Origin: Eutreptiella sp. 'Long Island Sound 2002'
Lineage: Eukaryota; Euglenozoa; Euglenophyceae; Eutreptiales; Eutreptiaceae
Direction: 5' to 3'
NCBI GenBank assembly: GCA_964036045.1
Contig: OZ038379.1
Location: 76,775,992 to 76,839,991, forward strand
Length of the DNA: 64,000 bases
Every line of letters begins with the position of its first letter. Position 1 is the first letter of the stretch. Both the position numbers and the translations under genes were made by a program. Shown in pieces: positions 1-64,000 of this stretch. The notes under the pieces were generated by a model that had not been told where the DNA came from, ran no database searches, and was given only the letters and a program-made list of their open reading frames with translations.

Positions 1-3000
1 GCCTCGGTGGTTCCAAAGCGAAGGAGGCCACCTCGCCCATGCAGCGGGGGCCTCGGTGGTCCCAAAGCGAAGGAGGCCCCCTCCCCATGCGGCGGGGGCC
101 TCGGTGGTCCCCAAGTGGGAGAGGCCCCTTGGCCCATGCGGCGGGGGCCTCGGTGGTCCTAAAGCGAAGAAGGCCACCTTGCCCTTGCGGGGGGCCGCGA
201 TGGTCCCAAAGCGAAGGAGGCCCCCTCGCCAATGCGGCGGGGGCCTCGGTGGTCCCCAGGCGGGAGACGCCCCCTCGCCCATGCGGAGGGGGCCTTAGTG
301 ATCCCAAAGCGAAGGCGGCCCCCTCGGCCATGCACCGGGGGCCTCGGTGGTCCCCAAGCGGAAGAGGCCCCTTCGCCCGTGCGGCGGGGGCTTCGGTGAC
401 CCGATGTGTAGGAGGCCCCCTCGCCCATGTGGCGGGGGCCTCGGTGTTCCCAAAGCGAAGGAGGCCCCCTCGCCCATGCGGCGGGGCCTCGGTGGTCCCA
501 AAGCAGAGGGAGGCCCCTCGCCCATGCAGCGCGGTCTCGGTGGTCCCCAAGCAAGACATGCCCCCTCGCCCATTTGGCAGGGGCCTCGGTGATCGCAAAG
601 CGAAGGCGGCCCCCTTGCCCACACGGCGGGGGCCTCGCTGGTCCCCATGCGGGAGAGGCGCCCTCGCGCATGCGGCGGGGGCCTCAGTGGTCCCAAAGCG
701 AAGGAGCCCCCCTCGCCCATGCGCCGGGGGCCTCGGTGGTCACAAGGTGAAGGAGGCCCCCTCCCCCCTGCGGCGGGGGCCATCGTGGTCCCAAAGCGAG
801 AGAGGCCCCCTCGCCCATGCGCCGGGGGCCTCGGTTGTCCCAAAGTGAAGGAGGCCCCCTCGCCCATGCGGCGGGGGCCTCGGTGGTCCCAAAGTGAAGG
901 AGGCCCCCTCGCCCATGCGGCGGGGGCCTCGGTGGTCCCAAAGCGAAGGAGCCCCCCTTGCCCATGCGCCGGGGGCCTCGGTGGTCCCAAAGCCCACGAG
1001 GCCCCCTCGCCCATGCGGCGGGGGCCGCGATGGTCCCAAAGCGAGAGAGGCCCCCTCGCCCATGCGGCGGGGGCCGCGATGGTCCCAAAGCGAAGGAGGC
1101 CCCCTCGCCCATGCGGTTGGAGCCTCGGTGACGCGAAAGGAAAGGAGGTACCGTTGCCCCTGCAGTGGGGGCCTTCGTGGTCCCAAAGCGAAGGAGGCCT
1201 CCTCCCCCATGCAGCGGGGGCCTCGGTGCTCCCAAAGAGAAGTAGGCCGCCTCACCCATGTGGCGGGGGCCTCGGTGCTCCCAAAGCCCAGGAGGTCCCC
1301 TCGCCCTTGCAGCGGGAGCCTCGGTGGTCCCAAAGCCAAGGAGGCCCCCTCGCCCATGCGGCGGGGGCCTCGGTGCTCCCAAAGCGAAGTAGGCCCCCTC
1401 ACCCATGCGGCGGGGGCCTCGGTGCTCCCAAAGCCCAGGAGGCCCCCTCGCCCATGCGGCGGGGGCCGCGATGGTCCCAAAGCGAGGGAGGCCCCCTCGC
1501 CCATGCGGCAGGGGCCGCGATGGTCCCAAAGCGAAGGAGGCCCCCTCGCCCATGCGGCGGGGGCCTGGGTGATCCCAAAGCGAAGGAGGTCCCCTCGCCC
1601 ATGCAGCGGGAACGTCAGTGGTCCCAAAGCCAAGGAGGCCCCCTCCCCCATGCGGCGGGGGCCGCGATGGTCCCAAAGCGAAGGAGGCCCCCTCGCCCAT
1701 GCAGCGGGGGCCTCGGTGATCCCAAAGCGAAGGAGGTCCCCTCGCCCATGCAGCGGGAGCCTCGGTGGTCCCAAAGCCAAGGAGGCCCCCTCGCCCATGC
1801 GGCGGGGGCCTCGGTGGTCCCAAAGCGAGAGAGGCCACATCGCCCATGCGGCGGGGGGCCGCGATGGTCCCCAAGCGAAGGAGGCCCCCTCGCCCATGCG
1901 GCGGGGGCCTCGGTGATCCCAAAGCGAGAGAGGCCCCCTCGCCCATGCGGCGGGGGCCGCGATGGTCCCAAAGCGAAGTAGGCCCCCTCGCCCATGCGGC
2001 GGGGGCCTCGGTGGTCCCAAAGTGAAGGAGGCCCCCTCGCCCATGCGGCGGGGGCCTCGGTGGTCCCAAAGCCAAGGAGGCCCCCTCCCCCATGCGGCGG
2101 GGGCCTCGGTGATCCCAAAGCGAAAAGTTCCCCTCGCCCATGCAGCAGGAGCCTCGGTGGTCCCAAAGCCAAGGAGGCCCCCTCGCCCATGCGGCGGGGG
2201 CCTCGGTGGTCCCAAAGCGAGAGAGGCCACATCGCCCATGCGGCGGGGGGCCGCGATGGTCCCCAAGCGAAGGAGGCCCCCTCGGTCATGCGGCGGGGGC
2301 CTCGGTGATCCCAAAGCGAGAGAGGCCCCCTCGCCCATGCGGCGGGGGCCGCGATGGTCCCAAAGCGAAGTAGGCCCCCTCGCCCATGCAGCGCGGTCTC
2401 GGTGGTCCCCAAGCAAGGCAGGCCCCCTCGCCCATTCGACGAGGGCCTCGGTGATCCCAAAGCGAAGGCGGCCCCCTTGCCCACACAGCGGGGACCTCGC
2501 TGGTCCCCATGCGGGAGAGGCGCCCTCGCGCATGCGGCGGGGGCCTCGGTGGTCCCAAAGCGCAGGAGACCCCGTCGCCCCTGCGGCGGGGGCCCCGGTG
2601 TTCCCAAAGCGAGATAGGCCCCCTCGCCCATGGGGCGGGGGCCTCGGTGGTCCCAAAGTGAAGGAGGCCCCCTCGCCCATGCGGCGGGGGCCTCGGTGGT
2701 CCCAAAGTGAAGGAGGCCCCCTCGCCCATGCGGCGGGGGCCCCGGTGTTCCCAAAGCGAGAGAGGCCCCCTCGCCCATGGGGCGGGGGCCTCGGTGGTCC
2801 CAAAGTGAAGGAGGCCCCCTCGCCCATGCGGCGGGGGCCTCGGTGATCCCAAAGCGAAGGAGGCCCCCTCACCCATGCGGCGGGGGCCTCGGTGGTCCCA
2901 AAGCGAAGGAGCCCCCCTCGCCCATGCGGTGGGAGCCTCGGTGACGCGAAAGGAAAGGAGGCCCCGTTGCCCCTGCAGTGGGGGCCTTCGTGGTCCCAAA

Positions 3001-6000
3001 GCGAAGGAGACCCCTCCCCCATGCGGCGGGGGCCTCGGTGCTCCCAAAGCGAAGGAGGCCCCCTCCCCATGCGGCGGGGGCCTCGGTGGTCCCCAAGTGG
3101 GAGAGGCCCCTTGGCCCATGCGGCGGGGGCCTCGGTGGTCCTAAAGCGAAGAAGGCCACCTCGCCCTTGCGGGGGGCCGTGATGGTCCCAAAGCGAAGGA
3201 GGCCCCCTCGCCAATGCGGCGGGGGCCTCGGTGGTCCCCAGGCGGGAGACGCCCCCTCGCCCATGCGGAGGGGGCCTTAGTGATCCCAAAGCGAAGGCGG
3301 CCCCCTCGGCCATGCACCGGGGGCCTCGGTGGTCCCCAAGCGGAAGAGGCCCCTTCGCCCATGCGGCGGGGGCTTCGGTGACCCGAAGTGAAGGAGGCCC
3401 CCTCGCCCATGTGGCGGGGGCCTCGGTGTTCCCAAAGCGAAGGAGGCCCCCTCGCCCATGCGGCGGGGCCTCGGTGGTCCCAAAGCAGAGGGAGGCCCCT
3501 TGCCCATGCATCGCGGTCTCGGTGGTCCCCAAGCAAGACATGCCCCCTCGCCCATTTGGCGGGGGCCTCGGTGATCCCAAAGGGAAGGCGGCCCCCTTGC
3601 CCACACGGCGGGGGCCTCGCTGGTCCCCATGCGGGAGAGGCGCCCTCGCGCATGCGGCGGGGGCCTCGGTGGTCCCAAAGCGAAGGAGCCCCCCTCGCCC
3701 ATGCGCCGGGGGCCTCGGTGGTCACAAGGCGAAGGAGGCCCCCTGGCCCCTGCGGCGGGGGCCATCGTGGTCCTAAAGCGAGAGAGGCCCCCTCGCCCAT
3801 GCGGCGGGGGCCTCGGTGGTCCCAAAGTGAAGGAGGCCCCCTCGCCCATGCGGCGGGGGCCTCGGTGGTCCCAAAGCCCACGAGGCCCCCTCGCCCATGC
3901 AGCGGGGGCCGCGATGGTCCCAAAGCGAGAGAGGCCCCCTCGCCCATGCGGCGGGGGCCGCGATGGTCCCAAAGCGAAGGAGGCCCCCTCGCCCATGCGG
4001 TTGGAGCCTCGGTGACGCGAAAGGAAAGGAGGCCCCGTTGCCCCTGCAGTGGGGGCCTTCGTGGTTCCAAAGCGAAGGAGGCCTCCTCCCCCATGCGGCG
4101 GGGGCCTCGGTGCTCCCAAAGAGAAGTAGGCCCCCTCACCCATGTGGCGGGGGCCTCGGTGCTCCCAAAGCCCAGGAGGCCCCCTCGCCCATGCGGCAGG
4201 GGCCGCGATGGTCCCAAAGTGAGGGAGGCCCCCTCGCCCATGCGGCGGGGTCCGCGATGGTCCCAAAGCGAAGGAGGCCCCCTCGCCCATGCGGCGGGGG
4301 CCTGGGTGATCCCAAAGCCAAGGAGGTCCCCTCCCCCATGCAGCGGGAACCTCGGTGGTCCCAAAGCCAAGGAGGCCCCCTCCCCCATGCGGCGGGGGCC
4401 GCGATGGTCCCAAAGCGAAGGAGGCCCCCCCGCCCATGCGGCGGGGGCCTCGGTGATCCCAAAGCGAGAGAGGCCACATCGCCCATGCGGCGGGGGGCCG
4501 CGATGGTCCCCAAGCGAAGGAGGCCCCCTCGCCCATGCGGCGGGGGCCTCGGTGATCCCAAAGCGAGAGAGGCCCCCTCGCCCATGCGGCGGGGGCCGCG
4601 ATGGTCCCAAAGCGAAGTAGGCCCCCTCGCCCATGCAGCGCGGTCTCGGTGGTCCCCAAGCAAGGCAGGCCCCCTCGCCCATTCGGCGAGGGCCACGGTG
4701 ATCCCAAAGCGAAGGCGGCCCCCTTGCCCACCCGGCGGGGACCTCGCTGGTCCCCATGCGGGAGAGGCGCCCTCGCGCATGCGGCGGGGGCCTCGGTGGT
4801 CCCAAAGCGCACGAGACCCCGTCGCCCCTGCGGCGGGGGCCCCGGTGTTCCCAAAGCGAGAGAGGCCCCCTTGCCCATGGGGCGGGGGCCTCGGTGGTCC
4901 CAAAGTGAAGGAGGCCCCCTCGCCCATGCGGCGGGGGCCTCGGTGGTCCCAAAGTGAAGGAGGCCCCCTCGCCCATGCGGCGGGGGCCCCGGTGTTCCCA
5001 AAGCGAGAGAGGCCCCCTCGCCCATGCGGCGGGGGCCTGGGTGGTCCCAAAGTGAAGGAGGCCCCCTCGCCCATGCGGCGGGGGGCTCGGTGATCCCAAA
5101 GCGAAGGAGGCCCCCTCGCCCATGCGGCGGGGGCCTCGGTGGTCCCAAAGCGAAGGAGCCCCCCTCGCCCATGCGGTGGGAGCCTCGGTGACGCGAAAGG
5201 AAAGGAGGCCCCGTTGCCCCTGCAGTGGGGGCCTTCGTGGTCCCAAAGCGAAGGAGGCCCCCTCCCCCATGCGGCGGGGGCCTCGGTGCTCCCAAAGCGA
5301 AGGAGGCCCCCTCACCCATGTGGCGGGGGCCTCGGTGCTCCCAAAGCCCAGGAGGCCCCCTCGCCCTTGCGGCGGGGGCTGCGATGGTCCCAAAGCGAGA
5401 GAGGCCCCCTCCCCCATGCGGCGGGGGCCGCGATGGTCCCAAAGCGAAGGAGGCCCCCTCGCCCATGCGGCGGGGGCCTCGGTGATCCCAAAGCGAAGGA
5501 GGTCCCCTCGCCCATGCAGCGGGAACCTCGGTGGTCCCAAAGCCAAGGAGGCGGGGCGGGGGCCGCGATGGTCACAAAGCGAAGGAGGCCCCCTCGCCCA
5601 TGTAGTGGGGGCCTCGGTGCTCCCAAAGCGAAGGAGGCCCCCTCACCCATGCGGCGGGGGCCTCGGTGGTCCCAAAGTGAAGGAGGCCTCCTCGCCCACG
5701 CGGCGGGGGCCTCGGTGGTCGCAAAGGGAAGGAGGCCCCCTCGCCCATGCGGCGGGGCACGCGATGGTCCCAAAGCGAAGGAGGCCCCCTTGCCCATGCG
5801 GCGGGGGCCTCGGTGATTCCAAAGCGAAGGAGGCCACCTCGCCCATGCAGCGGGGGCCTCGGTGGTCCCAAAGCGAAGGAGGCCCCCTCACCATGCGGCG
5901 GGGGCCTCGGTGGTCCCAAAGCCAAAGAGGCCCCCTCGCCCATGCGGCGGGGCCCGCGATGGTCCCAAAGCGAAGGAGGCCCCCTTGCCCCTGCGGCGGG

Positions 6001-8808
6001 GGCCCCGGTGTTCCCAAAGCGAGAGATGCCCCCTCGCCCATGGGGCGGGGGCCTCGGTGGTCCCAAAGTGAAGGAGGCCCCCTCGCCCATGCGGCGGGGG
6101 CCTCGGTGGTCCCAAAGTGAAGGAGGCCCCCTCGCCCATGCGGTGGGGGCCTCGGTGGTCCCAAAGCAAAAAGGGCCCCCTCGCCCATGCGGCAGGGGCC
6201 TTAGTGATCCCAAAGCGAAGGCGGCCCCCTCGCCCATGCGGCGGGGGCCTCGGTGGTCCCAAAGCGATGGAGGCCCCCTCGCCCACGCGGCGGGGGCCTC
6301 GTTGGTTCCAAAGCAAAGGGGGGCCCCTCGCCCATGCGGCGGGGGCCTCGGTGATCCCGAAACGAAGAAGGCCCCCTTGCCCACGCGGCAGGGCCCTCGT
6401 TGGTCCCCATGCGGGAGAGGCCCCCTCGCCCATGCGGCGGGGGCCTCGGTGGTCCCAAAGTGAAGGAGGCCCCCTCGCCCATGCGGCGGGGGCCTCGGTG
6501 GTCCCAAAGCGGAAGAGGCCCCTTCACCCCTGCGGCAGAGGCTTCCGTGACCCAAAGCAAAGGAGGCCCCCTCGCCCATGGGGCGGGGGCCTCGGTGGTC
6601 GCAAAGCGAAGGAGCCCCCCTCGCCCATGCGGGGGGGGCCTCGGTGGTCCCCAAGCAACGGAGGCCCCCTCGCCCATTCTGCGGGGGCCTCGGTGATACC
6701 AAAGCGAAGGAGGCCCCCTTGCCCATGCGGCGGAGGCCTTGATAGTCCCAAAGCGAAGGAAGCCCCCTCGCCCATGCGGAGGGGGCCTCGGTGGTCCCCA
6801 ACCGAAGGAGGCCCCCTTGCCCATGCGGTGGGGGCCTCGGTGGTCCCCAACCGAAGGAGGCCCCCTTGCCCATGCGGTGGGGGCCTCGGTGGTCCCAAAG
6901 CGAAGGAGGCCCCCTCGCCCATGCGGCGGGGGCCTTGGTGGTCACAAAGCGAAGGAGGCCCCCTCGCCGATGCGGCGGGGGCCTCGGTGATCCCAAAGCG
7001 AAGGAGGCGCCCTTGCTCCTGCTGTGGGGGCCTCGGTGATCCAAAGCGAAGGAGGCCCCCTCACCCATGCGGCGGGGGCCTCGGTGGTCCCAAAACGAGT
7101 GAGGCCCCCTTGCCCATGCGGCACGGGCCTCGGTGGTCCCAAAGCGAAGGAGGCCCCCTCCCCCATGCGGCGGGGGCCTTGGGGGTCCCAAAGCGAAGGA
7201 GGCCCCTTGCCCATGCGGCGAGGGCCGCTATGGTCCCAAAGCGAAGGAGGCCCCCTCGCCCATGCGGCGGGGGCCCCGGTGGTCCCAAAGCAAAGGAGGC
7301 CCCCTCGCCCATGCGGCGGGGGCCTCGGTGGTCCCAAAGCGAAGGAGGGCCCCCTTGCCCATGCAGCGGGGGTCTCGGTGGTCCCCAAGCGGAAGAGGCC
7401 CCTTCGCCCATGCGGCGGGGGCCTCGGTGATCCCAAAGTGAAGGAGGCCCCCTGGCCCATGCGGCGGGGGTCTCGGTGGTCCCAAAGCGAAAGAGGCCCC
7501 CTTGCCCATGCGGCGGGGGCCTCGGTGGTCCGAATGCGAAGGACGCCCCCACGCCCATGCGACGGGGGCCTCGGTGGTCCCAAAGCGAAAGAGGCCCCCT
7601 TGCCCATGCGACGGGGGCCTCGGTGGTCCGAAAGCGAAGGAGGCCCCCTGGCCCATGCGGCGGGGGCCTCGGTGGTCCCAAAGCGAAGGAGGCCCCCTCG
7701 CCCATGCGGCGGGGGCCTTGGCGGTCCCAAAGCGAAAGAGGCCCCCTTGCCCATGCGGCGGGGGCCTCGGTGGTCCGAAAGCGAAGGACGCCCCCACGCC
7801 CATGCGACGGGGGTCTCGGTGGTCCCAAAGCGAAAGAGGCCCCCTTGCCCATGCGGCGGGGGCGTCGGTGATCCCAAAGCAAAGGACGTCCCCTTGCCCA
7901 TGCGGCGGGGGCCTCGGCGATTCACAACCGAAGGAGGCCCCCTCGCCCATGCGGCGGGGGCCTTCGTGGTCCAAGAGCGAAGGAGGCCCCCTCGCCCAAG
8001 CAGCGAAGGCTTCGGTGGTCCCAAAGGGAAGGAGGCCCGCAAGCCCATGCGGCGGAGGTCTCGGTGGGCCCAAGGCGAATGAGGCCCCCTAGCCCATGCT
8101 CCGGGGGCCTCGGTGGTGGCAAAGCGAAGGAGGTCCCTTCGACCATGCGGCGGGGACCTCGGGGATTCACAACCGAAGGAGCATTCGTCGCCCATGAGGC
8201 GGGGGCCTCGGTGATTCCCAAGCGAAAGCAGCCCCCTCTCCCATACCGCCGGGGAACCGGTGGTCCCAAGGCGAAGGAGGCCCCCTCGCCAATGCGGCGG
8301 GGTCCTTAGTGGTCTCAATGCGAAGGAGGCCCCCTCGCCCATGTGGCGGGGGCCTCGGTGGTCCAAGAGCGAAGCAGGCCCCCGCGTCCATGCGGTGGGG
8401 GCCTTAGAGATTCTAAAGCGAAGGAGCACCTGGCCCATGCGGCGGTGGCTTCGGTGGTCCCGAAGCGAAGGAGGCCCCCTGCCCATGCAGCGGGAGCCTG
8501 GTTGATTCCAAAGCGAAGGAGGCCCCCTCGCCAATGCGGCGGGGGCCTGGGTGGTCCCAAAGCGAAGGAGGCCCCCTTGCACATGTACCGGGCGCCTCGT
8601 TGATTCCAAAGCGAAGAAGGCCCCCTCGCCCGTGCGGCGGGCGCCACGGTCGTCCCAAAGTGAAGCCGGCCCCCTCACCCATGCGGCGGGGCCCCGCTGG
8701 TTCCAAAGCGAAGGAGGCCCCCTCGCCCCTGCGGCGGGGGCCTCAGTGGTCCCAAAGCGAAGGAGGCCCCCTTGCCCATGCGGCGGGAGCCTCGGGAATC
8801 ACTAAGCG
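1..8808. repeat. 49-bp GC-rich satellite array
   Basis: About 180 tandem copies of a 49-bp unit built around GCCTCGGTGGTCCCAAAGCG, then AAGGAGGCCCCCTCGCCCAT, then GCGGCGGGG. The period was measured between successive CAAAGTGAAG blocks at 841 and 890. Each unit contains GAGGCCCCC and GGGGGCCTC as perfect 9-nt inverted arms around a 13-nt loop, so every unit can fold. Because 49 is not a multiple of 3 and the unit has almost no stop codons on either strand, very long open frames (up to 954 codons) appear in several frames. Their 49-residue period simply restates the DNA repeat, so I do not call them genes. The array runs off the left edge and degrades after about 7900. Confidence 0.95.
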
Positions 8809-8814
8809 AAGGAA

Positions 8815-9420
8815 GTGGGAGTAGGTGGATGTGTGTCCTCTCGTACCCCCACGTGGCGTCCCGATCCCCCAAGCGGCCCAAGCGGCACCGGAGGGACCCG
8901 GCTGTATCCGCCGCCGCGTGGGGGTGAATGGTGTGCGTGTCTCCTCGTACCGCCACGGGGCGCCCTCATCCCCCAAACGGCCCGACCGGACCGGAGGGAC
9001 TCGGGTGTAGTCGCCGCTGTGTGGGGGTGGATGGTGTGCGCATCTCCTCGTACCTTCACGGGGCGCCCTTATCGCCCAAGCGGCCAAAGCAAGTCCGGGG
9101 GGACTTGGGTGTATCCGCCGCTGTGTGGGGGTGGATGGTGTGCGTGTCTCCTCGTACCTCCACGGCGCGCCCCTATCCCCCAAGCGGCCAGAGCAAGACT
9201 GGAGAGACTCGGTTGTATCCGCCGCTGTGTGGGGGTGGATGGTGTGCGCGTCTCCTGGTACCTCCACGGGGCGCCCCTATGCCCCAAGCGGCCAAAGCAA
9301 GACCGGAGGGACTTGGGTGTATCCGCCGCTGTGTGGCGGTGGATGGGCATTGTGCATACCTTGTTCCCCCTCGGGGCATCCCCATTCCTAGAAGGCCTGG
9401 ATGGGGCCGGCAATATATGG
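8815..9420. repeat. 104-bp tandem repeat, about 5.6 copies
   Basis: The segment around GGGGTGGATGGTGTGCG recurs at about 8818, 8921, 9024, 9128, 9232 and 9336, a 103-104 bp period. Each unit also carries a CTCCTCGTACC block and a CCCAAGCGGCC block. It abuts the end of the 49-bp satellite directly, but its sequence is unrelated. Open frames across it are repeat artefacts. Confidence 0.9.
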
Positions 9421-9599
9421 GTGTCTCCATAGCTGCGCGGAAAGGCCTGTGACCACCTTGTTCCCTTGGGATCGCCTCAACGAACGTCTGTAGGGAAAGG
9501 CGGTCTGCAGCGGTGCCGTCCCGTCGGTCGCGGGGGGATTGGTCCCCGTTCTGCCGGCGGCCGTTGCTGTGACCTAAAATACCTCCTGGTACCCACTGC

Positions 9600-9790
9600 C
9601 GTGGAGCCCCGGGCTGGGTCATCCGGTCCAAGGACCGTACTAACACCTCGCGTCCGCAAGCTGACCATGGGGGTACACCCAGCACCTAAATTCCCTCAGC
9701 AGCGGCCTTCGGCCTGTAGGCACCCCGTGTTGCGGGGCGCCGGGCTAGGTCATCCGGTCCGAAGACCGTACTAACGCCTCGCACCACCAG
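9600..9790. repeat. Direct repeat, about 131-bp spacing
   Basis: GGTCATCCGGTCC, followed by a GACCGTACTAAC block and a CCTCGC block, occurs near 9615 and again near 9747. The downstream parts (ACCATGGGGGTACACC and TTCCACGGGGGTGCC) also correspond. It is a diverged two-copy direct repeat. Confidence 0.7.
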
Positions 9791-10384
9791 CTTTCCACGG
9801 GGGTGCCTTTTGCCATCCCAAACTACCCTAAGCTACCCTAAGCAGCAGCGGGCGAAGTAGGAAAGCAATACAAGGGGTCATAGCCCCGGGGTATCAGTTT
9901 CCGGGACTGAAACGTGAGTCCTCTTAAACAGAACAACCCTAAATCCCGCCGGAACTTAGCTCCCAAACGTAACGGAATTTAGGGCCCCCTTGAGCCGTTT
10001 AAGCCCGCGGGGGGCGCTGAGGAGTGAGTGCCATCACTTGCGTCAGGCTTGCCATACCCATTTCTGGGCCCGCCCCAGCGCGGCCGTTCGGGTCCGGCTC
10101 GGTGGAGCGCACTTAACTGGGCATGGGGGAGCCCATTTACCCTTTAAGCGTTAGTTACGGCAGTAAGCCGCATTCATTGTGTTATTTATCTATGTACAGA
10201 ATTTACCACGCAGACATGCCCCATCCGGTGGTGCGCTCACCTTCGGGGCTGCCGTTGGGGGGTCCGGGGCTTTTACCCGGACCTCCGGCCCTCCACGGCT
10301 GTTGACCGGAGACGTACATTATGCAATATTGTAGTCCCATGCTTATATGACATACATTACTTAATACATACACATAATATAGCT

Positions 10385-10740
10385 CTGACCGAGCCCCTGG
10401 GGGGGCTGGCGCCCCCCGCGGTCTAGGCACTGGGGGGCCTCCCGTTATTTCACCGTAGCTCTTCCACCCCGTGGGTACACCGAAAGAGGCGCCCCCCGCG
10501 GACAATAAACCAGGGACCACGGGGGCTCCCCTTCTTTCGGGTCACCTCCAGACACTGCGAGGGGATGGCTCCCCTCCGTGGTATAAACTCGGGGGGCCTC
10601 CCCTTAGAGCATCTCGCAAATTCCGCACCTGTGGGGGCACCGAAGGTGGCGCTCCCCACGGACAGCAACCCGTGGACCGGGGGCCTCCCCTTCTTTCAGG
10701 ACATCTCCGGCCACTGGGAGGGGATGGCGCCCGCAATCTG
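10385..10740. repeat. Direct repeat, about 160-bp spacing
   Basis: The block containing CACCGAAAGAGGCGCC near 10478 recurs as CACCGAAGGTGGCGCTCC near 10638. Both are followed by a CTCCCCTTCTTTC block and a GAGGGGATGGC block. A weaker third relative lies upstream near 10395 (GGCGCCCCCCGCGG). Confidence 0.7.
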
Positions 10741-11228
10741 GGGGGGCGACCTAGTCCAACTGCGGTGGCTGGGTCGCGGGATCACTCAGCCCATCCCTCG
10801 ACGGCCACCGTGGGGGAGCCACGATGGTATAGGGCGGGCTCCATCGTGGGGTGGCGGTTAGCGAGGGTTTCCGGGTCTCCCTGTGGCTCAGCCCACCCTT
10901 GGGCTTGAGTGTCCCTCCCTTCCCCAGCCCAGGCACTCCGCGTGTCCTATAGTGGTGCGTCATGGGTTGGGGATCGAGCTCTTTGATGTGGGGGGTACCG
11001 TAGCCTCCGCAGTGCCCGGTTGGGCCAAAGGGGGCTAGGGGGCTGTGGAGTAAAGGGGAGACATTGCCGCGGCTGAGGAAAGGGCCAGAGCCTGCCGCTA
11101 CGGTGCTCACTGCGCTGGGGCAAAGGCACCTACATGCGGCTTCGGCAGTCTGGCTCCCCATGAATTGAGAGGTAGCCCCCCGGGCCGCAAGAGAACAGGA
11201 TGGGCGACGGTCGATGTGTGATGGAAGG

Positions 11229-11252
11229 CCCCCCCCCCCCCCCCCCCCCCCC
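11229..11252. repeat. Poly-C run of 24
   Basis: An uninterrupted run of 24 C. Length is likely to be unreliable in any assembly. Confidence 0.9.
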
Positions 11253-11459
11253 GAGTTTATCACGAAGGGGCGTTCCGCCCGGTGTGCCTTGAAATAAGGG
11301 GGGGTCGCCCGGTTACGGGTCGTATGTGGGAAACATGCGGGATGACCTAAGGGGAGGCCCCCGAGCCTTTACCGCGGAGGGCGTTCGGCCAGGGGTACCC
11401 CCCGCTGGTTACAACCCCATACCACGGTGAGGTCACGCGCCCCTAGGCGGCCGTGGGAG

Positions 11460-12535
11460 TGCACTCTGCAATACCCAATGAGCAGTACACAGAGTGCAGC
11501 GTGCAGTGTGCATGACACGGTGTGCAATGTGCATTACGCAATGTGGCGGGTGGATTACATCACACACTGCATACTACACTCTGTGTATTGCACACTACAA
11601 ACAGTGTGCAGTGAGGGGTGTGCATTATAGTGTGCAGTGTGCAGTGTGCAATACACATTGTGCACTGTGCATTACACTGTGCAGTGTGCATTATAGTGTG
11701 CAATGTGCAATTTGTAACACACGGTGTGCAGTGTGCAGTGTGCAATACACAGAGTGAAGTGTGCAGTGTGCAATACAGAGTGTGAAGTGTGCAGTGTGCA
11801 ATACACAGTGTGCAGTGTGCATTAAAGCGTGCAGTGTGCAATTTGGAATGCACAGTGCGCAGTGTGCAATGTGCAATACATAGTGTGCCGTGTGCACTAC
11901 AATGTGCAGTGTACAATCCACAGTGTGCAGTGTGCAGTATACATTGTGCAATGTGCAGTACACAGTGTGCATTACGCAGTGTACACTACGCACTACATGC
12001 CGTGTAATGTACAGTGCACACTCTGTATTGCACGCTGCGCATTGCACGCTGTGCATTACAGATTGCACACTGCACACTGTAGTGGCCAATGCACATTGTG
12101 TATTGCACACTACACGCCGCACTCCGTGTACTGCACACTGGGTATTGCACACTGCACACGGTGCACTGTGCAATACCCAATGTGCAATAGAGAGGGTGCA
12201 ACGTGTAGTGTACATGAGACAGTGTGCAATGTGCATTACACAGTGTGCAGTGTGGATTACATCACACACTGCATACTACACCCTGTGTATTGCACACTAC
12301 ACACAGTGTGCAGTGTGCATTACAGAGTGAAGTGTGCATTACAGCGTGTAGTCTGCAATACGCAGTGTGAAGTGTGCATTACAGTGTGCAGTGTGCAATA
12401 CACAGTGTGCAGTGTGCAATACACACTGTGCAGTGTGCAATACACAATACACAGTGTACACTGCACACTATACACTGTGTAATGCATACTGCACACTCTG
12501 TCATGCACGCTGCATACCGTACAGTGCAAGCGTTC
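11460..12535. repeat. TGTGCAGTGTGCAATACACA-type short tandem repeat
   Basis: Dense variants of TGTGCAGTGTGCAATACACA and TGTGCAGTGTGCATTACAG, with an underlying step of about 10-11 bp. It changes orientation internally: parts read GTGTATTGCACACTACAC. Cys/His/Tyr-rich open frames on both strands (CxxCxVQY-like, CTLCIAHC-like) follow directly from the repeat and are not treated as genes. Confidence 0.9.
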
Positions 12536-12539
12536 GGGC

Positions 12540-12640
12540 GCTCAAAGAGAGCCGTTTGGCGCTCTCACGGAGCGCTCACTGCGCCATTTGGCGCGCTCAC
12601 TGAGCGCGCCAAATGACTCAGTGAGCGCGCGAGAGGGCTC
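12540..12640. repeat. GAGCGCTCA palindrome cluster
   Basis: Contains a 31-bp inverted repeat at 12585-12615: arms CATTTGGCGCGCTCA and TGAGCGCGCCAAATG around one central C. It is surrounded by further CTCACTGAGCG-type half-sites. Similar GAGCGCTCAGTGAGCCATTTGG sequence recurs at 14660-14695. Confidence 0.85.
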
Positions 12641-12644
12641 TTTC

Positions 12645-13040
12645 ATGGTTTACTGTCACTGGACACAGTCACTGTACGCTGTCACTGTACACTAACCATG
12701 TACACTGTCAATGTTGTCAGTGTCTACTGTCACTGTACATGGTACACTATATTCTGGCACTGTATGCTGTCACTGCACACTGCACACTGCCACTGCACAC
12801 TGTCACTATACACTCTCACTGTACATTGTCACTGTACAATGTACACTGTACACTGTACATTGCACTCCTACGGTGTACTCCCCAAGGTCTCATAGAATGT
12901 GTTCCCACACACAGTGCGTCCGCCACAAGGGCCAAGACTCTACATTAGCACTCTACACTGTCACTCTACACGAACGGTATGCTCTCACTGTACACTGTCA
13001 TTGTACACTATCACTGTACACTGTCACTGTAAACTTGGTG
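12645..13040. repeat. CACTGTACACTGT microsatellite-like repeat
   Basis: Variants of CACTGTCACTGTACACTGT fill the stretch, with an interruption at 12870-12950 that carries no recognisable feature. The frames here are repeat artefacts. Confidence 0.85.
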
Positions 13041-13084
13041 CGATTTTTTTTGGAGGGGGTGGTTGGTAATTTGAGCGCCCCTCT

Positions 13085-13830
13085 TTGCAACCCTTGAACC
13101 CACCCCCCCCCAACAGCTACAACCAGAACCCAAAGAACAACTGCAGCCAAAGTGAAAGCTACAACTGCAGCCTTCGCCTAGTCAGGGCCATAGACACTGA
13201 CACAGCCACAACCAAAACAACACACAACACAGCTTGCAGAAACACACCCACACCCACACACACACCGACACCGACACCCACAGCCACACCCCCACCCACA
13301 ACCTTATCCGCAACCACAACCACTACCAAAACCACACCCACAACCGGAGCTACCACAACGGCCATGGCGACAACCGCACGCAAGCCCAGAACCACAGCCA
13401 TAACCACAACCACAACCATATCTGCATCTGCAGCCACAAACACAATGTTATGCGCACACAATCCAAGCCTATGCCACGCAACACCAAAACAACAACAACA
13501 TCCAAAACAACAGCTGCAAAAGCTACAACACACACACACACAGAATGGCACATACACACACACCTGCGCGTGCACACATTCACCAATCCACATACACACA
13601 CAAACCTAGGCAACGAAAAACCAAAGAACGGAGTCACACACTCAAAGTGACGCCCAAATACACCTTCACCCGGGCATTGATCCAAGCAAGCACCCCCCCC
13701 CCCGACTCCCACACAATCATACATACAAACACACTAAATGAGAGAAACCAAGAGCGAACAAACCATCTACACTTCCGCACATGGGCATGGGCACAAGCAA
13801 ACACACACGAACACACACAATAGCACAACA
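13085..13830. repeat. CA-rich low-complexity tract
   Basis: Imperfect (CCACAACC)n, (CACACC)n and (CA)n. The strand bias is strong: the plus strand is almost free of G. Thr/His-rich plus-strand frames and Val/Cys-rich minus-strand frames are compositional. Confidence 0.85.
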
Positions 13831-14639
13831 TACCTGCAAAGATCATCGTCATTGCCGCCACCATCATGCACTTGATGCCATGGCCAAAAAATAGGAAAAG
13901 CATGGCAAGGGCAGGGCAAGGGGACGGTACAGGCAAGACAAGAGAACGGGTTCGCATGGGGTGAGCGGGGGACGCGGCATGGCAAAAGGGGAGGGGAGGG
14001 GATGAGGAGGGAAGGCAATGAATGTGTCATGGTGTAGGTCAAAATGGTTGCATGATGAACCTCACAAAAGCGAGCAATATCGTCTGTGCCCTATTTCTGT
14101 TTTTTGTATTTCTGTATTTCTGTATTTCTGTATTTCTGTATTTGTGCTTCATGGCGCGGGCGCCTTTGTGTATGTGTGGGGGGGGGGGGGGTGTCATTGT
14201 CATGAGGCAACAAGGAAAAACCTCGCAAATGGTTAGGTTCATCCCCGAACTCCAACCCCGTAACCATGTCTCCCTAGCCCTTCACTTCGCATGGTTCATT
14301 GTGGCCATGTGTTTATGTACACGCAAGATAATTGCGCACAAGAAGGAATGTGGTTGTCAAATTGTGCATGTGCATGTGTGTGTGGATGTGTGTATGGGTG
14401 TATGTGTGTGTATGTGTTTGGATATTTGTGTCCCTCACGAAGTGTGTGTGTTTGGGTGTTTGTGTGTTTGTCGCACCGGGTACAACCATGCAAGTATGTA
14501 TGTGTGCATGCACGCTCAAGTTCTTGGGGAAAAGACATGGTGACAACTGCGGACCGATGTATGTGTGAAAAGGGTGAAGTGTGGGCCGGCAAGGGTGGGA
14601 AGAGGGGGCAGAAAGGGGGAGAAACTCCTAAGTGAGCCG
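13831..14639. other. Mixed low-complexity spacer
   Basis: Holds an 8-bp repeat TTTCTGTA of about five copies at 14100-14143, a G run near 14178-14191 and a GT-rich tract at 14360-14510. I see no credible gene. Confidence 0.6.
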
Positions 14640-14790
14640 TGAGTGAGCCCCTAATTAGCTCTCATTGAGCGCTCAGTGAGCCATTTGGTGCGCTCAGCAA
14701 GAGCTAAGTCGGAGCTAAGTCGTAAGTGGAAGCTAAGTGAGCCAGCTTAGTGACGGCTCAGTGACGGCTCGGTCCGGGTGCTTAGTCAAC
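14640..14790. repeat. GAGCTAAGTC / GTGACGGCTC short repeat cluster
   Basis: Contains GAGCTAAGTCG twice, AAGCTAAGTGAGCC, and GTGACGGCTC twice. The left part (GAGCGCTCAGTGAGCCATTTGG) resembles the palindrome cluster at 12540-12640, so the two clusters are likely related copies about 2.1 kb apart. Confidence 0.7.
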
Positions 14791-14797
14791 TGAGACG

Positions 14798-15932
14798 TCA
14801 AAAAAGAAATACCTGGACTAGAGATTGAGAATCCTTTGGGGACATCCCTAAACCCCACCCAAGCCCCGAAAGCCTTAAATTTTGACATGAAACCCCGTTG
14901 AAAAACACCACTTCGCCCCAAATGAGCCGTTTTAGCCCCAGCACAGCCCAACCTTCACAATTCCAAGTGAGCCGCAGGTACATGGGTTTAGTCTCTTTGT
15001 ACGTCCCTAGGCTAGTCTTCTTGCGTGGTCGGCGGGGCGCAGGGCCCCCGGAACTTACTCCTCCTTCCCCCTCGCCGACCACCAACCCGTCAGCCGCCAC
15101 CTCTTCACCGTCCAACCCGGAGACCTCCGCCCCCATACCCTCGTCCCGGTTAGCCCCCGGTGCACCCTCACCTTCCCCTGGCCCATCCCCTTGGTCTCCC
15201 CCATCCCCATCCCCATCCCCGTCCCCGTCCTCGGCGTCCACGTCCTCGTCGTCGTCCCCCAACCTCTCTTCACCCGCCTCCTTCTCCTTCTTCTTCTTCT
15301 CGAGGAACTTTCGGGCTTGCCTTGGGGTCCGCCACACCGCGGCCTTCGGCACACCAAAAAATTACTCGTCCCCCGGGAACCTCACCCATGCTTCCCCTTT
15401 GGAGGGGGGGCACCCGTGGCAAGGGCCTCCTTGCTGAGCTCGATCCCCCACGCCCCCTTGTCGCAAAGAAACGACATCAACATTTTCCCCCGCCTCGTAC
15501 TTACACCCCCCACCCCCCTTGCCTTGGGCTTCAGCTTGGGCTTGCGCGGGGGGGTATCCCTTGGCATGTCCGCTATTGGGGATGCGGCGGTGGGTGGTGG
15601 GGGGAGGGAAGCTTTGGGTTGGGCTTGGGGGTCTTCTTGGGGGAGCAGGGGGGAGCAGTCTTCTCTTTGGGGGGCTGAAGGGTCTCCTTGTCGTGCACGG
15701 GCGAGTCCGCAAAACAAGCGGAGGAGTTGGAGGTAATGGAGGAGGAGGAGGAGGACCAGTCTGTTGAGGACTCCGAGGAGGGCTCCGAGGAGGACTCGCC
15801 CGGAAGCCTCTTCCTCTTTTTTTGGGGGGGGTTGCAAGGCACTTTGGTTTTTGGGTTGGCATTTGTTTTGTTTTGGGGGGCGGGGGTTTGTTTTACCCTC
15901 GGGGTTGGGGTTTGGTTTGGGCTGGGGGGCAC
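14798..15932 (-). CDS. Low-complexity C-terminal part of an unrecognised gene
   Basis: Two minus-strand frames look partly protein-like. The upstream one (15932-15573) is Pro/Lys-rich, then Ser/Glu-rich (GESSSEPSSESSTDW). The downstream one (15352-14798) is basic and then acidic (KFLEKKKKEKEAGEERLGDD, then Asp/Gly repeats). They are in different frames, and 15350-15480 has several competing frames, so introns or indels must separate them. Such charged tails are common in nuclear proteins, but no domain is recognisable. The genuine coding content is doubtful because the strand is compositionally extreme (C-rich runs). Confidence 0.3.
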
Positions 15933-16240
15933 GTTTCCGTACCAGGGTGGGGGGTTGCGGACGGGGGGGGGGGGGGGCTCACGAGTTGCTGCCGGTGAGC
16001 GGGGGCCGGGGACTGGTTGTGAATGCTGCCCCAGCCCTCCACTTGCGTCTCCACGACGCTACTATGGCCGGCCAGATGGTCGACCAGGACTGTCAGTACC
16101 TCCACTGCTGCAATTGGCTGCAGGTGAAGCTGCAGCAGCAAGGACGTGACGTAAACGGGCCAGGGGTCGCATCCCGGCCAGCGCATGATGAGGTGCACCG
16201 CCCGCTGGCCGCCGCGACTGATATGCACATCCTCAACCTA
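15893..16240 (-). CDS. Probable exon of an unrecognised gene
   Basis: A minus-strand frame (VHLIMRWPGCDPWPVYV, then SLLLQLHLQPIAAVEVLTVL) with balanced, protein-like composition, ending in a Pro-rich stretch. It lies between the GGAAC-type repeat cluster at 16250-16390 and the low-complexity frames at 14798-15932. The simplest model is one minus-strand gene whose intron contains the cluster. No domain family was recognised. The Pro-rich end runs into a 15-G tract on the plus strand (15963-15977), where frame is unreliable. Confidence 0.4.
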
Positions 16241-16249
16241 CAAGGAGGA

Positions 16250-16390
16250 TGACGGAAAAATGTGTTCCGGCGACGTTCCAGTTACTTATTCCGGCGACGT
16301 TCTAGCGACGTTGTGGCGGTTTTTAGTGTTATAGATTGGACCACCGCCGGAACAAATTGATGGAACTTGTCCGGAACAAGTCGTGGGGGA
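16250..16390. repeat. GGAAC / GTTCC repeat cluster, left
   Basis: Repeated TTCCGGCGACGTTCCAG and TTCCGGCGACGTTCTAGCG, followed by oppositely oriented CCGGAACAA units. It lies between two minus-strand coding stretches, so probably within an intron. Related clusters occur at 17180-17280, 30650-30735, 33800-34060 and 37213-37262. Confidence 0.7.
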
Positions 16391-16413
16391 GAACGCCACG
16401 CAATTTTCTGTCC

Positions 16414-16740
16414 CTATTGGCCCCCATTGCATGTGGAAGAGGGGGATACCCGCACTTGCGTGTCCACGTTCTCCTTCAGGGCCGCCATGGTTTGACGTAG
16501 CTGCGCCGACGGCGTCCTCTGCTGCTCCGCGAGGACATCTCGCACCGCGTTCAAGTGGTCGCGCTGCATGTCCGTCGCGCACTTCACACGGAGGGCACTA
16601 GGGCGCGATAGGGTCTGGCCCGGGACATGGCCATGGTACTTGTCCTCGCCCATGACCCGGTACATCCCCTCGTTCAGGACCTCGACCCAATTCGCCCGGA
16701 AGATTACAATATCCTTCCGGGGAGTGGGCTTCACGCGCCC
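16414..16740 (-). CDS. Probable exon of an unrecognised gene
   Basis: A minus-strand frame with convincing protein composition: PRKDIVIFRANWVEVLNEGM, YRVMGEDKYHGHVPG, then a predicted helix with LNAVRDVLAEQQRTPS and LRQTMAALKENVDTQV. The last part has heptad-like leucine spacing, so a short coiled coil is possible. The frame ends just before the GGAAC cluster at 16250-16390, which fits a splice donor there. Function unknown. Confidence 0.5.
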   Translation of the reverse strand, partial: GRVKPTPRKDIVIFRANWVEVLNEGMYRVMGEDKYHGHVPGQTLSRPSALRVKCATDMQRDHLNAVRDVLAEQQRTPSAQLRQTMAALKENVDTQVRVSPSSTCNGGQ

Positions 16741-17324
16741 AGATGATGGTCAGCCGAGCGCTCACAAATGAGCTGCCAATGGCAGCTGCCGGCCACATGC
16801 CCCATGGCGGTGAGGAATTTCCCCACCTGGGCGTGGCTCGGTAACCAGCCGTTGGGGAGGGGTGCTGTGCGGCCTGACCCCGGACCTATCACCCACGTCA
16901 CCAAGGTCCCGCTTGGTGCATCCCCATCATCCCGTCGCCCCCGGCAGTGGATTTTGGGGCTCGGTGTGTAAATGCTTCCAAAGGAAGCGTTGCAACTGCC
17001 ACCGAAGGGTGTAGAGGTGGGGCTACCGAAGCCGGCACAGAGCTCGTAGGTGGCCGTAATGGAGTATCTGCGGGGGTAAGGTCCTGGGGTGGTGCAGCCG
17101 GAGCTTTCCGGAGTGCATGCCCCTCCAACATCCCATCCTGCGAACAGACCAAAGAGAGTGGTATCGCCTAGTCCTAAAATTTTTGTTGCGGCGACATTCA
17201 AGCGGTGTTCTAGTGGCCGCCGGAACACCGCTGGAACGTCGCTGGAACAAGTTGCCAGAACGTCGCCATAACAAGTAAAATGAACAGCATTTTTCGCGCG
17301 CCCATTGTGCGCAGCGCGCACCAC
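16731..17324 (-). CDS. Possible upstream exon, low confidence
   Basis: A 197-codon minus-strand frame (for example CGRLNVAATKILG-like and YPRRYSITATYELCAGFGSP). It overlaps the second GGAAC cluster (17180-17280), so at least its first 50 codons are probably repeat rather than protein. It would need a splice or frameshift to connect to the exon at 16414-16740. Function unknown. Confidence 0.25.
   Translation of the reverse strand: MVRAAHNGRAKNAVHFTCYGDVLATCSSDVPAVFRRPLEHRLNVAATKILGLGDTTLFGLFAGWDVGGACTPESSGCTTPGPYPRRYSITATYELCAGFGSPTSTPFGGSCNASFGSIYTPSPKIHCRGRRDDGDAPSGTLVTWVIGPGSGRTAPLPNGWLPSHAQVGKFLTAMGHVAGSCHWQLICERSADHHLGA
17180..17280. repeat. GGAAC / GTTCC repeat cluster, right
   Basis: Contains GGAACACCGCT, GGAACGTCGCT and GGAAC directly adjacent, an 11-bp step, followed by AGAACGTCGCC. 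Inverted relatives (GCGGTGTTCTAG) lie to the left. It is oriented opposite to much of the 16250-16390 cluster. Confidence 0.7.
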
Positions 17325-17568
17325 AACCCTAGGGGGGGGGGACCCGGCTGATGGCCCTGCCCCTGAGGGTTCGGCTAAAGCCTAAGGGGAAAACTTTCCG
17401 GCCACATGTTACCGTGGTGCTCGTCCTTCATCCTACATATTAGGGTACATTAAAGCCAGGAAATTTACCTACAACATTTTCAAAAATACCCGAAGAAAAT
17501 GCGTGACATTTTCCCCGAAATCCGCGTTGCGGCGCTGCTTGCTGCCAGTCCAACAAAAATGTACCCAT
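17281..17568. other. Spacer, nothing recognised
   Basis: Contains a G9 run at 17331-17340. I see no coherent reading frame or repeat. Confidence 0.5.
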
Positions 17569-17760
17569 AGCCTACACGAACTGCAGGTAATTTTGCAGGC
17601 ACATTTGACGGGTCATCTTGAAGGCAAAGCCTACACGAACTGCAGGTAATTTTACAGGCGCATTTGACGGGTCATCCGAAAGGCAAAGCCTACACGAACT
17701 GCGGGTAATTTTACGAGCACATTTGACGGGTCATCCTGAAGGCAAAGCCTAGGCGAATAG
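17569..17760. repeat. 59-bp minisatellite, 3.2 copies
   Basis: Units start AGCCTACACGAACTGCAGGT at 17569, 17628 and 17687, with a truncated unit at 17746, an exact 59-bp step. Each has AATTTTRCAGGCACATTTGA and CGGGTCATC blocks. The same unit occurs again at 22150-22290. Confidence 0.95.
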
Positions 17761-18021
17761 CCTGTAAACCCAGAAAACATGTAGGACAGTCGAAGGCTGT
17801 CAGAAAAAACAAAAAAACAAGAAACAAGGGTGTCGGGCACGTCCGAACAGTTGGGTATGCGTCCTAGGTGTTATCCGACAGCTCGCACCGCCCCTGATTG
17901 GCATCAGGGTCAACATCGGCTCGGGTATGTGTGGGCATGGTTAACACACACCGCAAGGGGGGGGTCCTTGCGGCGGCCCTACCTCCAGCATGCAACAAAA
18001 TAAATCTTCTCTTGTTGTCCA
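17761..18021. other. Spacer, nothing recognised
   Basis: No gene or repeat recognised between the 59-bp minisatellite and the 3' end of gene D. Confidence 0.5.
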
Positions 18022-19990
18022 TCAATCTTGCAATTCAAACTCCTCCAGTTCTGACAGCATGCGCACAGCTGGAGAAAGATCGGACCACCCTGCCTCATCC
18101 AAGTCAATTACAGATGCAACGTCTTTACCATCACTGGTGTTCCCTGATTCAGTGCTTGTTCCACTGCTACTGCTACTACTGCTGCTGTTGCTACTGCTAC
18201 TACTATTGCTACTAGAATTGGAGCCAATAGTAACTTTGGGCGTGGTCCTTTGTGTAGGCATTGAGCGCAAGTACTCCTTGCTGCCTCCGTCAGAATCCCT
18301 GGCGGTGCCCTCCTCCTTATATACGGTGCCCTTCAAAGCCACACCGCACTTGCGAACAGGATGTCTGCGTCGCCTCCAAGGGTCTGCTTCTGATGCAGCG
18401 TGGCTGAACTCAGCATCAGATGCGATGGGTGGCTTACGGTTGCTGCTATTGATGTCCACGGCTCCCTTTTTCCTCTCCTTACTAGACAAGGAAAACGCGA
18501 TTTGGTGTGCACGGGACCAAGGGCCAACCCTGAAACGTGGTCATATCAAATAGCTTCCAGTGCCGTGTGTGGGTCAGTGCCTCTGCACACTGCCCACATA
18601 CACAGCAAATGTCGCCATGTCCTTTCAAATGTGGCAGTTCCAACGTCAAACTGTGGGTACCCTCGTCCATGTACAATGTGGCCTCTAGTATGGCCATCCA
18701 CAACGTCAGTACATGCACCATGCCCGCCCGGCATGTTGTGCCGGCTCCAAAAATACATGGCTCCAGGATGATTGGCCTATGTTCCGGTCGCCATTAGCGA
18801 CCTTGACGCCGCGTTGCACTTGTGTGCACTAGCTTCATACACAATTCATGCGTCGGACACTCACGAATGCTGTCAACAGGGACCGTGGAGGTTACGCGGG
18901 CAAAGCGCTTCCTAAGACGAAGATTCCTCTCACCGGCCTCATCACTAGTGTGTACAAATAGTCTCGACAAACCCCATGTGTGTAACAGGGAATGACAATA
19001 CAACGTGCTCCCGCCCTCTACGAGTTCCATAACGAGCGGTACAAGGAAGCTATAAGTGGCACCTGCTGCTCTCCATTGAACATTAGGCAGCTGGAGGTCA
19101 CATGCATACAATAATACTGCCACATGGCACATTGCCAGAGCAGCAAAGTGGAAGGGTAAAGGCAGATGCATCCCCAAAACGACCGTCGCTATCAGCTCAC
19201 GTGACTTGCGCCCTTTCAGACTCAATCCTGGTGTAAACCTTTGACGGGCTTCTGCCCGTGCTTGTTGAGCATTGTCAGTCACAACGTATCCTTTTGCCAC
19301 CCTGGAATGCACCCCCAAAAATGTAAACTGCTGGGGGCCATCCATGGCTCGTCCACATATTCCAAAAAAAAACGGGACACAGTACCCTTTAGGTTGTGAG
19401 GGACGGGCTGCACAAACTGCATGTTCTCTACGTTTTGGACTGCACTGAGCCAGGATTGGTGGTGAGGTTGTGTGTACCCCAAAAATAATTTTGCATGTGG
19501 TCCTTGCGCGACCACGGACACATTGAACACTTATTAGTGCGGGTCTCTGATCAAATAAAATGGTGGTCCCCTAGCATGAAATCTGGGCTTATGACACCGG
19601 TGGTGTGTGCGATTGAAAATTTCATTTTTTGTAGAAGGTTTAGCCCCTCGATGCGTCCTTCCATCCGCCACACATTGAATTCCTTCTTTGACATCTCCCG
19701 CCATGTAACTAGCATGGTGCTACCAGGTATGTCGGTGTCTATGGGGGGGATAAGGTTGCCAGAACAATCTACAACAGCCACTTGTAAATTAATCAGGAAT
19801 CGTCAGCATTTATGAAACACAAGGGCTTCGGCTGGAACCACAGGTCCGCAAGCGCCCTCAAAATGTCTGACTTCAAGTTACTTCCTGCATTTTCCTCGTT
19901 TATAGTATCGGCATCTACCCCTACTACGATATGGGGAAGCACACAGGAAGCGTCAGAATGGACCATGTTCAAAAAATTGCGGACGCTATG
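18022..19990 (-). CDS. Gene D: unrecognised protein gene, frameshifted
   Basis: Protein-like minus-strand sequence runs through the whole interval but changes frame. From upstream: a segment with HIVVGVDADTINEENAG and ALADLWFQPKPLCFINADDS, then VAVVDCSGNLIPPIDTDI, then FDQRPALISVQCVRGRA, VHSRVAKGYVVTDNAQQA, a Cys motif (ICCVCGQC) with ALTHTRHWKLFD, and finally a Ser-rich then acidic tail (SDLSPAVRMLSELEEFELQD) ending in TGA at 18022-18024. Frame changes fall at short homopolymers (about 19796 and G/C4 at 19568-19571) and near 18485. One in-frame TAA lies at 18794-18796, with the same frame continuing through the Cys motif. No domain family was recognised. It may be a decaying transposon-type gene or a real gene with assembly indels. 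Confidence 0.5.
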
Positions 19991-20295
19991 TACAGCAAGA
20001 ACAAAACAGATTTACTGCATCCGGAACGTACCTGCTCATACAGCATCGCACATCATCGCACATTGTACACCTGCTGCATGTACGTGCAGACCAATGAAAC
20101 GAAAAATGAGGCGGTTGTCCATAAAGAAGCACACGGAAAGGGACAACCTTCAACTACTAGGAGCTGCCAAAGGCGGCACAATCACACAAGTGTAGGGCTT
20201 TGGGCGCTTCCGGGAACGAGACGGCCCATTCCTATGCGGTCATGTACATGGTGACTGCTGTTCGGGGGGTTCACAAGGTCCAGGACCCGTATAAT

Positions 20296-21486
20296 CTAAT
20301 TGAGGTTCTTGCTGCAGGTGCCCATCTGAACCTGTTTTTTCAAACATTCAATAGTACACTGCAGAGAACAGGTGCAGGGGCGGGGGAGTGGGATATCAGC
20401 ATTGCTATCTTCAGAAAAAGTCTTAAGCCCGGGCAACAGTGAAAAAAATGGTGCGTCACCCTTATCACCATCACCCTTATTGTGTGAGGGGACAGGTAGG
20501 GAGAGCCACAATGCCGCGGCCCACCTATGGGTGACGGACATATGTTCGCCGGTGTTGTATTGGGGCCGTGCAAGCCCTTGGCTTTGGACGCACTGAATAC
20601 GGTTGCCAGCGGTTAGGGAACCATGGCTGTCCTTGGGGTCGACCATTGGCTGCTTCAGGTTTGGCTTCGGGGCGTTTGGGAGGGGGTAAGTCACCACAAG
20701 CCATCTGCGTAAGCGTGCGCACGTGTGCCTTCTGAGCCACGTGCCGCCTCGCTGGGGCAGGCTTTGCGCATTTTTCCGTGCGGGGGGTGGTAGTGGACCG
20801 CATGGGGAGAAGCGAGGTACGGCGATGTTCCAGAAGTGGGCCCAGCGTAGTTTGGCTAGCTGTGGCCTCGAATTGTAGTGCTACATCGGGTCCTGCTGGT
20901 TTGCCCCTGAGGGGTGCACGGGCTGAAGGGCAGCTGGGGTCTGTGGCAGAGGCAATAGCCAATGCTCTTTCAAGGCTTGGCTCAATGAAATGGCTCCGGT
21001 TGACACGCTCCCCTGGGAGGTACAACTGGAGTGACGCCCGGCGCTGCACCGCAAATCTGTAGCGCATGAACCCATTATCCAAAAGGTCGCGCATTGTAGA
21101 TGGTTCTACAATGTTGAGGAGGTGTTCCGTCCGCGGGGAGATGAGATGTTGCGCACAGTGGCGGGGGGGGGTCCGGGGGTCTACGGGTACAACCACAGGG
21201 GGTCGGGTATGTCGTGGGGGGCTGTTAACAGTGCGCTGGTACGAGATGCGTGGTGTGCATAGTGGGGGGAGGCTGGGGGGTGAGGCCATGGCGATGGGGG
21301 TTCACAGTTCGGTCGCTGGGATGGTGGTCTGCAGGACTCCCGCTCAGCCAGCTCTGCCGAGGGTTTCTCGGCATCCGCGTCCCATGGGTCCTCCTGAATG
21401 TCTCCATGTTGTAAGATTTCTGGCAGAACGGACCCTCCCGCATCAACAAAGGGGAGGTACTGCTTAGGCTCAAAAGGGGAAGCCAT
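20296..21486 (-). CDS. Gene E: unrecognised protein gene, frameshifted
   Basis: The likely start is at 21486 (MASPFEPKQYLPFVDAGG), followed by an acidic stretch (DIQEDPWDADAEKPSAEL) and a Pro-rich linker. The best downstream frame (20525-21289) has HLLNIVEPSTMRDLLDNGFM and VQRRASLQLYLPGERVNRSH, then becomes Pro/Ala/Arg-rich. The two frames overlap across C-rich runs (G9 on the plus strand at 21163-21171), a likely indel site. A third frame, ending at 20296 with a Cys-rich stretch (CTCSLQCTIECLKKQVQMG), may be the 3' part. The plus strand also has a protein-like frame at 20200-20442, so strand is less certain there. Gene D begins about 300 bp downstream, and the two could be one gene. Confidence 0.4.
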
Positions 21487-22148
21487 GGGACTGCGTGTGG
21501 ACTAAAAGAAACGCAGTGGGCTCGCAAACAACCTACCACAACTGCACGAAAACCTGCCAACGCTCTCAAACCCGATCTGCCACCAGTTCATTTCAGCGGT
21601 TGCGTGTGGCACTAATGATGCATTGTCCGGAAACAAACGCGCACAAACCAAGATAGTGGGTCCCCCATAAATTTGATCAGATGGTTTGTTTTTTTTCCAC
21701 AAAAACACGAATGTCGACTATGCCCCGGACAGGCCACTTGAATCCGTGCATCGCTCATCCCCACTGGCATCCCAGGGGAAGTCGGGCCGCCGAGACTCCA
21801 CGGATTCGATATTCAGGGGAAAGGGTGGGGGTGGGTGTGGTGGCCTGCCAAAAAAATAAACACTGCCATGCAAGAGATGGCAGTACATTGTGCCTCAGCA
21901 CCTTTGGGGGTTGGGGGGAGGGGAGGGGGTTTCCTGTTTTCACTATGTTTTGAATTCGGACCCAAGCAGAAGATAGAAACCCCCCTGCATGAGGATGAGT
22001 GTTGACAAAATTGCTTTCTAAAAACGAGGCATGCTGGTCGGAACAAAGTACCTTCCCTTTCTTTGGCCATGGTGTCCTCCGAGTGCCAATTTACCTTTTT
22101 CGCGGGCATTGATCTGGGTGGCAATCTCATCATTCGGTTCACAGCTTT
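21487..22148. other. Spacer, nothing recognised
   Basis: No credible frame. It could hold the promoter of gene E, but no motif was recognised. Confidence 0.5.
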
Positions 22149-22149
22149 T

Positions 22150-22290
22150 TGTCAAATCCAATTTGACGGCTCATCTTGAAGGCAAAGCCTACACGAAATG
22201 CATGTAATTTTGCAGGCACATTTGACGGGTCATCCTGAAGGCAAAGCCCACACGAACTGTAGGTAATTTTACAGGCATTATGGCAAGGAA
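22150..22290. repeat. 59-bp minisatellite, second locus
   Basis: Two adjacent units of the same 59-bp sequence found at 17569-17760 (AGCCTACACGAA, AATTTTRCAGGCACATTTGA, CGGGTCATC), with AGCC at 22186 and 22245, plus partial flanks. Confidence 0.9.
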
Positions 22291-22445
22291 CGTCCAGAAA
22301 CTTACAGGTGCAGGTACCCGGCATGCAGAATCGCGGGTTTGTAACATGTGCAAATGCACTTGGGGTACACAAGTGATCTTAAACCTACGGAGGCAAGAAA
22401 GCATGGTATGAAAATGATGTAGGACGAGCACTACGATGACATGTG

Positions 22446-22750
22446 CAGGCACTGCGCCTAGGGGTTTGCATAACCACTCAAGGGACAACATTCAAGCAGG
22501 CACTGCCCCTAGGGGTTTGGCTAACCCCTAAAGGGAACAACATACCAACAGGCACCGCCCCTAGGGGTTTGGCTAACCCCCAAGGGGAGAACATTCCAGC
22601 AGGCAGGCCCTTGGGGGTTTGGGTGACCCCTCGCGGGACAACATTCCCGCAAGCACTGCCCCTAGGGGTTTGGCTAACCCCTCAAGGGACAAGAGTCCAG
22701 TAGGCACTCCCAATGGGGGTTAGGCTAACCCCTCCGGGGACAACATAGCT
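22446..22750. repeat. 51-bp minisatellite, six copies
   Basis: CAGGCACTGCCCCTAGGGGT, TTGGCTAACCCCT and AAGGGACAACATTC blocks repeat with starts near 22446, 22497, 22549, 22600, 22650 and 22698 (50-52 bp). CCCCTAGGGG is a 10-bp palindrome within the unit. Confidence 0.9.
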
Positions 22751-22867
22751 GGGGACACTGCCCCAATCCTCCACCACGCGCACTCGCCTGGGCCCTAGCC
22801 CTCAGCCCCTAGCAAAGGCCACCCGCGGCCATGGCATGCCATGATGCACACGTGAACCCCTTGGCCC
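22751..22867. other. Spacer
   Basis: C/G-rich sequence with two similar blocks (CCCCTAGCAAAGGCCAC and CCCCTAGCACAGGCCAC). Nothing else recognised. Confidence 0.4.
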
Positions 22868-23961
22868 CTACCCCTGAGCCCCTAGCACAGGCCACGATGC
22901 ACGATGCAGGATGCACAAATTCACACGCATGCATGCATGCACAATCAACTGCATGTTTTGTGCAGCCCTCAACAGTGCGGTCAACATGCCCAGCATATCA
23001 CCGTTGACGCGCGTCCATGTTGAAGAGCAGGAGGACAAAAGTGAGGTAAGGAAGGGGGGTGGAGAATGGGGTACGGACTCTAGGGAAGCCATGCGAACAC
23101 AAGGAATATGGCGAACAGCGTCGTGTTGGTGCAGGTGGATGTGAAAATCCAGAAAAACCCATTGCGGCATTTGCCCCAGGACATTGGCGTCTATGTGGAC
23201 AGAGGCCTCCGGGCGTCCACAGGCACGTTGCCCGTTTGCCTGTTGCTTGCCACCGCCCCGGGCACTATGTTCGTTAACAGCCTGCTTTAGGGACCTGTTC
23301 ATGCAGTCAACCGAAAGGCCATATGTCGTCAAACAGGCGGTCTGCATCTCCCTCCAAAAAAAGGAGGTACTGGCACGCAGACCTGGGTGCACAATGCTCG
23401 CGGAAGGCAACTGCTATAGCCGGCACCGGGAATGCACACACTTGATAAGTGTGGTACAAGTCCCGTAGCAGCTGTGGCATATCAACAACCGCCTTTTAGA
23501 GCAACTCATCCGTCGCCATAGCCAACAACAAGGCTAGGTCTGGCCATGCAGCAAAAAGACGGGAGGTCTCCTCACCGTTCAGAGAGGCATCCTTCGCCAG
23601 ACGGCAGCTGGTGCGATGTTCATGCAACGTGGCTTGGATGGCCGCAGAAGTTACATGATCACCAGGGGCGAGCCGGTCATTGGCCAACCGTCCAATGTTG
23701 GCCATTTGCGGACGCCCTAGTGCCATGCAATAGTGCAAAATGCACATGGCCACCCGGCAGCGCGCAATGACCACCACCGCGTCCACAGAGCAGCCAGCCG
23801 CTTTAAGGGACGGTGTCACTAACAAGAAAGATGTCCGCTGCTCATGATCTGCCTTGGTCGTCCGGACCACATCTTTGCCCATCCAAACGCGGGCATTAGA
23901 ATCCCACATGGCCTCATTGTGTCGGGACCCAAATTGTGGGGCCGGTGAAATCCCCATGATG
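22868..23961 (-). pseudogene. Gene H, 3' part (downstream of the transposon insertion)
   Basis: A minus-strand frame (WDSNARVWMGKDVV, RVAMCILHYCMALGRPQM, SRLFAAWPDLALLLAMATDE) starts inside the TGATG target duplication at 23957-23961. Across the insertion it is continuous with the frame at 30514-30617. There is an in-frame TAA at 23496-23498, after which the same frame continues (VDMPQLLRDLYHTYQVCAFP). A plus-strand A7 run at 23356-23362 separates it from a second protein-like frame (LTTYGLSVDCMNRSLKQAVN); removing one base would join them. The product is unknown. It could itself belong to another mobile element. Certainly disrupted by the insertion, whatever the status of the other defects. 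Confidence 0.6.
23957..23961. other. Target-site duplication TGATG, left
   Basis: TGATG immediately precedes the left transposon end CTTAGGC and is repeated immediately after the right end at 30514-30518. Keeping one copy and dropping the element keeps the gene H frame open, which supports this as the true duplication. Confidence 0.9.
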
Positions 23962-23986
23962 CTTAGGCGTCACAAGTTGCCCACCC
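23962..23986 (+). repeat. Terminal inverted repeat, left (large copy)
   Basis: The first 25 bases, CTTAGGCGTCACAAGTTGCC then CACCC, equal the reverse complement of 30489-30513. The match then stops (CCC versus TCT). Confidence 0.95.
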
Positions 23987-24384
23987 CCCACCTGGCGCTA
24001 TGGCCCACGGAAGTCCATGTTGTAGTGAGGGGAAAAGTATGTGAAAAGGGGTGTTATTTTTTGGGTATCCAAACCCCCCTGGTGGCAACATGCAAAAACA
24101 AGGTGTGTATTTCAAATATATGCCATTATTTGCATTTCTGGAAACAGACACATTTTCAAAATAAAGACATTCAATCACCAAAAGATAGTGTTGTTTTACA
24201 TTTAGACCACTGCATTCCAGTGCGGGGGGGGGGGGGCTGCCTATTTTTTCTCTCCCCTCTGTTCCAGGGTGATCACAGAACCCCCCTATACATCACAGAT
24301 AAGGGAACCCCAAACATACCTTTCATCGAAGGACACAGAAAACTATCCCCAAAGCATGTACTTCTATTTCCTATTTTAACCAAC

Positions 24385-24712
24385 CTGGCCGAAATTTCGG
24401 CCACCTCTTCGAAAAATGTCCAAACACATGGTCCTATTTGGCAGACAGGCCTAAGCTGGACGAAATTTCGGCCACGTCCATCGAAACTCCGAATATGATC
24501 ACCGAAATGGGTACCTATGACAGTAGACATGAGCAAGGAACACAGGAGCAGTGACATTTGAACAGGGTGTGCAACATAATATACTCAATTACAAGCAAAT
24601 ACTTGCCACCTGACGAATCAAATCACACTTTTGGGTACAGTGCCTATGGGGAAACACAATAATAAGAGGCTGAAGAGGCTGAGGGCTGCATGCTGGCCGA
24701 AATTTCGGCCAG
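24385..24712. repeat. Palindromes near the 3' end of gene B
   Basis: Copies of CTGGCCGAAATTTCGGCCAG at 24385-24404 (last base C), 24456-24475 (one internal A, last base C) and 24693-24712 (perfect). The first two are 71 bp apart. Flanks share a TCGA / CCGAAT pattern with the intron copies of gene B. Confidence 0.9.
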
Positions 24713-25076
24713 ACTTCATATTGACACGCAATATAAGGAGTAGGACTGGCAATAGCGCTTGCGCAGACCAGATGCAGAGGGGCTTCTTAGCACCTGTGTT
24801 AGCAGGAGGCTTGGCAGGGGCTGCAGCACCAGGCTTGGCAGTGGCAGAAGTCTGTGACTGTGTGTTTCCACCCCGGGTTGGTGAAAAATGATTCACAACA
24901 GCATTCATACCTCTGCCAGTAGGGGCCACAGTGCCTGAGGAGGAAGCTGGGGTGGCCTGAGAGCAATGCGTGCCACTAGGTGAGGGAGCAGGGGCAGTTT
25001 TGGGTTTCTTCTTTGGAGTGTGTGTCTCTGGTTGCGACTCTGCTTCCCCATCTTGCTCCTCAGGATCCTCATCTAC
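24618..25076 (-). other. Open extension of gene B beyond the TAG
   Basis: In the same frame as the last exon of B, directly after the TAG. It reads as an acidic block, a nuclear-localisation-like PKKKPK, a Ser/Thr/Pro-rich segment and an Ala/Pro/Lys-rich segment (KPGAAAPAKPPANTGAKK). The final part, from about 24740, overlaps a palindrome (24693-24712) and is probably intron or 3' flank. Either the TAG is a nonsense change that truncates the protein, it is read through, or it codes an amino acid. Confidence 0.5.
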
Positions 25077-27341
25077 CTACCTAACCCCAGAACAATCCAC
25101 AGGAAAACCTGCCCCCAAGTCATGGGACACATCCTCCCATGACTTCGGGGGGCACGTGTCGGCGTTGGTGATAGCCGCTCTAATGGACTGAACAAACTCA
25201 TCAGGCACAACAGTCTCCTCACCCAAAAGGGCAAAGACAACATTACGGTCCTTGGAAAACCTGATAGACATCATGCTTGCAAAATACACAGACAGAGTCC
25301 CCAGCAGAAACCAATTGCCTGCCCGTTGTGGGACCGGAACCAGGCTCAAAAGAAACGAGAATATCTCAACAGGCATCACAGACGACATGGGTCCTTCAGT
25401 AAAAGCCACGTAACGGGGCATCCTGTTATCAAAGGCGGTGGCAGAACAAACGGAAACCAGATGGGAAGTGGAAGTATACAAAGGGGTCTTGGTTAACAAA
25501 TTGTAAATTGCAACATCACACTGATACATATCGTCAGCCACAGTGCCCTTCAAAACAGCAACAGTGGCTTTCACATCAGCAGACTCACCCGCAATGAACA
25601 CAGGCACAGCGGACAGAAGCAGTTGCGCAACGAGGTTATGCAAACCAGCTGTATAGAGGCGGGGCACCTCAATGACACAAGCAGCAAAGGGCAGTGAACT
25701 AATGATACTGGGAACAGGGACTCCACAACGCATTGCCATCAGTTCCACACGGCCTGACTCTGCAGGGAGTTTGCCTGTGCTTGTCTCAACGAGGGACTCC
25801 CTAGCACACTGGATACTAACCAGATCAGTATCAGATTTTTCACAAACAGGCTTAGCAACAGGCTTCTGCAACAATCCCCGCAAACCCTCATATTTGGGTT
25901 CCTTCCAAAGAGGGGCCTTAATTACTGCTGACCACGGTGGCCACGGGTTTTCTTCAGTCCAGGTCCAGCTGCCATAGGCTACCTTCAGGTGTGATGCGAT
26001 AGCGCACTGCCTTTTGGCCATCTCGATAGTACGAAGTGTAGCTGCAGACAGGTGGTATCACAGGGTGGGCTCCTATTGTGCATTAATTGAACGACACACA
26101 AGCTGGCCGAAATTTCGGCCAGGTCGGTCGATTTATTCGAATACAAACCCCTGTTTGACCAAAACATACCTCTGGTGTTGTTCACAAGCCCATTGGCAAC
26201 CGCCTCGGGATGAAGAATGTGCCAGGACCACATCTGGGCCTTTTTAACATCTTTTATAATTTTTTTGAGACCAAGTAGGGTACTTTTTGTCCCATCCATG
26301 TAACCTACGATGTCGCGAAATCGGTCAGGCGTGATGCCTTCCACTTCCTTGAACGTACCCGGTGCGGGATGTAATCCACGCTTCTCCATGGCTGCCATGG
26401 CGTCTACTGCAGCAAGACCCACAAATTTCAGCAAACGCCCAACGCCACCACACCGTTTGGCGACAGCAGTCTGCACAGGAGAACATGTGGAACACAGAAG
26501 CTGGCCGAAATTTCGGCCAGGTCGATCGACGGAACCGAATTAATAAACGAAACACACCACAGTGCCTTCCCTCGGCAGTAACACCACACTCCTCAAGCAT
26601 AACAGAAATGTGATGGTAAAGGGTATACTCATTGGCATCCTCATCCTCAAGCCTATCCGGGAGTAGGGACATTCGCTCCGATGTGGTGGATGTTGAGCCA
26701 GCAGTGGTCTGGATTTGATGTAAGCCTGCAAGCCAGCGCCTAGTCCGCGGGGGGCAGTCCTGTTTGACTTCATAACCACCAAATACCAGGGTCCAATCCG
26801 GAGTCTCCATATTTTTCATCTCCAATTCCGTCTTGTGTTTTTGGGCAGCAGTGTAAACATGCTGACCCCCCAACAGAACCCAGCGAGTGGCTGCGCAACA
26901 GGAATATTCGAAACAGCAGGGTGGAAAATTCAGGCACAAAAACGGTACTACCGAGAAGAATACCACAACACACATACGAGTGACTTTATAAAAAAGGAGA
27001 TCCTGGATGTAATCCACATGCGGGGCTGCCTTCAGATCGTCGTAGCGGCGTTGCAGGCGATCATCCGATATCCTACGGACCTGCCCAAATATTCGTTCGT
27101 GGTCAATAATAATCTGGTCCCAGCGAACCTTTATTTTCGTCGTTGACGTAACCCAGTCGGATAACTTGATGGAGGATGTTGAATTTTTCTTTGGTGCGGC
27201 CTTAGGCTTCTTTTGAAGTCCCTCTGTGCTCGCCTGGTCCTCTTGAGGCTGGGATTGCACTTGAGATTGCCCATTGTCTGCTGCAGGCTCACCATCTGGC
27301 GAAACAGCCACGTCCTGTGATTCCTCTCCAGGCTCAGTCAT
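25077..27341 (-). CDS. Gene B: four-exon transposon gene, function unknown
   Basis: Start ATG at 27341-27339. Proposed exons: 27341-26985, 26861-26556, 26470-26170 and 26041-25077, about 642 codons. Introns 2 and 3 end in GTGCAG and CTGCAG; intron 3 has a strong GTATGT donor and the phases agree (0, 0, 1). Intron 1 (123 bp, a multiple of 3) is optional. The N-terminus is Gln/Pro-rich with basic KKPKAAPKK, the centre has VFGGYEVKQD and LHPAPGTFKEVEGITPDRFR, and the last exon has PVEIFSFLLSLVPVP and AGFPVDCSG. The frame stops at TAG 25077-25079 but continues open for about 150 codons: acidic (VDEDPEEQDGEAE), then basic (TPKKKPKTAP). A paralogous fragment in the 2471-bp copy has Tyr at the TAG position. 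No family recognised. Confidence 0.65.
26103..26122. repeat. 20-bp palindrome in intron 3 of gene B
   Basis: Perfect CTGGCCGAAATTTCGGCCAG inside the intron 26042-26169. The following bases (GGTCGGTCGA, then ATTCGAAT) resemble those after the intron 2 copy. Confidence 0.95.
26501..26520. repeat. 20-bp palindrome in intron 2 of gene B
   Basis: Perfect CTGGCCGAAATTTCGGCCAG inside the intron 26471-26555, preceded by ACACAGAAG and followed by GTCGATCGA. The whole short intron is largely this repeat plus splice sites. Confidence 0.95.
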
Positions 27342-27460
27342 AAAATAAGATGCTACACGGCAACATTTCATGAAGGGGAGAGTTCCCGAATAGCAAATAA
27401 CAAGCACAGATCAACCAAAAAAGGACCAAAACGAACTGCGTGACAGGAAAATCGCATAAC

Positions 27461-27619
27461 CTGGCCGAACTTTCGGCCAGCACTGCTCTGCATGTTAAAC
27501 CACTTTGCAGAAATACCATTTTGAGGGGCTGTCCGAAATTTTGGCCAGAACCGTATGTCATTTGTGATCCGGGGGTAGCCATATGACCAAACAACAAGTC
27601 TGGCTGAAATTTCGGCCAG
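27461..27619. repeat. Three palindromes between genes A and B
   Basis: Copies at 27461-27480, 27529-27548 and 27600-27619, spaced 68 and 71 bp, each with one or two substitutions from CTGGCCGAAATTTCGGCCAG. They lie in the 370-bp gap between the stop of A and the start of B, so a role in expression of B is possible. Confidence 0.9.
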
Positions 27620-27711
27620 AAAGACATGAAACAGCCATTAGACACACCAAAATCACTGGCAATGCATGGCAGAACCCATACAACAGTGACAAACACAGCT
27701 GCAAACAGAAA

Positions 27712-29927
27712 TCAGTCCCAGTCCTGGGTATCCACACGGATGTGTTCTGCCTCATCTAGGGCTTCAAAGGAGGCAACGCTGTCTGCATCACAATCAATAT
27801 CCCGGTCACTATCACAACAGTCGATGGCGATGGAATCATCACGGGCGCGGGGGGGTACTGGGCGGGGGGGGGGGGGCTGGGGGGGGTACTGGGGGGGCTC
27901 TGGCTCGGGGCTTCGGGGGTGGCTTTGGGGGCAAGGCAATCCCACCAGGAGCAGCAGCAGGAGCAGCAGGCGGTGCACGGTTGGCAGCGCGGATAGAAGC
28001 ATGTGCATTACGCAATACCCCTTGCTGGGCAGCAGTGCGAGCAGGTGCATTTGTCTGTAAAAAAAACCCTCAACACCCTCAGGAACCCTGGTACTCGCAA
28101 CCAGATTTTGCATTGCATGCAACAGAACCACTTTTAACCGGTCTGTGGTGATTCGTGTCCAAGACATTGTAGCGGGGAAGATCACATCCTCAATTGCATC
28201 CAGTCTTCTCACCTCAACTTTATAGTCCGGAACAGGAACACATATGGGCAGGCTCTGTGTATGGGCTGTCAAGATGAACTGTTTAAGATTGGCAGAGAAC
28301 ATTGCCACGCATCTCTCAGTCAGCACACCACGCAAAACTTTCTCTCCCGGTTGGACAGGGGGAAGTGTCGGAAACAAATCAGACGACTGTTGGACACTCG
28401 TACAGGCAGTGTTGCGGCGACAGTGGGCTGGGAACCAACTCAGAAGTGCCTCACCCAGTTCCTCAGAGTGGATACACCCTAGAGAGGCCAAATGCCACTG
28501 ACTCCAAAACAAAAGAGCAACAGCAGTCGCTTTCACATACTCCGTGGCTAACTGCTCCTGTGCTTTAGGATGTTCAGCATGAGCAGTAGGGACATCTCAA
28601 GTGCCTGCTTAGCAACAATCCCGGAACCTGCCCACCGGCCCTCCCAGTTGCACTCACGAACCAAAGTCCCAATGCTGAAAGCAGCTGGACAGTATGTGTA
28701 CAGCAAAGCCTTAAGGGCTAATAACATACGCAAACCCTTGCGCTGAATGGGTGGCAAGTCCCGCTGGCTACTGAGCAGGGCAGTTACGCGCTCATCTAGT
28801 CTGCCTCTATTGGACGATGTGGCTAGCATGAGTCCAAGCAACGTCGTCTCCATATGGATGACCTTGACCTTGCGAGGGAGGATAGACGCAACCCGAAGGC
28901 TATTCCCCTGCTCCAAAAACTTAATGAACGGCAGAAACGCCCTGTAGATCAATTCAACGCAGTACTTATAGCTATGCCATACTCCATACACCAAAGGAAA
29001 ACCCAACAGTAGTTGTGGTACATTCCACGGGACATAAGCGGCACCATAACACAACTTAAGTAGGGCAAAGTGTATTTTCGTGTCCACAAGCAGCGGAACA
29101 CAGTGTCTGGTGCGGTGTTCCACACATGACAAATCAACCACGAGTTGCAAAAGCTGTTTCTGTGTGCCGGAGCGGACGTCAGACAGGAAAAAGGGTCTCC
29201 AGTTGAGGGAACGAACATTTTTTCTGGCAATATCTAAAGGAGCACGAACCCAAACTCTCTGAATACCTTGGTTGGCAACATCAATACGATCAAACAATGC
29301 TCTATGTGAGCGATAGATGTCATCTGCAACCTTTGGTACCCTGGCCTCAATTTCGGCCAGCTCCGGCGGACCCCGGTATGCAGGTAGGGCAGTAGTGTGC
29401 AAAACAGCAACAGCTGTACAGTTTAGGGTTAAGTCGGGTGAATGGGGATCAGCTCCCGACCTGTAACGCCTCACGTTATCAAACCATATACAAACTTGCC
29501 TACGGTGCCTGGTGTTCCACAAGTTGTGTGCTGCTAGTCCAGCACGATGGTGAATGGACTCCTGTTTGGTGATACACTGACAAGAGACTCCTATCTTACG
29601 GCGTTGGCGGCAGGACATAATACTCCAGTTGTAACCAGACCCTCAGTTAGAGTATGGGAGGGCCATACGACGCAACAGGCAGTATAGGGCATGGAACGGT
29701 GACAAAAATGTCATGTACCATCGTGGGGGCTGCTTCTCAGTGGCGGTAGCCTTCAACTGTGTCATGGAGTGCCGGCTCCTGCGATTCTTCCGCAACATGA
29801 GGGAGAATTGCAAAAGCTTTTGCATAGTCCCACCACGTAATGCATTTCGCCACAGCCCTTTGGCTGTAGTAGCACAAGCACCAGCAACTGCAGCATGTAC
29901 AACATTGACAGAAATACCAGAAGACAT
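27712..29927 (-). CDS. Gene A: possible transposase, disrupted frame
   Basis: Candidate start at 29927 (MSSGISVNVVHAAVAGACAT). An in-frame TGA at 29643-29645 is followed by the main open frame from 29618. That contains VCIWFDNVRRYRSGADPHSP and LTLNCTAVAVLHTT near its start, then GVWHSYKYCVELIYRAFLPF. An early W-F-D-N and a later W-H-x-Y-K-Y-C resemble the layout of RNase H-like transposase domains in large eukaryotic elements, but this is a weak match from memory. Continuation needs one extra C at 28589-28591 to reach PTAHAEHPKAQEQLATEYVK. An intron or indel at the A8 run 28059-28066 and a G13 run at 27864-27876 affect an Ala/Pro-rich linker. The end is acidic (EALDEAEHIRVDTQDWD), then TGA. 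Confidence 0.55.
29341..29360. repeat. Palindrome copy inside the gene A coding frame
   Basis: CTGGCCTCAATTTCGGCCAG differs from the element palindrome at two positions and lies in the open frame of gene A, where it encodes part of ELAEIEARVP. The only copy that appears to be translated. Confidence 0.75.
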
Positions 29928-29998
29928 TAATGCTGAGACAAGAAAACAGTTATGTAGGAGTGTAAGGTGTAATACTCATGAACAATGAAAATTGCAAG

Positions 29999-30308
29999 CT
30001 GGCCGAAATTTCGGAATTTCGGCCAGGTGTGTTCAAAGGGGGAATAATTGCTTAAATGTTCCAAAATAGGGAAAGCTGGCCCAAAATTTCGGCCAGACCG
30101 ACCAAAAACAAGAATAGAAGTGCTTGAATAGTAAACAGACCAAAAAGCTGGCCGAAAGTTCGGCCAGCCCTAAGAAAAATGAAAATAACTATGCCTATTC
30201 ACTAGGAAGCCAAAAAGCTGGCCGAAATTTCGGCCAGAAGGGTCAAAAGCTGCATATACACATAGTTGTTTGCAATGTTACCCAAAAGCTGGCCTCATTT
30301 TCGGCCAG
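29999..30308. repeat. Regularly spaced palindrome array, large copy
   Basis: Five palindromes start at 29999, 30076, 30148, 30218 and 30289 (steps 77, 72, 70 and 71). The first is an extended 28-bp version with the GAAATTTCGG core partly doubled. Between them lie about 50-bp segments that are not alike, except for a short CCAAAAAG lead-in. The array is upstream of gene A, so it could be a promoter or a transposase-binding region. Confidence 0.9.
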
Positions 30309-30488
30309 CTTCAGAAAAACGTCAAATACAACACAGTACAAGAAGTGGATACACAAGGCTAACACATCAACACGTATTTCAACGGGTGTCACACAGCTCT
30401 GCCAACAACTTTGGTCACATATGTCAAATAGCATACTCAAAGTAGAAATGTAGAATATTGTCACATCGCGCGTATACGGGGTCCTAGA

Positions 30489-30513
30489 GGGTGGGCAACT
30501 TGTGACGCCTAAG
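30489..30513 (-). repeat. Terminal inverted repeat, right (large copy)
   Basis: Reverse complement of 23962-23986 with no mismatch in 25 bases, ending GACGCCTAAG at 30513. Confidence 0.95.
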
Positions 30514-30518
30514 TGATG
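30514..30518. other. Target-site duplication TGATG, right
   Basis: Second copy of TGATG immediately outside the right end of the 6552-bp element. Confidence 0.9.
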
Positions 30519-30649
30519 CGACGCACCCAAGGGGAGTCTCCACCGAACGAAACATCGGCCGGGTGATCACAGGCGTCGTAGACAACCTGTTTGGTGTCCA
30601 CAACGAGGTTTGTTGGCTCAAAGAAGACAAATTGTCAGAACCAAATCGT

Positions 30650-30735
30650 TCCAATCAGTGTTTAAACAAATGGCCAGAACACAACGGGAACGGCGCTGAG
30701 ACAAGTTACCGGAACGCTGCTGGAACCATCGTTGG
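30650..30735. repeat. GGAAC cluster in a probable gene H intron
   Basis: CCAGAACACAACGGGAACGG, GTTACCGGAACGCTGCTGG and neighbours: the same motif class as the clusters at 16250-16390 and 17180-17280, again between two minus-strand coding stretches. Confidence 0.65.
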
Positions 30736-31479
30736 TGCACATAACACATCTTGATGTTGGCTTTCCACAAGGTTGCCAAGGTGGCCATTTGATTGTCCCC
30801 ACATATGGCGAGTCCCATGACCAGTACGCATGCTGGGATGCGTCCCCAGAGGCCCATGTTGACGATGGAGACCCTCAACTGGGACCGCTCCCCACTAACA
30901 CATGGATAGCCATCTTCCCTGACAATAAATGTAAAGGGGAAAGACCAATCAAACATGAGGCACAATGGGGGCAGGCTCGCAATGTAGCGAAGCCATGATG
31001 CTCATGGCCAGCTGACATTTGTGGCCTTTGGGTCGGATGTGCTCACTGTGGGGTTCCAACTCAAGCGGGGCCAACAGCTCCCGCTAGCACCGCTCGAAGG
31101 CCCTCTCGGGATAGCTAGGGCAAGCAAACGGCAACCTGGTAGCCGCCGTGTACTTCAACCCCCGGGGGATATACACCTCGAAAAGGGTGCGCCATGCTGC
31201 TTTGGGCGCACGTAGGTTTAAGATGAGTTCGCAACACTCATCGGGGGGGGGGGGGACCTCGGAGGCGTAATTGTTGATTGCCTCCTGCCACACATCCCGA
31301 ACAAAACTAGGTCCGGCCAAGCGCACATCCACAGTAAATTGGCGCCGAGTGTGTGGGGAGGAGACGGCCCACTCCGCCAAAAGCTCCTCTACAAGATCCC
31401 CGTCTTGAAGGATCACCGCACCCGCCAAATGGACAAGGGGGGTGGTTACTTTTAAAACCTGGGTCTTTTTCGCAGGCAT

Positions 31480-31989
31480 AGCAATCCAAAAAAAAAATTA
31501 GCAAGGATGACCAAAATTCAAAATGCATAACTCTAGTGAAAGGCATCTATGGACGTCTGTAGCATTTGGACCACGGAACAACGCTGGCGGTCAGCAGTAG
31601 ACACGGCAACAAGGCACAAACATAACGGGGAGGACCATGCCGCACCGTTGTAACAGCATAAAATCATTGCGCTGAACACGAAATAACAGTTCTGTTGAAA
31701 ACGGACAACAAAATTTTGAATTGTGTACGACTAGGGGAGAGTGGAAACAATGCCATGAAACGTAGTAGCAGGCCCCTATTGACAAAGGTAGGCCCTAGAC
31801 ACACTCAACAAGAAGGAAAAAGACCAATACCATCATTTCCAGACTTCCCAGCTCATGGCAATGGACCTAGTTGTCTAGTCCATGGAAGGTGTTTGGGCGG
31901 TGCTCCTGTAGAAAATTTTCCGGACCAAAACTGTTCCCATTTGAAATATTCTCGCCGGAAAAACCTTTATTTTCAAACGTGTACAAAGG
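31480..31989. other. Spacer, nothing recognised
   Basis: Upstream flank of gene H, with an A9-type run near 31489-31497 and CACGGAACAACGCTGGCGG at 31574. No gene was recognised before the hairpin satellite begins. Confidence 0.5.
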
Positions 31990-33775
31990 GTTCGAGGATC
32001 TACACCCATCAAGCATTCATCGCATTCACTCTAGAGTAGTGTACAGCCCATGCGATGAATCCTTGAAGGGTCTACACCCGTCAACGATTCATCCCATCCA
32101 CTCTAGGCTAGGGTACAGCCCATGTGATGAGTCGTTGAAAGGTTTACACCCATCAAGGATTCATCGCACCCACTCTAGACTGGTGTAGAGCCCATGCGAT
32201 GAGTCCTTGAGGGGCCTACACCCCCCGAGGTTTCATGGCATCCACTCTAGACTAGTGTGCAGTCCATGCGATGAATGCTTCAAGGGTCTACACCCATCAA
32301 GGATTCATCGCATCCCCTGTAGACTAGTGCAGAACCTAGCCAATGGATCCTTGGACGCTCTACGCCCATCAAGGATTCATCGCATCCACTCTAGACTAGG
32401 GTACAGCCCATGCGATGAATCCTTGGAGGGTCTACACCCTCCAAGGATTCATGGCATCCACTGTAGACTGGTGTACAGCCTATGCGCTGAATCCTTGGAG
32501 GGTCTACACCCTCCAAGGATTGATGGCATGCACTATAGATTGATGTAGAACCCAGGCGATGGGTCCTTGAAGGGGCTACATCCATCACAAATTCATCGAA
32601 GCCCATGTGGACTAGTGTACAGCCCATGGGATGAATCCTCGGAGGGTCTCAACCCTCCGAGGATCCATCGCATCCAATTCAGGGTGGTGTACAGCCCATG
32701 CAATGCAGGATGAAGGATCTACACCCATCAAGGATTCATCCCATTCACTTTGAACTAGGGTACAACCCCCGCGGTGAATCCTTGAAAGATCTACACACTA
32801 CAAGGATTCATGGCATCTACCCCGGTCTAGTGGACAGCCCATGCGATGAATTCTTGAAGGGTCTACACCCTCCAAGGACTCATCGCAGCCACTCTAGACT
32901 GGTGTACAGCCCATGCGATGAATCCTTGGAGGGTCTACACCCTCCAAGGATTCATTGAAGCTACTCTAGACTAGAATAGAACCCAGGCGATGGATCCTTG
33001 GATACACCCTGCAAGGATTCATCACATCCACTCTAGACTAGTGCAGAACCCATGCCATGTGATGGATCCTTGGAGGGGCTCCACTCGTCGGGCATTCAGC
33101 GCATTCACTCTACATGGCATCGCATCCACTCTAGATTAGTGTAGAATCAAGGCAACGGATCTTTGAAGCGTCTACACACATCAAGGATTCATCGCATCCA
33201 ATGAAGGTTAGGGTACGGTCCATGCGGTAAATCCTTGAAAAGTCTATACCCTCCGAGGATTCTTCGCATCCACTCTAGACTTTTGTACAAACCATGCGAT
33301 GAATCCGCATCCACTCTACACTAGTGTACAGGCCATGCGGTGAATACTTCAAGGCTCTACACACACCAAAGATTCATCGCATCTACTCTACACTAGTGTA
33401 GAACATATGCGATGAATCATTGGAGGGTCTACACCCTCCAAGGATTCATCGCATTCACCCTAGACTAGTGTACAATCCATGCGATGAATCCTTGGGGGGT
33501 CTAAACCCGTCAAGGATTCATCGCATTCACTCTAGACCGGTGCACAGCCCATGCGATCAATCCTTGAAGGGTCTACGCCCTCCAAGGGTTCATTGCATTC
33601 ACTATACATCAGTGCAGAACCCATGCGATGAGTCCTCGGAGGGTCTACACCCATCAAAGATTCATTGCATCCATTCCAAATTAGTGTACAGCCCATGCCG
33701 TGAATCCTTCAAGGGTCTACAAAGTCCAAGTATTCATCGCATCCACTCTAGATTACCCTTGGTACAGCCTAGAAG
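31990..33775. repeat. 73-bp hairpin satellite, left block
   Basis: About 24 diverged copies. The consensus has two halves, GCGATGAATCCTTGGAGGGT and ACCCTCCAAGGATTCATCGC, which are reverse complements separated by CTAC. Units are joined by CCACTCTAGACTAGTGTACA then GCCC. Each unit is therefore a near-perfect 44-48 bp palindrome plus a 24-25 bp linker. His/Arg/Ile-rich open frames (LHPPRIHRIHSRLVYSPCDE) are repeat artefacts. Confidence 0.95.
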
Positions 33776-33799
33776 ACCCAATCTCGCTCTAGCCTAGAC

Positions 33800-34060
33800 G
33801 CCGCTAGAGTGACTGGAAAGCAAAAAAGTAGTGGTTGCCCCGACCCATGGGCATGGGGGGGCGGGGGGATTAGGGTTCAAATTGGACCCCTATTACCATA
33901 CTAGGGGGTCCATACCTTGTTCTTCAGGAAAACACATTTTTGACCTGAAGTTCAACAAGTACAAAAAACCGCTCTAGCGATGCTCTAGTGCCATTGTAGC
34001 TCCGCCCCGCTAGAACGGCGCTAGAACGTCGCTAGAACGCTTCGCTAGGACAAGGCTAGA
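33800..34060. repeat. GCTAGAAC / GCTCTAGCG cluster, left edge of insert
   Basis: CCGCTAGAG at 33801, then at 33970-34055 CGCTCTAGCGATGCTCTAGTG followed by GCTAGAACGGCGCTAGAACG and TCGCTAGAACGC. It matches the cluster at 37213-37262 in inverted orientation, so the two may mark the ends of the segment that interrupts the 73-bp satellite. Confidence 0.55.
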
Positions 34061-34865
34061 ACAAAAACATGCACACACATTTGGCAAGTAAAAGACACCA
34101 ATCTGCAAAGGGGGGTGGTTCCACGACACATAGACACATAGAAACCATCACATTTGGTACATGTCTAGTTACATATGCACACACACACACACACATGCAC
34201 GCACACATTTTGACATAGGCACATGCACGGGCACTGTGGGGCTGCCCTCCCTTCAAGCGTTGGTTGGGGTGTTGGGGGGGCGTCTTTGCTTTTGTCACAC
34301 ATTTTTCAGGGGGGGGCTTCAGAACTACCTTGGGGGGGGGGGGGTTGAACTCAGGGTCTGGAAGGGTGTTCTTTTCTTTGTTTCACAGGTGGTTTTTTAT
34401 TGGACTTTTATGATATTGGACTAACGAACTGCAATTTCAAGTTGAAGGTAGGCCATGCAATGCTGTGCAGTGTTGTGGTGTGTTCTGGTCTCGTAATGTG
34501 TAAAGTGGTGTCATGTAGTGTGGTGTGTAGCGGTGTGCTGCAGTCTGCTGTAGTGTGTCATCCGCTGTGGTGTGTTGTACTCTGCGGGGGGGGGGGGGGT
34601 AGTGTGTACCCTTCGTGAACGGGGGATAAGTGGCCGATGGAATGGGGCGCAAATATTCACGTGAATCGGCCGAAATTTCGAGGTTTTTGGGGGAAAACGC
34701 CATATTTTTGGTTCCTTCTGAGGAATTTCAGGGGGTAAAATTCTTCCACCGGCTGCATTACGCATCAACCATTGAAACTCTCGTCCCAAAAGCATCCACC
34801 ATGCCCAAAACGGCGCCCAAAGCGAGAGGTGCCAAAACCCGGCAAGCCTGTAGCCGATTCACAGG
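34061..34865. other. Low-complexity and TG-rich stretch
   Basis: Contains (CA)n at 34175-34206, a G10-type run near 34331-34342, a TGTGGTGTG-rich tract at 34460-34606 and one half-palindrome CGGCCGAAATTTCGAGG at 34667. The tract at 34545-34606 is matched in inverted orientation at 36868-36935. No gene recognised. Confidence 0.5.
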
Positions 34866-34869
34866 CGTG

Positions 34870-34945
34870 AATTCACGTGAATTCATACAAAATTCGCACA
34901 AATTTCGTACTAATTTGTACGAATTTTGTACAAATTTCATGTGAA
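34870..34945. repeat. AT-rich imperfect inverted repeat
   Basis: Arms of about 32 nt around TAATTT: the left contains ACAAATTTCGTAC, the right GTACGAATTTTGTAC, with about six mismatches. GTGAATTCACGTGAATTC motifs lie at both outer edges. Confidence 0.65.
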
Positions 34946-34959
34946 TTCACGTGATTTTG

Positions 34960-36674
34960 CACAAGTTTTACCGGTGTGCACCCCCTCATTTGTCCTAACA
35001 CCCAAGGTACGGCCTCCAATGCATCCCTGCATGCACCGTGGCCACATGTCACAACAGTGTGAGGTCGTGTTGTGTTCTCATGTCCGTTTCTTGCGACACC
35101 GGAACCGCCGCTTTGAGTCTGAAGGTGCTGCATGTCGGTTAGAAGCCGTCTTCTTGTACGGCTTGCATACGTTTGGACACTTATGGGCCCTTGCCCATTT
35201 TGTACCCTTTTGCTCGCATCCCACCCTTGCGACCAAAGGGTATCATCAATGGTGTGGTTGTCCCCAACCACTTGCACCCCTAGACTCCCCCGGAGGAGGC
35301 TTCGGCCCCCGGTGTTGCGCAACATGCGCTTCATTCTCCGGTGACTTCACCTCCATGGTAAAGCAGGAGAACTTTGACACGAATCTCCACTTCTTTGCAA
35401 AATAAGACATGTCGTCGATCGAAAGATGCGTCCATGGAAGTTTGCCCCACCGGAGCTCATTGTGGGTGGCGCCCATGGCTATGCTATGGTTCCGGAGCCG
35501 CCCCAAGTCGCCCCCCCCGGAGCCGCCCCAAGTCGGCCCCGGAGAACCATGCGGAACGCCAAGCGAATACACACATGCTTGCAAAATGTTCCGACCATGT
35601 TTTGCACACCAACTCCCAACTTTTTCCTCCTACTTGATGCTGCCTCACACTAGGGTGTTGTAGGCAAGCATCCATTACCTTCTCCCAACCTCTGCTCCGC
35701 ATGAAATGGATGGCAGCAACACACTCCATCCTTACCTTCCCCTTGCTGTTTGGCTTGTCATTTTTTAATGAGGCACGGATGCAACTTCGTGCTGGAAGCC
35801 GTGCCTCATCTAGAACTGGTTGGAGCATGGTGCGTGCCATAGTGGCCGGTGCCTTACTTGTCAATTGTACAACTAGGTCCCGTGTCCCGTTTATGCCACA
35901 AAACAGAACACGGAGGACCCCATGAAGGCCTTAATCAGGGACTCACCTATCACTTGTAATGGACCTATATATAGCACCTATGGCAACAGCACCTATCCAG
36001 TTGCCGCCTATTGCACTTGGTGTGCCAAAGGTAGCAAGGCAAACAACAGTTGGGCATGCAGACCCAACACACGGTGGCACCGCGGGATTCTGCCTTCCAG
36101 TTTTGGCAGCCCCCCATGAGCACCTGTGCTTTCCCATCTGCACACAGAAAAAAAAGATACCGCCCATCGTTCCCTTCCGTATCTTTAGAACTTACGGTTG
36201 CGGCCTTGCGCAACTCATCATCAAAATCGATTTTTTGGGAGGCCGCGTAGAGGGTCTCCCACTTTTCGTTGCCCCCGGGTAGCCACCACCTAGATAGTTG
36301 GTTGGGGCTAGCGGTGCCACCAAGGGTGCAATGGACGTACAAAGTCTCATGCCTCGATGTACCATCCACCGCGATAGGCAACCAATGCAGCCATTGATTC
36401 CCGGGCTGCATGATGTCCGAGGGTGGGGGTGGTCGACACTTGTACAAGTGGCCGATGCGGCTGGTAGGTAACAGGCCGCACCATGGATGGCCGTGTCGTC
36501 TCCCGTATAGGTAGTGAACGCCCGGGACTCCGGTAAGGCTGGCGGTCGAAGCATGCTGTACACCTGGTCCCATACCACACCATACGTCATGCTCCCCACT
36601 AGGTACAGCGCCCCTGTCCTAGAGAGGTGCAACGATCGGATGCGCCAAACGGCCATAATCAACCTCTCCTCCAT
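34960..36674 (-). CDS. Gene M: transposon-like gene, function unknown
   Basis: The start at 36674 has a good context (CCACCATGG) and reads MEERLIMAVWRIRSLHLSRT and LVGSMTYGVVWDQVYSM. The best downstream frame (36573-35965) contains LYAASQKIDFDDELRKAATV and GRYLFFLCADGKAQVLMGGC followed by QNWKAESRGATVCWVC. That Cys/Trp-rich block is the most protein-like sequence here and may bind a metal. Further frames carry SCIRASLKNDKPNSKGKVRM and RSRGWEKVMDACLQHPS (35864-35484) and DDTLWSQGWDASKRVQNGQG (35334-34960). Frames change several times, so introns or indels are needed. It lies inside the segment that interrupts the 73-bp satellite, which suggests a mobile-element gene. Confidence 0.5.
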
Positions 36675-36727
36675 GGTGGGCTCAGGCGGGACGGCTAGTA
36701 CACAACGTAGCTACAAACCAAAGCAAA

Positions 36728-37015
36728 CAAGCAACCAACACACTATTCAACCAACCACATAGCCAACCCTATTGCACGATACCCCACCACACCCCACCAC
36801 ATAACACCCGACCAGACCACAGGACAACACAGCACACCACAGGGCACGTCATGTGACCACAACACACTACCCCCCCCCGCACAGTACAGCACACCATAGC
36901 AGATCACACACTACAACAGACTACAACGCAGTGTCATGTGGTGTGGTGTGGTGTGGTGGGGTATCGTGCGATAGGGTCGGCTGTCTGGTTGGTTGAATGG
37001 TGTGTTGGTTGCTTG
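36728..37015. repeat. Long hairpin: 81-85 bp inverted arms
   Basis: The left arm 36728-36808 (CAAGCAACCAACACACTATT ... ATTGCACGATACCCCACCAC) matches the reverse complement of 36931-37015 with only scattered differences, around a loop of about 122 bp. The loop and arms are CA/TG-rich. It is a snapback structure at the upstream side of gene M. Confidence 0.85.
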
Positions 37016-37212
37016 GCAGGTTGGCTTGTTTGGCAGCTTGGGTTATTTGTTGGGTGTTTGGCTGGTTGGGGCATGATGTGTGATGTTTGCACCCTGTGGT
37101 GTGTGGTGTTGTATCCTGTGGTATGCTGTATGATGTCATGTTTGTGGGTACACATGTATTTGGTGCCATTCCACCGGAGAGGGGGGGGGTTGGTAAGCGT
37201 TTACTATTTTTG

Positions 37213-37262
37213 TTCCAACAGCGTTCGGAGAGCAGTTCGAGCGGCGTTCTAGCGGCGCTCTA
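37213..37262. repeat. GTTCTAGCGGCGCTCTAGCGG cluster, right edge of insert
   Basis: GTTCCAACAGCGTTCGG, then GAGCGGCGTTCTAGCGGCGC and TCTAGCGG, directly joined to the resumed 73-bp satellite. Inverted relative to the cluster at 33800-34060. Confidence 0.6.
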
Positions 37263-40200
37263 GCGGCTCTACACCCATCAAGGATTCATCGCATCCATTC
37301 TAGACTAGTGTACAACCCAAGAGGTGAATTCCTCAAGGGTCTACACACTCAAAGGAGTCATCGCCCCCATTCTACAGCAATGTACAGCCCATGCAATGAG
37401 ACCTTGAAGGGTCTACACCCATCAAAGATTCGTCGCATCCACTCTAGATTAGTGTAGAAACCAGGCGATGGACCCTTGGACGGTCTACATTCATCAAGGA
37501 TTCATCACATCCACTCTAGACTAGCGCACCACCAATGCGATGAATCCTTGCAGGGTCGAAACGCTCCAATGATTCATCGCATCAGCTTCAGGCTGGTGTA
37601 CAGCCCATGCGATGAATCCTTGAAGGGTCTACACCCTCTACGGATTCATCGCATCCACTCTAGGCAAGTGTACAGCCCATGTGATGAATGCTTGAACGGT
37701 CTACACCCTCCAAGGCTACATCGCATCCACTCTGGACCAGTGTACAACCAATGCGAAGAATCCTTGAAGGGTCTACACCCTCCGAGGATTCATCGCATCC
37801 ACTCTTAGACTGGTGTACAGCACACGCGATGAATCTTTGAAGGGTTTACACCCTCAAAGGATGCGTCGCATCCCTTCTAGACTAGTGTAGAACACATGCG
37901 ATGAATCCTTGAAGGATCTATACCCTCCAAACATTCATCGCATTCAATCTCGACTCGTGTAGACCCCACACGATGAATCCTTGGAGGGTCTACAGCCTCC
38001 AAGGATTGATCGCATCAACTTTAGACTAGTGTAGAACGCATGCGATGAATCCTTGAAGGGTCTACACCCTCCAAGGATTCATCGCATCTACCCTAGACTA
38101 GTGCACAGCCCATGGGATCAACCCTGGAAGGGTGGACACGCTCCAAGGATTCATCGCATCCACTCTAGACTAGGGTAAAACCCAGGCGATGGATCCTTGG
38201 AGGGTCTACATCCATCAAAGATTCGTGACATTCCGTGTAGACTAGTATACAGGCCATGCAACAAATCCTTGGTGAGTCTATACCCTCCAATAATTCATCG
38301 CATCCACTTTAGACTAGTAAAGAACCCATGCGATGACTCCTTGAAGGGTCTACAACCATCAAGGATTCATCGCATCCACTCTAGACTAGTGCACATCCCA
38401 TGCGATGAATCTTTGGGGGGTCTACACCCACCAAGGATTCATTGCATCCACTCTAGACTAGTGTACAACCCATGCAATGACTCCCTGAAGAGTCTACACC
38501 CTCCAAGGATTCATCGCATCCGTTCTAGACTAGTGCGAAAGGCACGCGATGACTCGTTTAGGGGTCGACACCCTCCAAAGATTCATCCCATCCACTCTAG
38601 ACTAGTGCAGAACCCACACGATGCATCCTTGGAGGGTCTAAACCCTCCAAGGATTCATCGCATCCAGTCTAGACTAGGGTACAGCCTATGCCACACCCTC
38701 CAAGGATTCGTTGCATTGACTTTAGACTAGTGGAGAACCCATGCGATGAATCCTTGATGGGTCTACACCCTCCAACGATTCATTGCATCCACTCTGGACC
38801 AGTATGGAGCCCATGCGATTAATTCTTGAAGGGTCTGCACCCTCGTAGGGTTTATCGCATCCATTCTAGACGATTGTAGAACCAATGCGATGAATGCTTG
38901 AACGGTCTACACCCCCCAAAGATTCATCGCATCCACTCTAGACTAGTGTAGAACCCATGCAATAAATCCTTGAAGGGTCTACACCCTCCAAGGATTCATC
39001 CCATCCACTTTAGACCAGCATAGACCCCAGGCAATGAATCCTTGAAGGCCCTACACCTCCAAGGATTCATCGCATCCAACCTAGACTAGTGTGCGGTCCA
39101 TGCGATGAATCTTTGAAGGGTTTGCTACCTCCAAAGATTCATCGCATCCACTCTAGACTGGTGTAGAACCCATGCGATGAATCCTTGGAGAAAATATACC
39201 CTCCAACGATTCGGCGCATCTAGTCTAGACTAGGGTACAACCTATGCGGTGAATCCTTGATGGGTCTACTCCCTGCAAGGATTCATCGCATTTATCCTAC
39301 ACTAGTGCACAGTCCATGCGATGAATCCTTGAAGGGTCTACACCCTCCAAAGATTCATCGCATGCACTCGAGACGGGTGTACAGCTCATGCGATAAATGC
39401 TTGGCGAGTCTACACCCTCCAAGGATTCATCGCATCCACTTCTACCTTGTGTATAGCCCATGCAATGAAACGTTGAAGGGTCTACACCCTCGAAGGATTC
39501 ATGGCATTCTCTCTGGACCAGTGTACAGCCCATGCGACCAATTCTTGAAGGGTGTACACCCTCAAAGGATTCTTCACATCCACTGTAGACAAGTGAAGAA
39601 CAAATGGGAGGCATCCTCGGAGGGTCTACACTCATTAAGGATTTATCGCAGTCACTCTACAGCAGGGTACAGCCCATGCGATGAATCCGTGAAGTGTTTA
39701 CATCCTCCAAGGATTCATCACATCCTTTGTAGACTAGGGTAGAACCCATGCGATGAATCCTTGGAGGGTCCATACCCTCCAAAAATTCATCGCATCCACT
39801 TTAGACTAGTGTGGAACCCAAGCCATGAATCCTCGAAGGGTCTAGACCCCCAAGGATTCATCGCATCCACTTTAGACTAGTGTACAGCTGATGCTGTGGA
39901 CCCTCCAAGGATTCATCGCATTCACTCTACATCAGTGTACAACCCAGGCATTGACTCCTTGAAGGGTCTACACCCTCCAAGGATTCATCATATCCACTCT
40001 AGACTAGTGTAGAACCGAAGCGATGGATTCTTGGAGGGTGTACAACAGTCAAGAATTCATCGCATCCACCCTAAACTAGTGTAGAACCCAAGCGATGGAT
40101 CCTTGAAGGGTTCATACCCTCCAAGGATTCATTGCATCCACTTTAGATTAGTGAACAACACATGCCATGAATCCTTGAGGGGTCAACTGGCTTCCAAGGC

Positions 40201-41880
40201 CTCATAGCATCCACTCTAGACTAGTGTAGAACCAAGACGATGGATCCTGGGGGAATCTACACCCACCAAGGATTCATCGCATGAATCTAGACTAGTGTAC
40301 AACCCAGGTGATGCACCCTCCAAGGAATCATCGCATCAACTTTAGACTAGTGTAGAACCCATGCGATGAATCCTTGAAGGGTCCGCACCGATCATGGATT
40401 CATTGCGTCCGGAGTATACTAGTGTAGAGCCCAGCCGATGGATCCTTGAAGGGTCTACAGCCTCCTAAGATTAATCACATCCCCTATAGACTAGTGTACA
40501 ACCCATGCGAGGAATCCTTGCGGGGTCTATATCCGTTAATGATTCATTAGATTCACTCTACATGAGTGTACAGCTCATTCAATGAGTTGTACGCCCATCA
40601 GGGCTTCATCGCATCCACTCTGAACTGGTGTAGAACGCATGCGATGGATCTTTGAAGGGTCTACACCCTCCAAGGATTCATAGCATCCACTCTAGACTAG
40701 TGCAGAGCCCATGCAATGAAACCTTGAAGGCTCTACACCCTCCATAGGTTCGTCGCATCCACTCTAGACCGGTGTACAACGCACGCCATGAATCTTTCGA
40801 GGGTACACACCCATCAAAAAAATTTTGCATCCACTCTGGACTAGTGGAAAACCCAGGCGCTGGATCCTTGTAGGGTGTACACCCTCCAAAGATTCATCGC
40901 ATCCACTCTAGACTAGTGCACACCCCATGTGATGAATCCTTGAAGGGTCTACACCCGCCAAGGATTCATCGCATCCACTCTACACTAGTGTAGAACCCAT
41001 GCGATGAATCCTTGAAGGGTCGACAACTTCCAAGGATTCATCGCATCCACTCTAGACTAGTGCAGAGCCGATGCGATGAATCGTTGTAGGGTCTACACCC
41101 GTCAAAGATTCATCGCATTTACTCTACATCAGTGTACCACCCATGCGATGGATCCTTGGAGGGTCTACGCCCATCAAACATTCATCGCATCCACTGTAGA
41201 CTAGTGTAGAACCCAAGCGATGGATCCGTTGAGGGTCTACATCCATGAAGGATGCATTGCAGTCCATGTATAGTAGTGTACACCCCATGCGATGAATCCT
41301 TGGAGGGTCTACACACATCACGGATTCCTCACATCGAGTCTAGACTAGTGTTGCACCCATGTGATAAATCCTTGACGTGTCTACACCCTCCAAAGATTCA
41401 TCGCATCCACTCTAGACGCGTGTAGAACCCATGCGATGAATCCTCGAAGGGTCTACACGCTCCAAGGAATCATCGCATCCACTCTAGACTAGTGTACAGC
41501 CCATGCGATGAATCGTTGTAGGGTCAATACCTGTCAAAGATGCACCGCATGCACTCCACATCAAATTACAGCCCATGCGATGGATCCTTGGAGGGTCTAC
41601 ACCCATCAAAGATTCATCGCATCCACTCTAGAATAGTGTACAACCCAGGCGATGGATCCTTGAAAGGTCTACACCCTCCAAGAATGCATCACATTCAATG
41701 TTGAGCAATGTAGAGCCCATGCGATGAATCCTTTGAGGGTCTACACCCGTCAAGGACTCATCGCATCCACTCTTGAACAGTGTACAACCCATGCGATCAA
41801 TCCTTGAAGGGTCTACACCCTCCAAGGATTCATCGCATCCACTCTAGACTAGTGTACAACGCATGCGCTGAAGTAAGGTA
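37263..41880. repeat. 73-bp hairpin satellite, right block
   Basis: About 63 copies of the same unit as 31990-33775. A near-perfect example is 38040-38087: arms 38040-38061 and 38066-38087 around CTAC with one mismatch. Spacing between GGATTCATCGC blocks is 72-73 bp. Some units have lost one arm. No coding sequence recognised inside. Confidence 0.95.
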
Positions 41881-42495
41881 TAGACCCCTCGACAAGGGGT
41901 ATAGGGGCACACAATGAATAGTAGAAGTGTGTACACCCCTCCAACATTCATCTCGAGGGGTATGGACCACTCAAAAGGGGGTATAGGGGCAAGCGACAAA
42001 TATTGGATGGTTGTAAACTCCTCCAAAATTCATTGCGAGGGGTATAGACCACTCGAGAAGGGATTTTCAGCCCTCCAATATTCATCACGAGGGCTATAGA
42101 TCCCTCGAAAGGGGGTATAGGGGCACGCGATGAATAGTGGGGGGGTGTACACCGCTCCAAAATTCATCGCGAGGGGTATAGACCATTGAATAGGGGGTAT
42201 AGGGGCACGCGATAAATATTGGAAGGGGGCGCACCCCTCCAATATTCATCACGAGGGGTATAGTCCACTCAACAGGGGGTACAGGGGCACGCGATGAATA
42301 TTGGAAGGGTGTACACCCCTCCAAAATTCTTCGCGAGGGGTATAGGGCACTCGACAAGGGGTATAGGGGCACACGATCAATGTTTGAAGGGTGTACACCC
42401 CGCCAACATTGATCGCGAGGGGTATTGACCCCGCGACAGGGAGTATAGGGGCAAGGGGTGAATATTGGGAAGGTGTACACCCCTCCAATATTCAG
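41881..42495. repeat. 82-bp hairpin satellite
   Basis: About seven copies with ATTCATCGCGAGGGGTAT blocks near 41946, 42029, 42083, 42163, 42245, 42327 and 42409, mostly 80-83 bp apart. Each has CGATGAATATTGGAAGGGTG and CACCCCTCCAATATTCATCG inverted arms around TACA or a fused GGGTGTACACCC palindrome. The linker is GAGGGGTATAGACCACTCGA plus GGGGGTATAGGGGCACG. The core matches the 73-bp satellite it abuts. Confidence 0.9.
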
Positions 42496-43090
42496 CGGGG
42501 GAGGAATTGATGGGGGGGTTATGAAGTGAATAGGGGCGGGCCTATCAAATTGATAGGGGTGACCTAAAAAAATGAATGCAGGGGGCTACGAAATTAATGG
42601 GGGGGGGCTATGAAATTGATGGGGGGGGGGCTATCAAATTGATAGGGCGGGGGGCTATGAAATTGACAGGGGGGGGGCTATGAAATCGATCAGTGGGGGG
42701 CTGTGAAATTGACAAGGCGGGGGGCTATGAAATTCGCAAGGGGGGGATCTATCAAATTGATGGGGGGGGGCTAAAGAATTGATGGGTTGGGGAACTACGA
42801 AATTGATACGGGGGGCTATGAAATTCGCAAGGGGGGGCCTATCAAATTGATAGGGGGGGGGGCTAAGAATCTGATGGTTGGGGGCTATCAAATTGATACG
42901 GGGGGTTTATGAAATTGATATTAGGTGCCTATGAAATTGATACAGGGGGGGGGGGCTATGAAATTCATGCAGGGGGGTAAGAAGTTCATTTGGGGGGGGG
43001 GCATGAAATTGATAGGGGTCCTATGAAATTGATGGAGCGTTAATGAAATTGATCACGGGCGCTTCTGAAATTGATCGGAGGGGGTTATAG
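42496..43090. repeat. GGGGGGCTATGAAATTGAT short repeat
   Basis: About 22-24 irregular copies of G-run plus CTATGAAATTGAT or CTATCAAATTGATAG. The latter is a palindrome with 7-nt arms around one A. Copy length varies from about 22 to 31 bp, mainly in the G run. Confidence 0.9.
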
Positions 43091-43849
43091 TATTTGAACG
43101 AGGACCTGCGGGGACCTATGGCGACACACCACAACACTGCGCAGCATAGCATCGCACACCTACAAGTTGTGATATGATCATTTTCATTGCTGTCATTGTT
43201 ATTGCATGAGAAGCAACAACTATAAGACAAAAAAAGAACACCCTCCCGCACCCCCGAGTGAAACCGCGCCACTCAGGCAATTCCCTCAAGCCCCCCCCCC
43301 CGCCTTGAAAAACGTGTAAAGAAAGGAAAGGCAACCCCCAACCAAGGCTTCAAGCAAGGGCACCCCCACAGTGCCTATGCCTATGTCAAAATGTGTGTGT
43401 GTGTGTGTGTGTGTGTGCTTTCTGTGTGTTTGTGTGTGTGTGTGGGAGCACATCTGCCTGTACATGCGCCAAATCCGTTGGTTTGCTGTGCAATGGTGTC
43501 TGATGGCCCTACAACGCTAGGGTTGAGGCCAGAGAGCGAAAATGTACACCTGGAACGGTGTAGTGAGTGGGTGCAGTTTCCATACTTACTACAAACAAAC
43601 GAACAAAACCAAGGGGGGGGGGTTTTCGGAATCATTTTCCATACTTCCTCATGCATGAGAGCACTGATGAGTGGGGGGGTGGAAGGGCCGGGGAAGGGCT
43701 AGACGTGGGGGGGCAGCATTCTTGCGGGGGGGATCTTCCGTTTGGGGTGGGGGGGGTACTAAATTACAAGGGGAGGTGGGTGAGGTGGATTTATGGTTTG
43801 GCTAATGGTGGTCCATGAACGTCTGATGTGTTATGCCTGATGGCCAACC
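43091..43849. other. Spacer with (TG)n
   Basis: Holds a (TG)n tract at 43390-43445 and several G or C runs (43289-43300, 43613-43622). No credible gene. Confidence 0.6.
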
Positions 43850-44671
43850 AGTCCGCGATACACAATCCTGACATAAGGTGTCCTGGACATTTCATTCCAT
43901 GTAGCGAGCAAATGCACCGTGTGTCCTCAGTACTTTACCGCATGTCCGGAGCAAATACACCGCGTGTCTTGGGCATTTTGGTGCATGACCAGACCAGATG
44001 CACTGTGTGTCCTCAGCATTTCATGACATGGCCAAAGCAAATGAACCATGTGTCTTCAGGAATTCACTGCATATCCGGTGCAAATACACCGTGTGTCCTG
44101 AGCAATTCCTTGCATGTCCACAGCAAATACACCGTGTGTCGTGAGCAATTCACTGTACGTCCATAGCATATACACCGTGTATCAGAAGTATTTCCTTGCA
44201 TGACGAGAGGAAGAACACCGTATCTTTTGAGCAATTCACTGCTTGTCCAGAGCACACACACGTTGTGTTCTGAGCAATTTAGTGCATGTCCCGAGCAAAT
44301 ACACCGTGTGTCTTCAGCAATTCACTAAATGTGGAGAGCAAATACGCCACTTATCCTTAGCATTTAACGTCGTCTCCAGAGCAAATACACCATGTGTCCT
44401 CAGCAATTCATTGGATGTGCAGAGCAAATACACCGCGTGTCGTGACCAACTCACTGCGTGAGTAGAGTAAATACAGCGTGCGTCATGAGCATTTCTCTGC
44501 ATGTTCAGAGCAAATACCCCGTGTGTCATAAGTACATCCGTGCATGACCAGAGGAAATACAACGTGTCTTCTTAGCAATTCACTGCATGCCGAGAGCAAA
44601 TGCACTGTGTGTCCTGTGCGTCATGAGCAATTCCGTGCACCTCAAGAGCAAAGGGGTGTGTCTCCTAAATA
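43850..44671. repeat. 43-bp satellite, diverged monomers, left of transposon
   Basis: Units with GAGCAATTCACTGCATGTCC, AGAGCAAATACACC and GTGTGTC, with GTGTGTC at 44091, 44134 and 44177 (43-bp step). Continuous with 47143 onward once the 2471-bp element is removed. Confidence 0.95.
44667..44671. other. Target-site duplication AAATA, left
   Basis: AAATA directly before CTTAGGCC, and again directly after GGCCTAAG at 47143-47147. Confidence 0.85.
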
Positions 44672-45349
44672 CTTAGGCCACGCTAACTGCCCACCCCCCT
44701 ACGCACAGGCTGGGCTCCGCGGGGCCATACTGGCCCCTTGTGAGTACACCCAAAAACAGGGTATGAATTCAGCACCTAGGGGACCCCTTGCACCTGGTAG
44801 GAAAAAATGAGTATCTCTACTTATTTAGAATGCTATTCTCATGTAACCACACCACAGTTGTCAAAACACAATAAGGATGCATGCATACTGGAAAAGCAGA
44901 GGAAGAAAGAAGGTTTCTAGAATACAACAAACCTTTCCGGTGTTACACACAAATGTATTATCCACCGAGGCGATGTAGTGCAAGAACTAGGGTAGCACAC
45001 ACTTGGCAAAGGTTGATGCACCATGTGTGTGCCCAATAATTGTCAATTGATAGTCACTCCAATTCATGCATCATAATCCAGGTCTCTATTTGCCATTGTT
45101 GAGAACTCCGGCCGGAAATTCTTCCAACTTTACACGGATGTAAAAACCAACCGTGTATTCCGGGAAATTTCTGAACCTGGGCGAAATTTCTTCCTGCTTT
45201 AGTAAAACACAAAAAAACAGTGCGCAAATCGCCAATAGTATCTGCACAGACATCGCAGAACGACATTGAGACGTGTAAGAGGGAAACCATAGAATACAGC
45301 AGTCAAAGCACACACCATTGTCAATCTAGCGCCGCTTCCTCGGGCGAGG

Positions 45350-46103
45350 TGCCTTGGTTTGGCACACTTACCAGTAAACAGCCCACCATTTGCTTGTGGT
45401 GCCTGGTCACCAGGCATCTCACTGTTAGCACCACCAGTGGCACCACGTCCATTCTGTGTCTGCTGGGACGGTGGGAATGGGCTGCAAACGTGCCCAACGC
45501 CTTGTTGGGTGGAGGCTTTGATCCAGGCTTGGAGCTTTGCTGTGAGGGGCTTGCTCCAGCCTGTGATTTCTTAACCTTGGCGGGTGTGCCGTCCCCCTGC
45601 TTGCCAGTTGACTTCGGGCGGGGGGGGGGTTATGGGACTCACCGTCCTCTTCCTCTGGTTGGGTAGCCTCCTCGTCTTGATCTACATACCTCCTCCCCGT
45701 ACAATCTACTGGAAACCCATCTGCAAGGTATTCACACACTCAGTCCCACTGGATTGGTGCCTCAGTGTCGCAGTTCGACACAGCGGCCCTCAGATCAGTA
45801 ACACATGACTCGGGAATAGACTTCACCTCATACAAGTATGCAACTGCAATGTTCATAGGGAACATGCTTTTGAATGGATAGGGGTGCAGAAGAATTTGGT
45901 TGCTCTGTGCAAACCATTACCCATGTACTATGCGGCTGAAACAAATCTAATGCATACAGCAAATAACAGAACACTTCAACGGGAATGGCACTCGTCAGGG
46001 TGCCTTGGCTTTGGCTTTGGTTTGGCGGCTGGTTTAAGCTGTGGTTCTGGTGCAGGGGCGTCAGCAGCAGCAGTTCCCTCACTTCCACTAACGTGCCCTT
46101 CAT
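45350..46103 (-). pseudogene. Decayed paralogue of the gene B C-terminal part
   Basis: The minus-strand AIPVEVFCYLLYALD aligns with MPVEIFSFLLSLVPV of gene B. After a frameshift, AVAYLYEVKSIPESCVTDLR aligns with FALLGEETVVPDEFVQSIR. Then DGFPVDCTGRRYVDQDEEA aligns with AGFPVDCSGVR, the TAG, and VDEDPEE. A TGA at 45740-45742 interrupts the frame where B has an acidic residue. Downstream a Gly/Asn/Gln-rich stretch (NGRGATGGANSEMPGDQAPQ) ends at a GTAAGT donor-like site near 45373. The N-terminal two thirds of gene B are missing. At least one frameshift and one nonsense codon make it non-functional as read. Confidence 0.75.
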
Positions 46104-46340
46104 TGTTCACCAGGTTTTCGGGCTGTGTACCAACATTTTAAGAGACTTCCATAGAAGACATCGCTTGAAAAGTAAGAAAACATGAGATGCAGAGTGTAAA
46201 CATGGGGATATCTAGGTGCTCAGACAGCGATATTAACCAACTTAGTTCAAATTTGGAGAAACCAGGCTCAAAAACAGACAGTGCCGTACAACAGGGATGA
46301 CACAGTGCTGAAGGCTATGAAATTGACGTTGATCGGAAAG

Positions 46341-46936
46341 CTGGGCGAAATTTCGCCCAGGTCTAGCAGTTTCAAATGATACCAGGCTCAAAATCATGAA
46401 AGTCTGGCGCCTGGTGGGCTTGATGGGCCCAAGTGACAGTGAGGCAAAGGGCAACATATCAGGCACAGGACAAGCAAAGAAACAACAGGAGGGGGGTTAG
46501 GGGAAGTTTCACCCAGGATCACTGATTGGTGTTTTTGACCTGTACATTTTGCAGAAGAGGCGGAGCTGGGGGAAATTTCGCCCAGGGTCATCAAGACATC
46601 AAAATATGTACACCTCTTTTGCTATCCGGGGGGGCTGGGGGAAATTTCTCCCAGGTTTGGGACAATTGGCAAATAGAGACAGTGAATTTGAGTTTCAAAG
46701 TGTGTATGCATGGGACAGTGAGGCAAATGGCAACATATCGGGCACAATACAAGCAAATAAACAACAGGGGGGGGGGGGCTGGGAGAAATTTCACCAAGGA
46801 TCACTCATTGTTGATTTTGACCTATACATTTTGCAGAAAAGGCGGAGCTGGGGAAAATTTCGCCTAGGCTCATCAAGACATCAAAATATGTATACCTTTT
46901 TTGCTATCCGGGGGGGCTGGGGGAAATTTCGCCCAG
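46341..46936. repeat. Regularly spaced palindrome array, small copy
   Basis: Palindromes of the form CTGGGCGAAATTTCGCCCAG start at 46341, 46497, 46566, 46635, 46779, 46848 and 46917. Within sub-blocks the step is exactly 69 bp. The block 46435-46713 is duplicated as about 46714-46990 (280-bp tandem duplication), which explains the 46497/46566/46635 and 46779/46848/46917 triplets. Gly/Phe-rich open frames here are artefacts. Confidence 0.9.
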
Positions 46937-47142
46937 GTTTGGGAAAATTGGCAAATAGAAAATTTGAATTTGAGTTTCAAAGTGTGTATGCATAGGACAC
47001 ACAATAAATGTATAATTATTCTTCACCACCTATCACACTACATGCGACACATGGAAAACATACACACAAAAAAAAGACACATAAAAGGCGACAAACTGCC
47101 CATGTTTGGGTCGTAAGGGGCGGGTAGTTAGCGTGGCCTAAG

Positions 47143-48224
47143 AAATAGTTCATTGCACGACGAAAGCAAACACACCTTGTGTCGTGAGCAATTCCCTGCA
47201 TGACGAGGGCCAATGCATCGGGTGTCCTAGACAATTCATTTGATGTATAGAAGAAATGTACCGTGTGTCCTGAGCTATTAATTGCATGCCCACAGCAAAT
47301 AGATGCTGTGTGCCGAGCGTTTCGCTACATGATCAGAGCAAATAACCCGTGTGTCCTGAGCATTTCATTACACGATGAGAGAAAATAAACCTCGTGTCCT
47401 CAGCAATTTACTACATGACCACAGCCAATACATCGGATGTCCTCATCATTTTACAGCATGTTGAGAGCAAATATTTCCAATGTTCATAGCGATTCAGTCC
47501 ATTTCCAGAGCAAATACAACCATTGTCCCGAGCAATTCAATGCATGTCCATAGCCAATACACCGTGTGTCCTAAGCGTTTCAATGCATCTCCACAACCAA
47601 CACAACGTGTGTATTGAGCAATTCACCGCATGTCCAAAGCAAATACACCGTGGGTCCTCTGTCTCGTGAGCAATTCACCACATTTCTTGAGCAAATACAC
47701 GGCGTGTCTTGAGCAATTCACTGCAGGACCAAAGCAAACGTATTGTGTGTCCTGGGCAATTCAGCGCATGTGCAGAGCAAACAAATCCCGTGTAATGAGC
47801 ATTTCACTGCATGTTCAAAGCAAATACACGGTGCATAATGAGGAGTGCAGTACATGTCCAAAGCAAATATGCCGCATGTCCGAAGTGATTCACGACATGT
47901 CCAGAGCCAATACACCGTGTGTCAGAAGTGTCTCCTTGCATGAGCAGAGGAAAAACACCGCGTGTGCTGAGCAATTCACTGCCCGCCCACAGCAAACACA
48001 CCTTGTGTCTTAAGCATTTGCCTGCATGTCAGGAACAAATACACCGTGTGTCTTGAGCAATTCACTGTAGGTGGAGAGAAAATACACCGTGTGTCCTTAG
48101 CAGTTCACGTCATCTCTACGGCAAATACACCATGTGTCCCAAGCAATTCATTGGATGTGCAAAGCAAATACACCGTGTGTCTTGACCACCTCACTGCTAG
48201 ACTAGAGCGAATACACCATGCGTC
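47143..48224. repeat. 43-bp satellite, diverged monomers, right of transposon
   Basis: Continuation of the 43-bp satellite with no higher-order period. Starts at the AAATA target duplication (47143-47147). Confidence 0.95.
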
Positions 48225-51200
48225 ATGAGCATTTCACTGCATGTCTTACGCAAATACACCGTGTGTCATGAGCCATTCGCTGCGTACCAAGAGCAATGCA
48301 CCGTGTGTACAGAGTGGTCCGCTGCTTGACCAAGGCAAACACAATGTGTGTCTCGAGGAATTCAGTGCACGACAAGAGCAAATACACCGTCGTCTTGAGG
48401 GATTCGCTGCACAACCACACAAAAATACACCGTGTGTCCCGAGCAAAGAACCGCATGTCTAGAGGAAGATAGCCGTGTGTCATGAGCAATCCACTACCTG
48501 ACCGGAGCAACTCAATGCACCACCAGAGCAAATACATCGTATGCTTTGAGCAATGCACTCCATCTCAAGAGCAAATACATCACGTGTCCAGACCATTTCA
48601 CTGCATGTCTAGAGCAAATACACCGTGTGTCCTGACCAATGCACTGCATGTCCAGAGTAAATACAACGTGTCTCCTTAGGAATTAGCCGCATGTCTAGAG
48701 GGAATACACCCTGTGCCCCTTTGTCTTGAGCCATTCACTGCATCTCCAAAGGGAATACACCATGTGTCCTCAGCATTCCCTTGCATGACCAGAGGGAATA
48801 CACTCTGTCTTCTTAGCAATTTCCTGCATGTCTAGACCGAATACACCGTGTTTCTTGTGGCTCGTGAGCAATTCATTTCATGCCTAAACCAAATATGCCG
48901 TGTGTCTTGAGAAACTTATTGCATGACCACACCAAACACACTGTGTGTTTTGAGCAATTCACAGCATGTCGAGAGCACATACACCGTGTGTCTTGACCAT
49001 TTCCTTGCAGGTAGAGAGTAAATACACCGCGTGGCCTGAGAGTTTCACAGCATGTCTAGAGCAAATACACGGTGAGTCTTGCGCGGTTCATTGCATGTGG
49101 AGCACAAATACACCGCGCGTCTAGAGTGTTTCTCGGCATGTTCACAGCAAACACATCGCGTGTCTTGAGCAACTCGCTGCGTTACAAGAGCAAATGCATG
49201 TTCGTCAAGAGCATTTCACTGCATGTCGAGAGCAAATACACCGTGTGTCATGAGCCATTCGCTGTGTACCAAGAGCAATGCACCGTGTGTACAGAGTGGT
49301 CCGCTGCGTGGCCAAGGCAAACACAATGTTTGTCTCGAGCAATTCAGTGCACGACAAGAGCAAATACACCGTCGTCTTGAGGGATTCACTACACAACCAA
49401 ACAAAAATACACCCTGTGTCCCGAGCAAAGAGCTGCATGTCTAGAGGAAGATAGCCGTGTGTCATGAGCAATCCACTACCTGACCGGAGCAATTCAATGC
49501 ACCACCAGAGCAAATACATTGTATGCTTTGAGCAATGCACTCCATCTCAAGAGCAAATACATCACGTGTCCAGACCATTTCACTGCATGTCTAGAGCAAA
49601 TACACCGTGTGTCCTGACCAATGCACTGCCTGTCCAGAGTAAATACAACGTGTCTGCTTAGGAATTCGCCGCATGTCTAGAGGGAATACACCCTGTGCCC
49701 CTGTGTCTTGAGCCATTCACTGCATCTCCAAAGCGAATACACCATGTGTCCTCAGCATTCCCTTGCATGACCAGAGGGAATACACTCTGTCTTCTTAGCA
49801 ATTTCCTGCATGTCTAGACGGAATACACCGTGTTTCTTGTGGCTCGTGAGCAATTCAGTTCATGCCTAGACCAAAGATGCCGTGTGTCTTGAGAAACTTA
49901 TTGCATGACCACACCAAACACACTGTGTGTTTTGAGCAATTCACAGCATGTCGAGAGCACATACACCGTGTGTCTTGACCATTTCCTTGCAGGTAGAGAG
50001 CAAATACACCGCGTGGCCTTAGAGTTTCACAGCATGTCTAGAGCAAATACACGGTGAGTCTTGCGCGGTTCATTGCATGTGGAGCACAAATACACCGCGC
50101 GTCTAGAGTGTTTCTCGGCATGTTCACAGCAAACACATTGCGTGTCTTGAGCAACTCGCTGCGTTACAAGAGCAAATGCACGTTCGTCAAGAGCATTTCA
50201 CTGCATGTCGAGAGCAAATACACCGTGTGTCATGAGCCATTCGCTGCGTACCAAGAGCAATGCACCGTGTGTACAGAGTGGTCCGCTGCGTGACCAAGGC
50301 AAACACAATGTGTGTCTCGAGGAATTCAGTGCACGACAAGAGCAAATACACCGTCGTCTTGAGGGATTCGCTGCACAACCAAATAAAAATACACCGTGTG
50401 TCCCGAGCAAAGAACCGCATGTCTAGAGGAAGATAGCCGTGTGTCATGAGCAATCCACTACCTGACCGGAGCAATTCAATGCACCACCAGAGCAAATACA
50501 TCGTATGCTTTGAGCAATGCACTCCATCTCAAGAGCAAATACATCACGTGTCAAGACCATTTCACTGCATGTCTAGAGCAAATACACCGTGTGTCCTGAC
50601 CAATGCACTGCCTGTCCAGAGTAAATACAACGTGTCTGCTTAGGAATTCGCCGCATGTCTAGAGGGAATACACCCTGTGCCCCTGTGTCTTGAGCCATTC
50701 ACTGCATCTCCAAAGCGAATACACCATGTGTCCTCGGCATTCCCTTGCATGACCAGAGGGAATACACTCTGTCTTCTTAGCAATTTCCTGCATGTCTAGA
50801 CCGAATACACCGTGTTTTTTGTGGCTCCTGAGCAATGCAGTTCATGCCTAGACCAAATATGCCGTGTGTCTTGAGAAACTTATTGCATGACCACAGCAAA
50901 CACATTGTGTGTTTTGAGCAATTCACAGCATGTCGAGAGCACATACACCGTGTGTCTTGACCATTTCCTTGCAGGTAGAGAGCAAATACACCGCGTGGCC
51001 TGAGAGTTTCACAGCATGTCTGGAGCAAATACACGGTGAGTCTTGCGCGGTTCATTGCATGTGGACCACAAATACACCGCGCGTCTAGAGTGTTTCTCGG
51101 CATGTTCACAGCAAACACATCGCGTGTCTTGAGCAACTCGCTGCGTTACAAGAGCAAATGCACGTTCGTCAAGAGCATTTCACTGCATGTCGAGAGCAAA

Positions 51201-54200
51201 TACACCGTGTGTCATGAGCCATTCGCTGCGTACCAAGAGCAATGCACCGTGTGTACAGAGTGGTCCACTGCGTGACCAAGGCAAACACACTGTGTGTCTC
51301 GAGGAATTCAGTGCACGACAAGAGCAAATACACCGTCGTCTTGAGGGATTCGCTGCACAACCACATAAAAATACACCGTGTGTCCCGAGCAAAGAACCGC
51401 ATGTCTAGAGGAAGATAGCCGTGTGTCATGAGCAATCCACTACCTGACCGGAGCAATCCAATGCACCACCAGAGCAAATACATCGTATGCTTTGAGCAAT
51501 GCACTCCATCTCAAGAGCAAATACATCACGTGTCCAGACCATTTCACTGCATGTCTAGAGCAAATACACCGTGTGTCCTGACCAATGCACTGCCTGTCCA
51601 GAGTAAATACAACGTGTCTCCTTAGGTATTCGCCGCATGTCTAGAGGGAATACACCCTGTGCCCCTGTGTCTTGAGCCATTCACTGCATCTCCAAAGCGA
51701 ATACACCATGTGTCCTCAGCATTCCCTTGCATGACCAGAGGGAATACACTCTGTCTTCTTAGCAGTTTCCTGCATGTCTAGACCGAATACACCGTGTTTC
51801 TTGTGGCTCGTGAGCAATTCAGTTCATGCCTAGACCAAATATGCCGTGTGTCTTGAGAAACTTATTGCATGACCACAGCAAACACACTGTGTGTTTTGAG
51901 CAATTCACAGCATGTCGAGAGCACATACACCATGTGTCTTGACCATTTCCTTGCAGGTAGAGAGCAAATACACCGCGTGGCCTGAGGGTTTCACAGCATG
52001 TCTAGAGCAAATACACGGTGAGTCTTGCGCGGTTCATTGCATGTGGAGCACAAACACACCGCGCGTCTAGAGTGTTTCTCGGCATGTTCACAGCAAACAC
52101 ATCGCGTGTCTTGAGCAACTCGCTGCGTTACAAGAGCAAATGCACGTTCGTCAAGAGCATTTCACTGCATGTCTTACGCAAATACACCGTGTGTCATGAG
52201 CCATTCGCTGCGTACCAAGAGCAATGCACCGTGTGTACAGAGTGGTCCGCTGCGTGACCAAGGCAAACACAATGTGTGTCTCGAGGAATTCAGTGCACGA
52301 CAAGAGCAAATACACCGTCGTCTTGAGGGATTCGCTGCATAACCACACAAAAATACACTGTGTGTCCCGAGCAAAGAACCGCACGTCTGGAGGAAGATAG
52401 CCGTGTGTCATGAGCAATCCACTACCTGACCGGAGCAATCCAATGCACCACCAGAGCAAATACACTGTATGCTTTGAGCAATGCACTCCATCTCAAGAGC
52501 AAATACATCACGTGTCCAGACCATTTCACTGCATGTCTAGAGCAAATACACCGTGTGTCCTGACCAATGCACTGCCTGTCTAGAGTAAATACAACGTGTC
52601 TCCTTAGGAATTCGCCGCATGTCTAGAGGGAATACACCCTGTGCCCCTGTGTCTTGAGCCATTCACTGCATCTCCAAAGCGAATACACCATGTGTCCTCA
52701 GCATTCCCTTGCATGACCAGAGGGAATACACTCTGTCTTCTTAGCAATTTCCTGCATGTCTAGACCGAATACACCGTGTTTCTTGTGGCTCCTGAGCAAT
52801 GCAGTTCATGCCTAGACCAAATATGCTGTGTGTCTTGAGAAACTTATTGCATGACCACAGCAAATACACTGTGTGTTTTGAGCAATTCACAGCATGTCGA
52901 GAGCACATACACCATGTGTCTTGACCATTTCCTTGCAGGTAGAGAGCAAATACACCGCCCGGCCTGAGAGTTTCATAGCATGTCTAGAGCAAATACACGG
53001 TGAGTCTTGCGCGGTTCATTGCATGTGGAGCACAAATACACCGCGCGTCTAGAGTGTTTCTCGGCATGTTCACAGCAAACACATCGCGTGTCTTGAGCAA
53101 CTCGCTGCGTTACAAGAGCAAATGCATGTTCGTCAAGAGCATTTCACTGCATGTCGAGAGCAAATACACCGTGTGTCATGAGCCATTCGCTGCGTACCAA
53201 GAGCAATGCACCGTGTGTACAGAGTGGTCCGCTGCGTGACCAAGGCAAACACAATGTGTGTCTCGAGCAATTCAGTGCACGACAAGAGCAAATACACCGT
53301 CGTCTTGAGGGATTCGCTGCACAACCACATAAAAATACACCGTGTGTCCCGAGCAAAGAACCGCATGTCTAGAGGAAGATAGCCGTGTGTCATGAGCAAT
53401 CCACTACCTGACCGGAGCAATTCAATGCACCACCAGAGCAAATACATCGTATGCTTTGAGCAATGCACTCCATCTCAAGAGCAAATACATCACGTGTCCA
53501 GACCATTTCACTGCATGTCTAGAGCAAATACACCGTGTGTCCTGACCAATGCACTGCCTGTCCAGAGTAAATACAACGTGTCTCCTTAGGAATTCGCCGC
53601 ATGTCTAGAGGGAATACACCCTGTGCCCCTGTGTCTTGAGCCATTCACTGCATCTCCAAAGCGAATACACCATGTGTCCTCAGCATTCCCTTGCATGACC
53701 AGAGGGAATACACTCTGTCTTCTTAGCAGTTTCCTGCATGTCTAGACCGAATACACCGTGTTTCTTGTGGCTCGTGAGCAATTCAGTTCATGCCTAGACC
53801 AAATATGCCGTGTGTCTTGAGAAACTTATTGCATGACCACAGCAAACACACTGCGTGTTTTGAGCAATTCACAGCATGTCGAGAGCACATACACCATGTG
53901 TCTTGACCATTTCCTTGCAGGTAGAGAGCAAATACACCGCGTGGCCTGAGGGTTTCACAGCATGTCTAGAGCAAATACACGGTGAGTCTTGCGCGGTTCA
54001 TTGCATGTGGAGCACAAATACACCGCGCGTCTAGAGTGTTTCTCGGCATGTTCACAGCAAACACATCGCGTGTCTTGAGCAACTCGCTGCGTTACAAGAG
54101 CAAATGCACGTTCGTCAAGAGCATTTCACTGCATGTCTTACGCAAATACACCGTGTGTCATGAGCCATTCGCTGCGTACCAAGAGCAATGCACCGTGTGT

Positions 54201-57200
54201 ACAGAGTGGTCCGCTGCGTGACCAAGGCAAACACAATGTGTGTCTCGAGGAATTCAGTGCACGACAAGAGCAAATACACCGTCGTCTTGAGGGATTCGCT
54301 GCATAACCACACAAAAATACACTGTGTGTCCCGAGCAAAGAACCGCACGTCTAGAGGAAGATAGCCGTGTGTCATGAGCAATCCACTACCTGACCGGAGC
54401 AATTCAATGAACCACGAGAGCAAATACACTGTATGCTTTGAGCAATGCACTCCATCTCAAGAGCAAATACATCACGTGTCCAGACCATTTCACTGCATGT
54501 CTAGAGCAAATACACCGTGTGTCCTGACAAATGCACTGCCTGTCCAGAGTAAATACAACGTGTCTCCTTAGGAATTCGCCGCATGTCTAGAGGGAATACA
54601 CCCTGTGCCCCTGTGTCTTGAGCCATTCACTGCATCTCCAAAGCGAATACACCATGTGTCCTCAGCATTCCCTTGCATGACCAGAGGGAATACACTCTGT
54701 CTTCTTAGCAATTTCCTGCATGTCTAGACCGAATACACCGTGTTTCTTGTGGCTCCTGAGCAATGCAGTTCATGCCTAGACCAAATATGCTGTGTGTCTT
54801 GAGAAACTTATTGCATGACCACAGCAAATACACTGTGTGTTTTGAGCAATTCACAGCATGTCGAGAGCACATACACCATGTGTCTTGACCATTTCCTTGC
54901 AGGTAGAGAGCAAATACACCGCCCGGCCTGAGAGTTTCACAGCATGTCTAGAGCAAATACACGGTGAGTCTTGCGCGGTTCATTGCATGTGGAGCACAAA
55001 TACACCGCGCGTCTAGAGTGTTTCTCGGCATGTTCACAGCAAACACATCGCGTGTCTTGAGCAACTCGCTGCGTTACAAGAGCAAATGCATGTTCGTCAA
55101 GAGCATTTCACTGCATGTCGAGAGCAAATACACCGTGTGTCATGAGCCATTCGCTGCGTACCAAGAGCAATGCACCGTGTGTACAGAGTGGTCCGCTGCG
55201 TGACCAAGGCAAACACAATGTGTGTCTCGAGCAATTCAGTGCACGACAAGAGCAAATACACCGTCGTCTTGAGGGATTCGCTGCACAACCACATAAAAAT
55301 ACACCGTGTGTCCCGAGCAAAGAACCGCATGTCTAGAGGAAGATAGCCGTGTGTCATGAGCAATCCACTACCTGACCGGAGCAATTCAATGCACCACCAG
55401 AGCAAATACATCGTATGCTTTGAGCCATGCACTCCATCTCAAGAGCAAATACATCACGTGTCCAGACCATTTCACTGCATGTCTAGAGCAAATACACCGT
55501 GTGTCCTGACCAATGCACTGCCTGCCAGAGTAAATACAACGTGTCTCCTTAGGAATTCGCCGCATGTCTAGAGGGAATACACCCTGTGCCCGTGTGTCTT
55601 GAGCCATTCACTGCATCTCCAAAGCGAATACACCATGTGATCTCAGCATTCCCTTGCATGACCAGAGGGAATACACTCTGTCTTCTTAGCAATTTCCTGC
55701 ATGTCTAGACCGAATACACCGTGTTTCTTGTGGCTCGTGAGCAATTCAGTTCATGCCTAGACCAAAGATGCCGTGTGTCTTGAGAAGCTTATTGCATGAC
55801 CACAGCAAACACACTGTGTGTTTTGAGCAATTCACAGCATGTCGAGAGCACATACACCGTGTGTCTTGACCATTTCCTTGCAGGTAGAGAGCAAATACAC
55901 CGCCCGGCCTGAGAGTTTCACAGCATGTCTAGAGCAAATACACGGTGAGTCTTGCGCGGTTCATTGCATGTGGAGCACAAATACACCGCGCGTCTAGAGT
56001 GTTTCTCGGCATGTTCCCAGCAAACACATCGCGTGTCTTGAGCAACTCGCTGCGTTACAAGAGCAAATGCACGTTCGTCAAGAGCATTTCACTGCATGTC
56101 GAGAGCAAATACACCGTGTGTCATGAGCCATTCGCTGCGTACCAAGAGCAATGCACCGTGTGTACAGAGTGGTCCGCTGCGTGACCAAGGCGAACACAAT
56201 GTGTGTCTCGAGCAATTCAGTGCACGACAAGAGCACATACACCGTCGTCTTGAGGGATTCGCTGCACAACCACATAAAAATACACCGTGTGTCCCGAGCA
56301 AAGAACCGCATGTCTAGAGGAAGATAGCCGTGTGTCATGAGCAATCCACTACCTGACCGGAGCAATTCAATGCACCACCAGAGCAAATACATCGTATGCT
56401 TTGAGCAATGCACTCCATCTCAAGAGCAAATACATCACGTGTCCAGACCATTTCACTGCATGTCTAGAGCAAATACACCGTGTGTCCTGACCAATGCACT
56501 GCCTGCCCAGAGTAAATACAACGTGTCTCCTTAGGAATTCGCCGCATGTCTAGAGGGAATACACCCTGTGCCCCTGTGTCTTGAGCCATTCACTGCATCT
56601 CCAAAGCGAATACACCATGTGTCCTCAGCATTCCCTTGCATGACCAGAGGGAATACACTCTGTCTTCTTAGCAATTTCCTGCATGTCTAGACCGAATACA
56701 CCGTGTTTCTTGTGGCTCGTGAGCAATTCAGTTCATGCCTAGACCAAACATGCCGTGTGTCTTGAGAAACTTATTGCATGACCACAGCAAACACACTGTG
56801 TGTTTTGAGTAATTCACAGCATGTCGAGAGCACATACACCGTGTGTCTTGACCATTTCCTTGCAGGTAGAGAGCAAATACACCGCGTGGCCTGAGAGTTT
56901 CACAGCATGTCTAGAGCAAATACACGGTGAGTCTTGCGCGGTTCATTGCATGTGGAGCACAAATACACCGCGCGTCTAGAGTGTTTCTCGGCATGTTCAC
57001 AGCAAACACATCGCGTGTCTTGAGCAACTCGCTGCGTTACAAGAGCAAATGCACATTCGTCAAGAGCATTTCACTGCATGTCGAGAGCAAATACACCGTG
57101 TGTCATGAGCCATTCGTTGCGTACCAAGAGCAATGCACCGTGTGTACAGAGTGGTCCACTGCGTGACCAAGGCAAACACACTGTGTGTCTCGAGCAATTC

Positions 57201-60200
57201 AGTGCACAACAAGAGCAAATACACCGTCGTCTTGAGGGATTCGCTGCACAACCAGACAAAAATACACCGTGTGTCCCGAGCAAAGAACCGCATGTCTAGA
57301 GGAAGATAGCCGTGTGTCATGAGCAATCCACTACCTGACCGGAGCAATTCAATGCACGACCAGAGCAAATACATCGTATGCTTTGAGCAATGCACTCCAT
57401 CTCAAGAGCAAATACATCACGTGTCCAGACCATTTCACTGCATGTCTAGAGCAAATACACCGTATGTCCAGACTAATGCACTGCCTATCCAGAGTAAATA
57501 CAACGTGTCTCCTTAGGAATTCGCCGCATGTCTAGAGGGAATACACCCTGTGCCCCTGTGTCTTGAGCCATTCACTGCATCTCCAAAGCGAATACACCAT
57601 GTGTCCTCAGCATTCCCTTGCATGACCAGAGGGAATACACTCTGTCTTCTTAGCAATTTCCTGCATGTCTAGACCGAATACACCGTGTTTCTTGTGGCTC
57701 CTGAGCAATTCAGTTCATGCCTAGACCAAATATGCCGTGTGTCTTGAGAAACTTATTGCATGACCACAGCAAACACACTGTGTGTTTTGAGCAATTCACA
57801 GCATGTCAAGAGCACATACACCATGTGTCTTGACCATTTCCTTGCAGGTAGAGAGCAAATACACCGCCCGGCCTGAGAGTTTCACAGCATGTCTAGAGCA
57901 AATACACGGTGAGTCTTGCGCGGTTCATTGCATGTGGAGCACAAATACACCGCGCGTCTAGAGTGTTTCTCGGCATGTTCACAGCAAACACATCGCGTGT
58001 CTTGAGCAACTCGCTGCGTTACAAGAGCAAATGCACGTTCGTCAAGAGCATTTCACTGCATGTCGAGAGCAAATACACCGTGTGTCATGAGCCATTCGCT
58101 GCGTACCAAGAGCAATGCACCGTGTGTACAGAGTGGTCCGCTGCGTGACCAGTGCAACCACAATGTGTGTCTCGAGGAATTCAGTGCACGACAAGAGCAA
58201 ATACACCGTCGTCTTGAGGGATTCGCTGCACAACCACATAAAAATACACCGTGTGTCCCGAGCAAAGAACCGCATGTCTAGAGGAAGATAGCCGTGTGTC
58301 ATGAGCAATCCACTACCTGTCCGGAGCAATTCAATGCACCACCAGAGCAAATACAATGTATGCTTTGAGCAATGCACTCCATCTCAAGAGCAAATACATC
58401 ACGTGTCCAGACCATTTCACTGCATGTCTAGAGCAAATACACCGTGTGTCCTGACCAATGCACTGCCTGTCCAGAGTAAATACAACGTGTCTCCTTAGGA
58501 ATTCGCCGCATGTCTAGAGGGAATACACCCTGTGCCCCTGTGTCTTGAGCCATTCACTGCATCTCCAAAGCGAATACACCATGTGTCCTCAGCATTCCCT
58601 TGCATGACCAGAGGGAATACACTCTGTCTTCTTAGCAATTTCCTGCATGTCTAGACCGAATACACCGTGTTTCTTGTGGCTCGTGAGCAATTCATTTCAT
58701 GCCTAGACCAAACATGCCGTGTGTCTTGAGAAACTTATTGCATGACCACACCAAACACACTGTGTGTTTTGAGTAATTCACAGCATGTCGAGAGCACATA
58801 CACCGTGTGTCTTGACCATTTCCTTGCAGGTAGAGAGCAAATACACCGCGTGGCCTGAGAGTTTCACAGCATGTCTAGAGCAAATACACGGTGAGTCTTG
58901 CGCGGTTCATTGCATGTGGAGCACAAATACACCGCGCGTCTAGAGTGTTTCTCGGCATGTTCACAGCAAACACATCGCGTGTCTTGAGCAACTCGCTGCG
59001 TTACAAGAGCAAATGCACGTTCGTCAAGAGCATTTCAATGCATGTCGAGAGCAAATACACCGTGTGTCATGAGCCATTCGCTGCGTACCAAGAGCAATGC
59101 ACCGTGTGTACAGAGTGGTCCGCTGCGTGACCAGTGCAACCACAATGTGTGTCTCGAGGAATTCAGTGCACGACAAGAGCAAATACACCGTCGTCTTGAG
59201 GGATTCGCTGCACAACCACATAAAAATACACCGTGTGTCCCGAGCAAAGAACCGCATGTCTAGAGGAAGATAGCCGTGTGTCATGAGCAATCCACTACCT
59301 GACCGGAGCAATTCAATGCACCACCAGAGCAAATACATCGTATGCTTTGAGCAATGCACTCCATCTCAAGAGCAAATACATCACGTGTCCAGACCATTTC
59401 ACTGCATGTCTAGAGCAAATACACCGTGTGTCCTGACCAATGCACTTCCTGTCCAGAGTAAATACAACGTGTCTCCTTAGGAATTCGCCGCATGTCTAGA
59501 GGGAATACACCCTGTGCCCCTGTGTCTTGAGCCATTCACTGCATCTCCAAAGCGAATACACCATGTGTCCTCAGCATTCCCTTGCATGACCAGAGGGAAT
59601 ACACTCTGTCTTCTTAGCAATTTCCTGCATGTCTAGACCGAATACACCGTGTTTCTTGTGGCTCGTGAGCAATTCATTTCATGCCTAGACCAAACATGCC
59701 GTGTGTCTTGAGAAACTTATTGCATGACCACACCAAACACACTGTGTGTTTTGAGTAATTCACAGCATGTCGAGAGCACATACACCGTGTGTCTTGACCA
59801 TTTCCTTGCAGGTAGAGAGCAAATACACCGCGTGGCCTGAGAGTTTCACAGCATGTCTAGAGCAAATACACGGTGAGTCTTGCGCGGTTCATTGCATGTG
59901 GAGCACAAATACACCGCGCGTCTAGAGTGTTTCTCGGCATGTTCACAGCAAACACATCGCGTGTCTTGAGCAACTCGCTGCGTTACAAGAGCAAATGCAC
60001 ATTCGTCAAGAGCATTTCACTGCATGTCGAGAGCAAATACACCGTGTGTCATGAGCCATTCGCTGCGTACCAAGAGCAATGCACCGTGTGTACAGAGTGG
60101 TCCACTGCGTGACCAAGGCAAACACAATGTGTGTCTCGAGGAATTCAGTGCACGACAAGAGCACATACACCGTCGTCTTGAGGGATTCGCTGCACAACCA

Positions 60201-63200
60201 CATAAAAATACACCGTGTGTCCCGAGCAAAGAACCGCATGTCTAGAGGAAGATAGCCGTGTGTCATGAGCAATCCACTACCTGACCGGAGCAATTCAATG
60301 CACCACCAGAGCAAATACATCGTATGCTTTGAGCAATGCACTCCATCTCAAGAGCAAATACGTGTCCAGACCATTTCACTGCATGTCTAGAGCAAATACA
60401 CCGTATGTCCTGACCAATGCACTGCCTATCCAGAGTAAATACAACGTGTCTCCTTAGGAATTCGCCGCATGTCTAGAGGGAATACACCCTGTGCCCCTTT
60501 GTCTTGAGCCATTCACTGCATCTCCAAAGCGAATACACCATGTGTCCTCAGCATTCCCTTGCATGACCAGAGGGAATACACTCTGTCTTCTTAGCAATTT
60601 CCTGCATGTCTAGACCGAATACACCGTGTTTCTTGTGGCTCGTGAGCAATTCAGTTCATGCCTAGACCAAATATGCCGTGTGTCTTGAGAAACTTATTGC
60701 ATGAGCACAGCAAACACACTGTGTGTTTTGAGCAATTCACAGCATGTCGAGAGCACATACACCATGTGTCTTGACCATTTCCTTGCAGGTAGAGAGCAAA
60801 TACACCGCCCGGCCTGAGAGTTTCACAGCATGTCTAGAGCAAATAGACAGTGAGTCTTGCGCGGTTCATTGCATGTGGAGCACAAATACACCGCGCGTCT
60901 AGAGTGTTTCTCGGCATGTTCACAGCAAACACATCGCGTGTCTTGAGCAACTCGCTGCGTTACAAGAGCAAATGCACGTTCGTCAAGAGCATTTCACTGC
61001 ATGTCGAGAGCAAATACACCGTGTGTCATGAGCCATTCGCTGCGTACCAAGAGCAATGCACCGTGTGTACAGAGTGGTCCGCTGCGTGACCAGTGCAACC
61101 ACAATGTGTGTCTCGAGGAATTCAGTGCACGACAAGAGCAAATACACCGTCGTCTTGAGGGATTCGCTGCACAACCACATAAAAATACACCGTGTGTCCC
61201 GAGCAAAGAACCGCATGTCTAGAGGAAGATAGCCGTGTGTCATGAGCAATCCACTACCTGACCGGAGCAATTCAATGCACCACCAGAGCAAATACATCGT
61301 ATGCTTTGAGCAATGCACTCCATCTCAAGAGCAAATACATCACGTGTCCAGACCATTTCACTGCATGTCTAGAGCAAATACACCGTGTGTCCTGACCAAT
61401 GCACTTCCTGTCCAGAGTAAATACAACGTGTCTCCTTAGGAATTCGCCGCATGTCTAGAGGGAATACACCCTGTGCCCCTGTGTCTTGAGCCATTCACTG
61501 CATCTCCAAAGCGAATACACCATGTGTCCTCAGCATTCCCTTGCATGACCAGAGGGAATACACTCTGTCTTCTTAGCAATTTCCTGCATGTCTAGACCGA
61601 ATACACCGTGTTTCTTGTGGCTCGTGAGCAATTCATTTCATGCCTAGACCAAAAATGCCGTGTGTCTTGAGAAACTTATTGCATGACCACACCAAACACA
61701 CTGTGTGTTTTGAGTAATTCACAGCATGTCGAGAGCACATACACCGTGTGTCTTGACCATTTCCTTGCAGGTAGAGAGCAAATACACCGCGTGGCCTGAG
61801 AGTTTCACAGCATGTCTAGAGCAAATACACGGTGAGTCTTGCGCGGTTCATTGCATGTGGAGCACAAATACACCGCGCGTCTAGAGTGTTTCTCGGCATG
61901 TTCACAGCAAACACATCGCGTGTCTTGAGCAACTCGCTGCGTTACAAGAGCAAATGCACGTTCGTCAAGAGCATTTCACTGCATGTCGAGAGCAAATACA
62001 CCGTGTGTCATGAGCCATTCGCTGCGTACCAAGAGCAATGCACCGTGTGTACAGAGTGGTCCACTGCGTGACCAAGGCAAACACAATGTGTGTCTCGAGG
62101 AATTCAGTGCACGACAAGAGCACATACACCGTCGTCTTGAGGGATTCGCTGCACAACCACATAAAAATACACCGTGTGTCCCGAGCAAAGAACCGCATGT
62201 CTAGAGGAAGATAGCCGTGTGTCATGAGCAATCCACTACCTGACCGGAGCAATTCAATGCACCACCAGAGCAAATACATCGTATGCTTTGAGCAATGCAC
62301 TCCATCTCAAGAGCAAATACGTGTCCAGACCATTTCACTGCATGTCTAGAGCAAATACACCGTATGTCCTGACCAATGCACTGCCTGTCCAGAGTAAATA
62401 CAACGTGTCTCCTTAGGAATTCGCCGCATGTCTAGAGGGAATACACCCTGTGCCCCTTTGTCTTGAGCCATTCACTGCATCTCCAAAGCGAATACACCAT
62501 GTGTCCTCAGCATTCCCTTGCATGACCAGAGGGAATACACTCTGTCTTCTTAGCAATTTCCTGCATGTCTAGACCGAATACACCGTGTTTCTTGTGGCTC
62601 GTGAGCAATTCAGTTCATGCCTAGACCAAATATGCCGTGTGTCTTGAGAAACTTATTGCATGACCACAGCAAACAAACTGTGTGTTTTGAGCAATTCACA
62701 GCATGTCGAGAGCACATACACCATGTGTCTTGACCATTTCCTTGCAGGTAGAGAGCAAATACACCGCCCGGCCTGAGAGTTTCACAGCATGTCTAGAGCA
62801 AATACACGGTGAGTCTTGCGCGGTTCATTGCATGTGGAGCACAAATACACCGCGCGTCTAGAGTGTTTCTCGGCATGTTCACAGCAAACACATCGCGTGT
62901 CTTGAGCAACTCGCTGCGTTACAAGAGCAAATGCACGTTCGTCAAGAGCATTTCACTGCATGTCGAGAGCAAATACACCGTGTGTCATGAGCCATTCGCT
63001 GCGTACCAAGAGCAATGCACCGCGTGTACAGAGTGGTCCGCTGCGTGACCAAGGCAAACACAATGTGTGTCTCGAGCAATTCAGTGCACAACAAGAGCAA
63101 ATACACCGTCGTCTTGAGGGATTCGCTGCACAACCACATAAAAATACACCGTGTGTCCCGAGCAAAGAACCGCATGTCTAGAGGAAGATAGCCGTGTGTC

Positions 63201-64000
63201 ATGAGCAATCCACTACCTGACCGGAGCAATTCAATGCACCACCAGAGCAAATACATCGTATGCTTTGAGCAATGCACTCCATCTCAAGAGCAAATACATC
63301 ACGTGTCCAGACCATTTCACTGCATGTCTAGAGCAAATACACCGTGTGTCCTGACCAATGCACTTCCTGTCCAGAGTAAATACAACGTGTCTCCTTAGGA
63401 ATTCGCCGCATGTCTAGAGGGAATACACCCTGTGCCCCTGTGTCTTGAGCCATTCACTGCATCTCCAAAGCGAATACACCATGTGTCCTCAGCATTCCCT
63501 TGCATGACCAGAGGGAATACACTCTGTCTTCTTAGCAATTTCCTGCATGTCTAGACCGAATACACCGTGTTTCTTGTGGCTCGTGAGCAATTCATTTCAT
63601 GCCTAGACCAAACATGCCGTGTGTCTTGAGAAACTTATTGCATGACCACACCAAACACACTGTGTGTTTTGAGTAATTCACAGCATGTCGAGAGCACATA
63701 CACCGTGTGTCTTGACCATTTCCTTGCAGGTAGAGAGCAAATACACCGCGTGGCCTGAGAGTTTCACAGCATGTCTAGAGCAAATACACGGTGAGTCTTG
63801 CGCGGTTCATTGCATGTGGAGCACAAATACACCGCGCGTCTAGAGTGTTTCTCGGCATGTTCACAGCAAACACATCGCGTGTCTTGAGCAACTCGCTGCG
63901 TTACAAGAGCAAATGCACGTTCGTCAAGAGCATTTCACTGCATGTCGAGAGCAAATACACCGTGTGTCATGAGCCATTCGCTGCGTACCAAGAGCAATGC
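48225..64000. repeat. 982-bp higher-order repeat of the 43-bp satellite
   Basis: About 16 copies of a 982-bp block made of roughly 23 monomers. The same landmark (MSLARFIACG-encoding site) falls at 49072, 50054, 51036, 52018, 53000, 53982, 54964, 55945, 56927, 57909, 58891, 59873, 60850, 61832 and 62809: spacing 982 except 981 once and 977 twice. Copies are very similar, unlike the monomers at 43850-48224. The array runs off the right edge. The small open frames repeated in each copy are not genes. Confidence 0.98.

Follow-up and report, generated by a model that had tools for sequence, protein, structure and literature searches.

The 64-kb window, that is, the whole stretch of DNA that was analysed, contains an element of 6552 bp at positions 23962–30513 (element 1). 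The element has the termini CTTAGG..CCTAAG, which belong to inverted repeats of 25 bp at 23962–23986 on the plus strand and 30489–30513 on the minus strand. The two repeats are exact complements of each other. Direct repeats of TGATG, positioned at 23957–23961 and 30514–30518, form a target site duplication (TSD) around the element. A scan of the window for exact inverted pairs of at least 16 bp, located 100–15000 bp apart, identified 455 pairs. The ends of element 1 are the longest of these, tied with one satellite pair, and they alone carry a 5-bp flanking repeat among the best 40 of the 455 pairs by length. In silico deletion of element 1 together with one TGATG produces a minus-strand frame of 193 amino acids that spans the junction, with 39 codons on one side. 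The flanking frame is thus continuous after excision, as had been claimed, but because the surrounding region has more stops and frame changes, it is given little weight and provides moderate evidence of an empty site.

Two genes are located on the minus strand of element 1. Gene A (27712–29927) has homologues in the families 2 and 3 described below. Its protein has 736 residues if translation starts at the first ATG of the L061 frame. Relative to copy L062, gene A of the window is decayed by an in-frame stop and frame changes. Gene B (24750–27341, with the low coordinate approximate, from comparison with L062) is organized in four exons, and a model based on GT-AG splice signals places its introns at 26891–26977, 26471–26557, and 26042–26169. 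In L062, gene B has four exons and GT-AG introns, and encodes 761 amino acids, charged at the head and basic in the tail; the decayed window copy differs from it by one frame change and one stop. The ends, the 5-bp TSD, and the gene pair are confirmed, and they support the sequence-only reading of the locus as a DNA transposon with exact boundaries. Its description as complete holds for the intact ends, whereas the two internal minus-strand genes are present but both broken in the window copy.

Element 1 contains a set of palindromic sites, most of them outside the coding sequences. Five sites of the CTGGCCGAAATTTCGGCCAG type, some of them degenerate and spaced about 70–75 bp apart, are positioned upstream of gene A (29998–30312), and three are located between A and B, upstream of B (27461–27619). 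Perfect palindromes are present in intron 2 (26501–26520) and intron 3 (26103–26122) of gene B and downstream of the gene (24693–24712). Two additional sites, 71 bp apart, are close to the gene-B end of the element (24385–24475). A site-like sequence also occurs within the coding part of gene A at 29341.

The first 20 bases of the left repeat have 681 forward and 680 reverse exact matches in the 2.28-Gb host genome, compared with 0/0 for a reversed-pattern control, so that element 1 belongs to a repeated family (family 1). Thirty-six two-ended loci (L060–L095) were selected, on the basis of the distance between their ends, among the matches listed on contig C1. Four loci around unpaired ends (L096–L099) have no second exact end and were excluded from the TSD count. 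Identical 5-bp flanks are present in 33 of the 36 two-ended copies, and none of the 33 duplications is longer than 5 bp. Other copies with these ends and duplications, whose absence would have refuted the sequence-only reading, are thus numerous. The flanks of L073 and L090 agree in four of five bases. Those of L091 do not match, and this locus, which carries other transposon-like frames between its two ends, is rearranged or nested. Twelve full-length copies are 90.4–95.1% identical to the window copy, corresponding to a divergence of about 5–10%, and the other eleven full-length copies are 92.7–98.2% identical to L061. Gene A is intact as a single frame of 752 codons in three of the twelve (L061, L062, and L068) and in the shorter copy L080. 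A protein search with the gene A piece from the window scored 114 of 6980 first-look candidates; except for the window itself, these are 92–94% identical, and many have open frames of about 750 amino acids. Such open and closely similar copies of gene A indicate that family 1 has been active rather recently, an estimate that reflects identity and not a computed date. The window copy appears to be an older, damaged member of the family.

A second element is located in the window at 44672–47142. It is diverged and deleted, its ends (CTTAGGCCACGCTAACTGCCCACCCC) are complementary at 24 of 26 positions, and it is flanked by direct repeats of AAATA at 44667–44671 and 47143–47147. The element contains a remnant of gene B on the minus strand (45623–45922), which is interrupted by a stop and shares 40% identity with element 1 gene B (tblastn E-values of 4e-14 in the masked window and 1e-15 with the element alone). 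Palindromic sites of the CTGGGCGAAATTTCGCCCAG type are distributed over 46341–46936 at distances of 69–75 bp or multiples thereof. The DNA similarity of the two elements is limited to short matches, mainly in the palindromes and the ends. The second element is inserted in an array of a 43-bp satellite. Its joined flanks give 43 bases, of which 27 agree with the satellite unit. Taken by itself, the right flank matches in the same satellite register (22/30), and the left 30 bases by themselves match best in another register (16/30). The match of the joined flanks supports, but does not prove, their interpretation as the empty site of the second element.

The ends of at least three families share the pattern CTTAGG-N10-TGCCCACCC. 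The second element belongs to family 2, whose end CCACGCTAAC occurs 76/63 times in the genome in forward and reverse orientations, with 16 of the 76 forward ends in one tandem array. The family 3 end CCACGCAAAC occurs 55/69 times, and a degenerate end pattern with one extra C occurs 390/383 times, with a control of 0/0. Three gene-bearing loci were read, one of the CCACGCTAAC type and two of the CCACGCAAAC type. The A–B gene pair has the same order and orientation in all of them (L100, L101, and L102). Compared with family 1, the proteins of L101 are 39–43% (A) and 37–56% (B) identical, those of L102 33% and 27–32%, and those of L100 29–36% and 24–33%. In tblastn searches of the individual 7-kb loci, the E-values for L100, L102, and L101 were 2e-59, 5e-97, and 1e-79 for A, and 5e-34, 2e-32, and 2e-88 for B. 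Gene A of L102 is open across 704 codons, with a tail that seems frame-shifted relative to L100; it is broken in L101 and L100. Both family 3 copies that were read to both ends have 5-bp TSDs: ACGGA around an element of 6952 bp (L100 with L103) and ACTTT around one of 6976 bp (L102 with L104). The ends of these elements differ at one of 25 positions. No second end of L101 was found within about 8.3 kb.

The target sites were compared in a sample of 34 insertions, comprising element 1, the second element, and 32 loci, and were counted on both strands; L095, with a truncated right flank, was excluded. A or T occupies 84% of the outer TSD positions, and a C two bases before the TSD and a G two bases after it are found in 62%. 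The 5-bp target is thus symmetric, with A/T at both ends of the duplication, C at −2, and G at +2. Such a pattern would be expected of two symmetrically arranged nuclease subunits.

The A proteins of the three families are identical at 132 of 634 compared positions. The invariant residues, numbered from the ATG of L061, include the acidic residues D150, D160, D232, D282, E360, E463, E489, E490, and E493. D150 is preceded by a hydrophobic stretch (VCIWFD), and D282 is positioned in the sequence PLLVDMKI in family 1. Other conserved motifs are (G/S)xWHxYK after D282, HxEK, which includes E360, and EExGEAxLS with E489, E490, and E493. By eye, the order of a hydrophobic stretch with D150, a hydrophobic stretch with D282, and a subsequent glutamate is that expected of a DDE core. 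Protein A is probably a DDE-type transposase or nuclease, with D150, D282, and E360 or E489/E490 as candidate catalytic residues. Profile and structure searches do not support an RNase H fold in A, and an AlphaFold prediction, made for the window piece alone, has a pLDDT of 35.

Neither gene was matched to a known family by Pfam, nor A by the PDB sequences. Searches of the Pfam profiles at E-values up to 10 returned no family for A of L061 and L102 or for B of L062, within the limit that HMMER filters discard many weak matches. The decayed A and B proteins of the window, read through, gave no Pfam match, and separate pieces gave only weak matches below the cut-off. Sequences in the PDB provided no credible match to A. 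As a positive control, the same Pfam search assigned a piggyBac-type frame within L091 to DDE_Tnp_1_7 with an E-value of 1e-20. Judged by Pfam, and for A also by the PDB, the elements quite probably represent a cut-and-paste DNA transposon without superfamily assignment, present in the genome as at least three families. The sequence-only proposal of a DNA transposon of unassigned superfamily is supported by the same comparisons with Pfam and, for A, the PDB.

It is possible, but not the interpretation that we favour, that the elements are strongly diverged members of a described superfamily, such as hAT with a 5-bp TSD, Transib, Ginger2, or the DUF6589 group, beyond the reach of Pfam profiles that recover the piggyBac-type frame of the same genome. 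Parts of A presumably resemble the DUF6589 proteins, which we take to be Pfam family PF20231, in the spacing of their motifs, but hmmscan at E-values up to 10 did not match A to this family, and a full-text literature search for DUF6589 returned no match. The Pfam library is expected to include models of the hAT and KDZ (Kyakuja-Dileera-Zisupton) transposases. Passages of PMC12730594 cite 5-bp TSDs for hAT5, as found here, but neither A nor B has a hAT domain match in Pfam at E-values up to 10. The same passages give the CMCT clade, taken here together with Transib, TSDs of 2–5 bp, a range that includes the 5 bp of the present elements. Most CMCT termini are CA..TG, unlike CTTAGG..CCTAAG, and a sequence match to the clade is absent. 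The clade also has C(2)C and H(3-4)H motifs between the second D and the E (PMC12730594, in part); the C(2)C motif is absent from A, because only one cysteine is invariant across the three families. The 4–5 bp TSD that parts of PMC10045372 list for Ginger2, with its integrase-like core, agrees with the 5 bp here; Pfam matches are absent for A and B. The (G/S)xWHxYK motif of A might be equivalent to the C/DxxH motif that PMC10045372 describes in hAT, MuDR, P, Kolobok, and Dada, a comparison of our own. KDZ elements are also eukaryotic DNA transposons, but their TSDs are longer (7 bp in Kyakuja and 8 bp in Zisupton, in the relevant passages of PMC12730594), and A and B lack a corresponding Pfam match. 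The 6-bp TSD and TA..TA termini of IS3EU and the 4-bp TSD of piggyBac (both as tabulated in PMC10045372, in part) differ from the 5-bp TSD and, for IS3EU, from the CTTAGG..CCTAAG termini; A and B lack the DDE_Tnp_1_7 match that the L091 frame has.

The palindromic sites were counted in L062 as sequences within three mismatches of CTGGCCGAAATTTCGGCCAG. L062 has 14 sites, 11 of them perfect, and mononucleotide shuffles of its sequence contain a mean of 0 sites in 50 trials. Five sites upstream of gene A are at distances of 206, 277, 347, 418, and 487 from the gene-A end, 69–71 bp apart. Three precede B at spacings of 71 and 68 bp, introns 2 and 3 of B contain one each, three are beyond B, and a weaker one is in the coding sequence of A. 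The spacing is kept at 68–71 bp, and the four inter-site stretches that were compared are 30–52% alike. In 12 copies of a 3.9-kb type (including L081 and L083) aligned to L062, noncoding bases within sites are identical at 6018/6516 positions (0.92) and other noncoding bases at 22328/29671 (0.75), in copies that are related to each other and in alignments that may be anchored on the sites, a bias in their favour. The difference shows the palindromes to be under apparent constraint.

A scan for CTGG-N-CCAG with spacers of 0 to 30 bp revealed that the preferred spacer differs between families. In family 1 the peak is at 12 bp (14 sites in L062, 18 in L074, and 9 in element 1), as it is in the second element (4 sites). 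L101 has two sites with this spacer, barely over the background of one. In family 3 the peak is at 2 bp (9 sites in L100 and 8 in L102), with two sites each at 12 bp. Between families 1 and 2, the two arms of the palindrome carry corresponding substitutions (CTGGCC..GGCCAG versus CTGGGC..GCCCAG). The rest of the window contains neither CTGG-N2-CCAG nor CTGG-N12-CCAG.

Ten of the 3.9-kb relatives are 95–98% identical to each other, lack gene A, and contain 28–31 sites each. In the three that were compared with L062 (L072, L074, and L078), matching segments are about 73–81% identical to it, and the extra sites arrive with repeated and inverted end segments. The relatives have 7.1–7.9 sites per kb and little coding sequence, and in L062, 13 of the 14 sites are in 2036 bp of noncoding sequence. 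Because the extra sites are part of duplicated end segments, the count doubled, and the number per kb of noncoding sequence increased only slightly. No increase is seen in six simple deletion copies (L080, L082, L084, L085, L089, and L094), which have 3–12 sites; L084, which has a TSD, has three.

By analogy with the subterminal repeats of CACTA elements bound by TNPA, the palindromes can be read as putative sites at which a protein encoded by the element binds as a dimer. Passages of PMC2613891 describe En/Spm (CACTA) as encoding a transposase and a DNA-binding protein, TNPA, which recognises family-specific subterminal repeats that act in cis; defective derivatives exist, and the subterminal motifs diverge between families. 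The present elements resemble En/Spm, with its TNPA and TNPD, in having two proteins, with putative transposase and binding roles, family-specific repeats, and defective derivatives. Unlike En/Spm, which has CACTA ends and a 3-bp TSD, they have CTTAGG ends, a 5-bp TSD, and no Pfam transposase match, and their sites, compact dyads for which one spacer is preferred, also occur between the genes and in introns. It is unlikely, though conceivable, that a host factor involved in transcription or silencing binds the palindromes, whose positions in introns and upstream of A and B could also suit regulatory sites of the host. The sequence and preferred spacer of the palindromes vary between families in one host, and the N2 and N12 CTGG–CCAG sites are missing from the rest of the window; both observations argue for a protein of the element while being compatible with a host factor.

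The B proteins of the three families are identical at 122 of 565 compared positions. Among the residues that are invariant in B are 17 acidic ones and those of an HxxH motif (H316 and H319). In exon 1 (121 codons), the dN/dS ratio is 0.27–0.34 relative to three of the 3.9-kb copies, which are not independent of each other, a result that favours purifying selection on B. The acidic residues and the HxxH motif would be compatible with B as the catalytic protein and A as its DNA-binding partner. This assignment is improbable given the DDE-like order of residues in A and the charged head and basic tail of B, neither of which is decisive. That the palindromes are RNA hairpins acting in splicing or transcript stability, or small independent insertions, is very unlikely: two of them are in gene B introns and could pair as RNA, but the sites near both ends of the element fall outside both gene models, and the family 3 sites would form stems of 5 bp with a loop of only two bases.

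In the cut-and-paste mechanism that we propose, A would be the DDE-type nuclease that cuts the element, with cuts staggered by 5 bp giving rise to the TSD. A dimeric protein of the element, most likely B, or else A, would bind the palindromes and contribute to the pairing of the ends, and it may regulate the promoters of both genes. The 3.9-kb relatives without A would have been moved in trans. The difference of 10 bp between the spacers is approximately one turn of DNA, and would leave both half-sites on one face of the helix. Tentatively, and at somewhat less than an even chance, the families have retained the CTGG half-site, and the preferred spacer has changed in step with the protein by roughly one helical turn, between 2 and 12 bp; duplication of the dyad arrays preceded the spread of one non-autonomous lineage.

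Relatives of the elements were not found in viral contigs with A, B, or family 3 A, in genome contigs with A, or in phages by tblastn. The end pattern occurs in 17 stretches of viral contigs, where the best inverted partner at any position of each locus matches at 12–16 of 25 bases, a level taken as chance. One of the 17 (L049) combines a 16/25 partner with equal 5-bp flanks, and is also taken as a chance match. Neighbouring open frames in the window have weak Pfam matches below the cut-off, and the window gave no hits when scanned for Rfam families and tRNAs. In literature on 5-bp TSDs, new superfamilies, KDZ, palindromes, two-ORF elements, Euglena, and CACTA, no account was recognised as describing this element.

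Repbase contained 23 superfamilies of eukaryotic DNA transposons in 2022, of which 21 have a DDD/E transposase, according to passages of PMC10045372. With its two genes, ends that number in the hundreds, recent copies, and lack of a profile match, the present element is a candidate for inclusion in this list. Across its families, proteins and palindromes vary in a natural series in which the half-site stays the same and the spacers differ, so that the joint change of a protein of a transposon and the sites it binds is open to a direct binding test.

The family-1 transposon in the window (element 1) splits a region, window 22871-23957 and 30519-31479, that resembles a single protein gene across several frames. 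The scattering of this gene-like region over several frames indicates that it has itself decayed, or that the assembly contains indels. Window positions 1-8813, 31995-33752, 37268-41872, 43825-44616, and 47126 onwards consist of long minisatellite arrays, in which the repeat unit measures 49, 72, or 43 bp. The 43-bp array contains a 982-bp higher-order repeat, the copies of which are 94-97% identical to the first.

Two family-1 loci of the host genome assembly have unusual interiors. The two-ended locus L095 (C1:84609215-84619208) is 9.8 kb long and has CGGGT duplications. Its 129 bp of end sequence are followed by approximately 6.9 kb and then by codons 1-612 of gene A. The comparison with L062, a full-length family-1 copy with an open gene A, gave no match to the ~6.9-kb part among the matches listed. 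This part contains open frames of 375, 398, and 435 amino acids. It is either captured sequence or a nested insertion. In the second locus, L091 (C1:85216089-85223273), a piggyBac-type transposase frame is positioned between two family-1 ends that lack a common duplication; another frame inside the locus is reverse-transcriptase-like, as judged by eye.

Gene A is rearranged in L100, a gene-bearing family-3 copy. Relative to L102, another such copy, approximately 150 bp of the gene are absent at position 1432 and are found inverted at 5317-5468, 3.9 kb from their original place. The inverted piece also gave a minus-strand match to gene A.

Family-2 ends occur in two unusual arrangements. At L106 (C2:67495390-67497400), a pair of ends spanning 1.7 kb is flanked by sequences that are inverted copies of each other, where a direct duplication would be usual; the whole locus thus resembles one large palindrome. 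The region C4:88598952-88626195 of the assembly (G000) contains sixteen forward family-2 ends spaced approximately 1.7 kb apart, with one interval of double length. In L107, which covers part of this region, the repeated unit consists of a family-2 end and approximately 500 bp resembling element sequence, followed by other DNA. The transposon end is now incorporated in a tandem array.
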